A stretch of 64,000 nucleotides of DNA from an uncultured Ectothiorhodospiraceae bacterium (GTDB lineage Bacteria > Pseudomonadota > Gammaproteobacteria > UBA6429 > Thiohalophilaceae), in contig CAMYMU010000019.1 in assembly GCA_947259575.1 (NCBI GenBank), positions 62,001-126,000 on the forward strand, written 5' to 3'. Position numbers and translations under genes: made by a program. The notes beneath the pieces are model-generated. The model worked only from the letters and a program-made list of their open reading frames with translations, had not been told where the DNA came from and did no database searches. Of this stretch, positions 1 through 64,000 are shown piece after piece. Position 1 is the first letter of the stretch, and each line of letters begins with the position of its first letter.

Positions 1-630
1 CAGTGTGCGTCACCTTACCAGTTTAATGATAAAGACATGGCAAGCCGTTCTTTAAAGAATGTCTGCCTGGGTTATTTAGCCGAGACGGAACAACCGAATT
101 ACTTCGATTTGTGTTATCAGCAATATCAATCAGCCGATAACATGACGGAGGTACAGGCGGCATTAAGTATCTTGTCTAATTATGATCTTCCGCAAAGAGA
201 CGAGGCGCTTGAAGATTTTTATGCCAAATGGCATAGCGATGCACAAGTTGTTGAGAAATGGCTCGCGATACAGGCCGGTTCGCGTTTAGCCAATGCCTTG
301 CCGCGTATCGAAGCGCTGCAGCAGCATGAAAGTTTTTCAATGACCAACCCAAACAAGGTGCGCGCCGTACTCGGTACTTTCTGTCGTGCCAACCTGCATC
401 AGTTTCATGCCCTGGATGGCTCCGGTTATGCGTTCTTAACAAATAATGTTCTGACCCTGGACGGGATCAACCCGTCCATCGCCTCACGCATGGTGCAGGT
501 GATGGCACGTTGGCGGCGTTACGATCAGAAGCGGCAGCAGTTAATGCAGCGACAACTACAAAGAATTATCGATCACAAGGGTTTATCCAAGGATGTTTAT
601 GAGGTGGTGTCGAAGAGTCTTACTGATTAA
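1..630 (+). CDS. pepN: Aminopeptidase N, C-terminal part (gene starts before the window)
   Basis: Only about the last 209 residues of this M1-family zinc aminopeptidase are present; the frame is open from base 1, so the 5' end and the catalytic HEXXH domain lie outside. What is seen is the all-helical C-terminal domain, recognised by the blocks NPNKVRAVLGTF, FHALDGSGYAFL and RRYDQKRQ, which match the end of E. coli PepN. The enzyme is a cytoplasmic broad-specificity aminopeptidase in peptide turnover. Its stop codon lies 3 bp from the stop of the convergent GGDEF gene. Family assignment is secure; nothing can be said about the active site here. Confidence 0.93.
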   Translation, partial: QCASPYQFNDKDMASRSLKNVCLGYLAETEQPNYFDLCYQQYQSADNMTEVQAALSILSNYDLPQRDEALEDFYAKWHSDAQVVEKWLAIQAGSRLANALPRIEALQQHESFSMTNPNKVRAVLGTFCRANLHQFHALDGSGYAFLTNNVLTLDGINPSIASRMVQVMARWRRYDQKRQQLMQRQLQRIIDHKGLSKDVYEVVSKSLTD

Positions 631-633
631 GGT

Positions 634-1872
634 TTAGATAGCATGGATGCAGTTTCGACCTGCACGCTTGGCTGTATATAACGCTTTGTCGGCAGATTTG
701 ATTACATCCTGCGGGCTGTTGTGATGCTCCGATCGTTGGGCAACGCCGATACTTACCGTGACGTTGATTTTATATACCTTGCCTCGTTTTTTAATCTGTT
801 GTGGCTGCTCCGGTTTTTTACGTGGGCGCCTCTTGCTGCGAATGTGGAAGGCGTTTTTCTCTATCAGCTTACGTAATCGATCTACGTGTTCCAACACCTC
901 ATGGGTTTCCTTATTTCGAAACACCAGGGTAAACTCTTCACCACCATAACGATAGACTTTACCGCCCCCCGATATTTTTTTAAGACAGGCCGCAACCATT
1001 CGTAACGCCTGATCCCCTACGGCATGCCCATACTTGTCATTGAGTTTTTTAAAATGATCGAGGTCGAGCATCGCAACACAATAACGTTTGCCTAACCCCA
1101 TTAGATCCTGTTTTAAGGCGCGACGTGAAGGCAGGTTGGTTAACTCATCAAGGTAGGCGAGGTTGTAGGAGTTAAGGATCACGCCCATCAATAATGATGC
1201 GGCAGCAATACTGAAAAAGATCATGGCGACGGAGGGTTGTGAAACTGAATTCAATGCCATCGCAAGTGCAAGCAGGCTCATCAGATCGCTACTACGCAGT
1301 ACGGTTGTCTTCTTAAATAGCTGGATGACTATAATAATTACACTGAGGGCAATCACAATTAAACCGGGTTGGGTCACCGTGACCAGCCCAGGCCAGGGGT
1401 TTTGCCACAATACAGTCCGTAGAATTTGACTGACTTCTGCATCAGGATATTTGAGCAACAATATTACACAGGTAATCTGAACCAGACTTATGCTAAGTCG
1501 TTTCAACATCTGCCAGCGCCAGACACCACGTTCGATCAATATGTTTTGCAGTAGGTAATTCAGTGGTATGAACACACAGGCGACAGCGAACAACATACTC
1601 TGCGATTCAATCGCGAGGTTAGGTGTCCAGATATATTGGCGGATGGCCCAGTAGCCCAGACCGATCACTATCAACAAATGAAATTCGCGGCCGTTGTTGT
1701 AACCCCAGGCTAAAAATGCACCGGCAAAGATCAGTAAATAGGGGAGGTAGGGCAACGGCGCATAAAATGATGTCAGATACTGCTGCACGTCCTGGCTAAA
1801 CAGGAACAATAGCAGGCTGCAGCCAGGTATCAGAATGGCAAGAAAAATGCGTCGCGTGTGAATGCTGGGCAC
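634..1872 (-). CDS. Membrane-anchored GGDEF diguanylate cyclase
   Basis: A 412-residue protein whose first ~230 residues hold about seven hydrophobic segments, followed by a GGDEF domain (about 240-410). The domain opens with the usual DELTNLPSRRAL motif, and the active-site loop reads GGEEF in a YRYGGEEFTLVF context, so it should be able to make cyclic di-GMP. No clear RxxD inhibitory site is seen at the usual spacing. A basic insert rich in R, K and P sits between the GGEEF motif and the last conserved block (VSIGVAQR), longer than in most family members. The N-terminal sensor is not a family I recognise. Stand-alone gene, convergent with pepN. Confidence 0.85.
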   Translation of the reverse strand: MPSIHTRRIFLAILIPGCSLLLFLFSQDVQQYLTSFYAPLPYLPYLLIFAGAFLAWGYNNGREFHLLIVIGLGYWAIRQYIWTPNLAIESQSMLFAVACVFIPLNYLLQNILIERGVWRWQMLKRLSISLVQITCVILLLKYPDAEVSQILRTVLWQNPWPGLVTVTQPGLIVIALSVIIIVIQLFKKTTVLRSSDLMSLLALAMALNSVSQPSVAMIFFSIAAASLLMGVILNSYNLAYLDELTNLPSRRALKQDLMGLGKRYCVAMLDLDHFKKLNDKYGHAVGDQALRMVAACLKKISGGGKVYRYGGEEFTLVFRNKETHEVLEHVDRLRKLIEKNAFHIRSKRRPRKKPEQPQQIKKRGKVYKINVTVSIGVAQRSEHHNSPQDVIKSADKALYTAKRAGRNCIHAI

Positions 1873-2004
1873 AAAATTTATCCATGGATAGCAACGATAT
1901 AAAGGTTGGCGACCAAACGGTGGTTCAGCTAAAGCAGCTTGTTACAAGTTTGTGATGTAGATCTTCAGGAAAAGGTGAGCTGTGACCCAGTTAGCTTTTC
2001 TCGT

Positions 2005-3099
2005 TTAGTTTTTTACGGGTTTGTTGCGTGTGGCTGCTGAGAAATCCAGCATGCGTTGCAGTGCCACCATGGCCTGCTTGCCTGTCTCTGGATCCACATG
2101 CACTTCGTTGTCGCCAGTTTCGAGAGTAGAGATGAGGTTTTCTAAAGTGTTAATGGCCATCCAGGGGCAGTGGGCGCAGCTTTCGCAATTGGCACCAATC
2201 CCAGCATTGGGGGCCTCATAAAAGGTCTTGTCCGGTGCCGCCTGCTGCATTTTATAAAAGATGCCGTTGTCAGTTGCGACGATGAAGGCAGGGTTATCCA
2301 TTTGCTGAGCCGCCTTGATCAGGGCGGTGGTAGAGCCGACGACATCGGCCAGCTCAACAACATCAGCAGGTGATTCTGGGTGCACCAGCACCGCCGCTTC
2401 CGGGTGCTTTTGCTTGAGGCTGGCCAGGGCATGGGCCTTGAATCGCTCGTGTACTACACAACTACCTTGCCACATGAGCATGTCTGCACCGGTCACGGTT
2501 TGCACATAGTTGCCCAGGTATTTATCAGGAGCCCAGATTATGGATTTGCCTTGAGCATGCAGGTGAGCGATCACTTCGGTGGCAATGCTTGAAGTGACAA
2601 CCCAGTCGGCGCGAGCCTTCACTGCGGCACTGGTGTTAGCATAGACCACCACGGTTCGATCGGGGTGGGCATCACAGAACTCGCTAAAGGCCTCGATGGG
2701 GCAACTGAGATCCAGCGAACACTCAGCCTCCAGGGTTGGCATCAAAATACGCTTTTCCGGATTGAGAATCTTGGCTGTTTCGCCCATAAAACGGACGCCA
2801 GCGACCACCAGGGTGGAAGCGGGGTGTTCGTGGCCAAAGCGCGCCATATCGAGGGAATCGGAGACATAACCGCCCGTTTCGTCTGCGAGGCGCTGTAAGT
2901 CTGCATCCGTATAATAGTGTGCCACCAATACCGCATTTTTTTCCTTAAGCAGCTGTTTGGCACGGGCAAATAGCTCGTCGCGGCGATTTTTCTCGGGCGC
3001 AGGCGGCACCACCACCGCATCTGCCATTTTGCAGATCTGGTCATGTTCTACAGCGGTCGCTGTTGCTAAAGTGTCTGTACTGCTCACGTCGTTCTCCAC
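2005..3099 (-). CDS. nadA: Quinolinate synthase A
   Basis: Condenses iminoaspartate with dihydroxyacetone phosphate to quinolinate in de novo NAD synthesis; cytoplasmic, carrying a [4Fe-4S] cluster. The 364-residue length fits the family. The three cluster cysteines are visible in [17 protein letters not shown] and [10 protein letters not shown], and the substrate blocks [10 protein letters not shown] and SDSLDMARF are intact. About 35 residues at the N-terminus precede the conserved core, so a later start is possible. It stands alone; nadB and nadC are not in the window. The 5' flank is AT-rich. Confidence 0.96.
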
Positions 3100-3231
3100 C
3101 CTGCGCGCTGTATAGCCAATCTTTGCTGGGTTACAGCCGCTTTGTATTATCTGAGTAGGCTAATCAATTTAAGTGATTAGGAAAAGTTCACATAAGAGAT
3201 ATAGGTTCACTATAGTTAAATATAAAGTTAA

Positions 3232-3247
3232 AGAGCATCAATGCTCT
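3232..3247. other. Perfect short inverted repeat in AT-rich gap
   Basis: AGAGCA-TCAA-TGCTCT, a perfect 6-bp stem with a 4-base loop, in the AT-rich space between nadA and the DUF2786 gene. No T-tract follows, so it is not a clear terminator; it could be an operator. The rest of the gap shows no convincing promoter. Confidence 0.3.
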
Positions 3248-3376
3248 GATATTTGAGATAAAATATATTAATTACATGAACTTGGCGTGTATACTTATAG
3301 GAAATTCTGGTATGAGAACTGAGTCAACTGGCCAATATTTGATCAGATCAGTGGGTTTCGGTCTTTGTCAGAGAAA

Positions 3377-4075
3377 ATGGAATTGAAAATGGATAAACAA
3401 AAAATAATAGACAAAATCCACAAATGCCTCAGATTGTCAGAATCGGGTAATCCGAATGAGGCCGCATCTGCCTTGCGCCAGGCCCAGGCGATGATGCGGA
3501 AGTACAATATTTCTGAGCAGGACGTCCAGTCCCAGGATATCCGCGAGGCCTCGGCTAACAGTGGCGGTTACTACAATCCACCATATTGGGCTGTCGCGCT
3601 CTCAGAGCTAATCGCACAGTCGTTTGAGTGCCGTGCCTATATTTCCCGCCGGGAAGAGCAACGCCCGGTATTCCGCTTTATGGGCGTGGATTACAGCGCT
3701 ACGGTGGCCGCTTACACCTTTACAGTGTTGTTCAGACAGCTACGCCGCAGTAGGCGCCAATATATGGATGAGCTCGGGATAAAGGATAAGGCTGAGCAAA
3801 GACGCCAGGGCAATGTCTTTGCCCAGGCCTGGCTATTTAGCATTGCCAAGACCGTGGCAGAGTTCTCGACTGATTCCAAGAATGACGAGGCCATCGAGGC
3901 TTACGTGAAGGATCAGTACGGTGAGCCAGTCGATTTTGAGCGAGACCCTGCAGATCCGGAGTCAAAGGATTACGATGTGATTCTGTCCGGTATGCGGGCC
4001 GCAAAAACGGTACAGCTTTTACGGCCTATGAATGCGAGTTCGGTCAATAAGCAGTTTATTGGGGAATGTGCCTGA
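3377..4075 (+). CDS. DUF2786 domain protein
   Basis: About 232 residues. The N-terminal ~45 residues match the DUF2786 pattern: KIIDKIHKCLRLSES, then NEAASALRQAQAMMRKYNI. The remainder resembles the basic, helical second domain often attached to DUF2786 (FRQLRRSRRQY). The function is unknown; such proteins occur in both chromosomes and phages. Three in-frame starts compete: TTG 3365, ATG 3377 and ATG 3389. I chose 3377, but the family usually begins close to the 3389 start. It is isolated, with AT-rich DNA on its left, which could reflect acquisition. No partner gene is evident. Confidence 0.7.
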   Translation: MELKMDKQKIIDKIHKCLRLSESGNPNEAASALRQAQAMMRKYNISEQDVQSQDIREASANSGGYYNPPYWAVALSELIAQSFECRAYISRREEQRPVFRFMGVDYSATVAAYTFTVLFRQLRRSRRQYMDELGIKDKAEQRRQGNVFAQAWLFSIAKTVAEFSTDSKNDEAIEAYVKDQYGEPVDFERDPADPESKDYDVILSGMRAAKTVQLLRPMNASSVNKQFIGECA

Positions 4076-4216
4076 TATTACTGCTATATTAGTAATGCCT
4101 ATTTTCGGCAAAAACCAGTTATCTGGGTAGTTCAGCAATCTGTCGTGTAAACGCTATGAATAGATACTCAGTGGGATACTATTGTTAGTCAGAAATTCAC
4201 AGATTAGGTGCGTAAT

Positions 4217-5164
4217 GTGTCAGCCTCACTAAGCTACACAATGGAAGATTTCAGTAAGACGATACCGTGCAAATCGGTATTAACAATCGGCCGCGACAAG
4301 AGTAGCGATATCGTGCTCGGCGACCTGATGGTCTCACGTAACCACTCCATGATTCGCCGCATCGGTTCCGGGGATTATTACCTGATCGACGGTGGGAGCT
4401 CCAACGGTAGTTACGTCAATCAGCAACGTGTCAGCATGCCCAAGCTGCTAAAACACGGTGACAAGATCACGATAGGCGGTATCGACTTTTTATTTGAGCA
4501 AGAAGCCAGGGAAGAGCAGGAAGAAGAAGAGTCCGTTGTACTCGAAGACACGATCGTCCACGACACCCCAGAAATAAAAAAAATAACGATTGTGGTAGCA
4601 GACATTCGTGGTTTTACCTCGCTTTCCGAACAGATTCCTATTCGCAGTCTTACCCGTTTGATGAATACCTGGTTTAACGAAGTAAGCGACGTCATTATCA
4701 AGAACGACGGTATCGTTGATAAGTTTATTGGTGATTGTGTGTTTGCACGTTGGGAAGCAGACTCTGATGAGATAGTTACTATTATTAATGCGCTAAAGGC
4801 CTCTGAAGGGATTAGCCAGGTAACCGAGAACCTCAATAAAAACTTCGCTGAGATAACCGAGGATTTGCATATAGGGGTCGGCATTAACACGGGAGCTGCT
4901 TCTGTTAGTAACCGAGCGAATAACTCGGCGCTAGGTGATGCCGTGAATGTGGCTTTCCGCCTGGAGAGTGCCACCAAGATGCTAGACAAAGATATTGTCT
5001 TGAGTGAATCGGCCTATCGACATTTTCCAGAGAAGTATTGGAAAGATCAGGAGCAGAAAATTCGGGTAAAGGGTAAGCGCGACCCGGTTCGTATTTTTGC
5101 CGTTGATTTTGATGTTATTCCAAATCTAATTAAAGCTATCAAGACCCAAAACAAACTCAAATAA
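4217..5164 (+). CDS. FHA domain-class III nucleotide cyclase
   Basis: Two-domain cytoplasmic signalling protein of about 315 residues. The FHA phosphothreonine-binding domain (about 1-95) shows TIGRDKSSDIVL, VSRNHSMI and GSSNGSYVN. A class III cyclase homology domain (about 120-290) follows, with both metal aspartates (VADIRGFTSL; FIGDCVF), the lysine of VDKFIGD, and GDAVNVAFRLES, which supplies the adenine-selecting Asp and the transition-state Asn and Arg. The set is complete, so it should be an active adenylate cyclase. The GTG at 4217 is preferred because AGG lies 8 bases upstream; GTG 4208 is the alternative. The giant cyclic-nucleotide-binding protein gene lies 2.6 kb downstream on the other strand. 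Confidence 0.85.
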   Translation: MSASLSYTMEDFSKTIPCKSVLTIGRDKSSDIVLGDLMVSRNHSMIRRIGSGDYYLIDGGSSNGSYVNQQRVSMPKLLKHGDKITIGGIDFLFEQEAREEQEEEESVVLEDTIVHDTPEIKKITIVVADIRGFTSLSEQIPIRSLTRLMNTWFNEVSDVIIKNDGIVDKFIGDCVFARWEADSDEIVTIINALKASEGISQVTENLNKNFAEITEDLHIGVGINTGAASVSNRANNSALGDAVNVAFRLESATKMLDKDIVLSESAYRHFPEKYWKDQEQKIRVKGKRDPVRIFAVDFDVIPNLIKAIKTQNKLK

Positions 5165-5172
5165 GTTTTACC

Positions 5173-5221
5173 ATAAGCTCCACTAGCCGCGTTCAGCTAG
5201 GATTCAGCTCAGTGAGCTTAT
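5173..5221 (+). other. Nested inverted repeats after the cyclase gene
   Basis: Outer arms ATAAGCTC (5173-5180) and GAGCTTAT (5214-5221) enclose CTAGC (5183-5187) and GCTAG (5196-5200). A hairpin could form just after the cyclase stop, but no T-tract follows (TCTGAAAAAA). It is perhaps an RNA end or an operator for the small lipoprotein gene that starts 10 bases later. Confidence 0.3.
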
Positions 5222-5230
5222 TCTGAAAAA

Positions 5231-5506
5231 ATGATACACACTCTTTTAAAGCTGTTTGCCAGCCTTGCTTTGGTGGGGTTGTTGGCAGGTTGTGCCCACC
5301 ATCCACACTCTAATGTCGATGAGTATGGCTCCGGGCATAGTCAATACACTAAAGACTGTGATTCGCTACCTTTCAATTCGCATGCACGGAAAGAGTGTTT
5401 TGCTCATCGTGATGGCCATCATCATAGTGAGGGCGCCGCTATCTTCGGCTATGTCATATTCAGAGTGGTGGTAGAGAGTATGATTCATGCCCTGATATAT
5501 CGTTAG
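5231..5506 (+). CDS. Small histidine-rich lipoprotein
   Basis: A 91-residue product with a lipoprotein signal peptide: a hydrophobic stretch ending in the lipobox LLAGC at about residue 21, then a His-rich sequence (CAHHPHS, HRDGHHHSEG). A second hydrophobic stretch (AAIFGYVIFRVVVESMI) near the C-terminus could sit in or on a membrane. I do not recognise the family. The histidine clusters might bind a metal, but that is a guess from composition. It follows the cyclase gene by 66 bases on the same strand and converges with the 137-residue gene. Confidence 0.6.
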   Translation: MIHTLLKLFASLALVGLLAGCAHHPHSNVDEYGSGHSQYTKDCDSLPFNSHARKECFAHRDGHHHSEGAAIFGYVIFRVVVESMIHALIYR

Positions 5507-5523
5507 TAGGTTTTGACAAGGTG

Positions 5524-5937
5524 TTAGTGGGTTTTCGGCGGTAAATAAATACTCATTTCCTGCAAGGCGTTTTCCATAGCGACTTTGATATTAGTTACAA
5601 TGTTGTTGGCCTGGTCGGCGTAGGCCCAGTCTTCATGCTCAGGGTCAGCTGACTGGATAGCAGCCTGTCCCCGAGCGAGGATTTCTACCTGATCCTCAGG
5701 CAGGAACTGTTCTAGAAAGACGTAGCCTTGCACCAGACTATTCCGGGTAATGTCGTCGAGTCCTTCCAATTCCCAAAGCAAGGTCTGAATTGCCTGTTTA
5801 ATGACTTCCTTTTTCTCGGGCAATAGCGAAACGGATAAAGCTGTATTGACGTGCTTCAAATTATTAAGCAGAGCACCATAAGTATTAACGATACTCTCGG
5901 CCTGCTCGATTTTTTTATCAATTGCGACTTGATCCAT
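5524..5937 (-). CDS. Hypothetical helical protein
   Basis: A 137-residue soluble protein, predicted almost entirely helical and acidic, with no signal peptide and no motif I recognise. Segments such as KKIEQAESIVNTYGALLNNL and VIKQAIQTLLWELEGL look amphipathic. It is divergent from the NERD-like gene, with about 130 bases between the starts, so the two may share a control region. The reading frame has normal codon use for the window, and no overlapping gene competes. Function unknown. Confidence 0.5.
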   Translation of the reverse strand: MDQVAIDKKIEQAESIVNTYGALLNNLKHVNTALSVSLLPEKKEVIKQAIQTLLWELEGLDDITRNSLVQGYVFLEQFLPEDQVEILARGQAAIQSADPEHEDWAYADQANNIVTNIKVAMENALQEMSIYLPPKTH

Positions 5938-6069
5938 TATTGCGATTCTAGCATGGTTGTATATATGGATAGCTTGGTGCGAGCCTTAAATAGGATAAGA
6001 TGTGAACAAGTTTGTGACTTTTTGTCAGAGGTCGCGTAGATTTCTATGTTAGTAAATACTGAATAACTC

Positions 6070-6780
6070 ATGGAATTAATAAACGAATTTTTTGCTGAAC
6101 AACATCCGGTTATCCCCGGCTTGCTATTGGCAGTACTCATCGGGTTTTCGCTCTACTTGAGCTGGTCACCTGTACAACAGTTATTAGTTCATTGGCGCTT
6201 ACACTCTTTGGTTAACCGACTAGGAAAAGCATCGTTAAGGAATGTATACATTCCTGATGGCTTGGGTGATGTGATTTACGTTGAACAGTTACTGCTCAGA
6301 CCATCTGAACTCTTGCTCGTTACGATTAAACCCTTTCGCGGTAATATCTTCGCTGCTGAACAGATTGATTTGTGGACCCAGGTGGTAGGCCAACGCAGTT
6401 ACAAATTTTCGAATCCTTTGCATCAGCAGGAACATGATCTGCAAGCCTTGAGTGCCGTGGTACCAAAGCAGCCGATTAATGGGATGGTAGTGTTTGCAAA
6501 GGGTTGTCGTTTTCCTAAAGGCAAACCAGAAAGCGTGCGCTCTTATCAGGAACTTAAAGACATGGGGCATGAACATGCAGATCAAGAGATTAACCCAGGG
6601 ATAAAGCAAGCATGGGATTCTTTATCTGCTCAGGCAACAGTCGCTGAAAATATGAAACAGGCAGTTTTGTACCGCCCTGGCGATAAAAAACGACTAGCGA
6701 TTGGTTTGGTGCTGGGTCTGTTAGCAGTAGTTTATGCTGCGTGGTATCTGGGTGCAGTGCCATTGGCGCCCCTTGGTTAG
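6070..6780 (+). CDS. NERD-like membrane protein with altered catalytic motif
   Basis: A 236-residue protein: an N-terminal membrane segment (about 14-32), a cytoplasmic domain, and a C-terminal membrane segment (about 213-232). The middle resembles the nuclease-related NERD domain: DVIYVEQLLL, the strand-turn LLLVTIKPFRGNIF, then W, and the KFSNPLHQQ block where NERD proteins have a conserved N-P-x-x-Q. The expected E-x-K of the nuclease core reads T-I-K here, so catalysis is doubtful. The TerB-like gene follows 15 bases downstream, so the two are probably co-transcribed. Family call moderate. Confidence 0.6.
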   Translation: MELINEFFAEQHPVIPGLLLAVLIGFSLYLSWSPVQQLLVHWRLHSLVNRLGKASLRNVYIPDGLGDVIYVEQLLLRPSELLLVTIKPFRGNIFAAEQIDLWTQVVGQRSYKFSNPLHQQEHDLQALSAVVPKQPINGMVVFAKGCRFPKGKPESVRSYQELKDMGHEHADQEINPGIKQAWDSLSAQATVAENMKQAVLYRPGDKKRLAIGLVLGLLAVVYAAWYLGAVPLAPLG

Positions 6781-6795
6781 TGCTAAGTAATAGCA

Positions 6796-7260
6796 ATGTT
6801 GCACCATATTAAAAAATTGATGGTATTCAGTAGCGAGACTGCCTCTGACTCAAAAACAGTTGAAGAGCAGATACATCTGGCTGCGGCTGTTTTACTAGTT
6901 GAAGTGATGATGGCCGATCATGAAGTGCAAGACGAAGAGATAGCTCAGATTATAAAAGTACTGGAAACATTATTTGGAGTGGAGAAAGGACAAACTGAGA
7001 TATTGATTGATGAAGCTCGGCAGCGGCATGAAAACCTGGTCTCATTGCATGAGATGACGAGTATTATCAACGAGCAGCATGATCAGGAACTAAAACGTAA
7101 GCTTGTGTTTGCAATGTGGTGTATCGCTTTTGCGGATGATCATAAAGACAAATATGAAGAGCATTTGATTAGAAAGGTGGCGGACCTGTTATACTTGAGC
7201 CATTCAGAATTCATCCAGGCGAGACACCAAGCGTTAGTAGAGTATAACAAAGGCAGTTAG
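6796..7260 (+). CDS. TerB-like protein
   Basis: A 154-residue, all-helical acidic protein matching the TerB/DjlA-type TerB fold: the block AAAVLLVEVMMADHEVQDEE near residue 30, and later FAMWCIAFADDHKDKYEE with the paired acidic turns (ADH, DDHKD) typical of the family, then LLYLSHSEF. TerB-like proteins are often tied to tellurite-resistance loci or membrane stress, but no other ter gene is nearby, so no tellurite role can be claimed. It lies directly behind the NERD-like gene and before the DUF2914 gene on the same strand. Confidence 0.75.
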   Translation: MLHHIKKLMVFSSETASDSKTVEEQIHLAAAVLLVEVMMADHEVQDEEIAQIIKVLETLFGVEKGQTEILIDEARQRHENLVSLHEMTSIINEQHDQELKRKLVFAMWCIAFADDHKDKYEEHLIRKVADLLYLSHSEFIQARHQALVEYNKGS

Positions 7261-7293
7261 AGCTATAAGTCAGGAATTATTCAGTAGGTGAAC

Positions 7294-7764
7294 ATGTTCA
7301 AGAGTGAAAATATGCGTTTCTTATCTAGCTTCAAGCCTGTGTTGATGCTTGTGATGCTATTCTGGGCATCGGTTTCTTATGCGGTTGATGACTTGTGCGA
7401 TCCAGGTTCAGGCAAAGTGGCGCGAGCTATGTTTACTACAACCATTGATAATCGCGAGCCAAGGGATCGAGTTCTTATTCTTGAAAACAATACAAACCAG
7501 TTGTACTTCTTTAGTGATTTAAGGCATTTACAAGGACAGACCGTAACACATCGTTGGGAGTACGAAGGGCGTGTCGTGACTGAGAAAAAGTTTCAAGTGA
7601 AAGGTGCTCGCTGGCGTGTTTACTCAAAGCATAAAATAGATAATAAAATGCTTGGGCGTTGGACAGTTGTGGTGACGGATCAAAAAGGTTGCCCATTAAA
7701 GGCTGTTATTTTCCAATATGTACAGGCCGGCCAAGGCGGGGCGGCCATTATAAAACTACGTTAG
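7294..7764 (+). CDS. Exported DUF2914 protein
   Basis: About 156 residues. An N-terminal signal peptide (hydrophobic run ending near VSYA) is followed by a domain matching DUF2914: FTTTIDNREPRDRV, LYFFSDLRHLQGQTVTHRW, then RWRVYSK and a WTVVVTD strand. The function of DUF2914 is unknown; the pattern of strands suggests a beta-sandwich outside the inner membrane. Possible starts are GTG 7288, ATG 7294 and ATG 7312; AGGTG just upstream favours 7294, but 7312 gives the neatest signal peptide. It converges with the giant coiled-coil gene, 18 bases apart. Confidence 0.75.
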   Translation: MFKSENMRFLSSFKPVLMLVMLFWASVSYAVDDLCDPGSGKVARAMFTTTIDNREPRDRVLILENNTNQLYFFSDLRHLQGQTVTHRWEYEGRVVTEKKFQVKGARWRVYSKHKIDNKMLGRWTVVVTDQKGCPLKAVIFQYVQAGQGGAAIIKLR

Positions 7765-7782
7765 TGACCGAGGGTTTTTTGA

Positions 7783-10700
7783 CTATCTTTTCTTGTCAGC
7801 ACGCCAATCAGAAAGCATCTGATTAAACTCTTCTTCAGCTTCTGACTTCATACGTTCTTCAAGAATCGTCTTATGGTTGCCGGTGCGGGTACGAATCGCA
7901 GCAAGACCTCTAGTTGGTTGAGCCTCGTTATCAGCTTCTGCTAAATTATCACCATCATATGTTGGTCTGGTGATAGCAACGATACTAATCGAAATCATAA
8001 CTACTACACTGGCTGCCAATGCGATCAGTGAGTTGCGTTTTGTCTTGCCGGGTGCAGCAACATTGCTGTTGCCGGCAGGTGTAAAATCATCATCAAACTG
8101 CTGCGCACGTGGTGCAGGTGCTGAATTAGCTGTAATGTTATCGAGCTCGACAAGAATAGAGTCGCTGAACTCGGATTCCTGCTCAACCATAAATTCTGAT
8201 GCCGGCTCATCGTCATCTGCATACTCTATGTCAAAAGAAGGCAACTCATTGCGTGATTGTTCAGCAAATTGCTTCTCTGCACTCTTTAGTAATTCTTCTG
8301 CTTCCTCTCTGCTGGGTGGGCGCTCGGATGGAGCCTTGAACACAAAGATATCTTCTTCACCTTCGAGGATGGTTTTATTTTTAACAACATGCAGTTTTGC
8401 TTTGGCTAGTTTAGGACCACGGCCAATGTTGAGCTCATACTCATCAACTTCTTTTTCAGACTCGTGCTGATCGAGCTTGCTACGCAAATGCTCGGCCATG
8501 TGCTTTGCTTTATGAGAGCGTTCAGCTTCATTTCGTTGCTGTTCTGCTTGCCTGGCGGCCACAGCGATTGCTTCGGCCTGGCGCTGTTGTTCAACCTGCT
8601 CTGCAATGCGGGCTTGTTCCTCAGCAACACGTTGTTCCTCTAATTGTGCTGACAAGCGAGCCTGTTCTTCTGCAACACGTTGTTCCTCTAATTGTGCTGA
8701 CAAGCGGGCCTGTTCTTCTTGTTCTGCTTTGATGCGTTCAGCCTCTGCAGCAGCAGCTCTTGCCGCCTCTTGTGCAGCACGGGCGTGTTCGTTTTCTTCT
8801 ATTAGACGGCGTGCAGCATCTTGTTCAATTTTCGCTTGGGCACGTTTGGCCTCGCTTTCCACCATTTGGCGTGTTTGTTCCATTTCGCTGCGTAAGCGGT
8901 TGGCTTCTTCGATTGCTTCACGGCGAATGGCATCTGCTTCAAGCTGGGCAGTTTCCATTGCTTTGCGAGAGACTTCATCAATCATTTTCTTGCGAACTGC
9001 TTCGGCTTCCTGGATAGCTTTGCGACGAACTTCATCGGCTTCTGCTTCGGCCTGACGTCTTGCATCTTCTCTGGCTTTAATTTGTGCTTCTTGAATTGCA
9101 CGCTTGCGAATATTCTCTGCTTCCAGCTCTGCTTTCTCGCGGGCTTCCTCAATCGCTTTATTTTTTTCCGTCTCGATCTCCTGACGGCGTAACTGCTCTT
9201 CGGCTTTGCTTCTTGCTAGCTGCTCAGCGGCCTGTTGCTTTTCACTTTCGAGTTGGTTACGTAATTGTTCGGCTTCTTTTAGTGCCTGCTTGCGAATAGC
9301 ATCTGCTTCAAGAGCAGCCTGCCTGCGGGCGTCCTCTGCAGCCTTGGTGGCTTCTGCAACGGACATATCGGCCTGGCGGCGGGCTTCTTGTAGTGCGGTC
9401 TTTTTCTGTAATGCTTCTTCCTCGGCAGCTTTTGCTTTTCGTGCTTCTAAATCGTTGCGAATGCGCTCAGCTTCAGCCAGGGCTTTTTGGCGAATCTGTT
9501 CGGCTTCACTTTTAACTTGTTTCGCTTCTTGCTGAGCAATAACGCGTGCAACTTGTGCGGCTTGTTCAGCTTTCTTACGTTCTTCTTCTGCGCGCTTAAA
9601 TTCTGAATCCAGTTCGTTTTGTTGCTTGGCAACATTCTCTGCATCTGCTTTGATACGAGCCAGTTCTTGTTCAGCACGGAGGCGAGCTTGCTCGGCTTCT
9701 GTGCGCAACTGGCTAGCTTCTTGTTCTTTTTGTTTGACGGCTTCTTTTTCGCGAGCGACTTCTTGTTTAACGGAGGCGAGTATTTCATCGCGCTCTTTGA
9801 GCGTCTCTTTCTTGAGCGCATCAATTTCGGCCTGTGCAGCTCGTTTCTTTTCTTCTGCTTTGCGCTTTAACTCTTCAGCGTTTGAAGTCTTCTGGGCCAG
9901 GTTGTTTGCCTGCATGCGCAGTGCATCGGCCTGCTCTTTAAGCTGGTTGGATTTAGCAGATGCTGACTTGCTTACTTCGACAGCAACATTCGCTTTTTGA
10001 ACTTGTTGTTCAGCGTGGATCTTATGTTCTTTTAGGGTGCTGTCCTGGATATCTTCTAGCTCAGGAATAGCGGGGCTAACGACTGCGGCTGGTTTGGCTG
10101 GTTTAGCTGGTTTAGCAGCGGGGCTAAAGGGCTTGGACTGATTAGCCAGGCCACCTTTGAGAATGAAGACCTGCAGGCTTTGTTGTGCCATAAGAAATGC
10201 AGCAGCACGGCTCTGGGTGGTGTCGTTGCAGTAAACAATATGCTCGCGGGTTGTGTTTAAGTCTTTACCTTTAACCCGTAGCATCGAGAGTGGGATATTT
10301 TGTGCACCCTTGATGCCATTTTCGTTGAATTCTTTGTTAGTACGGACGTCAATCAGAGCAGCGCCTGCTTTGACTTTGTCCATCATGGTAGCGTGATCAA
10401 TCTGCTGGAGCATGGGATCAACGAGTAGATTATGGAAGTTAGTTTTGCTTAGACGCATTAACACGCCGCTTTCTTTCATTGTCACAGTGGCGTTACGTTT
10501 GCCATCGGTGATCAGGGCTTCTTCACCGAAGCCATCACCTGGACCTAAGAGTGCGAGGCGAACTTCCTCAGCCTTGGGTGCCGGACGGCGAGAGACGGTG
10601 CATTTACCTGATTTAACAATGTAATACCAGTCATCGCTATCGCCTTGCTTGATGACAGTCTCGCCTGCCTGCTTGGTGATTTCTTCGAGGTGGACGAGAA

Positions 10701-11181
10701 TCGATTGAATGTTTTCGGTTGGTAATTGTAAGAATGCAGGTGACTGGAGGAATTTGAGCATCCAGTCGCTCTCGGGGTCTTCGTTTACACCAATTTCGGT
10801 GACTTCGTAGGTACCGGAAGGATCATCGCTGAGCAGGATTTCGAGCAGGTTGCTGTCGATATGCAGGAGCACGGCATTTGTCTTGGTGCGGCAGGTGCTG
10901 GGGCGTGGCCATTCCTGAGCTACTGGATAACGTGCTTCGACTGTCTTTGCTTTTAAGGATTCTGTACGAGGATTACCGGTAACTTGAAGTTCGAGCTGAC
11001 CTGAGAGCAGGTAGGTGGAGCGAGAGTCTCTTTCTCCTTGACGGAAGACGACGCGACCGGGAGGAAGCTCTTCCACCTGGGATTTGTTCGCGATTTCCTC
11101 TAGCTTATCAACACTCAGTGAACCTAAAGGTTCCAGTGTTTTCAAGAACTTAACTTGCAAATATTCTTTTGCGCCACTCAT
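7783..11181 (-). CDS. Two-cNMP-domain, rhodanese, long coiled-coil membrane protein
   Basis: An unusual 1132-residue protein. Two cyclic-nucleotide-binding domains occupy about 1-115 and 140-255; the second has the phosphate-binding-like stretch GFGEEALITDGKRNATV. A rhodanese domain follows (about 260-350) with IDVRTNKEFNENGIKGA and a possible catalytic Cys in VYCNDTTQSR. About 380-900 is a very long Ala/Glu/Lys/Arg coiled coil reminiscent of TolA. A single membrane segment (about 1051-1071) leaves a ~60-residue tail outside. The N-terminal domains should therefore be cytoplasmic. It is the last gene of the motor-like operon, 203 bases after the barrel-like gene. It may couple a cyclic nucleotide to the motor (inference). 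Confidence 0.8.
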   Translation of the reverse strand: MSGAKEYLQVKFLKTLEPLGSLSVDKLEEIANKSQVEELPPGRVVFRQGERDSRSTYLLSGQLELQVTGNPRTESLKAKTVEARYPVAQEWPRPSTCRTKTNAVLLHIDSNLLEILLSDDPSGTYEVTEIGVNEDPESDWMLKFLQSPAFLQLPTENIQSILVHLEEITKQAGETVIKQGDSDDWYYIVKSGKCTVSRRPAPKAEEVRLALLGPGDGFGEEALITDGKRNATVTMKESGVLMRLSKTNFHNLLVDPMLQQIDHATMMDKVKAGAALIDVRTNKEFNENGIKGAQNIPLSMLRVKGKDLNTTREHIVYCNDTTQSRAAAFLMAQQSLQVFILKGGLANQSKPFSPAAKPAKPAKPAAVVSPAIPELEDIQDSTLKEHKIHAEQQVQKANVAVEVSKSASAKSNQLKEQADALRMQANNLAQKTSNAEELKRKAEEKKRAAQAEIDALKKETLKERDEILASVKQEVAREKEAVKQKEQEASQLRTEAEQARLRAEQELARIKADAENVAKQQNELDSEFKRAEEERKKAEQAAQVARVIAQQEAKQVKSEAEQIRQKALAEAERIRNDLEARKAKAAEEEALQKKTALQEARRQADMSVAEATKAAEDARRQAALEADAIRKQALKEAEQLRNQLESEKQQAAEQLARSKAEEQLRRQEIETEKNKAIEEAREKAELEAENIRKRAIQEAQIKAREDARRQAEAEADEVRRKAIQEAEAVRKKMIDEVSRKAMETAQLEADAIRREAIEEANRLRSEMEQTRQMVESEAKRAQAKIEQDAARRLIEENEHARAAQEAARAAAAEAERIKAEQEEQARLSAQLEEQRVAEEQARLSAQLEEQRVAEEQARIAEQVEQQRQAEAIAVAARQAEQQRNEAERSHKAKHMAEHLRSKLDQHESEKEVDEYELNIGRGPKLAKAKLHVVKNKTILEGEEDIFVFKAPSERPPSREEAEELLKSAEKQFAEQSRNELPSFDIEYADDDEPASEFMVEQESEFSDSILVELDNITANSAPAPRAQQFDDDFTPAGNSNVAAPGKTKRNSLIALAASVVVMISISIVAITRPTYDGDNLAEADNEAQPTRGLAAIRTRTGNHKTILEERMKSEAEEEFNQMLSDWRADKKR
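8624..8719 (-). repeat. 48-bp tandem duplication inside the coiled coil
   Basis: Two adjacent 48-bp copies (8624-8671 and 8672-8719) differ at a single base (A/G in GCGAGCC versus GCGGGCC). Each encodes one 16-residue coiled-coil unit containing ARLSAQLEEQRVAEEQ. The near identity indicates a recent duplication, and 48 bp keeps both reading frame and heptad-like phase. Confidence 0.9.
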
Positions 11182-11384
11182 TTTTATTTCGCCACCAGCA
11201 TTATGGGTCAGTCACGTATCCAAGCCCCTTAATGGAGTGTGGATATCTATTTGATTTCTATATGTATAATCGGCCAAAAACGTTACAACAAAAGACCCTA
11301 ACTAAGGATAGACGGTATTTTTTTTTCAAGTTGTGAGTGCCTTCACACTCAGGCAAACATGTTTCCGTCTTTTGTTACTCAGTA

Positions 11385-12071
11385 CTAAAAAGAGCGCTGA
11401 AAAATCAACCTGGCACCCTGCGAAGAGCCCATTTTGAATTCAATGCCAATTTCGCCTGAATCCTCAGTGCTCAATTGTAATCCAATTATTCCAGTAAGGC
11501 TATCTTTTGCTTGAAAATCAAGGCTCTGATCGATGGTTCCCGTCGCCTTTTCTACCCCATTAATATCAAGGTAATTAAGACCAAGAGACAAATGTAAGTG
11601 ATTACTAACTTGGGTCAGTGTAGCTAAACCGATGCTAACCTGGTGCCATCGCCATTCAACGGTTTGATCGGTTTCTTCGGCATCTGCGACAGCATAGCGA
11701 TAGTCCAGGTTTGTCAGCATCTTGAAACTTGGGGTGTCGATTAGATGCAGACGAAAATCGATCCCAACATATTCGCCTGAGATGTTTTGTCCGGCGAAAA
11801 TAGGATTAGTTTTTTGTGAAATGCCAAAGTAACCAAACTTAAGTGCACCGTCGAGATTTGGGCTGAGCCTCTCACGTAGGATGACATCGATAGAGTTGAA
11901 ACGGGTTTGCCGAATTGAGCCGTTGACCTCCAAATCCATCTCTACTGACTGGAGATGAAAGCCACCCTGAATAATGTTGGTAGCTCTGGCATGTACGTTG
12001 GTGTGCACGGCTAAGCACGATAGCAGTAATAATATGCCTGACAAAGACGGTATGGACCATGATTGCTGCAT
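11385..12071 (-). CDS. Putative outer-membrane beta-barrel protein of the motor operon
   Basis: A 228-residue exported protein: a signal peptide (hydrophobic run ending in VHA near residue 28), then alternating hydrophobic strands with polar turns typical of a small beta barrel, ending in a terminal aromatic (IFQRSF), as outer-membrane proteins do. Repeated strand pairs such as HLHLSLGLNYLDI and EIGIEFKMGS support this. No named family is recognised. It lies 15 bases after the TonB-like gene, so it is probably part of the same operon and may be the outer-membrane end of the complex. Confidence 0.65.
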   Translation of the reverse strand: MQQSWSIPSLSGILLLLSCLAVHTNVHARATNIIQGGFHLQSVEMDLEVNGSIRQTRFNSIDVILRERLSPNLDGALKFGYFGISQKTNPIFAGQNISGEYVGIDFRLHLIDTPSFKMLTNLDYRYAVADAEETDQTVEWRWHQVSIGLATLTQVSNHLHLSLGLNYLDINGVEKATGTIDQSLDFQAKDSLTGIIGLQLSTEDSGEIGIEFKMGSSQGARLIFQRSF

Positions 12072-12086
12072 GTTTTGTTGCTTTGA

Positions 12087-13043
12087 TTAGGTTGGCAAGA
12101 AGTCGATGGGGTATTTAACGATTAACGTGTCAACGTTTGAACGCGCTTTGAAACGGAATCCTTTTACCCTGGCCAGTAACTTCCTTTCCAATTCAGCATT
12201 ATTCAATTCACTGGATACGATGCGGACTTTTAGCACTTTACCGCTGGGTGCGATCGTGAGTTCAAGCACAATTTTTCCCTGTAACGACGGATCCTTGCGC
12301 AAGGCACGGTTATAGAGACTAAAGATTCGACCTTTGTTTTTCTGGAAGACCAGTTCGATCTCTTCATAAGGGCGGCTTGCTTTTCCGCTACCACCGCCAG
12401 AGCGTTTACCTTTTGTCCCCCCCCCAGATCCTAGACTGCTTTTAACATCCGTGGTTGAGCGGCCCTTTAAGTCACCTCCGCCAGTTGCGCGACTAAGACG
12501 ACTAGTGTTGATACCACCACTGCCTTGTTTGGCCTTGCCGGCGATAATAGCTGTCGAGCTATCAGTGGCTTTACTTTTAGTGGCACCACTTTTCACTGGT
12601 TTGTTGGAGTCGAGTGAAGCAACATCGAAGTCACGTAAGTCAGCCAGTACATCTTCCACCTCGGTGATATGCTTTTGTGCTTTTTTACGTGCTAGCTCAG
12701 AGCGATCAGGCTTGGGTTTAGCCTTGGGCTTTGGTTTTGGCTTCGGCTTATCAGCCTTCTTCTTCTCTTTAGGCTTCGGCTTCGGCTTTTTCTTATCTTT
12801 TTTCTTCGCTTTAGGTTTGGGTACTGGTTTTGGTTGCGCTCTTTTTTCCACAATCAATTTTGCAAGGTGTGGTGCAACTTCTTCCAGCTCTTTTTCTTCG
12901 GTCTCGTATATGGGGAGTAAATTCACTACTACAAATAGGAACAGTGTTATTGCTACCGAAATAACAACATAACCAACCAGCTTACGATCACGTTCATCGT
13001 CGGACCAGGGAAGTCTATCTTGCCAAATGCCACTATATGCCAT
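12087..13043 (-). CDS. TonB-like energy transducer with AgmX/PglI-type C-terminus
   Basis: A 318-residue protein with a short cytoplasmic start, one membrane segment (about 24-46), a long Lys/Pro-rich spacer (about 70-115; repeated KPKPK units) that could span the periplasm, a Gly/Ser-rich linker, and a C-terminal domain (about 225-318) containing IFSLYNRALRKDPSLQGK, VLELTIAPSGKVLKVRI and the end FKARSNVDTLIVKYPIDFLP. That domain is the AgmX/PglI C-terminal type known from gliding-related proteins of Myxococcus. It probably transfers motor movement to periplasmic or outer-membrane partners. The gene directly abuts the second ExbD/TolR gene (0-bp gap). Confidence 0.82.
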   Translation of the reverse strand: MAYSGIWQDRLPWSDDERDRKLVGYVVISVAITLFLFVVVNLLPIYETEEKELEEVAPHLAKLIVEKRAQPKPVPKPKAKKKDKKKPKPKPKEKKKADKPKPKPKPKAKPKPDRSELARKKAQKHITEVEDVLADLRDFDVASLDSNKPVKSGATKSKATDSSTAIIAGKAKQGSGGINTSRLSRATGGGDLKGRSTTDVKSSLGSGGGTKGKRSGGGSGKASRPYEEIELVFQKNKGRIFSLYNRALRKDPSLQGKIVLELTIAPSGKVLKVRIVSSELNNAELERKLLARVKGFRFKARSNVDTLIVKYPIDFLPT

Positions 13044-13562
13044 TTAGCTTCCTCCCTCAGCAGCAGGTTCTTTGGTAAGAACAGCTAGAGATATATTGGT
13101 GAACTCGGTGCTTGCACAAGTAAGCATTATTTTTTTCAGTAGCACGTAGGGAATCTCGCGGTCACCCATAATAGTGACACCACGTTTTTTTACTTTTTTC
13201 GCATCTCTAACTTTTTTAGTCTTTTTCTCAGCTTCTCGGTTGAGCTCAGTCAACAGTTTTGGAATGACAGAGCGTTTATCTCTTAATGCAGTTGATGCTT
13301 TTACAACCTCACGACCCTGAATCATGATCCGATCCTTGCTAACAAGGATAACGATATTGGTTTTAATTTTTTGTTCTGAGGTTGCTTCAGGGAGTTTTAT
13401 TTCTTTCATACTCGGCAGACTTTCCTGATCAGTCGAACTCACTAGCAGGAAGAAAACCAGGATCGTAAAGATATCCATCAACGACACCATATTTAACGAA
13501 GCAGGAGACTTGTTTCGTTTATGGTGACGTTGCATGCGTCTTGTGCGACTTGATTCTTTCAT
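13044..13562 (-). CDS. ExbD/TolR-type motor subunit with intact Asp
   Basis: A 172-residue biopolymer-transport subunit: basic cytoplasmic N-terminus, one membrane helix (about 25-45) and a periplasmic domain. The helix starts SLMDIFTILVFFLLVSS; Asp30 occupies the position of the proton-carrying Asp of TolR, ExbD and MotB. The periplasmic part holds a Lys-rich insert (KKTKKVRDAKKVKKRG) before the conserved VTIMGDREIPY block. It should pair with the TolQ-like gene and the other TolR-like gene of the operon in one channel. It corresponds to AglQ/AglS in the myxobacterial gliding motor, though I cannot say which. Confidence 0.88.
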   Translation of the reverse strand: MKESSRTRRMQRHHKRNKSPASLNMVSLMDIFTILVFFLLVSSTDQESLPSMKEIKLPEATSEQKIKTNIVILVSKDRIMIQGREVVKASTALRDKRSVIPKLLTELNREAEKKTKKVRDAKKVKKRGVTIMGDREIPYVLLKKIMLTCASTEFTNISLAVLTKEPAAEGGS

Positions 13563-13574
13563 CTCTATAAACTC

Positions 13575-14081
13575 TTAACGTCGTCCGCGTCTAGGCGCAT
13601 CACCAATTGAAATATCTGGGAATAGCTCGGCTAACACTAGTTCTCCATCGACAAGGGCAGGGTACTGTCGTACTGCATCCATGGTGGCGACGAGGTCGTT
13701 ATATTTTGTATTTTGCTCAGATAGAATGGTCGCGTTCTTTTTATCGGGGAAGCGGGCCTTAACCTGTTTCAAGGTTGAACGCAGCATCTGATAATTGTGT
13801 CCACTTTTTACTTTAGGAATACGTTTAATCAGGCCTCCTTTGTTATCAGAAATTAAAATCGCTTTCGGTCGAATGGTCACATGTAATTCGAAAGAGGGTT
13901 TGTCTTTCTTATTTTGTTTGGCATCACCAAGAGAGGGCAGGTTCAACTCAAGAATTGATATGTGTGTAAATACGGCAGTCATTAACAGGAACGGCACTAA
14001 CACCACCATCAAATTCATGAAGGCAGTAACATTGAGTTCTACAACTTGTTGTTGCCGTGCCCGGCTACGGCGTACTCTCAT
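13575..14081 (-). CDS. ExbD/TolR-type motor subunit lacking the proton-carrying Asp
   Basis: A 168-residue single-pass subunit aligning without gaps to the TolR start: ELNVTAFMNLMVVLVPFLL against the usual E-I-N-(I/V)-(T/V)-P-(L/F)-(I/L)-D. At residue 23 the essential membrane Asp is Asn, and the preceding conserved Pro is Ala. The periplasmic domain has the ordinary TolR-type pattern. It probably acts as a structural partner for the Asp-bearing subunit next door. Its start overlaps the TolQ-like stop by 4 bases (ATGA), indicating translational coupling. Confidence 0.86.
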   Translation of the reverse strand: MRVRRSRARQQQVVELNVTAFMNLMVVLVPFLLMTAVFTHISILELNLPSLGDAKQNKKDKPSFELHVTIRPKAILISDNKGGLIKRIPKVKSGHNYQMLRSTLKQVKARFPDKKNATILSEQNTKYNDLVATMDAVRQYPALVDGELVLAELFPDISIGDAPRRGRR

Positions 14082-14743
14082 GACGCGTCTTTTATGCTCT
14101 TACGTTGCATCATCAGGTTGATAAATTTAACCGTGGCCATCTCAAGGCTATCTACAATCTCAGTAGTTTTTGTCTGTAAGACGGTGTGCATCAGCAATAA
14201 AGGAATCGCAGCAATCAAACCAAAGGCAGTCGTATTCATTGCTACCGAGATACTGGTTGAAAGAATCTCAGCTTTTAAAGAAGGATCCACGGCGGAGACT
14301 GCGGTGAAGGCTTTAATCAGACCCATAATGGTACCAAGTAGGCCGAGTAGGGTCGCAATATTGGCGAAAGTCGCTAAGTAGTGTGTGCGTTTCTCAAGGC
14401 GAGGGATGGTCTCCATCATACTTTCTTCCATCGCTGTCTCGATGTCATCCCGATTGCTCGCTGATTTATATCGTGACAGGCCCTGGGAAAGCATACGGCT
14501 AGCAGCATGATTGGATTTGCTTGCTATCGCGTAGGCTTGTTTGTAGTCACCACGTTGTAACAGTGGCATCATTTTCGACATTATGCGGCGGTTGTTGCTC
14601 CGCGCTACTGTCAAATAGAGATAGCGCTCCAGTGCTATAGCAACACCGATTGCGAGCACTAATCCAATCAGGGCCATAAAAAACTGGCCAAGAAAGTCGC
14701 CTCCAGCCTGGAAAAAGCTGACAATGGCGTTATAGTAATCCAT
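14078..14743 (-). CDS. MotA/TolQ/ExbB-type proton channel subunit
   Basis: A 221-residue inner-membrane protein with three membrane segments (about 15-37, 125-147 and 160-185) and the family signature LATFANIATLLGLLGTIMGL, followed by ISVAMNTTAFGLIAAIPLLL. It forms the stator-like channel with the two TolR-type subunits encoded immediately after it. Length and topology match TolQ/ExbB and the gliding-motor subunit AglR. The chromosomal tol-pal genes are not here, and the TPR and AgmX-like neighbours argue for the Agl/Glt type rather than Tol-Pal or TonB-ExbBD. Confidence 0.92.
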   Translation of the reverse strand: MDYYNAIVSFFQAGGDFLGQFFMALIGLVLAIGVAIALERYLYLTVARSNNRRIMSKMMPLLQRGDYKQAYAIASKSNHAASRMLSQGLSRYKSASNRDDIETAMEESMMETIPRLEKRTHYLATFANIATLLGLLGTIMGLIKAFTAVSAVDPSLKAEILSTSISVAMNTTAFGLIAAIPLLLMHTVLQTKTTEIVDSLEMATVKFINLMMQRKSIKDAS

Positions 14744-14903
14744 GTGACCTCCTGAGTAGTGTCAGTCTGAAATTAAAATCTAAAAAATTACGTGCTCAAT
14801 CATCTGCATGTCTATGATTTTTAAATAATCTTTCTACACGTATAGTATGTTATTTCTCTGCATTTCGGTATTGGGAGATGAATCGTCCCTGACGAACTGC
14901 AAA

Positions 14904-15188
14904 CTAGTTCTCATTTTCCCCTACTGCTTGTACGCTTAAGGAATCGTAGTAACGAATCTTGCGTTGGAATACATCGCGATCAACTGGGGCCAGGGCTTCG
15001 TCAATGAGGCTTTCCAGTGGTGGCTGGCTCAAATCTGGTATTTCACCCTGTTTCCATGGGACGATATAGAGGACCTTAGGTAATTCCTGGTTACCCCGAA
15101 TTCGTGTGCCTTCCATCTCCAGACTTTCCTCAGCGAGCGCAGGGCTACTGAAGGAGATTATTGTTAGCAGAGTGAGTAGATGTCTCAT
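14904..15188 (-). CDS. Small exported protein of the motor operon
   Basis: A 94-residue product with a signal peptide (hydrophobic stretch ending PALA near residue 19), leaving a mature periplasmic peptide of about 75 residues. Its most distinctive stretch is LPKVLYIVPWK. No family is recognised. It lies between the TPR lipoprotein gene (18-base gap) and the TolQ-like gene (160-base gap) on the same strand. The short length and single copy suggest a small structural or regulatory partner of the periplasmic TPR proteins (inference). Confidence 0.6.
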   Translation of the reverse strand: MRHLLTLLTIISFSSPALAEESLEMEGTRIRGNQELPKVLYIVPWKQGEIPDLSQPPLESLIDEALAPVDRDVFQRKIRYYDSLSVQAVGENEN

Positions 15189-15206
15189 AGTCTATTACCT
15201 TATCGT

Positions 15207-15803
15207 TTAGCTCTGTTTTTTTACACGTCGTTGTAAATCAACAATCCATTTGTCGACAGTTTTATCTTTACCATTAGTTAATGCTTGATATTGTTGATAG
15301 TGATTCAGTGCACGAGCCAGGTCACTTAAGTATATATCATAAAGAATGCCGGCATTGAGATGCGCCATTGGATATTTAGGATCCGCCTTAAGGGCCATAT
15401 CGTAGGCAGTCTGAGCTTGTTTAAACTTGCCGAGATAGCGATAGGTGAGTCCCAGGTGGGTTTGCGCAACGGCGTCATTCGGTTTAATCGTGGTGGCTTG
15501 TAGCAGGTTCTTTTCGGCATCTTCATAGCGAGACTTGCTGAGGTGCAGTAAGCCCAGATTAATAAACGCCCCGGCTAGATTCGGGTGAGTTTTCGTAATG
15601 GCTGAAAATTGAGCGATAGCGGCATCGTTTCGACCATTTTTCATGGCGTTGACGGCCTTGTTATAGGCAGCCAGTGTTGATGAATCGACATCGACCGGAG
15701 GCGGAGCTACGGTTGACTCACTGTCACCACCTGTACCACTAGCGCAGCCGATGAGCACACTGCAAACTAATGCAGGAATGAGATTAGTGTATCGTTTCCA
15801 CAT
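15207..15803 (-). CDS. TPR lipoprotein of the motor operon
   Basis: About 198 residues. From the ATG at 15803 a compact lipoprotein signal leads to the lipobox VLIGC; an upstream ATG at 15830 would add nine residues. The mature part carries about three to four tetratricopeptide repeats (AGAFINLGLLHLSKSRYEDA; AVAQTHLGLTYRYLGKFKQA; PMAHLNAGILYDIYL). It is probably an outer-membrane-anchored periplasmic adaptor, like the TPR lipoprotein GltE (AglT) of Myxococcus. Its start overlaps the end of the preceding large TPR gene by 20 bases, which suggests coupled translation. Confidence 0.82.
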   Translation of the reverse strand: MWKRYTNLIPALVCSVLIGCASGTGGDSESTVAPPPVDVDSSTLAAYNKAVNAMKNGRNDAAIAQFSAITKTHPNLAGAFINLGLLHLSKSRYEDAEKNLLQATTIKPNDAVAQTHLGLTYRYLGKFKQAQTAYDMALKADPKYPMAHLNAGILYDIYLSDLARALNHYQQYQALTNGKDKTVDKWIVDLQRRVKKQS

Positions 15804-18642
15804 ACCTTTGTACCTTTTCATCTTTTGCATAACGGGCCGGCTGTAATTTTCTTAACTCTTTCAAGCTATCTTTGACCCATTTATCATAAATGCCATCTTT
15901 GATCTGTTTCACGTTAGCAACATGAATCTCAATAGCACGTTCTTCAATTGGGAACGACTGGTCTTCTAGCAGCAACCGGTACTGTTCCAGTGACTCACCT
16001 GACAGCCCTTTCGGTGCTGGTGCCTTCATCAACGATTTGGCAAAGTCTCTATAGAGTTCACCAATCTGGTAAGTCGCGGCGGTGGTGACTTCAGCGACTC
16101 GGTATTTAATCGCCGTCTCATAAGCTTTAATGGTGTTTTGCATTAACTGTTTCTTACGCTTGATACCCTGTTTGATCGGGCGGGTAATACGCGTACGTTT
16201 ATAAACACGATGATGGCCTTCGGCCAATTTAAGTGTCGCGTCGGCTGCCAGGAATTGGGTGCGCGCCGTTCTTTGTGCGCCACCGCGGGCATCGGAACGG
16301 ATAATATCTTGTAACCATAATCCCCAGGTCTTGCTATCACCGCTGAGGCGTGCCTGCTCGGCAAGTTTATGTCGTGCTTCCATTGACCGTTCAAGCGGGT
16401 AGGGGTGTTGTTTTATAAATTGGCTATAGATACGTGTCGCATCTTTAGACATTCTTGCTTTCTCATAGAATGTTGCTGCTTGCCATAATAAGTCGGCGCT
16501 GTATTTTTTGTTGGTGCGCGCATTTGCCTGAGCGAGTCTTTCCATTTCTCTCGCCGCACGCCCCGGCTGGCCTGTTTCACTATAGATAACCGCCAGTTTT
16601 TCAGGAATTGTTTTAGTCAACTTATGCTTTGGGTAGTCACGGCGGAACTGCTCGAGCAACTTCGAGGCACGCTTAAATTGTTTTTGCTCGATCATGGTTG
16701 CCGCAGCATCGTAATCTGCATTTGCTCGCAGGCTTGAGCCAGGCGTGGTTGTCTTGACGCGCAGGAAGTGAGAAATAGCGGCAGTCAGCTTACCTTCACT
16801 GCGGGCCTGTTCACCTTGTTTATATATACTTGCTGCAAGTCGGTCATAAATGCCACGATAATTTTTGTCTTTGTTCGAGGTACGACGCAGGCTTTCGCGG
16901 TAGGCCGTTTCAGCTTCTTTGTAATTGGTTAATTCAAACTGCGAGTGACCAAGTACGGTCCAGGCTGTTTTGGCAAGTTTTGGATCTTTGATATTTTTCT
17001 TAACCAGTTTCTCGGCAACCGAGGCTGCACGTAAATAATCTTTTGCCTTAAACAACTGATCGGCCGTTTTCGCCATGACAGAAACAACACGCTTGTCATT
17101 TGGGAATTGTTCAACAAACCGCAGGGCGCTGAGAATGGATATTTCCTGCATGCTGAGTTCTTTGGTTGCCTGGCTTGATGTGAAACTACTTGGTGTCTCA
17201 TGTAAAGCGAGGAATACCTTGGGTTGGTACTTTTGCACTGCGTCATAGCTGAGTAGTGCAGCATAACCTGCCTCGGCACTCTTGGCATGTGTTGGATATT
17301 CATATGCCGTCTTAACGTATTCTTTTGCAGCCTGAACATAATAGCGACCATCGAACAGGGCCTCTGATTTCAGGAAGTTCATATTGGCTGTCTTCGTATC
17401 AGTCGGGAAGTTCTTGATATACATTTCATACCAGTTTGCCGCCTTCAAGAATTCTTTTGACTTTTTGCTCTTGCGGGCAACTGCATGATAATAAGTTGCG
17501 ATCTCGGTGATGTGTTTTGCCAACAAAGGTTTGATGCGTTCATGTGCTTCTGGATTTTGCTGGTTCCAGTAAGCAGAACCGACACCATACAAGGTCACGA
17601 ATTTTTCTTTAGCCGGCAGCACCAACGTATTTAAACCACCTTTCTGGTAAGCGTTGATAGCTTCAGTATGAAATTCAGGCGCTAAAGGTGAAGCAGGGTA
17701 ACGTTGCACATAAGACATATAAGTGTCCGCTGCATCTTTGGTGCGTTCCTTCTCCATGTGTAGGCGACCAAGGCTTAGGTAAATTAATGGCTCGTATGGT
17801 CGGCTACCACTTTCAGTGAAGTAGTCAGTAACAGTGTACTCACCATGTTGGTAAGCAAAGCTCAGACTAATGGCGCGCAGGGTATCGATAATCAGTTCAC
17901 GCTCGGTACCGACCAGGTTGTCAGCGGCGCCATCCATCTTCAACATGCCTTGCTGTTGCTTGCGGTCCATGATCGCGAAGAAACTATTTAGCGACTCTTT
18001 ATAGTTATTAGTCTTAAACAGAGTCCAGCCATATTTGTACATGGCCTTTTCAAAGAACAATGATTCCTGATTGTGTTGGATGATATCAGAATAGGCCTGT
18101 CTCGCACTTTTATAACGCTTTAACAGGAATAGCATTTCACCACGACGGAACTGAACCTCATCACGATAAGACGTGTTGGGGTAGAAGTGCATAACCCGGT
18201 CTAGCACTTCTAATGATTTCTTGGGCTGACCATTTAGTTCATAGGCCTTTGCTAACTGATACAGAATTTGATCATTGTTAGGATGGTTAGGGTGTGATTC
18301 CAGATAAGTGGTATACAAGCGTATTGATGCCTGAGTATCACGTTGGCCTTCTTCTAGTTCCTGTTCGGATTCACCTGAGAGTTGTTCTTCACCAATCTTT
18401 AATTGTAAATCCGCCATCCGGCGCAAGGCCTGGCTATACATCTGGTAATCAGTGGTAATCGAGAGGAACTCACTATAATACTTACGTGCGGTATCTTCAT
18501 CGATCGGTAATTCGCCCTTGGGTTCCTCGAGATTAATATCGCGTGCTTTTATGCTGGCGATGGTCTCCAGTTGTTTGCTGTTACTTGAACAGGCACCAAT
18601 AGCTAACAAAGTGGAGAGGATAAGAAAATGTTTACTGCGCAT
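15784..18642 (-). CDS. Large TPR-repeat lipoprotein of the motor operon
   Basis: About 952 residues. The ATG at 18642 is preferred: it has AGGAG a few bases upstream and yields a canonical lipoprotein signal (LSTLLAIGAC); the ATG at 18663 would add seven residues. The rest is an array of tetratricopeptide repeats across the whole protein (for example QILYQLAKAYELNGQPKKS, RGEMLFLLKRYKSARQAYSD, GHSQFELTNYKEAETAYRES). It resembles the large TPR protein GltD (AgmU) of the myxobacterial gliding complex, expected in the periplasm or at the outer membrane. It overlaps the stop of the upstream TPR gene by 11 bases. Confidence 0.82.
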   Translation of the reverse strand: MRSKHFLILSTLLAIGACSSNSKQLETIASIKARDINLEEPKGELPIDEDTARKYYSEFLSITTDYQMYSQALRRMADLQLKIGEEQLSGESEQELEEGQRDTQASIRLYTTYLESHPNHPNNDQILYQLAKAYELNGQPKKSLEVLDRVMHFYPNTSYRDEVQFRRGEMLFLLKRYKSARQAYSDIIQHNQESLFFEKAMYKYGWTLFKTNNYKESLNSFFAIMDRKQQQGMLKMDGAADNLVGTERELIIDTLRAISLSFAYQHGEYTVTDYFTESGSRPYEPLIYLSLGRLHMEKERTKDAADTYMSYVQRYPASPLAPEFHTEAINAYQKGGLNTLVLPAKEKFVTLYGVGSAYWNQQNPEAHERIKPLLAKHITEIATYYHAVARKSKKSKEFLKAANWYEMYIKNFPTDTKTANMNFLKSEALFDGRYYVQAAKEYVKTAYEYPTHAKSAEAGYAALLSYDAVQKYQPKVFLALHETPSSFTSSQATKELSMQEISILSALRFVEQFPNDKRVVSVMAKTADQLFKAKDYLRAASVAEKLVKKNIKDPKLAKTAWTVLGHSQFELTNYKEAETAYRESLRRTSNKDKNYRGIYDRLAASIYKQGEQARSEGKLTAAISHFLRVKTTTPGSSLRANADYDAAATMIEQKQFKRASKLLEQFRRDYPKHKLTKTIPEKLAVIYSETGQPGRAAREMERLAQANARTNKKYSADLLWQAATFYEKARMSKDATRIYSQFIKQHPYPLERSMEARHKLAEQARLSGDSKTWGLWLQDIIRSDARGGAQRTARTQFLAADATLKLAEGHHRVYKRTRITRPIKQGIKRKKQLMQNTIKAYETAIKYRVAEVTTAATYQIGELYRDFAKSLMKAPAPKGLSGESLEQYRLLLEDQSFPIEERAIEIHVANVKQIKDGIYDKWVKDSLKELRKLQPARYAKDEKVQRYVETIH

Positions 18643-20554
18643 TTTCCTCTCCTTGTTCAGCACCTTCTTGTTGGACTTTCTTGTCTTTTTCGAGGATCAG
18701 GCTGTCATAAAGACGGGCGATGCCAAAGCGAGCACGAACATGATAGTTTTCTAACTGCTGACGACGCTTGATTAAACCGGCCTGTGCTAGTTTTTGAATA
18801 TAACGTTCCTGTTTGCTGATGGCAGAGTCCAGTCTTGCGATCAGGTTGCGGATGCGTTGCTTAGACCAGGTGATCTTCTTGTCATAGCCTTCAAAAAACT
18901 TTGGTGCATTATTGGCGGCTTTTACCAATGAACGTTTTGCTTTACGTGTTTTTTTGAGCGCACGGTCCAATTCTTTTAAATTGTTATTCGCCGCCCAGAG
19001 TCGTGGGATAAATTCACTTTCCAGTTGAAAGGCGAGAATACCTTTTAGAAAATTATATTTCTCCAGTTCCTCACTCAGATCCTGGGTGGGTGATAATTTA
19101 TCAATTTTCTTTTTAACATTCGTTAATACCAACAGCAGATCATCTTCGTCTTCGGTGACCAGACCAAACACATCATTTTCTTTTTTAATGCGTTTTAAAT
19201 CTGCTGCATACTCATCACGTTGTTTTTGGATACGCGTAATGCTTTGCAAACGTTCATCGCTGGCGACTTCAGGCAGACGTGTGAAGTAGGCCTTGCGGCG
19301 TTCCGATAACATAAGCTCATAGGAGGGTAACTGGGTCTGCCAGTGTTTAAGCACATGTTTCAGATGTAATAGGCTTTGATAATTCTTATAGGCTTCCTGG
19401 AAGGTATTGGTCGCCATCATTTGATTTAGGTATGGGGCGGTTACTGATTTCGGTAAGCCAAAGCTACCTAATGGTAAAGAGGTCTCATCATCGATATTTG
19501 CTGGTCGCATAGCCTCGATTAATTCGCCCCGTTGCACAGCCAACATCACGTCTTCGAGTTTATTGATTTCTTCTGCATAGGCGCCAATGGCAGTTTGATA
19601 ATGCTGCATAGCCAGTCGAGGCTTGCCTAGTTTTTCGATTGTAAAAGGTACCGCGATCAAAGACTCCTGTACCGTGGTATCCAGGGCTTTACGATTTTGA
19701 AGTTCGAGCCAGGGTGTCAGTGCCTCTGTGTATTGTTCTTGATTAGTGTAAGCCCAGCCTAGTCCTAACAACGCTTTGTTTGATAAGGGGCCGGTTAGAC
19801 GTATGCGTTGAAAATGTGAGGCTGCATCCGTTGCGCGGTTATTACGCATGTAGGCAAAACCTAAGGCAAGGTTGGCCTTATCACGTAATGCGTTGAGTTC
19901 GTGGCTAATGCTGAAGGGATTTAAATCACCAACTTCATTTAGTAACTCGGTGCCTTCTTCCAGTTGCCCTGCCTTAACCAAAGCAACGCCGAGATTGAAT
20001 TGTGCATAGGCCTCCCATTCGGAGCTGCCACTAAAGTTTTTTAATACCTCGATCGCCTTGGGGTAGTTCTTCTGTTTCATGTAAACATTAGCAAGCAAGT
20101 GTAGGCGTTCGGCTTCACGTTCTTCAGGTAGAGTATCTTTGATTTTTGTTAGGGCGATTTCAGCCTGAGGGGTATACCCTTTTAGATAACGTAACTTCGC
20201 AATGTAGTACCAGGCTCTATCGTGACTTGCGGGTAGGGTGTCACTGGAGAGTAAGCCCTGGAATAAGTTACTGGCATCATTATGCATGCCATAAGCAAGG
20301 TACAAACCACCAAGTAACAAATTTGGGTCTTCACCTTGAACCTTAATCGGTGAACGCACCTCAGCCACCATTAAGTTAGTGATAGCCGAAAAGTATTTTT
20401 GTTGAAAGAAATTAAATAGCGTTTCGCCATAGCGCAGATCATAGACTTCAGTCGCTTCAAGGGTTTCTTTTTCTTCTTCGGCGTAGACAAGCTGACTGGG
20501 CTGATAGAGCACAGCAGAGGCAAGCAAGAGGCTGACTGAGAGACGTTTGATCAT
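18632..20554 (-). CDS. Exported TPR protein of the motor operon
   Basis: A 640-residue protein with a signal peptide (ends about residue 25, LVYA), then tetratricopeptide-like repeats over roughly 30-330 (AWYYIAKLRYLKGYTPQAEI; FNLGVALVKAGQLEEGTELL; LLGLGWAYTNQEQYTEALTP). The C-terminal half (about 380-620) is strongly helical and charged, probably coiled coil. No catalytic motif is seen. It is second in the operon, 38 bases after the 190-residue protein gene, and is a likely periplasmic scaffold acting with the other two TPR proteins. Confidence 0.78.
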   Translation of the reverse strand: MIKRLSVSLLLASAVLYQPSQLVYAEEEKETLEATEVYDLRYGETLFNFFQQKYFSAITNLMVAEVRSPIKVQGEDPNLLLGGLYLAYGMHNDASNLFQGLLSSDTLPASHDRAWYYIAKLRYLKGYTPQAEIALTKIKDTLPEEREAERLHLLANVYMKQKNYPKAIEVLKNFSGSSEWEAYAQFNLGVALVKAGQLEEGTELLNEVGDLNPFSISHELNALRDKANLALGFAYMRNNRATDAASHFQRIRLTGPLSNKALLGLGWAYTNQEQYTEALTPWLELQNRKALDTTVQESLIAVPFTIEKLGKPRLAMQHYQTAIGAYAEEINKLEDVMLAVQRGELIEAMRPANIDDETSLPLGSFGLPKSVTAPYLNQMMATNTFQEAYKNYQSLLHLKHVLKHWQTQLPSYELMLSERRKAYFTRLPEVASDERLQSITRIQKQRDEYAADLKRIKKENDVFGLVTEDEDDLLLVLTNVKKKIDKLSPTQDLSEELEKYNFLKGILAFQLESEFIPRLWAANNNLKELDRALKKTRKAKRSLVKAANNAPKFFEGYDKKITWSKQRIRNLIARLDSAISKQERYIQKLAQAGLIKRRQQLENYHVRARFGIARLYDSLILEKDKKVQQEGAEQGEENAQ

Positions 20555-20592
20555 GATGTGGCTAAATTTGCTGGTAGCTTTGTTTAAGATAA

Positions 20593-21165
20593 CTATTCTG
20601 CTTCCCAGACCTTAACTTTAAATTCTGGTTGATGCTTCGATTCCTTGTCGCTGATCTTTAGTTCGACAAATTGTGGTTCGGTTCCCTTGGTGACTTTTAC
20701 TGTAGTTGCTCGCTTATAGTCACGGTCTTTAGGACCCTTACCGACAAAGAAGGCGACCAGTTCATGTTCACCAGAGGTGAGGTTGCCCGTATAGAAGCGA
20801 TGTACACCGCCACGTTTTAATGCTTTGAGTTCTCGTTCGGTGTAAAGATGATTACCAACGACATTATTATTTAAACGTATCTGTACGGAGTCGAGGTCGA
20901 AGGTAATACCCACATCCATGGAGACAAAAACAGTGAACTGTGTATTGGCTGGAAACAGGAGATCTTCTTCAAGCAAAAAGAGGTCACGGTTGAGGTCGAG
21001 GATTTCCTTTTTCAGGTCCTGGATCTGGGTATCGAGTGTCGTCACAGTGCCCTGATCGCCCGCTGCTTCAGGTGTATCCCCTTCGGCGGCCCAGGCCGGT
21101 TGCATTACAAAAAGTGTCAGCATCAGTAAAAACGGGCTGAACAGAGTGGGCGCTAACTTACTCAT
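20593..21165 (-). CDS. Exported coiled-coil/beta protein, first gene of the motor operon
   Basis: A 190-residue exported protein: signal peptide ending PAWA (about residue 27), a helical heptad segment (TLDTQIQDLKKEILDLNRDL, about 43-65), then a beta-rich domain (FTVFVSMDVGITFDLDSVQI; HRFYTGNLTSGEHELVAFFV). I do not recognise a named domain; similar small exported proteins occur next to TolQ/TolR/TPR gene sets in other gammaproteobacteria, as I recall. GGAG lies about 8 bases before the start. A 134-base gap separates it from apbE upstream, where the operon promoter would be expected; no clear promoter was found there. Confidence 0.65.
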   Translation of the reverse strand: MSKLAPTLFSPFLLMLTLFVMQPAWAAEGDTPEAAGDQGTVTTLDTQIQDLKKEILDLNRDLFLLEEDLLFPANTQFTVFVSMDVGITFDLDSVQIRLNNNVVGNHLYTERELKALKRGGVHRFYTGNLTSGEHELVAFFVGKGPKDRDYKRATTVKVTKGTEPQFVELKISDKESKHQPEFKVKVWEAE

Positions 21166-21299
21166 TTTTGAGTCTCCGAGATGATTATTTTTAGTCTAAT
21201 ATCAATTGCTTGTGAGGCCTTAATGATATTGAGGATCAGCTCAACAATACAGTGCTGAGTCGACTGTTTGATGAATCGGTCACAAAATCACCATTCCGT

Positions 21300-22307
21300 T
21301 CACCTTATTGAGGCTGGAGGGTTCGTTTTCTTAGCTTGCGAGGGTGGCATTAACCCCGAGCTGTAATGAATCTTACCAGCGGCATCGATAATCACGGCAT
21401 CAATTCCCTCTAGCCTCTCTGCTAATGCTAACCCTTTAGCGGCCCCTAGTACAAAAAGAGTAGTGGATAAGCCATCTGTTGTAACGGCATCGGGCCCCAG
21501 GACGGTGACGCTGCGTGTCTTGCTTACTGATTTGCCCGTTTTTGGGCTGAGGATGTGGTGGTAACGCACACCATCTTTGATGAAGTATCGTTCATAGTCA
21601 CCGGAGGTGGATACGGCTGTGTCACTCAGGGGAATCACAAGAATGGACTTATCTTTTTTACGTGGATCTCGGATGCCTGTCATCCAGGGACGACCTTTGC
21701 GATCGCCAATGATGCGGCTGTCGCCGCCTGCACTAATCAAGGCCTGTTTAATACCACAATCCTTGATGATGCGAATGCCATTGTCGACTGCGTAACCTTT
21801 GGCGATGCCACCGAGATCGATGCGTACACCCTGTTTGGCAAAGCGTACCGTCGATGCTTTTTTGTCCAGGATAATATGCAGGTAATTGATGCGGTCGAGT
21901 TGAGTTTGAATTTGTTGATCCGATGGCTTCTGGCTTTTCCGGTAATCATATTGATAACCGATACTGGCGAAGGTGATATCAAATGCTCCATCAGAGAGTT
22001 CTGAGAGATGCATGGAACGCTCTATCAACTTAAATAACTCAGGGCTAATTTTAATTGTCTGTTGGGAAGCCTTAGCATTGAGGATCGCCAGCTCACTTTC
22101 TGGCTTATATGGGCTCATCAAGCTGTCTATGCGCCTCATTTCCTGCATGACTTGTCTAGTACACGTTTTTGACAACTTTTCTGAGTGTGACCAGAGCTCG
22201 ACATGAATAGGTGTACCCATAATGGCTTCAGACTGTATATACCACTCAGCGTGAGTTGGGCTACAACTGAGCAGAACTAGTAGGAGAAGGGCAACGCGTT
22301 TCATCAT
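21300..22307 (-). CDS. apbE: FAD:protein FMN transferase
   Basis: A periplasmic flavin transferase that attaches FMN through a phosphoester bond to Thr/Ser of target proteins. About 335 residues with a signal peptide (MMKRV..., ending THA). Family motifs are IMGTPIHVELW near the start, RIDLGGIAKGYAVDNG in the centre and TTDGLSTTLFVLG near the C-terminus, the latter providing the magnesium/FAD site. The start is chosen at the ATG directly before the signal peptide; an ATG at 22328 would add seven residues. No Nqr or Rnf operon is nearby, so its substrate may be in the adjacent redox locus (inference). Confidence 0.92.
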   Translation of the reverse strand: MMKRVALLLLVLLSCSPTHAEWYIQSEAIMGTPIHVELWSHSEKLSKTCTRQVMQEMRRIDSLMSPYKPESELAILNAKASQQTIKISPELFKLIERSMHLSELSDGAFDITFASIGYQYDYRKSQKPSDQQIQTQLDRINYLHIILDKKASTVRFAKQGVRIDLGGIAKGYAVDNGIRIIKDCGIKQALISAGGDSRIIGDRKGRPWMTGIRDPRKKDKSILVIPLSDTAVSTSGDYERYFIKDGVRYHHILSPKTGKSVSKTRSVTVLGPDAVTTDGLSTTLFVLGAAKGLALAERLEGIDAVIIDAAGKIHYSSGLMPPSQAKKTNPPASIR

Positions 22308-22346
22308 GGCATCATAACCCAGAGCCATGATTTATAAAATGCAGAT

Positions 22347-22374
22347 AAAAAAACACCCGGTCAAAGCCGGGTGT
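22347..22374 (-). terminator. Rho-independent terminator of the DUF1501-like gene
   Basis: On the minus strand, ACACCCGG-(6-base loop)-CCGGGTGT is a perfect 8-bp GC-rich stem followed by a run of seven T (the A-run at 22347-22353 on the plus strand). It lies 42 bases past the stop of the Tat-signal gene and should separate that operon from apbE. Confidence 0.85.
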
Positions 22375-22415
22375 GAAGAGTTTACTTAGGAACTGCTATT
22401 AAGAAACATACGTCA

Positions 22416-24137
22416 TTAAGCAGGTTGTGCCGCTAAAATCTGATGAGTCCCAGTATTAACAGATGACATTCCGTTAAATATGGTGAGCTCATCCAACGCA
22501 GTAGTTCCACCCAAACCATGTTGTGGGAAGGCAGAATTGAAGTCGCTCACGAAGGTACCGAAATCGTTCACGGTGTCATAGTGCAGCGCCATATAGTTGA
22601 GTAGCACTGTGTTCACGAGTGAAGTCACACCATTGGCTGCCTGGATGGGGAAGCCACCTGGAGTTCTAGCACCTGTCTCAAGCGCACCGTTGGCACGGAA
22701 GTAGCCGAGCTGTTGGCGATTGTCCTGAGCTGCTTGAGTACCACCACGAATCGTTGTTCTACCGCGTGGGTCATAAACAAAGATCAGTGATGCAGCACCA
22801 CCCGAGTTATCACCTGTCCACTGACCCTTACCACCAGGAAGTGCTATGGTGCCCGAGTTAATGGCCGTATCGTCTGGATTACCGTTACTAAATACCGAGC
22901 CGTCACTGAAGACATAAACCATTAATGGGCGACCGACACGGTGTGCATATTCGATGGCAGCACCAATACAACGTCCAGCACGAATATCTCGAAGCTCACC
23001 GGCAATACGGTCACCAGTGTGATAATCGTAGCCACCCATGGTGACGCAGCCTGCGCCTGACAATGTGCTGGTGACCAGCTTCATGACAGATGAAACTTTG
23101 CGGAACTCAGAGCCATCTCGACTATTAGCGTTGAACTCTGCGTTGGTAAAGATACCGGTTGCATCATCAACGATAAATGGGTCTGTGCTAGGATTCAGGG
23201 CCTGTGGGTTACCAAAGTTCTCAGCCACATCTGCAGCTTTAACATAACCACAACGGATTAACCTTCTGAGATCTTCATTTGCACCACCAAGGTTAGGATC
23301 GAGTCCAGCAACTTGTGAGTTACTGATACGTGCAACGGCTTCCATCACACTGGTAGCATCAGCCTGACTTAAAATAGACAGCAATTCACCCGTGTCAACC
23401 AGGCCGGTTACATCGCTTGGACGATCAACCTTGGTTGGACGAATTTCTGGATTAATGTAAATCGCTGGAGCCATAGAGCGGCCACCTGATTCAGATGCCT
23501 GAGAACCTACCAGGCTTAACAGACTGCCACGCGCACCCAATCCGTTTGCACCAGCCATGGCGATGCCATACATAGGATTGTGTGGGTTGTTGCCTGTATC
23601 GTTATCAGAACGGGCGGGGATAATTGCGCCATTTGTTAGTGCTTGTGCACCAACAGACATTTTATCCAACATACCTGCGAGCAGTGCACTCTCTGAGTGG
23701 AAGGTTAGTCCAATAGCACTGTTGGTGTTCAATCCAGGTGTGCTTGGATTAGGCAGACGATCACCAGGTAATCCTAAGCGACTGTAGCCTGCGGTTGTAA
23801 CCGCAGAGGTATCAAGCTGACCACCAGGACCACCGACCATGGCATTGGAACCAGCCAGGTTAGCGCCACCTGCTAGATCGAAACACAAGAAAGGTACTTT
23901 TAATGCACCGCCTGCGCCAACGACGCAGTTAGTACCTGTATCCATTGCTTGTACGTCTGCTGAAAGGGCATGAGCCGCTTCAGGGTGCAAGAACATGTTA
24001 AGCAAGGAACTCCCTGTGACCATTGCACCACCACCGATGAAACCCTGGCGGATGAAGTCCCGGCGTGTTACTGGACGAGGATGATCCGCATGTAACAATG
24101 GAGCATCTGGATCTACTATTTTCTGTTTTTTAGCCAT
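22416..24137 (-). CDS. Tat-exported DUF1501-like protein
   Basis: A 573-residue protein with a twin-arginine signal: VTRRDFIRQGFIGGGAMVTG at about residues 23-42, then a hydrophobic stretch and an AHA cleavage region. The body resembles DUF1501 proteins: a Gly-rich LCFDLAGGANLAGSN early block, a FHSESALLAG block, and a late MGGYDYHTG followed by RPLMVYVFSDGSV, like the DxH and V-x-x-SeFGR areas of that family. DUF1501 proteins are paired with heme c proteins in planctomycetes, as here. Its function is unknown; a folded, cofactor-carrying periplasmic protein is likely because Tat exports folded proteins. Last gene of the minus-strand trio. Confidence 0.72.
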   Translation of the reverse strand: MAKKQKIVDPDAPLLHADHPRPVTRRDFIRQGFIGGGAMVTGSSLLNMFLHPEAAHALSADVQAMDTGTNCVVGAGGALKVPFLCFDLAGGANLAGSNAMVGGPGGQLDTSAVTTAGYSRLGLPGDRLPNPSTPGLNTNSAIGLTFHSESALLAGMLDKMSVGAQALTNGAIIPARSDNDTGNNPHNPMYGIAMAGANGLGARGSLLSLVGSQASESGGRSMAPAIYINPEIRPTKVDRPSDVTGLVDTGELLSILSQADATSVMEAVARISNSQVAGLDPNLGGANEDLRRLIRCGYVKAADVAENFGNPQALNPSTDPFIVDDATGIFTNAEFNANSRDGSEFRKVSSVMKLVTSTLSGAGCVTMGGYDYHTGDRIAGELRDIRAGRCIGAAIEYAHRVGRPLMVYVFSDGSVFSNGNPDDTAINSGTIALPGGKGQWTGDNSGGAASLIFVYDPRGRTTIRGGTQAAQDNRQQLGYFRANGALETGARTPGGFPIQAANGVTSLVNTVLLNYMALHYDTVNDFGTFVSDFNSAFPQHGLGGTTALDELTIFNGMSSVNTGTHQILAAQPA

Positions 24138-24165
24138 TTGTTATCACCTTAGGTTCATCAATTCG

Positions 24166-26886
24166 TTACTGTAACAACATGGGCGAGCTGGCAATGGCCG
24201 CTGCACAGGTTGCTTTCATGATTTCAAGACTGCGATTAACACTACAGTTACCGCTACAAGTGTTGTTTAGTTCATCCATTAGAGTGTATAGATGAGTACG
24301 TACTGTTGCTGCAGTTGGCATAGTGCTTAGCTCGGTTGCACCATCGACATTAAACACACGTTCTAACAGCGGGTTAATAACATCATCACGCTCAGCACCG
24401 GTAAATGGATACTGTGGCGATGACCCACTGAAGGTAATGTTCGGGAAGTAAGTCGCCCGCGGGATGGTTGTGCCATTGTCATCAACCAGTGCGCTACAGT
24501 ATTCAATAGCCAGCTGTGTTACGGCCATTTGCTGTGAAGGTACATAGGTCTGGATATCTGAGCTGCCTGGCAGACCCTGTTTTACTTCCACGTAAGTACC
24601 GTCGTTAGCCGCACCGGTGTTATCAATGGTGTCATCCTGACCGATTACATCAGTGGTCCTATCGACACCTGTCATTTTCGACATTGTGGCATTGATTTCC
24701 TCAAAGCTGCGAATCATTACCGCTGACTTCGCAGTTGGAGTTATTGGATCCGGCGTGGTTGAGAAGCTCTCAGTGTAATCCTTGGTCGGCGTAGTCGATG
24801 CCAGACGTTCGAAGGTAAGGAACAATGAATCCGGCGGTGTACCACTTGGACCATTTTCCAGGGCGAAGACAGTACCGATGTTAGATAGCAGCTGGCCCGT
24901 TGCCGAGTCATAAGTACCATCAATCGTTACATCCATGGAAGCAAAGCCCTGGCCAGTCGATGCCTCACGACCATTGATGCCGATGCGCATGTTCTGGATC
25001 TGGGTACCTGTCATGTCTGCATTTGGATCCAGGTTAATGAAGCGTGGATAGGCGAACAAGAAACTCTTGTTATCCCACTGTGCTGCTTCAAGATAGATGT
25101 AGCATAGTGGCGCATAATCTGGGTTACGCACTGGATCGTTCTCGATACCATCTGCATCAGGTCCGCGACATTCTGGCCCAAGATGCTGACCTACCTCAAA
25201 CATCAGATAGAATTTCTGACCTACGCCAACATCGAAGTTCTGGCGAATCTGTGGGTCAGTCAAGGCACGGTTATGGATAGACAGCATACGAATCGTACCT
25301 GACCAAGGGCGACTGAAGTCAACTTCGTTACCCAGTGCCAAAGCCGAACCCGTTGCCCAGTTAGACAGACCTTCAGCCTCAACCGGGTCCATATCATCAC
25401 GGAAGGTACCGTTTACATAGATACGACGACCATTGGTTGGGTCATAAGTCAGGACAACATGTTGCAGTGCTGCCTGTGCATCTTCGTCATCAGGGTCAGT
25501 CGTCAGCAGAGGTGTACCATCTGCATTTGTCTCAGTAGAAATGTTTCGGTTGAACGCCTCGTAGTTATACATAGTCTGACCAAGCAGGAAGTTACGCTCA
25601 GTTGCTGAACGACCATATGTAACAATATTGGCATTCGCCTGAGCGACGTCACCAGGTAAGATCCAGGCTTCAATCGTGTATTCACCAGTTGAAGTGATCA
25701 TCTGGTGTAACTTGTCACTGTCACTCGGTGTGGCCTGCGCTTTGGCAGAGGATGTGATGAAACGAATTCCATAGCTACCCAACCACTCATAATCAGTGCC
25801 TGGGTTACCGAACAATGTCAGGTTAGCCGCTGGTGAAACTCCGCTTCGGTCAATGACAGTGTCGCCGCCGTTCAATTTGAATTCGTATAAGGCGATCTGG
25901 CTTGCCTCGAAACGATTACCACCAGAAGCTGTAATACCATCTTCGAACAGGGTAACCGCACGACTCTTGACCATGCTGTCAAGCTCTGCGGTGTCAGGTG
26001 GTGCGACTGCATTTACTGCTGCGATGTAGAAGTTAATCGCGGTCAGCATATCGGCGGCTGCACCAGAGCAGTCACCTGAGTTAGGCACGGTGTCACGTGG
26101 TGAAGGCCAACATTGGTGACCACCTGTGACACGGGTATAGAAACGTGATAACGCCGCAGTGTTCAGGTTCAGCAGCGGAACGCTACTCGCGGTGTCATAA
26201 GATGTTTGTGCATCTGCAACTGCAAATTGTGGTGATATAGGTTGAGCACTTTGGGTTGGGTTAGGTACGTGACAACCTGCGCAGTTAGCAGTAACCAGCT
26301 CGTGAATTGTGAGTCCGCCATTACCTGTGTAATAGGCAGGATTGACGTTTGGATCAAAGACGATAACTGGCGCGGGATCTTCATCTACAGGAGGGCTAAG
26401 TTGTATACCACGTCCACCTGTACCAGCACGGTCATTTAACCAGTTACCTATCCAGAGTTCTAATTGAGCAGCACAAGCTGATTGGGTGCTTTCCCAGCAA
26501 AAGTGACCTGCTGGAGTACTGGTAAATTTCGTTACAAAGGTTGAGCTGGCGATATCTGCGGGATTAACCAGACCGTTAGCAACCAGGTAAGCATCATTTA
26601 CGTCTGTTTCGTCTGCAAAGTCAGAGTTACCCTGGCCACCCACGTCGTGACAAGAACCACAACGATTGTCGCCGCGAACGTTATCCCAGAATTGAATACG
26701 GAATGCCTGAATATCAGCATTGTTTGGGGCAGGACCTGTATAGGTTGTGGCACCACCGCCACTGCCGCCGCCGTTGTTGTTGTTATTTGGATTGTTGCTG
26801 GTGTTTTCAGTGTTACTCGCACCGCCACCACAAGCCGACACAACGAATGCACCGGCCAACACTAACATTGGAATCAGCTTACGCAT
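24166..26886 (-). CDS. Lipoprotein with two heme c sites and a LamG domain
   Basis: About 906 residues. The ATG at 26886 follows an excellent ribosome site (AAAGGAGC, then four bases); an upstream ATG at 26928 is less likely. The lipoprotein signal ends VVSAC, then comes an Asn/Gly-rich linker. Two CxxCH heme motifs follow: RCGSCHDVGGQ (about residue 85) and CAGCHVP (about 205). A LamG/concanavalin-like domain (about 330-550) shows EYTIEAWILPGD, RRIYVNGTFRDD and MLSIHNRALTDPQI. The C-terminal third has no recognised domain. Probably an outer-membrane-attached electron carrier with a binding domain. Confidence 0.8.
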   Translation of the reverse strand: MRKLIPMLVLAGAFVVSACGGGASNTENTSNNPNNNNNGGGSGGGATTYTGPAPNNADIQAFRIQFWDNVRGDNRCGSCHDVGGQGNSDFADETDVNDAYLVANGLVNPADIASSTFVTKFTSTPAGHFCWESTQSACAAQLELWIGNWLNDRAGTGGRGIQLSPPVDEDPAPVIVFDPNVNPAYYTGNGGLTIHELVTANCAGCHVPNPTQSAQPISPQFAVADAQTSYDTASSVPLLNLNTAALSRFYTRVTGGHQCWPSPRDTVPNSGDCSGAAADMLTAINFYIAAVNAVAPPDTAELDSMVKSRAVTLFEDGITASGGNRFEASQIALYEFKLNGGDTVIDRSGVSPAANLTLFGNPGTDYEWLGSYGIRFITSSAKAQATPSDSDKLHQMITSTGEYTIEAWILPGDVAQANANIVTYGRSATERNFLLGQTMYNYEAFNRNISTETNADGTPLLTTDPDDEDAQAALQHVVLTYDPTNGRRIYVNGTFRDDMDPVEAEGLSNWATGSALALGNEVDFSRPWSGTIRMLSIHNRALTDPQIRQNFDVGVGQKFYLMFEVGQHLGPECRGPDADGIENDPVRNPDYAPLCYIYLEAAQWDNKSFLFAYPRFINLDPNADMTGTQIQNMRIGINGREASTGQGFASMDVTIDGTYDSATGQLLSNIGTVFALENGPSGTPPDSLFLTFERLASTTPTKDYTESFSTTPDPITPTAKSAVMIRSFEEINATMSKMTGVDRTTDVIGQDDTIDNTGAANDGTYVEVKQGLPGSSDIQTYVPSQQMAVTQLAIEYCSALVDDNGTTIPRATYFPNITFSGSSPQYPFTGAERDDVINPLLERVFNVDGATELSTMPTAATVRTHLYTLMDELNNTCSGNCSVNRSLEIMKATCAAAIASSPMLLQ

Positions 26887-26957
26887 CGTTGCTCCTTTCC
26901 CGTTGAAATTAATATTTTTATGCTTCATTTTTTCGTCTCCAGAAACTTGTGTACGGC

Positions 26958-28274
26958 TTACAGGTTAGGATTACTGTTCATACAGTTAATCACAGAGTCA
27001 GTGAACACTGTACGCATGTCGTAAGTGCTATTGACGAAATTTGTAGTCAAGGTCTGTAAGGTTGCCTCAGCTGGGTCACTCAAACAGACATGACGATAAA
27101 CCTTTAGAACCTGGCAGCGTGCAAAGGCATTGGTATTAGCCAATTCTTGTCCGAGCAGTGCTGCATTACCTACTGCTGCACCTGGTGTACTTGCTGGGAC
27201 ACTTGTTACTGCCTGTGGTGTGTTATTAGCCCAACCTAACTTAGCGTTTTGGCCAGTGCGCCAGTAATTGGTCCATCTGTCGTCTGGTGTTACCCATCCA
27301 TATTCGAAGTTGGTTGGATTGATGCGGTGTTTGTGAGTAACACGGGTAGGCGTAGTAATATCAACACCATCGACCTGATAAGTAATCGGGGTGGTTTGAT
27401 ACAACATGGATTGAGTGTCTGCGTCATTATTGTCATCAAAGATGTTCGGGCCCCACTGATGATAAGCATAAGCACCGGCCATTCCATCCATGCCTGCGTG
27501 ACAACCAACACAGTTATTCAGGAAGATTTCACTATCGCCACCTGGGCTGCGTGATACATCCTGACGGACATAGTTATTAGTACGGGTAATATCTTTCACT
27601 TCTTCCAGGTCAGTACAGAGATAGTTCATCATGGTGAAGCGGAACATTGCCCGGTTGGTACCGCCATAAAAGAAGGCACGAGCGTTGGCGCGAGTTGTGG
27701 TAATACCTGCAACGGCCTCAGGAGGCTGGCCGATGGTGGTAGACTGAGTCTGGCTTTGTAACACAGTGCGCAGATTCAGGTTTTGATGTTCCATCTGGAT
27801 ATAGTGGTCGTTATTGCTGTTGGAATAAGGAAATGAGTTAAGAGCAGGATCAACGCCGACGTAAATAAGGTCGTCTGACAGGATGCCGCGGAAGTCCCTG
27901 CCATCACGGATATAACCGATAATGGTTGCAGCCGTATCATTCAACGGCGCAAACACTGTTTGGTCTTCGTTGGTCCAGGGGATCACCATGTTTTTAACTT
28001 TTACGTTAAGGAAGTTGGGATCATTCATCGCTCTGGTTACAGCGGCTGCGACATTACCACCGGTTATGTCTTGCTCCATTTGATCAAGGACATCATTATT
28101 TGGACCGGCGATTGTTTGAGGAGGAACCCCAGCAATTCGGTCATGGATGAACTTGGCTTTTTCACGATCACCCGCCGATGCGGTATTGATTGCCAGTGAA
28201 AACACACAAACCGCACTCGCTGCCGCCAGGGCTAACCGTCCAGTTTGTTTGTTAAGCAAGTTTGCAATGCTCAT
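26958..28274 (-). CDS. Exported monoheme c protein
   Basis: About 438 residues. The ATG at 28274 has GGGAAG upstream and gives a good signal peptide (ending TASA); the ATG at 28328 would put the CRP-type palindrome only 6 bases before the start. One heme motif is present, NCVGCHAGMDGM (about 255-266). The surrounding sequence has a DUF1588/cytochrome-like feel (YLCTDLEEVKD, MRTVFTDSVINCMNSNP), but I do not recognise a family. First gene of the trio monoheme protein, LamG-heme lipoprotein, DUF1501-like protein. Probably periplasmic. Confidence 0.72.
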   Translation of the reverse strand: MSIANLLNKQTGRLALAAASAVCVFSLAINTASAGDREKAKFIHDRIAGVPPQTIAGPNNDVLDQMEQDITGGNVAAAVTRAMNDPNFLNVKVKNMVIPWTNEDQTVFAPLNDTAATIIGYIRDGRDFRGILSDDLIYVGVDPALNSFPYSNSNNDHYIQMEHQNLNLRTVLQSQTQSTTIGQPPEAVAGITTTRANARAFFYGGTNRAMFRFTMMNYLCTDLEEVKDITRTNNYVRQDVSRSPGGDSEIFLNNCVGCHAGMDGMAGAYAYHQWGPNIFDDNNDADTQSMLYQTTPITYQVDGVDITTPTRVTHKHRINPTNFEYGWVTPDDRWTNYWRTGQNAKLGWANNTPQAVTSVPASTPGAAVGNAALLGQELANTNAFARCQVLKVYRHVCLSDPAEATLQTLTTNFVNSTYDMRTVFTDSVINCMNSNPNL

Positions 28275-28333
28275 AAGCTTCTTCCCAAAGTTGTTTTTAT
28301 TCGTACATTTAAAAAATTGCTCCGTCATTTGGA

Positions 28334-28349
28334 TGTGAACTACATCACA
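28334..28349. promoter_or_regulatory. Perfect CRP-type palindrome
   Basis: TGTGA-ACTACA-TCACA is an exact match to the TGTGA-N6-TCACA core recognised by CRP-family regulators. Its centre is about 67 bases upstream of the chosen start of the monoheme gene, a position compatible with activation, and about 250 bases upstream of the HzsA-like gene. The regulator itself is not in the window. Confidence 0.65.
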
Positions 28350-28483
28350 AAGCAGAGCACGAATGTTTCATAACGTTAATTTAGTCTGAAACCAGATAAA
28401 TTTTCATGAATTTGTTCACAGATCCGTCAGAAAATCGCGTTCATACTTCTTTTCGGTCGGAGAAGGCCTATTTATGAGAGCTG

Positions 28484-28550
28484 TATACCAATTTTGTGAC
28501 GGCGTCAGTATTATGATTAAAGATGTTACACATATATACCAATACTGACG
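28484..28550. repeat. Repeat cluster upstream of the HzsA-like gene
   Basis: Two direct copies of TATACCAAT (28484-28492 and 28535-28543), a palindrome TGACG-G-CGTCA (28497-28507), and a perfect 10-bp inverted repeat CGTCAGTATT (28503-28512) / AATACTGACG (28541-28550). The elements overlap within 67 bases, ending 43 bases before the start codon. They look like operator half-sites for a dimeric or multimeric regulator. Confidence 0.55.
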
Positions 28551-28593
28551 ATGTGATTGTTAAGATATTCATTACCTATTAAGAGAGAAATGT

Positions 28594-31392
28594 ATGGTTA
28601 GGTTCAATAGTGAGAACGAGTTCACCTTTTTCAAGGCTGCGGGACTTTTGGGAGGTCTGTTACTCCTGTCGGCCTGTGGTGGCGGTGGCAGTGCCAGCGA
28701 CCCTGACCCTACGGTGAATGAACAGCCTATCGCCTATGTCCAGCGTGCCGCTCCTATAGACAACAACAACAATCTGATCGAAAACGATTTGCAGGACCCT
28801 GCTGAGTTTCGACCAGGCGCTCACCTCATCGTTAAGAACGTGGCTTCACAGGGCGCCTCAACAATCGATGTCACTGAGGCACTGATTGGCGATACGGGTG
28901 ATGTGCGTGACCCCGAGTTCAATTTTGATGGCACGAAATTACTGTTCTCGTTGCATATGGAAGACAATAACAACGACCCGCAGATTAACTGGGATATCTA
29001 TGAATATGATCTGACAAGTCCGCTTAGTCAGGTCGCGGGCAGCGAGAACCCCAGACGGGTTATGTTTGTGGACAATGATATTCAGGGCCATGATATCGCT
29101 CCGTCTTATATGCCCGGTAATCGAATTATTTTCTCTTCCACTCGTGCAGCAAGAACCGGCTCAATATCACTAGCAGAGGGTAACGGCGCGTTCTCTCCGA
29201 CTATCGAAGCGACAGATAGCGATATACATGCATTCAATATACATACTATGGATGCGACGACTGGTGGCAATATCAAGCAGATTAGTTTCAATATGAGCCA
29301 TGACCTGGACCCCAGTATTATTCGTAATATCAGTGGTTATGAAGGGCATGTGATGTTTACCCGCTGGGAAAACTCACCGGGCCGAAATCAGATGAGCCTG
29401 TACATGATGAAACCAGATGGTACGGAAGTAACCCATTTGTATGGTGGACATAGTCACCAGACCGGGACAGGTGGCAGTACGATTCAGTTTTCTACCCCAA
29501 GAGAAAATTCCAGTGGTGATGTTGTCGTAGTCGCCAGAGCATTCTCGAACACCCAGGACGGTGGTGACCCCATGGTTATCAACGTTAGCGGCTATTTAGA
29601 TAATACTGTCCCAAAAACAAACAATGCCGGTGGTGTTGGCCCAGCCCAGACCTCAGTCTCTGGCGGTGCGATTCTCACCGATGCCAATGCTATTTCATTA
29701 ATGGGCCGTTATGGCTCGGTTGTCCCTTTACTGGATGGTACCAATCGCGCGCTAGCCAGCTACAGTCTGTGTCTCGCCGACATCCTTGACCCTAATACAA
29801 TGATGGTGCTTGAAACCCGGATTTGTTCAGACCCCTTGGTTAACCTGGCCGATGTGAATACAGTCGTCGCCCCACCACGCTACGGTATCTATATACTAGA
29901 CCTGAGTACGAACTCGATTACACCGATTACCGTTGCCCAACCAGACACTTATTACACTGATGTTGCGATAGCCCAAGGTTACACAGACAACGGCACTTTT
30001 ATCGATGATACATTTAACCTTTCGACACCCAAGCTAGGCACTCTGCATATCCGCAGTGTTTATGACCTGGATGGCGCCTTCGATCCTATGGGCAGTACTT
30101 CGACCAGCCTTGCGCAATTGATGGACCCTACCTTGTCGACAGGGGATCCGGCCAATAATCCAGGTTTGATAGAACGCCCCGCGATGTTCCTACGTATCGT
30201 GAAAGGTACCTATTTACCTGATGACGATGTGCGTGACTTCGATGAAGCCGCTTATGGTTTAAATGGCTCAGGACAGTTAATGCGCCAGATCATTGGATAT
30301 GCACCTATCGAGCCGGACGGTTCTGTTCGGATTAACGTTCCTGCGGATGTGCCATTGTCATTCAGTATTCTGGATAAAAATGGACGCCGTGTCGCAGGTA
30401 CATCTCGTCATAACAACTGGATTACGGTGCGCCCTAACGAAGAGGTGACCTGCCATGGCTGTCATGTGCATAATTCAGGTAATCCTCATGGCAACCCTAC
30501 CGCTGTACCGCGTCTTGGATTAAATGTGGGTTCCGTTGGTGGTACCTGGCCAAACACCAATGCGGCGATTGTGAATCTGGCTAATAATGAAGATACCATG
30601 GCTATGGCTAAGACAACGATTCTCGGTAGTCCTAGCCTGAAACCAAGCGTTGATATCAGAGCTGCCGATGTCTGGACAGACCCGAATGATCGTACGATAG
30701 ATGATCCTATCGTATTCACTTATGACAATACCGCTTTACAGGGCGTCAGCACGACCAAACCAGTGAACCTGGGCGGCTGCCTCGACAATGGTGCGGTCAA
30801 TGGTTGGAATGAAAACTGCCGGGTTACGGTGAATTATCCTGCCCATATACAGCCGATTTTTGAAGTTGCTCGCCAGGATAGTGGGGCAAACAATATCCAG
30901 TGTATTAGCTGCCATACGACGTATGCAGCCGCCTTACAGGTCCCTGCAGGTAAGTACCAGCTGGATTTGACTCAGAATAGTCCGGATGCAATGGGCAATT
31001 CCGTTGATACCCAGAACCCAGATTATCATAAATCCTATATTGAACTGGTTGCGGGCGACAACATTCTTGAGGTTGCCGGTGCGGCGTTAGTAGATGAGGA
31101 ATTCCCGGCTGGAAGTGGCGTGACACGCTCTGTGTTCTTTGGAACAGGCATTGGTAGTGTAATGACGCGTGGTAGCGCCAATGGCAGTACCCCCTTCTTT
31201 GAGATCTTTACTGAGGCTTACTACAACGCAAATATTGCTGATGTGAACCGCATGCCGCACTGGGATCCAAACGGTGGTGGCGCCGGAATTGGCAGACCCT
31301 GGCTGACCTTAGGTGAGCAAAAATTAATATCAGAGTGGATCGACATCGGTGCTCAGTACTATAACAGCCCGTTTGCAGGCCCTGTAAACTGA
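28594..31392 (+). CDS. HzsA-like lipoprotein with two heme c sites
   Basis: A 932-residue lipoprotein (lipobox LLSAC). The N-terminal half looks like a TolB/PD40-type beta-propeller (FNFDGTKLLFSLHM, WDIYEYDL, MPGNRIIFSSTR). About 520-640 matches the hydrazine-synthase-alpha-like middle domain: IIGYAPIEPDGSVRINVPAD, LSFSILDKNGRRVAG, then VRPNEEVTCHGCHVH, which contains the first CxxCH. A second motif, CISCHTTY, lies near residue 770. The family name comes from anammox HzsA, but no HzsB or HzsC genes are here, so hydrazine chemistry must not be inferred. AAGAGAG precedes the ATG. Probably an extracytoplasmic redox protein, divergent from the monoheme trio. Confidence 0.8.
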   Translation: MVRFNSENEFTFFKAAGLLGGLLLLSACGGGGSASDPDPTVNEQPIAYVQRAAPIDNNNNLIENDLQDPAEFRPGAHLIVKNVASQGASTIDVTEALIGDTGDVRDPEFNFDGTKLLFSLHMEDNNNDPQINWDIYEYDLTSPLSQVAGSENPRRVMFVDNDIQGHDIAPSYMPGNRIIFSSTRAARTGSISLAEGNGAFSPTIEATDSDIHAFNIHTMDATTGGNIKQISFNMSHDLDPSIIRNISGYEGHVMFTRWENSPGRNQMSLYMMKPDGTEVTHLYGGHSHQTGTGGSTIQFSTPRENSSGDVVVVARAFSNTQDGGDPMVINVSGYLDNTVPKTNNAGGVGPAQTSVSGGAILTDANAISLMGRYGSVVPLLDGTNRALASYSLCLADILDPNTMMVLETRICSDPLVNLADVNTVVAPPRYGIYILDLSTNSITPITVAQPDTYYTDVAIAQGYTDNGTFIDDTFNLSTPKLGTLHIRSVYDLDGAFDPMGSTSTSLAQLMDPTLSTGDPANNPGLIERPAMFLRIVKGTYLPDDDVRDFDEAAYGLNGSGQLMRQIIGYAPIEPDGSVRINVPADVPLSFSILDKNGRRVAGTSRHNNWITVRPNEEVTCHGCHVHNSGNPHGNPTAVPRLGLNVGSVGGTWPNTNAAIVNLANNEDTMAMAKTTILGSPSLKPSVDIRAADVWTDPNDRTIDDPIVFTYDNTALQGVSTTKPVNLGGCLDNGAVNGWNENCRVTVNYPAHIQPIFEVARQDSGANNIQCISCHTTYAAALQVPAGKYQLDLTQNSPDAMGNSVDTQNPDYHKSYIELVAGDNILEVAGAALVDEEFPAGSGVTRSVFFGTGIGSVMTRGSANGSTPFFEIFTEAYYNANIADVNRMPHWDPNGGGAGIGRPWLTLGEQKLISEWIDIGAQYYNSPFAGPVN

Positions 31393-31464
31393 TTCTAAAT
31401 TCACCCCCTAGTACTGAAAAAGCGTAATAAAAATAGAATAAGTTGGCGCTGCGCTGCGCCGAGG

Positions 31465-31487
31465 GTTAGAATTTGGGCGTTAGAATT
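31465..31487. repeat. Short direct repeat before the SH3-barrel gene
   Basis: GTTAGAATT occurs at 31465-31473 and 31479-31487, spaced 14 bases start to start, in the 136-base gap after the HzsA-like gene. A GGCGC-(6)-GCGCC hairpin lies just before it, without a T-tract. Possibly an operator; weak. Confidence 0.25.
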
Positions 31488-31528
31488 CACTTTAAAAAAA
31501 TAATAGTAAAAGTTGTTTTACCTACACT

Positions 31529-32281
31529 ATGCGAAAATGTTTCATCAGCTTGTTTCTCCTTGTTAGCTCGCTAAGTGTTAGCCCGTTAAGCAATGCCGAT
31601 GAACCAGAAGAGCATTTTGTCAAAGTGGCCGATCCCTACATCGAAATGCACACGGGGGCAGGTCGAGGTTATCCCATCTTTTACGTTGCTGCCCGTGGTG
31701 AGTGGGTACAGCTATTATATAGAAAGACAGACTGGTTCAGGGTCAAGACTGAAGATGGTAAGGAAGGTTGGGTCAGTGCGGCGCAATTGTCGATGACCTT
31801 GAATCCCTCGGGTCAACGTGTCGATATACGTGATCCGAATGAAAAAGATTTTGTGGTCCGTGATTGGGAATATGGTGCCTCGATCGGTGATTTCGAAGGA
31901 TTATCCGTGATCAGCTTTTATGGTGGTTATCACTTCACTGAGAATATCTCCAACGAAATTATAATCTCACAGGCCTCGGGCACGGTATCAAGCAAAACGG
32001 TTTTGAGTTTACTCAATATCATTCACGAGCCGTTTCCTGAATGGAAAGTTTCACCATTTTTTACCTTGGGAACAGGCTGGATCAGAACCGAACCCAAATC
32101 GACCCTGGCCGTTACCCGGGATCGCACCGATCAATACGCCAACTACGGGCTTGGTGTGCGCATGCACATAACCAAACGATTTTTACTCCGGGTGGAATAC
32201 AAAAATTACGTAATCTTCACCAGCCGAGATGACAACGAGGAAATAGCAGAATGGAAAGCAGGTTTCGGGTTTTTCTTTTAA
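31529..32281 (+). CDS. SH3-domain outer-membrane beta-barrel protein
   Basis: A 250-residue exported protein: signal peptide (ends about SNA), a bacterial SH3-like domain (about 30-95; YIEMHTGAGRGYPIFYVAAR, WFRVKTEDGKEGWVSAAQL), then about eight amphipathic strands ending in GFGFFF, typical of an outer-membrane barrel of about 150 residues. This architecture is known from the myxobacterial/gammaproteobacterial outer-membrane barrel domain group. SH3 domains of this kind may contact cell wall. No clear ribosome site precedes the ATG. Its end overlaps the next barrel gene by 31 bases. Confidence 0.78.
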   Translation: MRKCFISLFLLVSSLSVSPLSNADEPEEHFVKVADPYIEMHTGAGRGYPIFYVAARGEWVQLLYRKTDWFRVKTEDGKEGWVSAAQLSMTLNPSGQRVDIRDPNEKDFVVRDWEYGASIGDFEGLSVISFYGGYHFTENISNEIIISQASGTVSSKTVLSLLNIIHEPFPEWKVSPFFTLGTGWIRTEPKSTLAVTRDRTDQYANYGLGVRMHITKRFLLRVEYKNYVIFTSRDDNEEIAEWKAGFGFFF

Positions 32282-32955
32282 TTACAGCCTTTGCTCTGTT
32301 GGCTTCGCCTGCGCTGGTACCGATGGCAGCAGCGGCAGATGAAAAGCCAGCTGAAAAAACAGAACAAAAGGCCGGTGATAACCCTGTTAACGAAGTGATC
32401 CAGCAGGACCCGGTTATTCAGCCGGAGGTTAAGCGCCGTGAAGTTAAACAGGCCGATGTCGAGACAGAAAACTTTGAAATAGGTGTGTTTGCAGGATTAT
32501 TGAGTATCGAAGATTTTGGGACCAACCCTGTCTACGGTGTCAGTCTTGACTACCATGTAACTGAAGATCTGTTTATACAAGGCCGATTGGGTTATTCAGA
32601 AGCGGGTACTACCAGTTTCGAACGGCTTGGCGGTGGTGTGACCTTACTGGGGGATAGAGAATATATCTACTACGATGTGGCCCTGGGTTATAACTTATTA
32701 CCGGGTGAGGCCTTCATAACACGTAATACGACTTATAACACTTCGCTGTATCTCATCGCCGGAGCAGGGAATACTGAATTTGCAGGGGACAACTTTTTTA
32801 CAATCGTCTGGGGCGCAGGTTATGCCGTGACAGCCTCAGACTGGTTTGCGTTACACATGGATTTTCGTGATCACATGTTTGACATTGATATCACCGGAGA
32901 AGACAAAACAAGTCACAACTTGGAAGCTTCACTTAATATAACCTTCTACTTTTAG
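32251..32955 (+). CDS. Outer-membrane beta-barrel protein
   Basis: A 234-residue exported protein. A signal peptide (ends AAAA) is followed by a charged Glu/Lys/Pro/Val linker (about 28-70) and a barrel domain with strand pattern FEIGVFAGLLSIEDFG, YGVSLDYHVTEDLFIQGRLG and EYIYYDVALGYNLL, and the terminal LNITFYF with C-terminal Phe, as needed for outer-membrane insertion. Very similar in layout to the barrel half of the preceding gene, suggesting duplication. Its start lies inside that gene (31-base overlap) with GAGG upstream, so the two are translated together. Confidence 0.8.
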   Translation: MESRFRVFLLITAFALLASPALVPMAAAADEKPAEKTEQKAGDNPVNEVIQQDPVIQPEVKRREVKQADVETENFEIGVFAGLLSIEDFGTNPVYGVSLDYHVTEDLFIQGRLGYSEAGTTSFERLGGGVTLLGDREYIYYDVALGYNLLPGEAFITRNTTYNTSLYLIAGAGNTEFAGDNFFTIVWGAGYAVTASDWFALHMDFRDHMFDIDITGEDKTSHNLEASLNITFYF

Positions 32956-32970
32956 ATTGAGGGCCAGTAC

Positions 32971-33489
32971 ATGAAACAATTAGCAAGATTTATAGCACTT
33001 ACAGTATTTGTCATTTCAGCCTCGTTTGGCATGAGTAATGTTGCCAATGCCTCGCAAAAGACCCTGGATGGCTCACCTGCACCAGACTTTACTTTGAAGA
33101 GTCGCAGCGGAAAGAACCTGCGCTTGAGTGATTACCGTGGTCAGGTTGTAATGGTAAACTTTTGGGCCTCATGGTGTGGTCCCTGCCGTCAGGAAATGCC
33201 AATTCTAGAAAAGATGTTTAAGCGCTATGGCAAACTGGGTTTTGTGATTCTCGGCGTGAATACTGAGCAGGACACAAGCAAGGCGAATGCCTATTTGCGC
33301 GACATTAAAGTTTCGTTCCCTATCCTGTACGATACCACTAGCAAAGTCAGCAAGACATATAATGTTCAGGCCATGCCGACCACGGTGATCATCGATCGCA
33401 ATGGCAAGATGCGTTATCTACATGCAGGCTATAAATCCGGTTATGAAAAAGACTATAAAAAACAGATCAAAAAGCTGATTCGAGAATAA
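32971..33489 (+). CDS. TlpA-family thiol-disulfide oxidoreductase
   Basis: A 172-residue exported thioredoxin-fold protein: signal peptide (ends ANA), then PDFTLKSRSGKNLRLSDYRG, the active site WASWCGPCRQEMP, and the cis-Pro region AMPTTVIIDRNG. It should reduce disulfides in the periplasm. A 15-base gap after the barrel gene and the ribosome site GAGGG indicate an operon. In this setting it may keep the cysteines of the heme c proteins or of the DUF4266 lipoprotein tail reduced (inference). Confidence 0.92.
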   Translation: MKQLARFIALTVFVISASFGMSNVANASQKTLDGSPAPDFTLKSRSGKNLRLSDYRGQVVMVNFWASWCGPCRQEMPILEKMFKRYGKLGFVILGVNTEQDTSKANAYLRDIKVSFPILYDTTSKVSKTYNVQAMPTTVIIDRNGKMRYLHAGYKSGYEKDYKKQIKKLIRE

Positions 33490-33507
33490 TTTAATCAGGA
33501 AATTTTT

Positions 33508-33729
33508 ATGAAACGTTTCGTATTGATTATTACAACAGTATATATTTTCTCGGGTTGCAGCTCATGGGAGCCCTGGGTGAAACCCTATGAGCGAGAGAAC
33601 CTGTCTGATCCGATCATGAATGTCGCGCGCGACCCTATATCTGCGGGCTACTACCATCACGTGTTTGAGACACGTGAATCGGCCAGGGGTGCGGGTGCGG
33701 TTACCGGCGGTGGTTGTGGTTGTAACTAA
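33508..33729 (+). CDS. DUF4266 small lipoprotein
   Basis: A 73-residue lipoprotein: signal and lipobox IFSGC (Cys about residue 17), then WEPWVKPYERENLSDPIM, the HHVFETRESARGAGAVTG block and the extreme C-terminus GGGCGCN. These are the hallmarks of DUF4266. The function is unknown. AGGA lies before the ATG. The same gene neighbours, a thioredoxin before and DUF3570 after, recur with this family together with apbE, as I recall, and apbE is present 11 kb away here. The Gly/Cys tail could bind metal or be modified. Confidence 0.88.
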   Translation: MKRFVLIITTVYIFSGCSSWEPWVKPYERENLSDPIMNVARDPISAGYYHHVFETRESARGAGAVTGGGCGCN

Positions 33730-33756
33730 AATAATAAGAGTTGGTAGCAATACGTA

Positions 33757-34938
33757 ATGAAGCTTAAACAAACCGCTTACCTGTTTATCTTGACCTGTCT
33801 ACTCTTGCTTAGCAGCACGAGTCGAGCAGCAGTTCTACCCGATGAGCGAGCTGACGCAATGTACCATTCATATGATGGTGACGAGATACAAGTTACCGGA
33901 CCTGCGATCCTGATCAGAAAAAACGTGGGTGCTAGCACTTCGGTTTTCTACCAATATTATGAAGATAACATCACCAGTGCTTCGATCGATGTGAGGGTCG
34001 GTGGTAGCCCATACGAAGAGTTTCGTACTGAAAACTCTGTGGGCGTTGATTACCTCAATGGTAAGACCACGATGAACCTGTCCTATACAGACAGTAGCGA
34101 AAATGACTATGAGGCCGGGACCTTCAGTGTTGGCATCAGTCAGGACTTTTTTGGTGATCTCTCAACCCTCTCGATGGGGTTTTCACAAGGTACAGACAGT
34201 GTAACTCAGCGAACCGGAAATAATCCTACGACATTTTCTAGTGAGCTGTCGAATATCAAGCGGACAAACTATCGAGTAGGATTCAGCCAAATTCTTACTA
34301 AGAATTCGACTATTTCCCTTGGCTGGGAAACCATTACTGACGAGGCTACTGAGCAGGGCGGATCTGGAGTAACATTAAATAACCCTTATCGCTCGTATAG
34401 CTACGGTACCCCAGGGGTGAATAGATTCTTTGCACGAGAAATATATCCAAACACGCGGACCAGTAATGCGCTGGGAATCCGTGGCAGTTATTTTGTAAAT
34501 ACCTTTAAATCGGCGATTCACTATGAGTATCGCTGGTTCCAGGACTCATGGGGAATTCAGTCAAACTCGCTTGGTCTAAGTTACGTCCATCCCGTCAAGA
34601 ACTGGGAACTGGATTTTCGCTGGCGCTATTACACGCAAGACAAAGCAGACTTTTATCGTGACATGTTCGATTTTGCCAACCAGTTTACCTATATGGGCCG
34701 GGACAAGGAATTGAGTACATATACCAGCATGGCCGTTGGTATAAGTGGTAGCTACAAATTTGCCAAAAATGGCTGGGGCTGGATCGACAAAGGTAGCGTC
34801 AACCTGTCCTATGATTTAATTAATTTCGAATATGAAGATTTCAGAGCTGCTGATGATACTACCGCTAATCCAGGAGAGGAGCCATTTTTTCAATTCGAGG
34901 CCGAAGTCATTCAGGCGACGCTTTCTATTTGGTTCTGA
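33757..34938 (+). CDS. DUF3570 outer-membrane protein
   Basis: A 393-residue exported protein: signal peptide (ends SRAA), then DERADAMYHSYDGDEIQVTG, a distinctive DUF3570 opening, and many alternating strands (TTMNLSYTDSSENDYEAGTF; NWELDFRWRYYTQDKADFYR; VSYD-type turns) ending in ATLSIWF, a beta-barrel signature with C-terminal Phe. Likely an outer-membrane porin-like barrel. It follows the DUF4266 gene by 27 bases, so they form one transcript. Function unknown; partnership with DUF4266 is a genomic-context statement. Confidence 0.88.
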   Translation: MKLKQTAYLFILTCLLLLSSTSRAAVLPDERADAMYHSYDGDEIQVTGPAILIRKNVGASTSVFYQYYEDNITSASIDVRVGGSPYEEFRTENSVGVDYLNGKTTMNLSYTDSSENDYEAGTFSVGISQDFFGDLSTLSMGFSQGTDSVTQRTGNNPTTFSSELSNIKRTNYRVGFSQILTKNSTISLGWETITDEATEQGGSGVTLNNPYRSYSYGTPGVNRFFAREIYPNTRTSNALGIRGSYFVNTFKSAIHYEYRWFQDSWGIQSNSLGLSYVHPVKNWELDFRWRYYTQDKADFYRDMFDFANQFTYMGRDKELSTYTSMAVGISGSYKFAKNGWGWIDKGSVNLSYDLINFEYEDFRAADDTTANPGEEPFFQFEAEVIQATLSIWF

Positions 34939-35063
34939 GCACTGTTTTTGCCCACAAACGATGCTAAGTCGTTAATCTAATTTAAGAAAATCCCGTATTG
35001 AGCAAGGCGGGCGAATTTCGTAGGATAGAGGGACCGCAACATAATGAAGGGGGCGCGGAGAAG

Positions 35064-36356
35064 ATGGGTGTGCACGAGTCGACCCATGATGACATGGAAG
35101 GTATGTCTGTTAACACCAACCATGGCGTTGCATCGGGTTCACAAAAGATAAGACGTTCCAGTAAGTCCAATAAGCTGGATCACTGGATAGTCAAAAAGAT
35201 GATTTCCATGATTGGAAATCCACCATTTTGCTTCCAACTTTGGGATGGCAGAGAATTTAGTGCCAGGGACGAGATCACTCACAAGATCTTTCTCGCGGAT
35301 AGAGCCGCCCTGTGGCTACTGGCCTATGATCCCGAGTTCTACTTTGGCGAACTCTATTCCACCCGCCGCATCATCTTACAGGGTGACCTGGTCGAGTTTC
35401 TCGATTCTGCCTACCGCCATAGCCATGGTCCTGGCACTGGCTGGGCTGGAGTGCTTCAGTTTTTACGCCATCCCCCGCGGATGAACTCTCTGAGTGGTTC
35501 CCAGAAAAATATCCATCACCACTACAATATTGGTAACCCATTTTATAACCTGTGGCTGGACACCGAAGCGACCCAGTACACCTGCGGTTATTACCCGGAA
35601 CAGGGTATGACCCTGGAGCAGGCTCAGGTGGCCAAATTACACCACTTGGCCCGGAAACTGCGTCTACAACCCGGTCAGACTGTGGTTGAAGCAGGCTGTG
35701 GCTGGGGCGGCCTTGCCCGCTTTTTTGCCAAGCACTATGGCGTCAATGTGAAGGCCTATAACATCTCTCACGAACAGGTGGTGTTTGCCACCCAAAAGGC
35801 CAGGGAGATGGGGCTACAGGATCAGGTGGAATACATTGAAGATGATTATCGAAATATCGATGGCACCTTCGATGTGTTTGTCTCGGTCGGCATGCTCGAA
35901 CACGTCGGCAGAAAGCAGTACAAAACCCTGGGCGCAGTCGTCGATCGCTGTCTACGTGAAGAGGGCATGGGCCTGATTCATACCATTGGTCGAAATAAGC
36001 CGGGTCTGATGAATGCCTGGATTGAAAAACGGATCTTCCCAGGTGCGTATCCTCCATCGTTAAAAGAGATGATGGATATCTTCGAGCCCAATCACTTATC
36101 GGTACTGGATGTGGAAAACATCCGTCTACATTACGCTAAGACCTTGGCGCACTGGCTGGACCGCTTTAATGCTAATGAGGATAAAGTAAAGGAAATGTTC
36201 GATGACAACTTTGTTCGTGCCTGGCGTTTGTATCTGGCTGGTTCACTATCCGCATTTACGGCAGCGCACTTACAGTTATTCCAGGTGGTCTTCTCTCGCG
36301 AACACAACAACACGATCCCCTGGTCACGTTCACACCTCTACGATCAGAGCCACTGA
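35064..36356 (+). CDS. cfa: Cyclopropane-fatty-acyl-phospholipid synthase family methyltransferase
   Basis: S-adenosylmethionine-dependent enzyme acting on unsaturated acyl chains of membrane phospholipids. About 430 residues from the ATG at 35064, which has GGAG just upstream; a TTG at 34998 would add 22 residues. The SAM site is VVEAGCGWGGLARFFA, preceded by HHHYNIGNPFYNLWLD. The Cys of YTCGYY, Glu of LEHVGRKQY, His of HTIGR and Tyr of LHYAKTL match the bicarbonate-site residues of E. coli Cfa. It is followed 2 bases later by an FAD-dependent reductase, so the product may be further reduced or altered rather than a simple cyclopropane. Confidence 0.85.
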   Translation: MGVHESTHDDMEGMSVNTNHGVASGSQKIRRSSKSNKLDHWIVKKMISMIGNPPFCFQLWDGREFSARDEITHKIFLADRAALWLLAYDPEFYFGELYSTRRIILQGDLVEFLDSAYRHSHGPGTGWAGVLQFLRHPPRMNSLSGSQKNIHHHYNIGNPFYNLWLDTEATQYTCGYYPEQGMTLEQAQVAKLHHLARKLRLQPGQTVVEAGCGWGGLARFFAKHYGVNVKAYNISHEQVVFATQKAREMGLQDQVEYIEDDYRNIDGTFDVFVSVGMLEHVGRKQYKTLGAVVDRCLREEGMGLIHTIGRNKPGLMNAWIEKRIFPGAYPPSLKEMMDIFEPNHLSVLDVENIRLHYAKTLAHWLDRFNANEDKVKEMFDDNFVRAWRLYLAGSLSAFTAAHLQLFQVVFSREHNNTIPWSRSHLYDQSH

Positions 36357-36358
36357 GC

Positions 36359-37519
36359 ATGACTAACGCTGTCTATGATGTGTTGATAGTCGGCGGTGGC
36401 CCTGCGGGCTCAACCCTGGCGTGGTCACTACGCAACAGCGGCCTCAAGATCGCCATTCTCGATAAACAAATTTTCCCCCGTGATAAAGTCTGTGCCGGCT
36501 GGGTGACCCCGGCGGTAATCGAAGAGCTTGGTCTCGATATCGATGATTATCAGCAAGGTAGAACCCTGCAGCCCATCTATGGTTTTCGAGTTAGCCGCAT
36601 TGGTCAACGTGAAGTTGAAGCCAGTTATAGCGAAACAGATAGCCCTGCCAGTTATAGCATTCGCCGTTCAGAGTTTGATCATTACCTGTTAGAGCGTTCT
36701 GGTGCCGAGATGATTCTAGGCGAAAAATTCAAGGGTATGACGAAAACAGAGGATGGCTGGTTAGTTAACGATAAGTACCCGGCAAAGCTGGTAGTTGGTG
36801 CCGGCGGCCATTTCTGCCCTGTGGTTCGTGAGATGGGTTCCAGGCTGGGCAGCAGTGAGACCATTGTCGCTGCGCAGGAAATTGAGTTTGAAATGAGTGA
36901 ACAGCAGGCGGCTGCTAGCCCGATTGAGGCGAATGTGCCTGAGCTATTATTTTGTGAAGATCTAAAGGGCTATGGCTGGGTAGTGCGTAAGGGTAACTTC
37001 CTGAACATTGGTTTGGGACGTGAGGATAATCACAAGCTATCTGAACATGTTGCTACATTCCGAAAGATGCTGATCGAGCAAGGCAAGATTCCCGAAGACA
37101 CCCCGGAGAAATTCCATGGCCATGCCTACCTTTTATATCCTCGCGCCACCCGTCCACTATTGCAGGACGGCGTTCTAATCATCGGTGACGCCGCCGGCCT
37201 GGCTTATCCCGAGAGCGGCGAAGGTATCCGGCCTGCGGTAGAGTCGGCTATGCTGGCCGCTCAGGTGATTCAACAGGTGAAGGGTGATTACAGCCAGACT
37301 AGCTTGATGCAATATAAAACCGAGCTGGAGGCGCGTTTAGGTAAGCGAGAAACTAAAGAGGTCATGGACTACTTGCCCGGCTGGTTCAAACAATCGCTTG
37401 CCGGCGTTTTGCTCTCGACGCAGTGGTTTGTGAGGAATTATGTGGTTGAGAAATGGTTCCTGCATTCAGAGCAAGATCCATTAGTGACAAAGTTAGCAGA
37501 CTCAAAATCAACCTTGTAA
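36359..37519 (+). CDS. Geranylgeranyl-reductase-family FAD oxidoreductase
   Basis: A 386-residue flavoprotein: the dinucleotide-binding site YDVLIVGGGPAGSTLAW at the start, the GGR-family block FPRDKVCAGWVTPAV, and the second FAD block DGVLIIGDAAGLAYPESGEG. It probably reduces or oxidises a lipid or isoprenoid chain at the membrane. It starts 2 bases after the Cfa-like stop, so the two are surely co-transcribed and likely act in sequence on the same lipid. No carotenoid or chlorophyll genes are nearby, so the usual geranylgeranyl substrate is not supported. Confidence 0.82.
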   Translation: MTNAVYDVLIVGGGPAGSTLAWSLRNSGLKIAILDKQIFPRDKVCAGWVTPAVIEELGLDIDDYQQGRTLQPIYGFRVSRIGQREVEASYSETDSPASYSIRRSEFDHYLLERSGAEMILGEKFKGMTKTEDGWLVNDKYPAKLVVGAGGHFCPVVREMGSRLGSSETIVAAQEIEFEMSEQQAAASPIEANVPELLFCEDLKGYGWVVRKGNFLNIGLGREDNHKLSEHVATFRKMLIEQGKIPEDTPEKFHGHAYLLYPRATRPLLQDGVLIIGDAAGLAYPESGEGIRPAVESAMLAAQVIQQVKGDYSQTSLMQYKTELEARLGKRETKEVMDYLPGWFKQSLAGVLLSTQWFVRNYVVEKWFLHSEQDPLVTKLADSKSTL

Positions 37520-37528
37520 ATCCTTACG

Positions 37529-37545
37529 TAAGTCAGCGCGACTTA
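37529..37545. other. Hairpin between convergent genes
   Basis: TAAGTC-AGCGC-GACTTA in the 37-base gap between the FAD reductase and the convergent M48-like gene. It could help end transcription from both sides, but no T-run is present. Confidence 0.3.
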
Positions 37546-37556
37546 AGGACTTAAGT

Positions 37557-39194
37557 TTATGCTGCAGCGCTAACGTTAGCGGCTCTTTCTAAATACTCCT
37601 TCGAACGATCCTCATCACCCAATGCCTTGTAATACTTGGCTAGCATCCAGCAGGCCTGAGCAATGCAACCTTTGTCTAACTGCATTGCCTTCTCAAGAAT
37701 CTTAACTCCCGATGGATCGTTGGAACTAAGCAGGATTCTGCCCACAGCAAAAATTGTCTTGGCGTGGTTTGGGTCTTTCTTGAGTATCTTCTGGTACATG
37801 GCGATAGCCGCTGCCTTGCCCTCAAATTTCTCGGAGTAAGTAGCCAACTCAAAGGCCTCGTTTTCATTCAGGCTCGCTTGACGCGCCTTGTTCCGCAATG
37901 ATTGATACTTCTGTTCCTCTAACGGCAGGCTGTCATCCACCTCGGTGGTCTCCAGCATGCTTGAGTCGTTATCAATCGGCGCGCCTTTCTTTACTTTGTG
38001 TTTAACTGCCGCGGGGTCAACATCCTGTTTGTCATTACCAGAAGCACTTTTCGATTTACCATTTTTTGCAAGCCACTGCTTATCAAGTAGCTTGATCACG
38101 GCACTAAAGGCATCACCCAGGTAACGTTGTGCGGCAGTCTCCATCACAGGCGGGGGCATATCCAGTTTGGTCTGGCCGATATGCTCGAGTCGCGCGTGCA
38201 AGTCTGGCATACCGTCTTTCCAGGTTGGTTCAGCATTGATCAGCTCATTCATGATCTGCGCAAACTCATTTTCAGTGAGTGTCTTGCGCATCACGGTAGG
38301 CATGTTGATATGGGGCAAGTGTTCTGGTTTATTGGGATTTTTGCGCAACATGGCAAAGATTTTTGGCCAGTACTTTGTTTTTAAGAACTCGCTGCAGACT
38401 TCCTGGCGCAGAATGACGTCAGCCAGCTCATTGTCATTCATGATCTGTAAGGCATACATATCAGCCTCTAACTCATCTTTACGTGCGGCATGGACGGTAA
38501 AGACTTCCATAATGGGCGTATAGATTTTGAAGAAGAGTTTAATCGGCATATAAAGTGGAGATTTGATGCGGCTGTAACTGCGTTGATAAAGCGCACAGTA
38601 TTTTCGCCAGCGGTATATCCAATGAGTCAGTTTGTTGTGCTCGGCGGTGAATTGCCCCAGTTTACGTGCGAGTGATCCCTTAAATTGCACTGGCGACAGA
38701 CTTTGCAATACGGGTAGGCCGATATAAAGTACATTGGTCTTAAGCACTGGCAGCCCAAAACGTGGCACCGCAATCATGTCTAGCGTGCAGTGATCGTGGA
38801 CAATAATGCGATCGATACTTGGTAGTTTGTAGACCTCGCCAATTTCAGCGATCAAATCGTGCAGACGCGGCGCCTTGTCTTCTTTTAGGCCCAGACCGCT
38901 GGGCATCTGGGTCTTGCTGCGTAACATGCTGAAGGTAATGATGCCCGCGGCGGCGGTGACCAGCATCCAGAATAGTACCGACAACCAGGCGGTGAAGGTT
39001 GAGGCACTGCTGATACCACCGAGCACATTCAGGAGTCCGACGAGGGTCATAATGGGAGGCAGTGCCAGTAAAAAGTAACCCAGGCCCGTCATCATAGCGG
39101 CCAGTGCCAGGTACACTTTTTCCTGTTTTTGGTAGAGATTACCTAGCGCCTGGCTAATTCGTTCAAGGCGAAAGGGGTTTGCTAAACTCTTCAT
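37557..39194 (-). CDS. M48-like membrane protein with lost zinc motif, plus TPR tail
   Basis: A 545-residue protein: two membrane segments (about 30-55 and 68-90), an M48 peptidase-like domain (about 100-290), then TPR-like helices at the C-terminus (about 440-540). The domain aligns with M48 proteins through SLARKLGQF and the following HWIYRWRK block, but the HExxH zinc motif reads R-K-L-G-Q, so both histidines and the catalytic Glu are gone. The downstream ELEADMYAL, normally giving the third zinc ligand, is kept. It is probably a non-catalytic scaffold. Convergent with the FAD reductase and divergent from the small lipoprotein gene. Confidence 0.75.
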   Translation of the reverse strand: MKSLANPFRLERISQALGNLYQKQEKVYLALAAMMTGLGYFLLALPPIMTLVGLLNVLGGISSASTFTAWLSVLFWMLVTAAAGIITFSMLRSKTQMPSGLGLKEDKAPRLHDLIAEIGEVYKLPSIDRIIVHDHCTLDMIAVPRFGLPVLKTNVLYIGLPVLQSLSPVQFKGSLARKLGQFTAEHNKLTHWIYRWRKYCALYQRSYSRIKSPLYMPIKLFFKIYTPIMEVFTVHAARKDELEADMYALQIMNDNELADVILRQEVCSEFLKTKYWPKIFAMLRKNPNKPEHLPHINMPTVMRKTLTENEFAQIMNELINAEPTWKDGMPDLHARLEHIGQTKLDMPPPVMETAAQRYLGDAFSAVIKLLDKQWLAKNGKSKSASGNDKQDVDPAAVKHKVKKGAPIDNDSSMLETTEVDDSLPLEEQKYQSLRNKARQASLNENEAFELATYSEKFEGKAAAIAMYQKILKKDPNHAKTIFAVGRILLSSNDPSGVKILEKAMQLDKGCIAQACWMLAKYYKALGDEDRSKEYLERAANVSAAA

Positions 39195-39388
39195 AACTCA
39201 CTTTCCTGTTTAGTGATTGTTATTGATTATTTATCGATCGGTTTAAGTGCCAGATTAATGAAATTTTGAGCAATTTCAGCGATGATTATCACAGATCTGT
39301 TACATAAAATGGTGACGATGTGTTCAAAGTTAGACGAAATTTACACAATTTCTTAGATGCTCCCATTTGGACCGGCAGAGCAAAAAAT

Positions 39389-39832
39389 GTGAACCAGTTC
39401 ACATTCCTTTTATTGGGGCTGATTGGCCTGGGATTGATGCTGAATGCCTGTACTGAGCCTGTCGACGATGAAGCCAGAATCCGTCAACGCGTCGCCGAGA
39501 TGGTGACAGCGACTGAGGCCAAAGAATTGGGTGAGGTCATGGACCCAGTGCAAGAGGATTTTCTCGGTAACAAACGTATTCGTAAGGCTAACCTGAGGGG
39601 ACTGGTGCTCATCCACTTTCGCCGCCACAAGAACGTCCACGTTTTTGTTAATGATCTCGAGGTCGTGCTTAACAATGATGAGGCGGAGGTGACCTGTGAT
39701 GTCGTGATGGCAGGTAGGAACAAGACCTTGCCCGATAACGCACGTGTCTTACAGGTAAAATCGGTCTGGAAAAAGATAGATGATGACTGGTTTGTGGTGA
39801 GTGCGAGCTGGAAGGATCCGTTTTTAAACTAA
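39389..39832 (+). CDS. Small lipoprotein, NTF2-like pattern
   Basis: About 147 residues from the GTG at 39389, which gives an ideal lipoprotein signal ending LMLNAC; a GTG at 39320 would add 23 residues that look unlike a signal. After the lipid Cys: RIRQRVAEMVTATEAKELGE, then strands (VHVFVNDLEVVLNNDEAEV) and the end VWKKIDDDWFVVSASW, a pattern of the NTF2-like fold often seen in small envelope proteins. Function unknown. The stop codon touches the stop of the convergent Nudix gene with no base between. Confidence 0.65.
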   Translation: MNQFTFLLLGLIGLGLMLNACTEPVDDEARIRQRVAEMVTATEAKELGEVMDPVQEDFLGNKRIRKANLRGLVLIHFRRHKNVHVFVNDLEVVLNNDEAEVTCDVVMAGRNKTLPDNARVLQVKSVWKKIDDDWFVVSASWKDPFLN

Positions 39833-40369
39833 CTATTTCTTACGATCAACTTTGTGCGAATGCAAAGAGAACTCGCCGCGTTTTCGATCTTCAAAGAAGT
39901 ATTTCAGTGTGTAGTCAATCGTACTGAACGCTAATTGATCCCAGGGTATTTCTGACTCATCAAATAATTCAACTTCAAGGCTCTCAATTCCGGCCGAGAA
40001 ATTTTCGTCTAGCAAACGGGCCCGAAACATCATGTAAACCTGGTTGGCATGTGGCAGGCTAAACACCGTATAGAGTTGCTGTAACTCAACATTGGCATTG
40101 GCTTCTTCTTGCGACTCACGTATCGCCGCTTGTTCTACGGTCTCGTTGTTTTCCATATACCCGGCAGGCAGGGTCCAAAGCCCATAACGCGGTTCGATGG
40201 CACGCTTGCAGAGTAAAATTTTGTCGCCGTAGACCGGGAGGCAGCCGGCGACGATATTGGGATTCTGATAATGAATGATGTCACAGTTATCACAGACAAA
40301 ACGCGGTCGGTTATCGCCATCCGGTATTCGTTGCGTAACTGGTTGACCGCATTGGCTACAAAATTTCAT
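39833..40369 (-). CDS. Nudix hydrolase with zinc ribbon
   Basis: A 178-residue enzyme: an N-terminal zinc ribbon (MKFCSQCGQPV and VCDNCDI, four cysteines), then a Nudix domain with the box GYMENNETVEQAAIRESQEE. The box keeps the REx2EE metal core, while the Gly that usually follows it is Asn. It hydrolyses a nucleoside diphosphate-linked compound; NADH-type substrates are common in zinc-ribbon Nudix proteins, but this one is shorter than NudC. Follows the 72-residue gene by 16 bases. Confidence 0.88.
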   Translation of the reverse strand: MKFCSQCGQPVTQRIPDGDNRPRFVCDNCDIIHYQNPNIVAGCLPVYGDKILLCKRAIEPRYGLWTLPAGYMENNETVEQAAIRESQEEANANVELQQLYTVFSLPHANQVYMMFRARLLDENFSAGIESLEVELFDESEIPWDQLAFSTIDYTLKYFFEDRKRGEFSLHSHKVDRKK

Positions 40370-40385
40370 TGTCGGGTTGGCAGGA

Positions 40386-40604
40386 TTAAATACTGCTGAG
40401 TGTGGTACCGCCGTTTAACCAGCTGGACCATTGGGCATGGAGTGAGACATCAACGCCATCGTTGCTTGCCTGCTGTTGTAAATAGGTTTGCAGATCCTGG
40501 AGTAAGTCACTGTCCATCAACATTGGATCGGTGGGTAACCGCTCGTGAAGCAATTGATAAATTAACTTCAGATCTGAGATGGCGTATTCTGAAAGCGCTT
40601 TCAT
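40386..40604 (-). CDS. Small hypothetical protein between Nudix and yggX
   Basis: A 72-residue acidic helical protein (LSEYAISDLKLIYQLLHERL, LLQDLQTYLQQQ) ending in WLNGGTTLSSI, with no signal or motif known to me. It sits 2 bases after yggX and 16 before the Nudix gene, so it is in an operon. Position and normal codon use support a real gene. Function unknown. Confidence 0.6.
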   Translation of the reverse strand: MKALSEYAISDLKLIYQLLHERLPTDPMLMDSDLLQDLQTYLQQQASNDGVDVSLHAQWSSWLNGGTTLSSI

Positions 40605-40606
40605 GT

Positions 40607-40891
40607 TTACTTCTTGCCACCTGCTGCCGCCTGGAATCCTTCTGGCGCCTGGCCCATGTCACCTTCGCCAAATAAAAATCCCAGCATATGCTGTTCGATG
40701 ATATCCAGGTTAGCGGGATCGGCTGTGCTCAAACCATTCTCGTTAATGATCGTGGTGAGTCGATTTAGCCAGTCGGTCCAGCCCTGTTGAGAAATTTCTT
40801 CATAAATCCGTTGGCCAATTTCCCCTGGGTATGGAGGGGCTTCTAGTCCTTCGGCTTCTCTTTTCAATACCTTACATATAACCATGCGCAC
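40607..40891 (-). CDS. yggX: Oxidative-damage-protection / iron-trafficking protein YggX
   Basis: A 94-residue cytoplasmic protein recognised by CKVLKREAEGLEAPPYPGE, GQRIYEEISQQGWTDWL and MLGFLFG, matching E. coli YggX, which protects iron-sulfur proteins from oxidants and is linked to Fe(II) trafficking. The conserved Cys is near the start. The GTG at 40891 is chosen because AGGAG lies 10 bases before it; an in-frame ATG follows two codons later. It is divergent from the IscA-type iron-sulfur carrier gene, a fitting neighbour. Confidence 0.93.
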   Translation of the reverse strand: MRMVICKVLKREAEGLEAPPYPGEIGQRIYEEISQQGWTDWLNRLTTIINENGLSTADPANLDIIEQHMLGFLFGEGDMGQAPEGFQAAAGGKK

Positions 40892-40936
40892 GGTGTGACA
40901 ACTCCTATTAGATGTATGTCTGATCTAAATTTGCTA

Positions 40937-40956
40937 GTATTATGACTGACTAATAC
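40937..40956. promoter_or_regulatory. Palindrome in the yggX/IscA-type divergent promoter
   Basis: GTATTA-N8-TAATAC, a perfect 6-bp inverted repeat about 40 bases before the IscA-type start and 46 before yggX. It resembles an operator for a shared regulator of two iron-sulfur genes. It overlaps a TGACTGACTAAT stretch, which recalls only half of an IscR site. Confidence 0.4.
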
Positions 40957-40996
40957 ATTATTGGTAAAGTTGTAATCAAGTTAACGGAGAAAGAAT

Positions 40997-41389
40997 ATGT
41001 CTGCAGTCGCATATCAAACAGAGATCGTTGAGTCAGAGCTGAAAGTAAGCCCAGAGGCAGCGGAGCAATTAAAAAATCTGGTCGATAGTGTCGAGGAAGA
41101 CATTGCTGGAATTCGCATTTTTGTCAGCGGCGGTGGTTGTAGTGGCATGACCTACGGTATGACCTATGCCGAAGAAGTTGGCAAGACCGATAAAGTTTTA
41201 GAAGGTGACGGATTCAAAATCATGGTGGATGCCCATGCCATGGCGTATCTGCATGGCTGCGATATCGATTTCACCGATAATGGGTTGAACAAGTCATTTG
41301 TCTTCAACAATGTCTTCAAGAGTGTCGGTGGCAGCGGTGGTTGTTCCGGTTGTGGTGCTGGCGGCGGCGGTGGTGGCGGTTGCGCATAA
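40997..41389 (+). CDS. IscA/ErpA-type iron-sulfur carrier with Gly-rich tail
   Basis: A 130-residue HesB/IscA-family protein carrying Fe-S clusters to target enzymes. The first ligand Cys is in VSGGGCSGMTYGM. The usual CGC near the C-terminus is replaced by a CSGC arrangement (GGSGGCSGCGAGG), and the chain ends in a long Gly run plus a last Cys (GGGGGGGCA). N- and C-terminal regions are longer than E. coli ErpA or IscA. GGAG lies before the ATG. The spacing change at the second ligand pair may alter cluster binding. It stands alone, outside an isc or suf operon. Confidence 0.85.
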   Translation: MSAVAYQTEIVESELKVSPEAAEQLKNLVDSVEEDIAGIRIFVSGGGCSGMTYGMTYAEEVGKTDKVLEGDGFKIMVDAHAMAYLHGCDIDFTDNGLNKSFVFNNVFKSVGGSGGCSGCGAGGGGGGGCA

Positions 41390-41429
41390 GCAAGCTACAT
41401 AGAGCGACAAGTTGCTCTAAATTTCAAAA

Positions 41430-42752
41430 ATGAAGACTAACGACAATGACACGCCCTGCGTGCTCATTCTTGCCCCCCATGGAAGTTATCGAACCTTTGA
41501 CTTCATCCAGGCTGCTGAGAAGCTCGGCATCAAAACCCTGATTGCCTCTGAAGGTAAACATTCCATTATTAGTGCTTACGCACAAGGTATCCATCTCGAC
41601 TTTACTGCCGAGAGTGATATCGTGTTTGAAGAGCTAAAGCAGGCGCTCAAAGATTTTGACATTATGGGTGTGATCGCCACGGATGATTACACGACAGGAT
41701 TGGCGGCAAAAATAGCTCGGCAGCTTGGACTGCCGCATAACAATCCGGATGCGGTGCAGCTAACCCAACGCAAAGATCTCGCGAGAGAGTGCCTTCAACG
41801 ACACGGCGTGACTAAGCCAGCACATCGGCGGCTTGATCTAAATGAAGATATAAATAAACAGCTTGATGGCCTTGTCTTTCCAGTTGTGATCAAACCAGTG
41901 GGTCTGTCAGCGAGTCGCGGCGTGATCCGTGCCAACGATCACACTGAACTACAACAAGCCATTGAGCGCGTGCAGCGTCTCTTGCTGTCAATGAATGATC
42001 TTGATGAAGATGTTAAACGCTATTTGCTAATCGAAGAATTTATTGCCGGTGATGAAGTCGCAGTTGAAGCGATGTTAAGTCATGGCGAATTAAGTATCCT
42101 GACGATCTTTGATAAACCTGAGCCGCTTAACGGCCCCTATTTTGAAGAGAGTTATTACATCACACCGACTGGACTTAATCAGAGTCTGCAACAACAAGTG
42201 CAGTCAGAATTACAGGCCGCCTGTTTGGCCTATGGCTTGTCCGAAGGCCCGGTTCATGCGGAGTGCCGAATTCGTGATAACAAGGTGTTTATTATCGAAA
42301 TCGCTGCGCGCACGATTGGTGGTTTGTGTGGTCGCCTGTTGAGTTTTGGAACGGGCTTCAGTCTTGAGGAATTAGTATTAAAGCAGGCGATGGGGCAAAG
42401 CATTGTTCTGGAAAAAACGGACCAGGCAGCAGGTGTTTTAATGATTCCGATTCCCAAGGCCGGTGTGCTAAAAAGAGTAGAGGGTTTACTAGAGGCACAA
42501 CGAGTGCCTTTTGTTGATGAAGTGAATATTCAGATCCGCGAAGGACACGAATTGATACCTTTACCAGAGGGATCAAGTTATCTTGGTTTTATCTTTGCTT
42601 ATGCACCCAGCACACAACAAGCTGAACAGGCCTTGCGAGACGCCCATGCTAAATTAAAGTTTGTAATTGCACCGCTGTGGAAGATTGCCGGAAAGCTAGA
42701 TCATGACCACCGTATTAATGCTTCTCAAAATGAATCAATTCGAGCGAGTTGA
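41430..42752 (+). CDS. ATP-grasp ligase
   Basis: A 440-residue protein of the ATP-grasp fold in carboxylase/amino-acid-ligase arrangement: the middle holds FPVVIKPVGLSASRGVI and LIEEFIAGDEVAVEAML, and the metal-binding end is VHAECRIRDNKVFIIEIAAR. A C-terminal ~100-residue domain follows. It forms an acyl-phosphate and joins an amine or a carboxylate to it; the substrate cannot be told. The radical-SAM gene follows after 16 bases, so co-expression is likely. Confidence 0.82.
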   Translation: MKTNDNDTPCVLILAPHGSYRTFDFIQAAEKLGIKTLIASEGKHSIISAYAQGIHLDFTAESDIVFEELKQALKDFDIMGVIATDDYTTGLAAKIARQLGLPHNNPDAVQLTQRKDLARECLQRHGVTKPAHRRLDLNEDINKQLDGLVFPVVIKPVGLSASRGVIRANDHTELQQAIERVQRLLLSMNDLDEDVKRYLLIEEFIAGDEVAVEAMLSHGELSILTIFDKPEPLNGPYFEESYYITPTGLNQSLQQQVQSELQAACLAYGLSEGPVHAECRIRDNKVFIIEIAARTIGGLCGRLLSFGTGFSLEELVLKQAMGQSIVLEKTDQAAGVLMIPIPKAGVLKRVEGLLEAQRVPFVDEVNIQIREGHELIPLPEGSSYLGFIFAYAPSTQQAEQALRDAHAKLKFVIAPLWKIAGKLDHDHRINASQNESIRAS

Positions 42753-42768
42753 GCCAGGTAATATTTAG

Positions 42769-43866
42769 ATGAAAGATATTGAAAATAATTTAACAAAAGA
42801 TACCCAACAGTATCGATTACAAGAGACACGTTTGCAGGAAAAGCTGGATGATGGCACGACTCGTTGTCATTTATGTTCCTGGCGTTGTCGCCTGCGTCAT
42901 GGCCAGCGAGGTTTTTGCCAGGCGCATGTTAATCGTGATGGGACTTTATATAACCTTTCATATGGCATCATCTCTGCAATTGATATTTCACCGATTGAAG
43001 AAAAACCGGTTAAGCACTTTCAGCCGGGGACACAAGTCATGTCGATTGGTAGTTATGGCTGCAGCTTCCGTTGTGGTGGTTGTCACAACCTCGATATTTC
43101 CTGGGGCGTTTCTGCCTTAGATGGCCTCGCTCGAGGTGAGTCGACTGAAGCCTATGTGTCGCCAGAACAAATGGTTGAGGCCGCGTTAAAGCATAAGGTC
43201 CAGGGAATTGCCTTTACCTATTCTGAGCCAGCCGTTTGGCTGGAATATGTTATCGATGTATCAAAACTTGCACGTCAAGCGGGTTTGTATACGGTCTATG
43301 TCTCCAACAGTTTTATAACTGACGAGGCACTTGAGGAAATGGCACCTTATGTCGATGTGTTGTGTTCTGATATTAAGAGTCTGGATCAGGATTTTTATAC
43401 AGACATCTGTCGGATGGCAAAAGTCGATGACATCCTCAATGCGATTAAAAAGGCGCAAGCCCTTGGCATGCATGTGGAGACGCGTACTAACATCATTCCA
43501 ACCAAGAACGATGACATGTCTATGCTTAGAGAAATAGCACGCTGGATTCGCGATAACCTGGGTGAAGACAGTCCCTGGCATATCACTAAATTTTTTCCGG
43601 CCTACCAGCTATCTCATTTACCGCCAACGGAAAGTAAACTGTTAAAACAAGTCTATGATATGGCCATCGAACAAGGCCTGACTCATGCATACATGTATGA
43701 CGATAAGGGTTGTGATTGTGCAGATGAGAACTTAACTGTGAGCCATTACTTAGACGGCGATGCGCAAAGTATTCACCAGGTAAAGAAATGTGCTGCATCA
43801 TGTTGCGGTGACGAGGGAGTTCTCCTAAAAAAGTATGAACAGAAAAAGTACGAGCAGCAAAAATAA
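42769..43866 (+). CDS. amrS: AmrS-type radical SAM enzyme (AmmeMemoRadiSam family)
   Basis: A 365-residue radical SAM protein. An N-terminal cysteine cluster (RCHLCSWRCRLRHGQRGFC) precedes the [4Fe-4S] SAM motif SYGCSFRCGGCHNLDIS, the Cx3Cx2C form. The layout is that of AmrS, partner of AMMECR1 and Memo proteins in the AmmeMemoRadiSam system, but neither partner is in the window. A Cys-rich C-terminal extension (KKCAASCCGDEG) ends in a short KKYEQ tandem repeat. Cytoplasmic; the substrate is not known to me. Confidence 0.88.
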   Translation: MKDIENNLTKDTQQYRLQETRLQEKLDDGTTRCHLCSWRCRLRHGQRGFCQAHVNRDGTLYNLSYGIISAIDISPIEEKPVKHFQPGTQVMSIGSYGCSFRCGGCHNLDISWGVSALDGLARGESTEAYVSPEQMVEAALKHKVQGIAFTYSEPAVWLEYVIDVSKLARQAGLYTVYVSNSFITDEALEEMAPYVDVLCSDIKSLDQDFYTDICRMAKVDDILNAIKKAQALGMHVETRTNIIPTKNDDMSMLREIARWIRDNLGEDSPWHITKFFPAYQLSHLPPTESKLLKQVYDMAIEQGLTHAYMYDDKGCDCADENLTVSHYLDGDAQSIHQVKKCAASCCGDEGVLLKKYEQKKYEQQK

Positions 43867-43915
43867 GTAAAAAGTTTCGAAATTGATCCATAGCTAATGC
43901 TAAAGTAGAACCCAC

Positions 43916-43921
43916 TATAAT
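43916..43921 (+). promoter_or_regulatory. Perfect -10 hexamer before lpxA
   Basis: TATAAT, with no strong -35 at 16-18 bases upstream. It lies about 20 bases before the GTG start, placing the RNA start close to the codon. Probable but unproved promoter for the lpxA-like gene. Confidence 0.35.
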
Positions 43922-43941
43922 AAATGAGTCAGGATTAGTCT

Positions 43942-44721
43942 GTGTCAAACGACATTCATGCCAGTGCCGTTGTTTCTTCTGATGCTCATCTGGGCAGAGG
44001 CAATAAGGTTGGAGCCTATGCGATTATCGAACCGGGAGTCGTGTTGGGTGACGATAATCGCATCGCCTCACATGCCGTGATTAAGTCAGGTGCCCGGATG
44101 CAGAATGACAATGTTGTCCATGAGCATGCAGTGATAGGTGGCACACCTCAACACACGGGTTTTACCGATGAGTCCGTCGAGACTTGGGTGGAGATTGGAA
44201 ACAACAACGTCTTTCGCGAATCTGTAACTGTGAACCGTGCCTATCATGCAGGTAAGAGTACTATTCTAGGCGACAACAACTATTTAATGTATTCGGCCCA
44301 TATCGGCCATGACTGTGAGCTCGGCAATCACATTACGATTGCCCCTTCTGCCGGGATTGGTGGCCATGTCGAGATTGCGGACCGGGTATTTATCTCCGGT
44401 GGAGTGATGGTCCACCAGTTTGTGCATATAGGTGAATATGCCATGATCGGCGGTAATACCAAGATTACCCAGGATGTACTGCCCTATATGATTACCGATG
44501 GTAATCCTGCCTGTGTCCGTGGCTTAAATTTGGTGGGGCTAAAACGTGCTGGCTTTAAGCTGGGTGATATCAAGTTACTCAAGCAGGCCTATCGGTTGCT
44601 TTTCCAATCAGGCGCTTTAGAGCAGAACTTAGCCGAGGTGGAATCATTGGGCCATGACCTGTCCCATCAATTGTGCAGATTTATTCAGCAATCAGAACGA
44701 GGATTTCATCGCTTAAAATGA
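43942..44721 (+). CDS. lpxA: Acyl-ACP-UDP-GlcNAc O-acyltransferase
   Basis: A 259-residue left-handed beta-helix enzyme, the first step of lipid A synthesis. Hexapeptide repeats start at IHASAVVSSDAHLG; the catalytic His lies in SAHIGHDCELG, and the helical C-terminal domain holds LVGLKRAGFKLGDIKLLKQA. The start is GTG with AGGA 8 bases upstream. Normally lpxA sits in an lpxD-fabZ-lpxA-lpxB cluster; here it is alone before fabA and fabB, so it may be a second copy with a different acyl chain, or the cluster has broken up. Confidence 0.88.
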   Translation: MSNDIHASAVVSSDAHLGRGNKVGAYAIIEPGVVLGDDNRIASHAVIKSGARMQNDNVVHEHAVIGGTPQHTGFTDESVETWVEIGNNNVFRESVTVNRAYHAGKSTILGDNNYLMYSAHIGHDCELGNHITIAPSAGIGGHVEIADRVFISGGVMVHQFVHIGEYAMIGGNTKITQDVLPYMITDGNPACVRGLNLVGLKRAGFKLGDIKLLKQAYRLLFQSGALEQNLAEVESLGHDLSHQLCRFIQQSERGFHRLK

Positions 44722-44851
44722 AATATTTAGCGGATGCCTTTGTTTTAGTGCGTGCAGACGGGTAAAATAGCCCCTCGTATTCAGGACTGCCTTGAATTTA
44801 ACCAAGAAAAACAGGCGGTTATAAGATTATATTGAGATAAAGTGAATCATA

Positions 44852-45391
44852 ATGTCCACTAGCACACCTACAGTTAAAGTCGAAGACCGCAAATCCAGTT
44901 TCAGCTATGAAGAACTCTTGAAGTGTGGACGTGGTGAATTATTTGGTCCGGGCAATGCTCAGTTACCAGCCCCTCCGTTTTTGATGTTTGATCGCATTAC
45001 TAGCATCAACGACAGCGGCGGTGATTTTGGTAAAGGTGAAATCATTGCCGAACTGGATATTAATCCGGAGTTATGGTTTTTCCAGTGTCACTTTATCAAT
45101 GATCCCGTGATGCCAGGTTGTCTAGGATTGGATGCCTTATGGCAGCTGGTCGGATTTTACCTCGGTTGGCTTGGTGGTCCAGGCCATGGCCGTGCGCTTG
45201 GTTCTGGCGAAGTGAAGTTTACCGGTCAAGTGATGCCGACCAGTACACTGGTTCGTTACCGCCTCAATCTGAAACGGGTCATCATGCGCAAACTGTTCAT
45301 GGGGATTGCCGATGGTACAGTTGAAGTAGATGGTGAAATTATCTATACAGCAAAAGATTTGCGTGTAGGTCTGTTTACAGACAAAGATTAA
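44852..45391 (+). CDS. fabA: 3-hydroxydecanoyl-ACP dehydratase/isomerase
   Basis: A 179-residue dehydratase that also isomerises trans-2- to cis-3-decenoyl-ACP, the branch point for unsaturated fatty acids. The catalytic His and Asp lie in [18 protein letters not shown] and [15 protein letters not shown]. The hot-dog fold length is exactly that of E. coli FabA. It is followed by fabB 31 bases downstream, the classical pair of gammaproteobacteria. The 130-base upstream gap shows no palindrome that I can tie to FabR or FadR. Confidence 0.97.
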
Positions 45392-45422
45392 TAACAAAAC
45401 GAAGATAGAATATAATAAGCCC

Positions 45423-46640
45423 ATGCGTCGAGTAGTGATTACAGGTTTAGGAATTGTCTCCAGTATCGGGACAGATCAGGATAAAGTTTTAAACGCCTTG
45501 AAGAATGGCGATTCCGGTATCGAGTTTGCACAGGAATATGCCGATATGGGCTTTCGTTCTCATGTTCATGGCACGGTAGATATCGATCTGGCCGAACACA
45601 TTGATCGCAAACTCAAGCGATTTATGGGTGATGGTGCGGCCTATAATTTCATCGCCATGCAACAGGCGATTGAAGACTCAGGTCTGCAAGAGTCTGATGT
45701 TTCTAATCCTCGTTCTGGACTGGTAATGGGATCAGGTGGTCCTTCAACCCAGAATATTGTTGATGCTGCGGATCTAATGCGTGCCAAAGGTATTCGCAAA
45801 GTAGGTCCCTATATGGTGACCCGAACCATGTCGAGCACCAACTCGGCTTGTCTTGCTACACCGTTTAAAATCAAAGGCGTTAACTATTCCATCAGCTCCG
45901 CCTGTTCTACCAGTGCACACTGTATTGGGCATGGTGCAGAGCTTATCCAGTTCGGTAAACAGGATATTGTGTTTGCCGGAGGTGGTGAAGAATTACATTG
46001 GACCATGAGCGTCTTGTTCGATGCCATGGGAGCCTTGTCTTCAAAATACAATGAAACGCCGACTCTGGCCTCGCGCGCCTATGATGCTGACCGCGATGGT
46101 TTTGTGATCAGTGGTGGTGGTGGTGTGCTTGTTTTAGAAGAACTCGAACATGCCAAAGCGCGTGGTGCAAAGATTTATGCTGAGCTGGTTGGCTATGGTG
46201 CAACCTCTGATGGTAGCGATATGGTTCAACCTTCAGGTGAAGGCGCGGTCCGTTGTATGCAACAGGCGATGGCTACAACCGAACACAAGATCGATTACGT
46301 TAATGCACACGGTACCAGTACCCCCGTGGGTGATATCAAAGAACTGGAAGCGCTCAAAGAAGTATTCGGCGATGCTATTCCGCCAGTCAGCTCGACTAAA
46401 TCACTAACTGGGCATGCCCTGGGTGCGGCGGGTGTGAATGAAGCGATTTATTCGTTGTTAATGCTGAAAAATGATTTCTTATGTGCCTCTGCCAATATTC
46501 AGAGTCTCGACCCAGCGGCTGAGGGATTCCCAATCGTTCGTGAACGTGTCGATAACGCTAACCTCAAGTGTGTTATGTCCAATAGCTTCGGCTTCGGTGG
46601 CACTAACGCCAGTCTTGTGTTTGCCAAGCATGAGCAATGA
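45423..46640 (+). CDS. fabB: 3-oxoacyl-ACP synthase I
   Basis: A 405-residue condensing enzyme needed for elongation of unsaturated acyl chains. The Cys-His-His triad is visible: [14 protein letters not shown] (Cys), [12 protein letters not shown] (His) and [17 protein letters not shown] (His). The C-terminal [12 protein letters not shown] is the family end. Operon with fabA; no strong ribosome site (AGATAGAATATAATAAGCCC before ATG). Confidence 0.97.
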
Positions 46641-46700
46641 AACGCTTTCAATAAAGCATTAGCTATTTAGTCTTTACCTTGTTGCTCGTTCCCTGCGTAT

Positions 46701-47477
46701 TTAACTTCTATATTCGGGCTTTTCTTCATCGACTTCTGGTGGTCTGATATCCAGGGTCGCGATATAACTTAGATCCTCTTTGCTCAACGCTACAATATTC
46801 CTGCCGTGGCGAGCAAGCCAGGGTATAAAAATGATATCGTCCATTTGTGCTTCATAGCGTTTTACAAATTTTTCATAAGTTTGTTTAAATTCAGGTCTGT
46901 CCTGTATCCATGCTTCAACATTGAGTTTTTCCGAAGTTATTTTATCCCGCGCGGTCTTATCCATTGGCGTATAAAATTCGGTTTCAAAATGAACTCCACG
47001 GCCGGACTGTGCCGCACGGATACGAATTTCTTGCAGGGCATCAAGATCATCGGGTAGTTTTGAATAAATCCAGACCGGAGTACGTTCACCAAATGCCTTC
47101 AATTTATCCTCGGTCATGCCAAGTATGGTCATTTTGTTGGCAGTGACTGAAGAAAAAGCGCCTTCTGCATAAACAGTGGCGATCGGTCGTTCATGATGTA
47201 CCACCCACAGTCCCCAACCCAGGGCAGCTGCCTGGATGATGCCGATGATGGTCAGGTCCATTTTGAGGCGAGGTTTGTTTGGTTTATATACGATGAGGGT
47301 TAGCAATGGGCCTAGCACCAGATCCACTGCCGCAATAATTCGAATTCCCTGCCAGCCACCATCGCTGGTGAAGAAGGGTTGGGGATACCAGAAATAAATT
47401 ATAAAAGACAATAAAGCGAAAAAGATAACAAGGCTGATGCCAATATGAACGGCAAAGGCTTTGAGCTTATGAATCAT
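46701..47477 (-). CDS. TfpX/TfpZ-type IV pilin accessory protein
   Basis: A 258-residue inner-membrane protein: about four hydrophobic segments in the first ~110 residues, with the family block GGWQGIRIIAAVDLVLGPLL and LTLIVYKPNKPRLKMDLT, then an extracytoplasmic domain (about 115-258). These accessory proteins act with a particular type IV pilin encoded next to them, but no pilin is nearby, so this is an orphan. Convergent with fabB. Confidence 0.82.
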   Translation of the reverse strand: MIHKLKAFAVHIGISLVIFFALLSFIIYFWYPQPFFTSDGGWQGIRIIAAVDLVLGPLLTLIVYKPNKPRLKMDLTIIGIIQAAALGWGLWVVHHERPIATVYAEGAFSSVTANKMTILGMTEDKLKAFGERTPVWIYSKLPDDLDALQEIRIRAAQSGRGVHFETEFYTPMDKTARDKITSEKLNVEAWIQDRPEFKQTYEKFVKRYEAQMDDIIFIPWLARHGRNIVALSKEDLSYIATLDIRPPEVDEEKPEYRS

Positions 47478-47502
47478 TCTAATGTTTCCTCAATTTATTT
47501 AG

Positions 47503-47539
47503 ATGGTTACTACTAAAAGTCACTCAGTAAATGGTTACT
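47503..47539. repeat. Direct repeat in the TfpX/thioredoxin intergenic region
   Basis: ATGGTTACT at 47503-47511 and 47531-47539, 28 bases apart start to start, close to the tfpX-like start. It may be a regulator site for that gene or for the divergent thioredoxin gene. Confidence 0.25.
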
Positions 47540-47594
47540 CTCTCTGTCGGAATGATAAAATAAAACTTTAGTCAAAATAAACGGTCTACGTCGT

Positions 47595-48113
47595 ATGAAT
47601 ATCAAACAAATCGTATCTGAATATTGGGCCAAGCGCTGGGTAAAAATAACACTGGAGGTGCTGTTTTTTATCCTGCTTTATTTAGCCTTACGTGCTTATA
47701 TGCAGCGTGATGTCATATCAGGTAGCGCGCCACCGATCCAGGCGACTACGATTCAGCAGCAACCCTTCGATCTTGCGACTAGCACTCCGAAACCGGTATT
47801 GGTCCATTTTTGGGCGACCTGGTGTGGCATCTGTAAACTTGAACAGGATAGTATTCAGGCCTTGAGTGAAGATTACAATGTTATTACCGTGGCAATGCAG
47901 TCAGGTAGCGATCAAGAAGTGCAGGCCTATCTTGATGAACATCAATTAACTTTTAAGGTAATTAACGATGTCGACGACAGATGGGTGAGTGCTTATGGTG
48001 TCAGGGGCGTGCCGGCAAGTTTTGTTGTTAATAGTGACAATCAGATAACGTCTAGCGAAGTTGGTTATACAACGGGTTGGGGGTTGCGCTTACGGATGTG
48101 GTTAACTGACTAA
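47595..48113 (+). CDS. Membrane-anchored thioredoxin-like disulfide oxidoreductase
   Basis: A 172-residue protein: a short cytoplasmic start, one membrane anchor (about 20-37), then a periplasmic thioredoxin fold with the active site FWATWCGICKLEQ and the cis-Pro loop GVRGVPASFVVNSDN. It resembles the ScsD-type protein disulfide oxidoreductases. The active-site dipeptide Gly-Ile is unlike the Gly-Pro of TlpA. Divergent from the tfpX-like gene. Confidence 0.88.
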   Translation: MNIKQIVSEYWAKRWVKITLEVLFFILLYLALRAYMQRDVISGSAPPIQATTIQQQPFDLATSTPKPVLVHFWATWCGICKLEQDSIQALSEDYNVITVAMQSGSDQEVQAYLDEHQLTFKVINDVDDRWVSAYGVRGVPASFVVNSDNQITSSEVGYTTGWGLRLRMWLTD

Positions 48114-48124
48114 TATCGTTCTTA

Positions 48125-49255
48125 TCAGGGCCACATTTTCTGTTTGAGCTTATCGGCTAATTCAACTGCATCACCACCAATTCGCTTTGCCAGGAAATCG
48201 ATTAGAGGAAAGACACGTTTTACCAACTGCCCGACCTGGTTTTCAATGACCTTGGTATTGCCATGTTCGATATGTTTAAGCGCGGTTTCTAAATTAATCG
48301 GTTCAACTTGTGGTAAATCTGAAGAGACACAGAATTGGTTACCACCTTTCTCAACAGCTTGTTCTAGTAAGCTTTCTGCGGCACTGATCTGGATTTTAAT
48401 ATCTTCAGATACACGATAATCTGGTTCGTAGATACCGGTACTGACGGTGAGATTAATATTTGTGCCATCAGCTTGTTTTATCGGCAGCTCCGAGACACTG
48501 TCAGTAATTCTTTGCACCAGTTGTTCGGCCTGACTCAGCGGTGTGTCGCGTAACAGCATGGCAAACTTAGCCAGACCGACACGGGCCAACATGTCTTCTT
48601 TACGTACCTGGGCGGAAAGGTGTTGACCAAATGTGGCCAGAATTGCGTCGGCCGCTTCTTTACCATTCTTGATAAACATCTGGTTAAAGTTATCCAGGTC
48701 CATGCGAATCAGAACATACTGGCCGCCATGTCGCCTTATATATGCAAGAGCTTCGTCAGCGGCCTTACAGAAGTATCGTTGCCCGGCCAGGCCAGTGACT
48801 TCGTCCACCGCAGCCTGCCGTTCGAGTTTTGCCTCGGTATTAACGAGTTTAGTGGCCGTTTCTTTGAACTGGACATGGGCCTTAGCTCTAGCTTGCAGTT
48901 GAATCGATTCAAATGGCTTGCTGATGAAATCACTGGCACCACGGTCGAGTGCTTCCTGTTTGGCTTTGTCGTCATCTTCCTTGCCGGTGATGATGATGAC
49001 GGGCATTTCCTGTAAACGAGGGTCTTCACTGGTACGCATGCGCTCCAATAGGCCATAACCATCCAGGTAGGGCATGGAGAGATCGGTGAACAATACCTGT
49101 ATCGTGTTGTCGTTAATGAGTAAGGTCCAGGCATCTTCACCATGTTCGGCTTCAATGACATCGTATTCTTTGCCGAGGATCTTGCGCATGGCGACACGCA
49201 TAACGCGTGAGTCGTCGGCGGCCAGGATGCGGGGTTTATTTGTAGTTTCGGACAC
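48125..49255 (-). CDS. Response regulator with degenerate GGDEF domain
   Basis: A 376-residue protein: receiver domain (about 8-125) with DDSRVMRVAM, the phospho-Asp in VLFTDLSMPYLDGYG and the Lys in FISKPFES, a helical linker, then a GGDEF-like domain (about 150-300) starting VDEVTGLAGQRYF. The signature loop that would be GGDEF reads ARVGLAKFAMLL, so the catalytic acids are lost and cyclic-di-GMP synthesis is not expected. The C-terminal ~70 residues are not recognised. Its sensor kinase is not adjacent. Possibly a binding or adaptor output. Confidence 0.85.
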   Translation of the reverse strand: MSETTNKPRILAADDSRVMRVAMRKILGKEYDVIEAEHGEDAWTLLINDNTIQVLFTDLSMPYLDGYGLLERMRTSEDPRLQEMPVIIITGKEDDDKAKQEALDRGASDFISKPFESIQLQARAKAHVQFKETATKLVNTEAKLERQAAVDEVTGLAGQRYFCKAADEALAYIRRHGGQYVLIRMDLDNFNQMFIKNGKEAADAILATFGQHLSAQVRKEDMLARVGLAKFAMLLRDTPLSQAEQLVQRITDSVSELPIKQADGTNINLTVSTGIYEPDYRVSEDIKIQISAAESLLEQAVEKGGNQFCVSSDLPQVEPINLETALKHIEHGNTKVIENQVGQLVKRVFPLIDFLAKRIGGDAVELADKLKQKMWP

Positions 49256-49353
49256 GCTTGATCTTGTTGTTATTTAAATAGTTTTACTAATGATAGCGCA
49301 TTAAGTAATAATTTCAGTCACTCTTTCTGTTTGTGCGAATACTAGGACATAAA

Positions 49354-49869
49354 ATGCTCATAACACGCGTTAGTGTACTGCTTGTACTATTAATAACCAG
49401 CCAATTGGTGTTGGCCCTGGACGATGTCGATCAGCGACGTCGCATGGCGGGTCATCCGAAGACATCCATCGATCAGCTTTGGAAACTCTCAGATGATCCA
49501 GACTGGCGAGTGAGACAATATCTTGGACGTAATCGTAAGTCACCTATCGATTTATTAGACAAATTAGCCAGCGACAAACACCATCAGGTGCGAATTGCTG
49601 TTTCAACCAATCTGGGTACGACCACTCCCATATTTTTGAAACTCGCAAGGGATACCGATACTCAGGTGCGCAGTGTGGTGGCCAGGTTCGAATATGTGCC
49701 CGCAGAGGCACTTGCAGTATTAGCGAAAGATAAGAATGTGGATATACGCCTGGAAGTCGCTCGTAACCTGAATACAGACAAGGCTACCCTGGTCTTGCTC
49801 AGTAAGGATGAACAACCAGAAGTTGCACAAACTGCCCTGGTTGGCTTGCAGCGGCTGGCGGAAGAATAA
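49354..49869 (+). CDS. Exported HEAT-repeat protein
   Basis: About 171 residues: a signal peptide (LITRVSVLLVLLITSQLVLA) followed by four to five short helical repeats of the leucine-rich-variant/HEAT type, each with a DPDWRVRQYLGRN-like motif (SDKHHQVRIAVSTN, DTDTQVRSVVARF, DKNVDIRLEVARN). Such repeats bind proteins. The ATG at 49354 starts the signal; a GTG at 49333 would add seven residues. No partner is apparent. Confidence 0.8.
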   Translation: MLITRVSVLLVLLITSQLVLALDDVDQRRRMAGHPKTSIDQLWKLSDDPDWRVRQYLGRNRKSPIDLLDKLASDKHHQVRIAVSTNLGTTTPIFLKLARDTDTQVRSVVARFEYVPAEALAVLAKDKNVDIRLEVARNLNTDKATLVLLSKDEQPEVAQTALVGLQRLAEE

Positions 49870-49986
49870 GCAAATTGTTGATTGAGCATTGCTCAGTCCT
49901 GCGTTTGCTGTCCCGCTGCTAAGCCACTGTAATCTAAGTATCTATTAGACTTGTTCTAAGAAGCCTAAAGCATTGTCGCTTAGCTG

Positions 49987-50035
49987 TCGTTATATAAGGT
50001 GCTACCCGCGAGGGGAGTAGGCCTAAAAATAACGA
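49987..50035 (+). other. Nested RNA hairpin before the HDOD gene
   Basis: TCGTTAT (49987-49993) pairs with ATAACGA (50029-50035); inside, AGG pairs with CCT, and CTACCC GCGA GG...GTAG forms a stem closed by a GCGA (GNRA) tetraloop. The gene starts 22 bases later. No match to a riboswitch I know was made, including the cyclic-di-GMP class I pattern. Confidence 0.4.
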
Positions 50036-50056
50036 TTTAAGTGAGACCGTATCTGC

Positions 50057-50953
50057 ATGCAAACCGCCAAGAATGACACCTCCAAAAAAGTAAAAACTAC
50101 TCCTTATGATCTGGTCTCAGGTGTTGTGCGCCTGGTCTCTTTGCCCGAGGTCTGTATCCGGGTTAACGAGATGCTTGAGGATGTCAGGGTTAATGCCAAT
50201 GATATTGGCAAGGTTATTAGTCAGGATACGGGCCTGACTGCGAGATTACTCAAAATCGTCAACAGTGCCTTTTATGGATTTCCCTCCAGAATAGAAACAG
50301 TGTCCAGAGCAGTCACCGTCATTGGTTTGCGCGAGTTACGTGGCCTGGTGTTAGCGGCGTCTGCAGTTGAGGCCTTTTCAAAGATTCCCAACGATTTGCT
50401 GAACATGGTTAAGTTCTGGCGTCACAGTGTCTATTGTGGTGTGGTTGCGCAATTACTTGCGGAGCGTTGCCATGTTTTACATAGCGAGCGATTGTTTGTT
50501 GCTGGTCTGCTGCATGATATCGGCAAACTGATTTTGAGCCATCGCCTTCCCAGTGAGATGGGCGAAGTGGTGGCCAGAGCGAAACTGGAAGATCGCCCTG
50601 ATTTTGAAATTGAACAGGAAGTCTTTGGTTTTGATCACTCTGAAGTAGGTGGAGAACTTTTAAAGGTTTGGCAGATGCCCAAATCATTGGAGCAGGCGGT
50701 ACGTCATCATCATTTCCCAGACCAGGCCGATGATGCCATCATGGATGTTTGTCTTATCCATATCGCGAATAGCATGACACTTATTGCCGAAAGTGGTCTT
50801 GAGTTGGACTCCGCGAAAAATGAAATATCACCTTACGCATGGCAAACGACTAATCTCGAACCATCTGTCATGGATGAAGTTTTTCAGGATGCCGGTAATT
50901 TATTTACCGAAGCACTAGAGTCAATTCTTCCCCGAACTTATCGTCCATATTGA
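50057..50953 (+). CDS. HDOD domain signalling protein
   Basis: A 298-residue cytoplasmic protein of the HDOD family, HD-GYP-like helical signalling proteins. The block VISQDTGLTARLLKIVNSAF and the later LLHDIGKLILSHRLP (with the His-Asp pair) and HHHFPDQADD are visible. No GYP motif is found, so it is not a cyclic-di-GMP phosphodiesterase of the HD-GYP type. The function of single HDOD proteins is mainly regulatory. Confidence 0.88.
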   Translation: MQTAKNDTSKKVKTTPYDLVSGVVRLVSLPEVCIRVNEMLEDVRVNANDIGKVISQDTGLTARLLKIVNSAFYGFPSRIETVSRAVTVIGLRELRGLVLAASAVEAFSKIPNDLLNMVKFWRHSVYCGVVAQLLAERCHVLHSERLFVAGLLHDIGKLILSHRLPSEMGEVVARAKLEDRPDFEIEQEVFGFDHSEVGGELLKVWQMPKSLEQAVRHHHFPDQADDAIMDVCLIHIANSMTLIAESGLELDSAKNEISPYAWQTTNLEPSVMDEVFQDAGNLFTEALESILPRTYRPY

Positions 50954-50954
50954 T

Positions 50955-50974
50955 AGCTACTATCTTAAGTAGCT
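50955..50974 (+). other. Hairpin after the HDOD gene
   Basis: AGCTACT-ATCTTA-AGTAGCT, a perfect 7-bp stem directly past the stop codon, with no T-run behind it (CCACTTCTTGTT). It could be a weak terminator or RNA-end stabiliser. Confidence 0.4.
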
Positions 50975-51068
50975 CCACTTCTTGTTAACGGTCCGTTGTT
51001 ACTGTTTCTTTGTTTATCCACCTTAGTCATGATAGATTTGCAGGATCCACTGCAAAGCTGTTGTGCTA

Positions 51069-52223
51069 ATGAAAATTCTTGCTGATCAAAACATTCCCTT
51101 CGTAACAGAAGCATTTAATTCACTCTCTTCTGCAACCGAGCAGGATGAGGTTGTGTTGTTCGATGGGCGTCAGTTAAGTGCTGCTGATATGCCAGGTGCG
51201 GATGTTTTATTAGTTCGTTCCGTTACGGCCGTGAATCAATCCTTGCTAGTCGATTGTGATGTTCAGTTCATCGCCTCAGCCACTATCGGTACCGATCATA
51301 TTGATTTTGATTATTTAGCATCACGCAATATTCAATTTGCGAATGCACCTGGTTGTAATGCGATCTCTGCGGCTGAGTATACACTCTGTGGTATTTTGCT
51401 GTACGCAAAGCAACAAAATATTCCTTTGTCCGAATTAAATGTCGCTGTCGTGGGTTATGGCAATGTAGGTTCACGCGTTGTTCAGCGCTTAAATGCAGTT
51501 GGGATTAACACCTGCGTCTATGATCCACCTCGTGCTTTGTTGCACAAGGATATTGATTATGTTGATTGGCAGAAAGTAGTTGAGTGTAATGTAGTGAGCG
51601 GTCATGTGCCGCTAACAGTCAATGTCGATTACCCAACCAAATTAATGTTCAACGAAAACTTCTTTGCAAGTTTAGCGGCAGGCAGTTTGTTTATTAATAC
51701 CTCTCGAGGCGGGACACAAGATGAACAGGCATTGTTGTCGCAGTTACAGAATAAAAAATTAAGTCTTATTCTGGATGTCTGGCAGAATGAGCCCTCGATA
51801 AATATCGACCTACAAAAACAAACCCTGATCTCTACACCCCATATTGCAGGTTATTCATTTGATGGTAAGTGTCGTGGTACCTGGATGATCTATCAGGCGG
51901 CCTGCGAACATTTTGGACAGCCGACACGCTGGAATCCTGACAGTGTGCTCGAAGACAAAGACATGCAAAACATCGTGCAATTTAATCCTGATGCCGACTA
52001 CCCACTATGGGATTTGGTTAATCAGGTTTATAGCATTGAACAAGACAGTGCACGTCTACGAGAAGGTATGGCATTGGCTGCGAGTGAGCGTGCGCTTTTA
52101 TTTGATCAGCTCCGTAAAAACTATCCCAGGCGTCGGGAATTTTCACACTACAAAATCAAACAAGCTGGCATTTCCGGTAGTGATCGTGACATGTTAGTGA
52201 GACTCGGTTTTAATCTTATCTGA
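51069..52223 (+). CDS. pdxB: 4-phosphoerythronate dehydrogenase
   Basis: An NAD-dependent 2-hydroxyacid dehydrogenase of pyridoxal-phosphate synthesis. About 384 residues. The start MKILADQNIPFV matches PdxB proteins, so the ATG at 51069 is preferred to the GTG at 51063. The NAD site is VAVVGYGNVGSRV, with the catalytic Arg in FINTSRGGTQDEQ and the His in STPHIAGYSFDG. The PdxB-specific C-terminal dimerisation domain is present. Its stop abuts that of the convergent trmH gene. Confidence 0.95.
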   Translation: MKILADQNIPFVTEAFNSLSSATEQDEVVLFDGRQLSAADMPGADVLLVRSVTAVNQSLLVDCDVQFIASATIGTDHIDFDYLASRNIQFANAPGCNAISAAEYTLCGILLYAKQQNIPLSELNVAVVGYGNVGSRVVQRLNAVGINTCVYDPPRALLHKDIDYVDWQKVVECNVVSGHVPLTVNVDYPTKLMFNENFFASLAAGSLFINTSRGGTQDEQALLSQLQNKKLSLILDVWQNEPSINIDLQKQTLISTPHIAGYSFDGKCRGTWMIYQAACEHFGQPTRWNPDSVLEDKDMQNIVQFNPDADYPLWDLVNQVYSIEQDSARLREGMALAASERALLFDQLRKNYPRRREFSHYKIKQAGISGSDRDMLVRLGFNLI

Positions 52224-52904
52224 TTATTGCCCGAGCCGCGCCTGACTGTGTATATCTGATTCTATTACCTGGCCATCTTCATCCTGCTCAGGGTAGGCAA
52301 GTCCCTTGCGTGTGTAAAACTCAGCGAGCTTTGGGTGAGACCATTCAAATAGTATTTTACGATATTCTTCGTCAGGGAGTTGTTGTTTGTCATACATACC
52401 TGCTTGCAAGCGTTGACGCTGTGCCTCAAATAGAATCATCGCAGCTGCAACCGAGACATTCAACGAGTCAATCATGCCTAGCATAGGAATCACAACATGC
52501 TTGTCGGCCAATTCAAGACCCTGTTCGCTGACTCCGTGGAGTTCAGTACCGAGCATAACAGCAGTTGGCTGAGTGTAATCAATCTCACGAAAGTCAATTG
52601 CAGTATCAGACAGGTGCGCGGCGAGTATCTGCATTTTGTTGTTTTTTAAATGGTTAACCGCTTGATCCAGGCTTGGGTGAATTTCTACATTGACCCACTT
52701 ACCAGTACCTTGAGTGACATCCTTGACTGTTTTTATAAATCGCTCTCGGGTAACAGCATGGATCATATGTACACCTACAGCATCACCTGAGCGCATGATC
52801 GCAGACAGGTTGTGCGGCTTATGGACATTGTCCATCAGCACAGTCAGGTCCAGTTGTCGACGTTTTAGAATGGTCTGTAATTTATGAAATCGTTCTGGTG
52901 TCAT
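52224..52904 (-). CDS. trmH: tRNA (guanosine-18-2'-O)-methyltransferase
   Basis: A SPOUT-fold methyltransferase that modifies G18 of tRNA. 226 residues. The N-terminal MTPERFHKLQTILKRRQLDL, then VLMDNVHKPHNLSAIMRSGD and the knot motifs MLGTELHGVSE and IPMLGMIDSLNVSVAAAMI, match TrmH. A C-terminal basic tail is usual. It runs against pdxB with no intergenic base and is divergent from mazG with repeated TTGTA boxes between. Confidence 0.95.
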   Translation of the reverse strand: MTPERFHKLQTILKRRQLDLTVLMDNVHKPHNLSAIMRSGDAVGVHMIHAVTRERFIKTVKDVTQGTGKWVNVEIHPSLDQAVNHLKNNKMQILAAHLSDTAIDFREIDYTQPTAVMLGTELHGVSEQGLELADKHVVIPMLGMIDSLNVSVAAAMILFEAQRQRLQAGMYDKQQLPDEEYRKILFEWSHPKLAEFYTRKGLAYPEQDEDGQVIESDIHSQARLGQ

Positions 52905-52950
52905 GCTGTTTTTATTTGGTTTATAAACGGTTGCAATTGTCGTGTTCTAA

Positions 52951-53002
52951 TTGTACTGAACTGGTTGTACTGAGCTGCTATTGTACCGGAAATGTATTGT
53001 AA
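52951..53002. repeat. Phased TTGTA repeats between trmH and mazG
   Basis: TTGTACTGA at 52951-52959 and 52965-52973, TTGTAC at 52981-52986, and TTGTAA at 52997-53002; spacings 14, 16 and 16. They lie in the divergent promoter region and look like successive binding half-sites of a regulator. Confidence 0.4.
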
Positions 53003-53038
53003 TAGGTTTGAACTAAGAGGGTGTGTAAGGACAATATT

Positions 53039-53842
53039 ATGACTGATATTAATCGTTTATTAACTATTATGACTCGCTTGCGTGATCCAGATGCAGGTTG
53101 TCCCTGGGATCGGGCTCAGACTTATAAAACCATTGTGCCGCATACACTGGAAGAGGCCTATGAAGTGGCGGATACGATAGAGCAAGGTGACTTCGACGCC
53201 TTATGTGATGAACTCGGTGATTTGTTGTTTCAAATTGTTTTTTACGCGCAACTGGCTAAAGAAGAATCCCGTTTTGAATTTGCCGATGTGGTGAAGGCCA
53301 TCTCAGATAAACTTGAACGCCGCCATCCCCATGTCTTTGCCGATGCCCATTTTGAGAACGAGCAGCAACAGACTCGACACTGGGAACAACTCAAGCAACA
53401 GGAGCGTGAAGCAAAGGCTGCATCGACGAAAAATGAATCTCCAGCTGCCCGTCGGGCCAGCCAGATGGATGACATTGCTCGTGCTTTACCGGCCTTGAGC
53501 CTGGCCAGGAAAATACAGTCACGTGCCGCCCAGGTCGGATTCGACTGGCCCGATGTGTCAGGGGTGTATGAAAAAGTGCAGGAGGAAATAACAGAACTGC
53601 AACAAGCCTGGGATGATCAGCAGGCGAGAACCGAAGAGATGGGTGACCTGCTTTTTACTTGTGTCAATCTGAGTCGTCATGCCGGTGTCGATCCAGAACA
53701 GGCGCTACGTCAGGCGAGCAACAAATTCGAGCAACGTTTTCGGTCGATGGAAGCCACTGCTCAACAGGATGCAAAGTCACTCGAAAGCCTGTCAGAAGCT
53801 CAACTTGAGTTACTCTGGCAGCGGGCTAAACGTTCGGCCTGA
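53039..53842 (+). CDS. mazG: Nucleoside triphosphate pyrophosphohydrolase
   Basis: Hydrolyses NTPs to NMP and pyrophosphate, cleaning up abnormal nucleotides and affecting (p)ppGpp levels. About 267 residues in the two-domain form. The first MazG domain shows CPWDRAQTYKTIVPHTLEEA and DELGDLLFQIVFYAQLA; the second, FDWPDVSGVYEKVQEEITEL and EMGDLLFTCVNLSRH. The EExxE/ExxD metal motifs are present. The ATG at 53039 is chosen over a GTG at 53021. A disordered linker (about 110-145) lies between the domains. Confidence 0.95.
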   Translation: MTDINRLLTIMTRLRDPDAGCPWDRAQTYKTIVPHTLEEAYEVADTIEQGDFDALCDELGDLLFQIVFYAQLAKEESRFEFADVVKAISDKLERRHPHVFADAHFENEQQQTRHWEQLKQQEREAKAASTKNESPAARRASQMDDIARALPALSLARKIQSRAAQVGFDWPDVSGVYEKVQEEITELQQAWDDQQARTEEMGDLLFTCVNLSRHAGVDPEQALRQASNKFEQRFRSMEATAQQDAKSLESLSEAQLELLWQRAKRSA

Positions 53843-53948
53843 AAAAAATCAATCAAAGTACCGAGGTAGTGCAGCTTCTCCTTTCACGCAAGCTAGTGTT
53901 GATCATGATCGTGCAAATTTCTGAGTGAACCAATTTTTCGCTCTTTTT

Positions 53949-53973
53949 TGCACTCGATAGGCGCAATTTTGGC
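53949..53973 (+). promoter_or_regulatory. Possible NtrC site overlapping a sigma-54-like promoter before amtB
   Basis: TGCACTCGATAGGCGCA (53949-53965) matches the NtrC palindrome TGCACC-N5-GGTGCA at 10 of 12 positions. GG-N10-GC (53960-53973) has the sigma-54 -24/-12 spacing but weak flanks. An NtrC site on top of a sigma-54 promoter is unusual (it is normally about 100 bases upstream), so the two readings may exclude each other. Confidence 0.3.
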
Positions 53974-54082
53974 CAAATATTTTTTCGAAATGCGCCATTC
54001 CAATGCAAGCCGTGGTATAACATCCCAGATAAGAATTTATAAAAAACCTACTAAAAATCTAAAAATAATAAGGAGAGGAGTT

Positions 54083-55435
54083 ATGAATCCTACATCTGTT
54101 GGAGCTGGTTCACGCAAACCTGGCTCTACTTTAGCGCGAATTGGCCTGCTGGCCGCAGCCTTACTACTACCAACATCCGCATTTGCTGCAGAGGGATTTG
54201 ACTCTGGTTATACCGCCTGGATGCTCACCGCCACAGCCCTGGTGTTGTTTATGACCATCCCTGGTTTGTCACTGTTCTATGCTGGTCTGGTTCGTTCAAA
54301 GAACGTCCTCTCCGTCCTGATGCAGTGTTTCGCTGTTACTTGTATGGCCTCCATCATCTGGATAGCCGTTGGTTATAGTCTGGCACTTAATGGTAGCGGC
54401 TCTTACCTGGGTAGCCTGGATTATATGTTCCTGGATGGCATCACACGCGACTCGACATTTGGAAAAATTCCCACCTCTGTCTGGGTAATGTTCCAGATGA
54501 CCTTTGCCATTATTACCCCTGCGCTCATTGTCGGTGGTTTTGCCGAGCGTATGAAATTCTCTGCGATGATGATTTTCAGTGCAGTCTGGTTGCTGCTGGT
54601 TTACATCCCGGTCTGCTATTGGGTATGGGGCGAAAATGGCTGGTTACTGGAAATGGGCCTGATCGACTTCGCCGGTGGTACGGTGGTGCACATTAATGCC
54701 GGTGTTGCTGCCCTGGTTGCTGCTGTTTATATGGGTAAGCGTAAAGGTTTTCCTACTTCACCAATGCTGCCACACAATCTGACCATGACCGTCACCGGTG
54801 CCGGTATGCTCTGGGTTGGTTGGTTTGGATTTAATGCAGGCAGCGCCATTGCCTCGGGTGATGACCTGTTCCGTGATGCGGGCAGTGCCATGCTGGTTAC
54901 CCACATAAGTGCCGCTGCAGGTTCGCTAGCCTGGATGGCATTGGAATGGATGCGTTATCGTAAACCGAGCGTGCTAGGTATCGTCACTGGTATGGTCGCA
55001 GGTCTTGGCACAATCACCCCAGCGTCGGGTCATGTAGGTCCGATGGGGGCGCTGATTATTGGCCTGAGTGCGGGTGTTATCTGTTATTTCTCTACCCAGT
55101 TGATCAAGCGCAAGCTACACATCGATGATTCACTGGATGTGTTCCCAGTACACGGTGTCGGCGGTGTTCTGGGTACCATGGCAGTGGGTGTGTTTGCCTT
55201 TACCGCCGGAGGTATCAACCAGCCTGCTGAAGGGGCGGATGTTGTCGGGCCTATGATGAGCCAGCTGGGCACCCAGGCCATTGGTGTGATCGCGACAGCG
55301 GTATGGTGTGGAATCCTGACCTGGATCATTCTTAAAGTGGTCGACCTGCTGGTCGGTGTCCGTGTCAGTGAGGAAGAAGAGACGGAAGGTCTGGACCACG
55401 TCTGTCACGATGAGACAGGATATAACGACATCTAA
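54083..55435 (+). CDS. amtB: Ammonium transporter
   Basis: A trimeric inner-membrane ammonium channel, about 450 residues with 11 membrane segments after a cleaved-type signal (LLPTSAFAAEG). Conserved blocks: FYAGLVRSKNVLSVLMQCF, GGFAERMKFSAMMIFS, HINAGVAALVAAVYMG (pore His) and VFPVHGVGGVLGTMAVG (second pore His). The ATG at 54083 has AGGAGAGGAG just upstream; a TTG at 53948 would add 45 residues and is rejected. No glnK follows, unlike many glnK-amtB operons. Confidence 0.95.
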   Translation: MNPTSVGAGSRKPGSTLARIGLLAAALLLPTSAFAAEGFDSGYTAWMLTATALVLFMTIPGLSLFYAGLVRSKNVLSVLMQCFAVTCMASIIWIAVGYSLALNGSGSYLGSLDYMFLDGITRDSTFGKIPTSVWVMFQMTFAIITPALIVGGFAERMKFSAMMIFSAVWLLLVYIPVCYWVWGENGWLLEMGLIDFAGGTVVHINAGVAALVAAVYMGKRKGFPTSPMLPHNLTMTVTGAGMLWVGWFGFNAGSAIASGDDLFRDAGSAMLVTHISAAAGSLAWMALEWMRYRKPSVLGIVTGMVAGLGTITPASGHVGPMGALIIGLSAGVICYFSTQLIKRKLHIDDSLDVFPVHGVGGVLGTMAVGVFAFTAGGINQPAEGADVVGPMMSQLGTQAIGVIATAVWCGILTWIILKVVDLLVGVRVSEEEETEGLDHVCHDETGYNDI

Positions 55436-55460
55436 TCACGTCTATCGCTAAGCAATATAA

Positions 55461-55496
55461 CGGGCGCTTAATTTCAATTGAGCGCCCGTTTTTTTT
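55461..55496 (+). terminator. Rho-independent terminator of amtB
   Basis: CGGGCGCTTAATT-TC-AATTGAGCGCCCG, a 13-bp stem with one G-T wobble, then eight T. It lies 25 bases after the amtB stop. Confidence 0.92.
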
Positions 55497-55659
55497 CATG
55501 GCTTTTGAAGGTATGCCGGAAAACGTCATAGATGTCATAAGCTTATTCAACAGCGAAGTGCTCACTTCGCTAATTTATAGTGGTTTGCGCTGGAATTAAT
55601 CGGGACCGTTCGCTAGACTTGCGCGTCCTGAACAAAATATGACTAATGATTAACCAGTA

Positions 55660-57024
55660 ATGAAAAAGCTCCACATCAAGACCTTTGGCTGTCAGATGAA
55701 TGAGTACGATACGGCGAAAATGGCCGAGGTACTCGAGGCCTCCCATGGCCTGGAATTGACCGATTTGCCTGAACAGGCCGATGTGTTGCTGCTGAATACC
55801 TGTTCGGTGCGTGAAAAAGCACAGGAGAAGGTATTTTCCATGCTGGGCATGTGGCGGCCACTCAAAGCGGCCAATCCAAAACTTATAATTGGTGTCGGTG
55901 GCTGTGTCGCCAGTCAGGAAGGCGAGGCTATCCTGAAACGGGCTGCTTATGTTGATCTCGTGTTTGGCCCTCAGACACTGCATCGTTTGCCTGAGATGAT
56001 TAATGATGTGGTGGCAAAACATAAGCCATCCATTGATATTAGCTTTCCAGAGATCGAAAAATTTGATCACCTGCCTAAACCCACGGCAGAGGGTCCGAGC
56101 GCCTTTGTTTCCATCATGGAAGGCTGCTCAAAGTACTGTACTTTTTGTGTTGTCCCTTACACGCGGGGCGAAGAAGTTAGCCGCCCGTTTGATGATGTGG
56201 TGGCGGAAGTGGCCCAGCTGGCGGAGCAGGGTGTGCGTGAGATTAACCTACTAGGCCAGAACGTGAATGCCTACCGTGGGACCATGCATGATGGTGATGT
56301 TGCTGACCTGGCGCTCTTAATTCAATACGTCGCGGCAATTGAAGGTATCGACAGGATACGTTTTACCACCTCACATCCAATCGAAATGAGCGATAGCCTG
56401 ATCCAGGTCTATGCCGAGGTGCCTGAGCTAGTGAGCTTCCTACACTTGCCAGTACAAACCGGCTCTGATCGCATCCTGGCCCAGATGAAACGCAAGCATA
56501 CGGCGCTTGAATACAAGACCATTATTCGCAAGCTCAAGCTAGTACGACCTGATATCACTATTTCTTCAGATTTCATCGTTGGCTTTCCAGGTGAGACAGA
56601 TCAGGATTTTGCCGACACCATGGATTTGATTGCCGAGGTAGGCTTTGATCACTCCTATAGTTTTGTTTACAGCCCTCGTCCAGGCACACCGGCTTCGAGC
56701 CTGCCTGACGACGTGCCCATGGATGTGAAAAAGCAGCGCCTGCAAATCTTACAGACCCGCATTAGCCAGCATGCTCAGGCTATTTCCAGAGAAATGGTAG
56801 GGACAACGCAGCACGTGCTGGTGACCGGTCCTTCCAGGAAAGATCCGGGCCAACTCTCAGGCCGCACAGCCAATAATCGTGTGGTAAACTTTAAAGGTGA
56901 TTCAAACCTTTTGGGTGAATTTGTTAACGTGAACATAACCGAAGCTTTTCCTAATTCCTTGCGTGGTGAACTCGTCGAGTCTGCTGCGCCCACCACTAAC
57001 GTGTCTAACATTGGCGCACGTTAA
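55660..57024 (+). CDS. miaB: tRNA-2-methylthio-N6-dimethylallyladenosine synthase
   Basis: A radical SAM methylthiotransferase acting on A37 of tRNA. 454 residues. The N-terminal cluster Cys residues lie in [29 protein letters not shown] and [11 protein letters not shown]; the SAM cluster is [18 protein letters not shown]; a C-terminal TRAM domain follows (about 380-445; [18 protein letters not shown]). It opens the conserved gene run to lptE and is followed by phoH 33 bases later. A promoter is expected in 55500-55659, but none is obvious. Confidence 0.97.
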
Positions 57025-57057
57025 ACCGATTGTCGCTTTCGACTACTGATACCTATC

Positions 57058-58038
57058 TTGAGCACTGCAGCTAATTTTTCTGACATCGTTTTAGAACCGG
57101 CCGATAACGAACGGCTGGCGAATCTGTGTGGCCAGTTCGATGAGCATCTGCGCCAGATAGAACGACGCCTGGGTGTGGAAGTAAATAACCGCGGCAATAC
57201 TTTTCGAATTATTGGCGATCAACGCTCAGTAGCTGCGGCCAGCGAGATGCTAAAGGCCTTATATGAAGAGACCTTGCATCGTGCCGTGGATCCCCAGTTT
57301 GTAAACCTGTCTTTACAGGAGTCTGGTGTTGATGCCCTGCTTGAGGATGTAATACAGGATCAGGAAGAGGCCATCATCTCAACGCGACGTGGCACGATTC
57401 GTGGTCGTGGTCCACATCAGGTCCATTATCTAAAAAACATACTCGAGCAAGATGTTAATTTTGGTGTTGGTCCCGCGGGTACGGGCAAAACGTATTTGGC
57501 TGTTGCCTGTGCGGTGGATGCACTGGAAAAGGATAAGGTTAGACGCATTATTTTGACCCGACCTGCAGTGGAAACCGGTGAGCGACTTGGTTTTTTGCCC
57601 GGCGATCTGAGTCAGAAAATTGATCCGTATTTGCGTCCTCTGTACGACGCGCTTTATGAAATGTTGGGCTTTGAAAAAGTTGCCCACCTTATCGATCGCA
57701 ATGTTATCGAGGTTGCACCACTGGCGTATATGCGCGGGCGTACACTGAATGACTCATTTATTATTCTCGATGAAGCACAGAACACGACCATGGAACAAAT
57801 GAAAATGTTTCTAACCCGGATCGGTTTTGGTTCAAAGGTAGTGATTACGGGAGATGTAACCCAGGTTGATCTGCCAAAGGCACAGGAATCGGGTTTGCGT
57901 AATGTAGTCGATGTTTTGAAAGATGTTGAAGGAATCAGCTTTACTTTCTTTACAGCCAAAGACGTGGTTCGACATCCCCTGGTACAACGAATTGTAACGG
58001 CCTATGAACGCGTTGATAAAGAAAACAACGACCAATAG
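57058..58038 (+). CDS. ybeZ: PhoH-family ATPase
   Basis: A 326-residue cytoplasmic protein with an N-terminal KH-like segment (about 20-75), then a P-loop ATPase with Walker A GVGPAGTGKTYLAVACA, RLGFLPGDLSQKIDPYLRPL and the Walker-B-like DSFIILDEAQNTT. It is the YbeZ/PhoH protein that works with YbeY in RNA metabolism. The start is a TTG at 57058, the only plausible one near the conserved beginning. 1 base separates its stop from ybeY. Confidence 0.95.
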   Translation: MSTAANFSDIVLEPADNERLANLCGQFDEHLRQIERRLGVEVNNRGNTFRIIGDQRSVAAASEMLKALYEETLHRAVDPQFVNLSLQESGVDALLEDVIQDQEEAIISTRRGTIRGRGPHQVHYLKNILEQDVNFGVGPAGTGKTYLAVACAVDALEKDKVRRIILTRPAVETGERLGFLPGDLSQKIDPYLRPLYDALYEMLGFEKVAHLIDRNVIEVAPLAYMRGRTLNDSFIILDEAQNTTMEQMKMFLTRIGFGSKVVITGDVTQVDLPKAQESGLRNVVDVLKDVEGISFTFFTAKDVVRHPLVQRIVTAYERVDKENNDQ

Positions 58039-58039
58039 C

Positions 58040-58516
58040 ATGACGGCTTTGGTTGAAGTGCAGTGGGCAGTTGAAGGTGAAGGCCTGCCCTCCGAACAGG
58101 ATATACAGAACTGGGTTGAAGCTGTGCTAATGCAAGAACCACACGGTAACTCTAGCGATGTGGAATTAACAGTGCGCATTACCAGTGAGGAAGAGGTGGC
58201 CGAACTGAATCAGCAATACAGACAAAAACAGGGTAGTACTAATGTTCTGTCTTTTCCTGTTGACGATGAGTTACCGCTGGAAGTGCCTTTACTAGGCGAC
58301 TTGATCATTTGTGCCGCAGTGGTCGAAAGAGAGGCTAAACAACAGAACAAGACACTGTTGTCACATTGGGCGCATATGGTTGTACATGGAACTTTACACT
58401 TGCTTGGTTATGATCATATTGAAGCGGATCAGGCTGAGATTATGGAACAAAAAGAGATTGCAGTTTTACAAGGATTAGGTTTTTCAAATCCCTACGAGGT
58501 AGCGACAGGCTCATGA
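58040..58516 (+). CDS. ybeY: Endoribonuclease YbeY
   Basis: A zinc-dependent endoribonuclease in 16S rRNA maturation and ribosome quality control. About 158 residues. The metal site HGTLHLLGYDH (three His) is complete, and QKQGSTNVLSFPVDDEL is a family block. The ATG at 58040, one base after the phoH stop, matches the family start; an ATG at 58004 lies inside phoH and is less likely. Its stop overlaps the corC start by 4 bases (ATGA). Confidence 0.96.
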   Translation: MTALVEVQWAVEGEGLPSEQDIQNWVEAVLMQEPHGNSSDVELTVRITSEEEVAELNQQYRQKQGSTNVLSFPVDDELPLEVPLLGDLIICAAVVEREAKQQNKTLLSHWAHMVVHGTLHLLGYDHIEADQAEIMEQKEIAVLQGLGFSNPYEVATGS

Positions 58517-59424
58517 ACGAGGACCGATCGAGCAGCCCTAACGGGCAGGCAAATAAAGAAGATAAACATGGGCGTTCATGGATCGGGCGGCTAACCAACA
58601 TTTTGAATGTTGATCCCAAAGATCGGGATGAACTAGTTAATGTACTGCGTGATGCGCAAGGCAAAGATATTATTGATGTTGATGCGCTTGCGATGATTGA
58701 AGGCGTCCTGCAAGTTACCGAGATGCAAGTTCGTGATGTTATGTTGCCGCGTTCACAAATGATCGTTCTAGAGCGTGACATGAGCTTGCAGGAAGTATTA
58801 CCTCTGGTCGTTGACGCAGCACACTCACGTTATCCTGTGGTCGGAGACAAACGTGATGAAGTGATTGGAATTCTACTTGCCAAGGATCTGCTACCCTATT
58901 TTCAGTTGGGCAGTGAAGAAAAATTCAATTTACGTGACATTCTTCGTTCGCCCACATTTATCCCGGAAAGCAAACGTCTTAATGTCTTATTAAAAGAGTT
59001 TCGTGCCAGTCGAAATCATATGGCGATCGTGGTAGATGAATATGGTGGTGTTGCCGGGATGATCACGATTGAAGATGTATTGGAACAAATCGTTGGCGAA
59101 ATCGAAGATGAACATGATTATGAAGATGATATTTATATCATGGAGCATACCCCGGAAAAGGCGACGGTCAAGGCGATTACGCCTATAGATGAATTCAACG
59201 AACACTTTGCTACAGAACTTATCAGCGATGAGTTCGATACCATTGGCGGTCTGATTACAAACTCACTGGGACACTTACCCAAACGTGGTGAAAAATCTAT
59301 TCTTGGTGGTTATGAATTTACCGTGCTGCGTGCTGATGCGCGTAGGGTACATTTACTGGAAGTTAAGAAATTAAGCGAAGATGAACAGACCGCCGAGGTC
59401 GATGAATCCAGCGAAACCGAATAG
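58513..59424 (+). CDS. corC: CorC/YbeX CBS-domain protein
   Basis: A 303-residue cytoplasmic protein with two CBS domains (about 75-195; MLPRSQMIVLERDMSLQEVL, FRASRNHMAIVVDEYGG) and a CorC/HlyC C-terminal domain (about 215-290; FATELISDEFDTIGGLI). It is implicated in magnesium/cobalt efflux or ribosome-related functions. It lies between ybeY and lnt, the usual setting. An acidic C-terminal tail overlaps the lnt start by 23 bases. Confidence 0.95.
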   Translation: MNEDRSSSPNGQANKEDKHGRSWIGRLTNILNVDPKDRDELVNVLRDAQGKDIIDVDALAMIEGVLQVTEMQVRDVMLPRSQMIVLERDMSLQEVLPLVVDAAHSRYPVVGDKRDEVIGILLAKDLLPYFQLGSEEKFNLRDILRSPTFIPESKRLNVLLKEFRASRNHMAIVVDEYGGVAGMITIEDVLEQIVGEIEDEHDYEDDIYIMEHTPEKATVKAITPIDEFNEHFATELISDEFDTIGGLITNSLGHLPKRGEKSILGGYEFTVLRADARRVHLLEVKKLSEDEQTAEVDESSETE

Positions 59425-60991
59425 ACGACAGCGTGATGCCATGAGCAGGCTGGAAAAAAGCAGGCCAAAAAATATTAGGTTAGAAAAGAAAAGCCCATGG
59501 TTAGATGTGATCGCATTTTTTTCAGGTGCCTTGTTGCCGGTTGCATTTGCTCCTATTAGTTTTTATCCCTTAGCACTCATAATTCCTGCGATCATGTTCT
59601 GGATCTGGCAGGGCGATACACTGGCATCGGCCTTCCGACGTGGTTACCTGTTTGGTTTTGGCATGTTTGTAGTCGGTGCTTCATGGGTCTACATAGCTAT
59701 TAACGATTTTGGCTTCACCTCTTCACCCGTCGCTATCATATTGACACATATATTCGTTGCCTTTCTGGCTCTATTCCCCGCCTTGCAAGCTTTGTTCAGT
59801 GTCTGGTTAACACGTTACCTGAATAAATATTTTCTTTTACCGGTGTTCATCGTGGTCTGGGTGTTGTTCGAATGGCTTCGTGGTTGGTTTATGACCGGGT
59901 TCCCATGGTTAAACCTCGGTTATAGTTTTATTGATTCACCTCTTGCAGGATATGCACCTGTGCTGGGTGTGTATGGTTTGTCCTTACTCGTGATTATTAC
60001 TGCGGCGGCACTATTTAAATTATTTACTAGTCGGAATCTGCTCACCATCAGTCTGATGTTTTTTGTAACGGGCTTCTGGATTATCGGTGCGGGTTTGCAA
60101 TTGACATCATGGACTCAGGAAAAAGATAAGCCCCTCAGTGTTGCCATCGTCCAGGCCAGCTTGCCACAGATAACCAAGTGGGACCCGGGTCAGATCATGC
60201 ATCGCATGAATACTTTCGAGGAGATGAGCGAACCACTGTGGGGAAAAGTCGATCTGATTATGTGGCCGGAAAATGCCTTGACCATTCTGTGGGGAGAGGC
60301 ACCAATAACGTATCGACAGCGACTTGAGAAACGTGCTCTCGAAAGTGGCACGACCCTGGTTTTGGGCCTGCCCTATGGCGATATAGAGACAGAGTATTAT
60401 AGTAGTCTGTTAGTCTTAGGTAAGACACCCGGTGTATATCACAAACGCCATCTTGTGCCCTTTGGCGAATATGTGCCTTTGCCCGAATTTATGAAAAAGT
60501 TGGCAGGCTTTTTTGACATGCCGATGTCCGGGTTTAGCTCGGGTGAAGCAAAGCAGCCACACCTGATAGTGGCCGGCCAGAAAATGGCACCATCGATTTG
60601 TTATGAAGATGCCTTTGGTGAAGAGCTGATTGATTTTCTACCGGAAGCCAGCCTGTTAATTAATGGCAGTAACAATGCCTGGTATGGGAAGTCCTGGGCG
60701 CCTCACCAGCATCTGCAAATTGCGCGGATGCGCGCGCTGGAAACCGAGCGGCAGTTAATTCGTGCGACGACTACCGGAATTTCCGTGCTGGTGGATCATC
60801 GGGGCCAGCTCTTAAAGCAGACCCAACAATTTGAGCGCACGATCCTGAGAGGTGAGGTCCAGCCACGCAGTGGTGCGACACCCTACGTCCGGTTTGGTAA
60901 CTACCCGGTAATTGGTTTGGTGCTTTTTTTGGTCTTTGTGTTTACAGTACTTGCGCTATATAAAAAGAAATCGAATCAGTTGCCTGATTAG
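59402..60991 (+). CDS. lnt: Apolipoprotein N-acyltransferase
   Basis: The last enzyme of lipoprotein maturation, in the inner membrane: about seven membrane segments, and a nitrilase-fold periplasmic domain with the triad Glu in WPENALTIL, Lys in YHKRHLVPFGEY and Cys in APSICYEDAFGEE. About 529 residues. The ATG at 59402 has GAGG just before it; ATG 59381 and ATG 59441 are alternatives, and the N-terminal ~25 basic residues are not conserved. It serves the many lipoproteins encoded in this window. Confidence 0.94.
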   Translation: MNPAKPNRRQRDAMSRLEKSRPKNIRLEKKSPWLDVIAFFSGALLPVAFAPISFYPLALIIPAIMFWIWQGDTLASAFRRGYLFGFGMFVVGASWVYIAINDFGFTSSPVAIILTHIFVAFLALFPALQALFSVWLTRYLNKYFLLPVFIVVWVLFEWLRGWFMTGFPWLNLGYSFIDSPLAGYAPVLGVYGLSLLVIITAAALFKLFTSRNLLTISLMFFVTGFWIIGAGLQLTSWTQEKDKPLSVAIVQASLPQITKWDPGQIMHRMNTFEEMSEPLWGKVDLIMWPENALTILWGEAPITYRQRLEKRALESGTTLVLGLPYGDIETEYYSSLLVLGKTPGVYHKRHLVPFGEYVPLPEFMKKLAGFFDMPMSGFSSGEAKQPHLIVAGQKMAPSICYEDAFGEELIDFLPEASLLINGSNNAWYGKSWAPHQHLQIARMRALETERQLIRATTTGISVLVDHRGQLLKQTQQFERTILRGEVQPRSGATPYVRFGNYPVIGLVLFLVFVFTVLALYKKKSNQLPD

Positions 60992-61029
60992 ACGCTGAAT
61001 TTGGTTTGAATATCCTATGAATACCCTGG

Positions 61030-61057
61030 TTGCTTGCGGTATGCTTGCAGCCATAAT
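61030..61057 (+). promoter_or_regulatory. Candidate promoter of leuS
   Basis: -35 TTGCTT (61030-61035) and -10 CATAAT (61052-61057), 16 bases apart. It lies 48 bases before the leuS ATG. The match is fair, not proven. Confidence 0.35.
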
Positions 61058-61105
61058 TTAGAACCATTTCTGTTTAATAAAAGCTATAAGCCAAGATAGA
61101 GAAGA

Positions 61106-63577
61106 ATGAAAGAACAATACACACCGAAATTGGTTGAAGCCGAGGCACAGGATTTCTGGGAAACCAATAAGACCTTTGCCGTCGAGGAAGATGAGAGCAA
61201 GGAAAAGTTTTATTGCCTTTCCATGTTTCCCTATCCCAGTGGTCGTTTACATATGGGCCATGTTCGTAATTACACCATTGGTGATGTGATCAGCCGCTAT
61301 CAGCGGATGCTCGGTAAAAATGTGCTACAACCGATGGGTTGGGACGCCTTTGGTCTACCTGCCGAAAATGCGGCCATCAAAAATAATGTGCCACCTGCAA
61401 AATGGACCCGCGAAAATGTAAGTTACATGCGTGACCAGCTAAAGCAACTTGGTTTGGGATATGACTGGGACCGTGAACTAGCGACCTGTGATCCTGATTA
61501 TTATCGTTGGGAGCAGTGGTTGTTTACCCGCTTATACAAAAAAGGACTGGTCTACAAAAAGACGTCACCGGTTAACTGGTGCCCTAATGATTTGACCGTG
61601 CTTGCCAATGAACAGGTTGTCGATGGTAAGTGCTGGCGTTGTGATACCGAAGTGGAGCGCAAGGATATTCCTCAGTGGTTTATGAAAATTACTGATTATG
61701 CAGAGGAGCTGCTACAGGAACTGGATACGTTAGAGGGTTGGCCAGAACAGGTTGTGACCATGCAGCGCAACTGGATCGGTAAATCCCAGGGTGTCGATAT
61801 TGAATTTGGTCTACAAGACAGCAAGGAAAAGCTAAAAGTTTTCACCACCCGACCAGATACCTTGATGGGGGTAACCTATGTTGCGGTTGCAGCGTTACAC
61901 CCGCTTGCGGCGAAGGCGGCCGAGACATCTTCAAATATAAAAGCATTTATTAAAGAGTGTATGCAAACTGGCACCGCAGAGGCCACCATCGAAACCCTTG
62001 AGAAAAAAGGGATGGACACTGGCTTCAAGGCCATCCATCCAATCTCCGGTAAGCTAGTGCCAGTTTTTATCGCCAACTTTGTCTTAATGGGGTATGGCGA
62101 AGGCGCAGTAATGTCGGTACCTGCCCATGATCAACGTGACTGGGAGTTTGCACATAAGTATGGATTACCGATAGAACAGGTTATTGCTCCGGAAGCTGGT
62201 GCTAAGTCAGATGGTGCTGAGGTCGATCTGAATGAAGCCGCCTTTGTTGAAAAGGGTGTGTTGATTAACTCAGATCAATTCAATGGTCTTAGCTCACAAA
62301 AAGCCTTTGATGCGATTGCGGCCTATCTGAAAAAAAATAAAAAAGGTGATAAGCGCACGACTTATCGTTTGCGTGACTGGGGTGTCTCACGCCAGCGTTA
62401 TTGGGGCGCGCCTATTCCTATTATTAATTGCGCCAAGTGTGGTGAAGTGACTGTCCCCGATAAAGACTTACCGGTTGCTTTGCCGGAAGATATCAAGTTC
62501 GAGGGTGTAGGTTCACCGATCAAGAAGATGCCTTCGTTTTATAAAACCAAGTGTCCAAAGTGCGGTGGCAAGGCTGAGCGTGAGACCGATACCTTTGATA
62601 CCTTCATGGAATCATCATGGTACTACGCCCGTTATGCCTCTGCCAATAATGACAAGGCCATGCTGGACGAGCGCGCAGATTACTGGTTGCCGGTTGATCA
62701 ATATGTCGGGGGTATTGAGCATGCCATCCTGCACTTATTGTATTCACGTTTTTATAATAAATTGATGCGCGACGTTGGACTAATTAAGAATAACGAGCCA
62801 TTCAAAAACCTGTTAACCCAGGGTATGGTGTTAAAAGATGGCTCAAAGATGTCTAAGTCCAAGGGCAATACCGTTGACCCACAGCAATTGATTGAACGCT
62901 ACGGTGCAGATACCGCACGTTTGTTTATTATGTTTGCGGCGCCGCCAGAACAAAGCCTGGAGTGGTCAGATACGGCGGTAGAAGGTTCGTTCCGTTTCTT
63001 ACGCAGACTCTGGAAGGTAGTGCATAACCATATTCAGGAGGGACCAGTTAGTCCGCTGGATGTTGATGCGCTTGATGACAAGCAAAAGGCATTACGTCGT
63101 CAGTTGCATGAGGCAATCAAAAAGATATCTGATGATATGGGACGACGTTTTACCTTCAACACAGCGATTGCCGCCGTGATGGAGTTAATGAATGCGATTG
63201 GCAAGTTTGAGGATCGAAGTGAACAAAGCCGTGCAATTTTGCAAGAAGTATTTGAGTCGATTGTGCTGATGCTATCACCAATTGTGCCGCACTTTACACA
63301 CGAACTTTGGCAAGCGCTTCGCCCTGGTAAAGGTCCTGTAGTTGATCAAGTATGGCCCCTTGTTGATGAAGCCGCGTTGACACGCGATCAAATTGAACTG
63401 GTTGTCCAGGTGAACGGTAAATTACGTGGACGCGTTAGTGTGCCAGCTGATGCGGATCGAAATGAAGTCGAGACAACCGCAATGGCCGATGAAAATGTAA
63501 AACGTTTTGTCGAAGGTAAGGCTATTGTTAAAGTGATTGTGGTGCCTGGAAAATTGGTGAATATCGTTGTTAAGTAA
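61106..63577 (+). CDS. leuS: Leucyl-tRNA synthetase
   Basis: Class I aminoacyl-tRNA synthetase. 823 residues, short for the family (E. coli 860) but complete. The HIGH-type motif is [15 protein letters not shown], and KMSKS appears as [14 protein letters not shown]. The editing (CP1) domain holds [14 protein letters not shown], and a zinc-type cysteine set is visible ([16 protein letters not shown]). The C-terminal [19 protein letters not shown] is the tRNA-binding end. The lptE gene starts within its last codons. Confidence 0.98.
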
Positions 63578-64000
63578 TTATTCTAAAATTATCAAGCCAG
63601 TCATTGTTGCGTGTTTAATTTCACTGCTGGTTTCCTGTGGCTTTCGTTTGCGAGGTGATGTTGAAACACCGCCAGAACTTAAAAATGTTTATATCGCCGG
63701 GGTTGCCGAGTATGCAGAGTTGAGTCAGGAGCTACGACGTACCTTGCTACGCTCAGGTTCTGTTATTACTGCCAGCGAGGGAACTGCACAGTCTATTATT
63801 AGAGTCACGAATGAAGTAATGAAAAAGCGTGTGCTATCGGTGGATGCGCAAGGGCGAGCGGCGGAATACGAACTGAATTATATTTTTAGCTTTACGGTTG
63901 TCTCTGGATCGGTTGATACTGGAACGATTGATATTGGTAACGAAACAACGGTGACGGAAAAGTCGGGCCAAGCTAAGGGAAAAGAACCCTCTGATAATAT
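63567..64000 (+). CDS. lptE: LPS-assembly lipoprotein LptE, N-terminal part (runs off the window)
   Basis: About 144 residues are present. The frame opens with a TTG at 63567, the only usable start between an in-frame TGA (63558-63560) and the lipoprotein signal; the lipobox reads LLVSC, then [15 protein letters not shown], the family beginning. It overlaps leuS by 11 bases, the normal gene order. LptE plugs the LptD barrel for LPS export at the outer membrane. The C-terminal end is missing from the window. Confidence 0.92.

What the first reader, a model, noticed from the sequence alone, without database searches (positions are those of the whole stretch)
22416..31392. Divergent heme c/HzsA-like/DUF1501-like locus
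Four extracytoplasmic proteins sit around one control region: a monoheme protein, a LamG lipoprotein with two CxxCH motifs, a Tat-exported DUF1501-like protein, and, facing them, an HzsA-like lipoprotein with two CxxCH motifs. Five heme c sites, two lipoprotein anchors and one Tat-folded protein suggest an envelope redox complex. I know of no described system with this set in gammaproteobacteria. The HzsA name does not mean hydrazine chemistry, because HzsB and HzsC are absent.
Basis: partly seen in the sequence, partly recalled or inferred. Interest (0 to 1): 0.8.

Follow-up and report, generated by a model that had tools for sequence, protein, structure and literature searches.

The report
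Gliding-motor relative with heme-flavin arm
The four reported heme and export genes are part of a much larger conserved gene island in which a relative of the bacterial gliding motor sits beside a set of flavin, thiol and heme proteins of the cell envelope, which offers a way to find out what such motors do in bacteria that are not known to glide.

Summary
In detail: a divergent locus with a monoheme protein, a diheme LamG lipoprotein, a Tat-signal protein and a diheme HzsA-like lipoprotein (five CxxCH). The four genes lie in an island of about 20: ApbE, an Agl-Glt-type proton-channel machine (ExbB, two ExbD, TonB/GltG-like, TPR proteins, a 190-aa protein), two beta-barrels, TlpA, DUF4266 and DUF3570, the known ApbE substrate. 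Among the 80 best-matching named loci, 52 of 53 with enough upstream DNA carry the trio facing HzsA, and 60 of 60 with enough downstream DNA carry both barrels, DUF4266 and DUF3570. In 369 genomes, all 43 with HzsA domain and Tat protein also have the 190-aa protein and DUF3570. Exceptions show modules: the trio occurs alone, and a three-heme HzsA clade lacks it. HzsA is related to HZS-alpha but lacks the Tyr591 ligand (0 of 101). The Tat protein has an alkaline-phosphatase-superfamily fold; DUF1501 membership is unproven. Most likely: a proton-driven trans-envelope machine with a flavin/thiol/heme redox arm; substrate unknown. The motor core and the flavin set were each known as orphans; my searches found no paper joining them.

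The parts
26958..28328 (-). Mono: monoheme (CVGCH) exported protein, 456 aa; relatives match PSD2/DUF1585 and PSCyt3/DUF1588 weakly
24166..26928 (-). LamG: lipoprotein with two CxxCH sites and a Laminin_G_3 domain, 920 aa
22416..24137 (-). D1501: twin-arginine protein, alkaline-phosphatase-superfamily fold, DUF1501-like by motif only
28329..28593 (.). intergenic region between the divergent transcription units
28594..31392 (+). HzsA-like lipoprotein: beta-propeller, HZS_alpha middle domain with heme site, C-terminal heme site
31529..32281 (+). SH3OMP: SH3 domain plus outer-membrane beta-barrel
32251..32955 (+). OMPmyx: outer-membrane beta-barrel TIGR04565
   Evidence: 9.4e-44
32971..33489 (+). 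TlpA/ResA-like thioredoxin with CxxC
33508..33729 (+). DUF4266 lipoprotein with C-terminal CxC
   Evidence: (1.5e-20)
33757..34938 (+). DUF3570: predicted flavinylated outer-membrane protein, DxxTSAS site
21300..22328 (-). ApbE: FAD:protein FMN transferase
   Evidence: 4.2e-83
20593..21165 (-). P190: conserved first gene of the gammaproteobacterial Glt-like core, no Pfam family over its cut-off
18632..20554 (-). TPR640: TPR protein of the Glt-like core
15784..18663 (-). TPR959: TPR lipoprotein of the Glt-like core
15207..15830 (-). TPR lipoprotein, GltE-like (6.3e-13, under cut-off)
14078..14743 (-). ExbB/TolQ/AglR-like proton channel subunit
   Evidence: MotA_ExbB 8.8e-30
13575..14081 (-). 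ExbD/TolR-like subunit 1
13044..13562 (-). ExbD/TolR-like subunit 2
12087..13043 (-). TonB/GltG/GltJ-like transducer with AgmX/PglI C-terminal domain
   Evidence: (3.7e-20, over cut-off)
7783..11181 (-). cNMP-binding plus rhodanese coiled-coil protein; neighbour in part of the family, membership unsure

Best explanation
The locus encodes one trans-envelope machine made of three modules. (1) A motor core: an ExbB/ExbD proton channel and a TonB/GltG-like transducer with TPR scaffold proteins and P190, related to the Agl-Glt gliding machinery, which carries proton-motive force to the outer membrane. (2) An outer-membrane redox arm: electrons or thiols pass between TlpA, the CxC lipoprotein DUF4266, the ApbE-flavinylated barrel DUF3570 and the diheme HzsA-like lipoprotein, with SH3OMP and OMPmyx as barrels. 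(3) A separable planctomycete-type trio, monoheme protein, diheme LamG lipoprotein and Tat-exported alkaline-phosphatase-fold protein, which feeds or drains that arm and binds the substrate through LamG. Shown: gene content, heme sites, conserved linkage and co-occurrence, profile and fold relationships. Inferred: physical complex, electron path, direction, and that the substrate is a surface or extracellular polymer, probably a glycan, moved or processed by the motor while it is oxidised or reduced.
For: Whole-island synteny in one family: of 20 neighbourhoods, Mono faces HzsA in 17, ApbE and a Glt part are present in 17 (the other 3 are short contigs), and all five genes SH3OMP to DUF3570 in 19 (the other ends at a contig edge). 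Wider: of 80 named loci, the best matches kept by the scan, all three trio genes in 52 of 53 with 6.5 kb upstream; SH3OMP, OMPmyx, DUF4266, DUF3570 in 60 of 60 with 4 kb downstream, TlpA in 44 of 60. A Glt part is within about 10 kb in 19 of 35, and the other 16 genomes all have P190 further off. In 369 genomes of the class: HzsA domain 57, D1501 50, P190 83, DUF3570 95; all 43 with the first two have all four; in 32 of the 43 HzsA and D1501 lie within 12 kb. In 20 P190 stretches from places without HzsA, a TPR gene of the core follows in 20 and ExbB is seen in 19, so P190 marks the core. The redox label is clustered on the core tree: the 16 unlinked of 71 rows need 4 changes against 14.6 in shuffles, 0 of 500 as low. 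GltG, GltE and AgmX hits. DUF3570 is a tested ApbE substrate elsewhere (PMC8238504, passages), and the aligned D-x-x-[ST]-[GSA]-A-[ST] site is kept in 86 of 86. The genome has CcmF and TatC.
Against: The published flavinylation motif [ST]GA[ST] is found anywhere in only 16 of 86 DUF3570 rows and at the aligned site in 7; the window has TSAS, so flavinylation here is untested. ApbE is within about 10 kb in only 8 of 35 wider loci and TlpA is missing in 16 of 60. Glt cores without the redox set make up 17 of 20 stretches fetched from places without HzsA, the trio exists alone, and HzsA is broken in G073 and replaced by a short lipoprotein in G074, so the parts can work apart. In 11 of 43 genomes HzsA and D1501 are not within 12 kb; 8 of these are on different contigs of the assemblies. 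No electron path or interaction was measured. Nothing in the data names the substrate.
Confidence: 0.57

Rival explanations
1. Two or three independent envelope systems that share a neighbourhood: a Glt-type motor, a flavin/thiol redox set and a planctomycete-type cytochrome trio, kept together by co-regulation or joint transfer, with no joint machine.
For: Trio alone in G140, G355 and G322, and 362 kb from HzsA in G083; HzsA without the trio in G033, G034, G036, G095, G164, G281, G305 and L091; Glt cores without the redox set in 17 of 20 stretches; no Glt part within about 10 kb in 16 of 35 loci.
Against: Where the Glt part is not near, the genome still has P190 in 16 of 16 cases, and 43 of 43 genomes carry all four markers, which simple hitch-hiking does not predict.
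Confidence: 0.23
2. A flavin-heme conduit for extracellular electron transfer across the outer membrane, with the motor only for assembly.
For: Flavin barrel, three predicted outer-membrane lipoproteins of which two carry heme sites, thioredoxin; some HzsA and LamG relatives match MtrC/MtrF-type heme domains weakly (4 of 15; 3 of 22).
Against: Only five heme sites, fewer than in known long-range multiheme wires (recalled); no multiheme porin pair among the island proteins scanned; cultured carriers such as Marinobacter, Pleionea and Povalibacter are, from recall, aerobic heterotrophs.
Confidence: 0.12
3. One reading: a free-standing complex of the four proteins only.
For: The four genes face each other and recur.
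Against: SH3OMP, OMPmyx, DUF4266 and DUF3570 are as constant as the four (60 of 60); HzsA keeps them when the trio is absent.
Confidence: 0.05
4. A nitrogen-chemistry enzyme related to hydrazine synthase.
For: HZS-alpha homology of the whole protein (3.7e-19 with the family profile).
Against: No Tyr near the heme alpha-I motif in 101 of 101 rows; no beta or gamma subunit match among the island proteins scanned.
Confidence: 0.02

Closest known systems
Agl-Glt core complex of non-gliding Gammaproteobacteria (Luciano et al. 2011, PMC3169522)
   Same: [quoted passage not shown] the match to P190 is inference)
   Different: The passages read name no HzsA-like, cytochrome, ApbE or DUF3570 partner; gliding add-on genes were not sought here
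ApbE-DUF3570-thioredoxin-DUF4266 clusters (Meheust et al. 2021, PMC8238504)
   Same: Same four proteins, DUF3570 flavinylated by ApbE (passages)
   Different: Passages report DsbD and VIT1 partners; 'hydrazine' and 'DUF1501' occur 0 times in its main text; here HzsA, barrels, trio and Glt core are added and the motif is mostly SSAS/TSAS (75 of 86)
PVC-type PSCyt/PSD cytochromes with Laminin_G_3 and neighbour families (He et al. 2017, PMC5615132)
   Same: PSCyt3/PSD2-like part, LamG-type carbohydrate-binding module, constant neighbour families; function unknown (passages)
   Different: Split over two proteins, one a lipoprotein; neighbour is a divergent AP-fold protein; tied to HzsA and Glt in Gammaproteobacteria
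Hydrazine synthase alpha subunit and its non-anammox homologs (PMC12758564)
   Same: Propeller, middle heme domain, C-terminal heme domain; loss of Tyr591 as in the published clades I-III (passages)
   Different: Lipoprotein without a known beta-gamma partner nearby; 'gammaproteobacteria' and 'Pseudomonadota' occur 0 times in that main text
DUF1501 (PF07394)
   Same: AP-superfamily fold, GGxDxH motif
   Different: No Pfam hit; DHG replaced by invariant D443-N444; profile comparison 9.5%

Membership tests
Agl-Glt core complex | ExbB-like plus two ExbD-like proton-channel subunits | tested here: met
   MotA_ExbB 8.8e-30, ExbD 1.4e-14 and 8.7e-16
Agl-Glt core complex | GltG-type TonB-like transducer | tested here: met
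   AgmX/PglI C-terminal domain 3.7e-20 over cut-off; GltG model 6.3e-18 but far under its equivalog cut-off (64.7 of 650 bits)
Agl-Glt core complex | TPR proteins (GltC/D/E type) in the same operon | tested here: met
   order; GltE 6.3e-13 under cut-off; no GltC or GltD match by name
Agl-Glt gliding machine | gliding add-on genes and gliding motility | not tested
   add-on genes were not searched for; motility cannot be tested by sequence
ApbE-DUF3570 set | ApbE, DUF3570, thioredoxin, DUF4266 together | tested here: met
ApbE-DUF3570 set | [ST]GA[ST] flavinylation motif in DUF3570 | tested here: inconclusive
   window has DNITSAS; strict motif anywhere in 16 of 86, at the aligned site in 7 of 86, relaxed aligned site in 86 of 86; 7 of 10 DUF3570 proteins from outside the island have D..[ST]GA[ST], 3 do not
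Hydrazine synthase alpha | HZS_alpha middle domain and homology along the protein | tested here: met
   PF18582 in 15 of 15 members; whole-protein 3.7e-19, of which the middle stretch passes alone and the propeller and C-terminal stretches are weak (i-E 0.19 and 0.029)
Hydrazine synthase alpha | Tyr591 as proximal heme ligand | tested here: not met
   0 of 101 rows have Tyr within 6 residues after the motif
Hydrazine synthase alpha | zinc site with Cys303 | not tested
   that residue was not located in the alignment
Hydrazine synthase complex | beta and gamma subunits | tested here: inconclusive
   no such name among NCBIfam hits of the island proteins scanned; whole genome not searched
DUF1501 | match to PF07394 | tested here: not met
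   0 of 22 members at E<=10
DUF1501 | alkaline-phosphatase-superfamily fold (clan recalled) | tested here: met
   Z up to 12.0, rmsd 4.0, 224 aligned; most of the 50 rows shown are phosphodiesterases, sulfatases, phosphoglycerate mutases or phosphoethanolamine transferases; model pTM 0.78, pLDDT 69
DUF1501 | profile similarity to bona fide members | tested here: inconclusive
   hhalign 9.5% against 5 PF07394 proteins of relatives, few effective sequences; aligned stretch holds GG[WY]DxH
PVC-type PSCyt/PSD protein | PSD2 and PSCyt3 domains | tested here: inconclusive
   PSD2 in 18 of 23, best 6.6e-06; PSCyt3 in 12 of 23, best 0.011, at E<=1; the window protein itself matches neither

The most novel reading that the evidence does not exclude
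A proton-driven motor of the gliding-machine family that is mechanically coupled to a flavin-thiol-heme electron chain at the outer membrane, so that force and redox chemistry act together on a surface polymer: an energised oxidoreductase machine of a kind I found described nowhere, and one role of the Glt core in Gammaproteobacteria not known to glide.
Probability: 0.2. Interest if true: 0.92.

Novelty: new variant of a known kind. Interest (0 to 1): 0.7.

Why it matters
Two published orphans, the Glt core of Gammaproteobacteria not known to glide (2011) and the ApbE/DUF3570/DUF4266/thioredoxin set (2021), turn out to be parts of one conserved island together with a hydrazine-synthase-alpha relative and a planctomycete-type cytochrome trio. 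All four markers co-occur in 43 of 369 genomes of the class panel, spread over 25 family codes. That makes a long-open question testable: what a gliding-type motor does in bacteria not known to glide. Named strains that carry it (Marinobacter aromaticivorans L132, Pleionea mediterranea L131, Povalibacter uvarum L137) make it open to experiment.

Tried and rejected
Hydrazine chemistry: judged unlikely because the heme alpha-I tyrosine is absent in 101 of 101 rows; the Cys303 position was not tested.

A standalone four-protein complex: rejected.

DUF1501 membership of the Tat protein: not shown. The fold search by Foldseek alone had no hit under 0.001, the best being alkaline phosphatases at 2.5e-3; VIA-align supports the AP superfamily.

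Fold of the monoheme protein: model pLDDT 65.7 with residues 241-311 under 50; 27 chains compared, none of use. No fold claim is made.

A third heme in HzsA as repeated compensation for a missing trio: 7 of 8 trio-less rows have three CxxCH, but these 7 form one clade, so it is one event and no independent support; the eighth, L091, has two, and L119 has three in an over-long frame although it has the trio.

Other ApbE targets in the island: D..[ST]GA[ST] sits at no conserved position of 11 other proteins (1 of 77 LamG and 1 of 45 TPR640 rows, none elsewhere).

Viral contigs: no relative found with the window protein. Full-length relatives outside the class: none among 329 genomes of the phylum panel, whose share outside the class is not told; the ten genomes hit from outside the class match N-terminal parts only (positions 15-334 of 873).

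Literature: searches of the held library for DUF3570/DUF4266 (11), AglR/Glt, DUF1501/DUF1800/DUF1552/DUF1592 (25), hydrazine synthase plus DUF1501 (26), DUF3570 plus Glt terms, HZS terms, PF18582/HZS_alpha, DUF1501 plus LamG plus cytochrome, AglRQS plus Marinobacter and DUF3570 plus thioredoxin listed no paper that by title or start of abstract joins these parts; long lists were seen only in part. Most subscription papers are not held.

Full report
What is there. The four genes are real and placed as described. Five CxxCH sites are present and conserved: Mono 18 of 18 and 70 of 70, LamG pair 17 of 17 and 59 of 59 (some genomes are in both sets). HzsA keeps two in 14 of 21 near relatives, three in 3, and one strict CxxCH in 4, where the second site is CxxxCH or CxxxxCH; of 79 wider rows 77 have two, one has three in an over-long open frame (L119) and one has one (L144). 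LamG and HzsA carry lipobox cysteines followed by glycine, so outer-membrane sorting is inferred from the +2 rule (recalled). The genome encodes CcmF and TatC, so heme attachment and Tat export are possible.

It is larger. The minus-strand run continues through ApbE, P190, two large TPR proteins, a TPR lipoprotein, ExbB, two ExbD and a TonB/GltG-like protein; the plus-strand run continues through SH3OMP, OMPmyx (TIGR04565, 9.4e-44), TlpA, DUF4266 (1.5e-20) and DUF3570 (5.9e-29). Several neighbours overlap or lie under 40 bases apart. The TonB-like protein matches the AgmX/PglI C-terminal domain over its cut-off (3.7e-20) and GltG and GltJ under theirs; the TPR lipoprotein matches GltE under its cut-off.

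Recurrence. In the order drawn (40 genomes, one family) 27 have HzsA, 20 have Mono and 36 have TPR640, some of these weakly; every Mono genome has HzsA. Of 20 neighbourhoods fetched, 17 show Mono facing HzsA; in the other three (G033, G034, G036, one genus) ApbE lies directly before HzsA and the trio is missing. In G009, G015 and these three the Glt half follows DUF3570. Of these, 52 of 53 with 6.5 kb upstream have all of Mono, LamG and D1501; the exception is L091. SH3OMP, OMPmyx, DUF4266 and DUF3570 are in 60 of 60 with 4 kb downstream, TlpA in 44. Of 35 with 9 kb on both sides, 19 have a Glt part within about 10 kb and 8 an ApbE. The 16 without a near Glt part all have P190 further off in the genome, and 4 others tested have it too (20 of 20).

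Co-occurrence. In a panel of 369 genomes of the class: HZS_alpha 57, D1501 50, P190 83, DUF3570 95. 43 have HzsA domain and D1501, and all 43 have P190 and DUF3570, over 25 family codes. Related genomes are not independent, so the Fisher values are not probabilities. In 32 of 43 HzsA and D1501 lie within 12 kb; in 3 they share a contig but lie 50 kb or more apart, in 8 they are on different contigs. The 7 HzsA-domain genomes without P190 have matches in open frames of 785 to 1,819 aa. P190 without HzsA is common: 33 genomes. On a tree of P190 plus TPR640 from 71 loci (68 different), the label 'no redox set' (16 rows) needs 4 changes against 14.6 in shuffles, 0 of 500 as low (quick method, several long branches; L161 was counted as linked although its contig ends before HzsA).

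Modularity. The trio occurs alone in G140, G355 and G322, and in G083 far from its HzsA. In G074 a 168-aa lipoprotein frame stands where HzsA should be, and in G073 HzsA is broken into two frames without the middle domain. HzsA without the trio but with ApbE beside it is seen in G164, G281, G305 and the genus of G033; in G095 the trio is missing and no ApbE was seen beside it. These HzsA have a third heme site at the C-terminus and form one clade. In 20 P190 stretches from places without HzsA, TPR640 and TPR959 are found in 19 each, ExbB in 19 and DUF3570 in 3 (L200, L208, L209); none has HzsA or trio genes. L158, from an earlier fetch, is a further case of DUF3570 without HzsA.

The proteins. 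HzsA-like: related to Kuenenia HZS alpha, 3.7e-19 with the family profile; the middle-domain stretch is strong, propeller and C-terminal stretches are weak on their own; 15 of 15 members match HZS_alpha and 9 of 15 PD40. In HZS alpha the heme alpha-I histidine binds zinc and Tyr591 binds the iron (PMC12607021, passages); a 2025 survey found non-anammox homologs that lack this tyrosine (PMC12758564, passages). Here no row of 101 has Tyr within six residues after the motif, so an ordinary heme c site is likelier. Mono: PSD2/DUF1585 in 18 of 23 and PSCyt3/DUF1588 in 12 of 23 relatives at E<=1, weak but recurrent; with LamG it resembles a split form of the PVC proteins that combine PSCyt, PSD and Laminin_G_3 domains (PMC5615132, passages). 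Tat protein: AP-superfamily fold, Z up to 12.0, GGYDYH motif like the GGWDTH of PF07394 proteins, but invariant D443-N444 where those have Asp-His, so a changed metal site is inferred. DUF3570: the aligned flavin site reads SSAS in 50, TSAS in 25, SGAS in 7, SAAS in 3 and TSAT in 1 of 86; strict [ST]GA[ST] occurs anywhere in 16; of 10 DUF3570 proteins from outside the island 7 have D..[ST]GA[ST].

Mechanism. The most economical reading is a proton-driven envelope machine with a redox arm (see best explanation). The Agl-Nfs relative moves a carbohydrate polymer on the spore surface of Myxococcus (PMC3858216, start of abstract in search listings), LamG-type modules can bind glycans (recalled), and the PVC relatives have been linked with carbohydrate use; hence the guess of a glycan substrate. 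This last step is inference only.

Novelty. The Glt core in these bacteria and the ApbE-DUF3570 set are known separately; their union with HzsA and the trio was found in no paper by the ten searches listed under Tried and rejected. I rate it a new variant of a known kind, with a categorically new reading not excluded.

Noticed in passing
window 7783-11181: 1,132-aa protein with cNMP-binding and rhodanese domains and long charged coiled coils, next to the TonB-like gene; matched in part of the family only.
   Followed up: partly
window 34998-37519: Cyclopropane-fatty-acid-synthase-like and geranylgeranyl-reductase-like genes (named by eye from the translations) follow DUF3570 within 60 bases and recur there in some relatives, perhaps lipid genes of the same unit.
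   Followed up: partly
genome G360, contig C1: One genome carries four HZS_alpha matches, in open frames of up to 1,819 aa, a different architecture, and no P190.
   Followed up: no
G286, G212 and G360: DUF3570 matches lie in open frames of 904 to 920 aa, about twice the usual size, possibly fusions.
   Followed up: no
L145 (record titled Halobacteria archaeon MAG): A contig filed under an archaeon holds a gammaproteobacterial-type HzsA (39% in the best segment), most likely a binning error.
   Followed up: no
L094 and L119: L119 has HzsA in a 1,218-aa open frame with three CxxCH; L094 has a match to the cNMP/rhodanese protein 14.3 kb into the locus.
   Followed up: no
window 14744-15206: A 463-base gap between the ExbB-like and TPR lipoprotein genes, while several neighbours in this run nearly touch; content not identified.
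   Followed up: no
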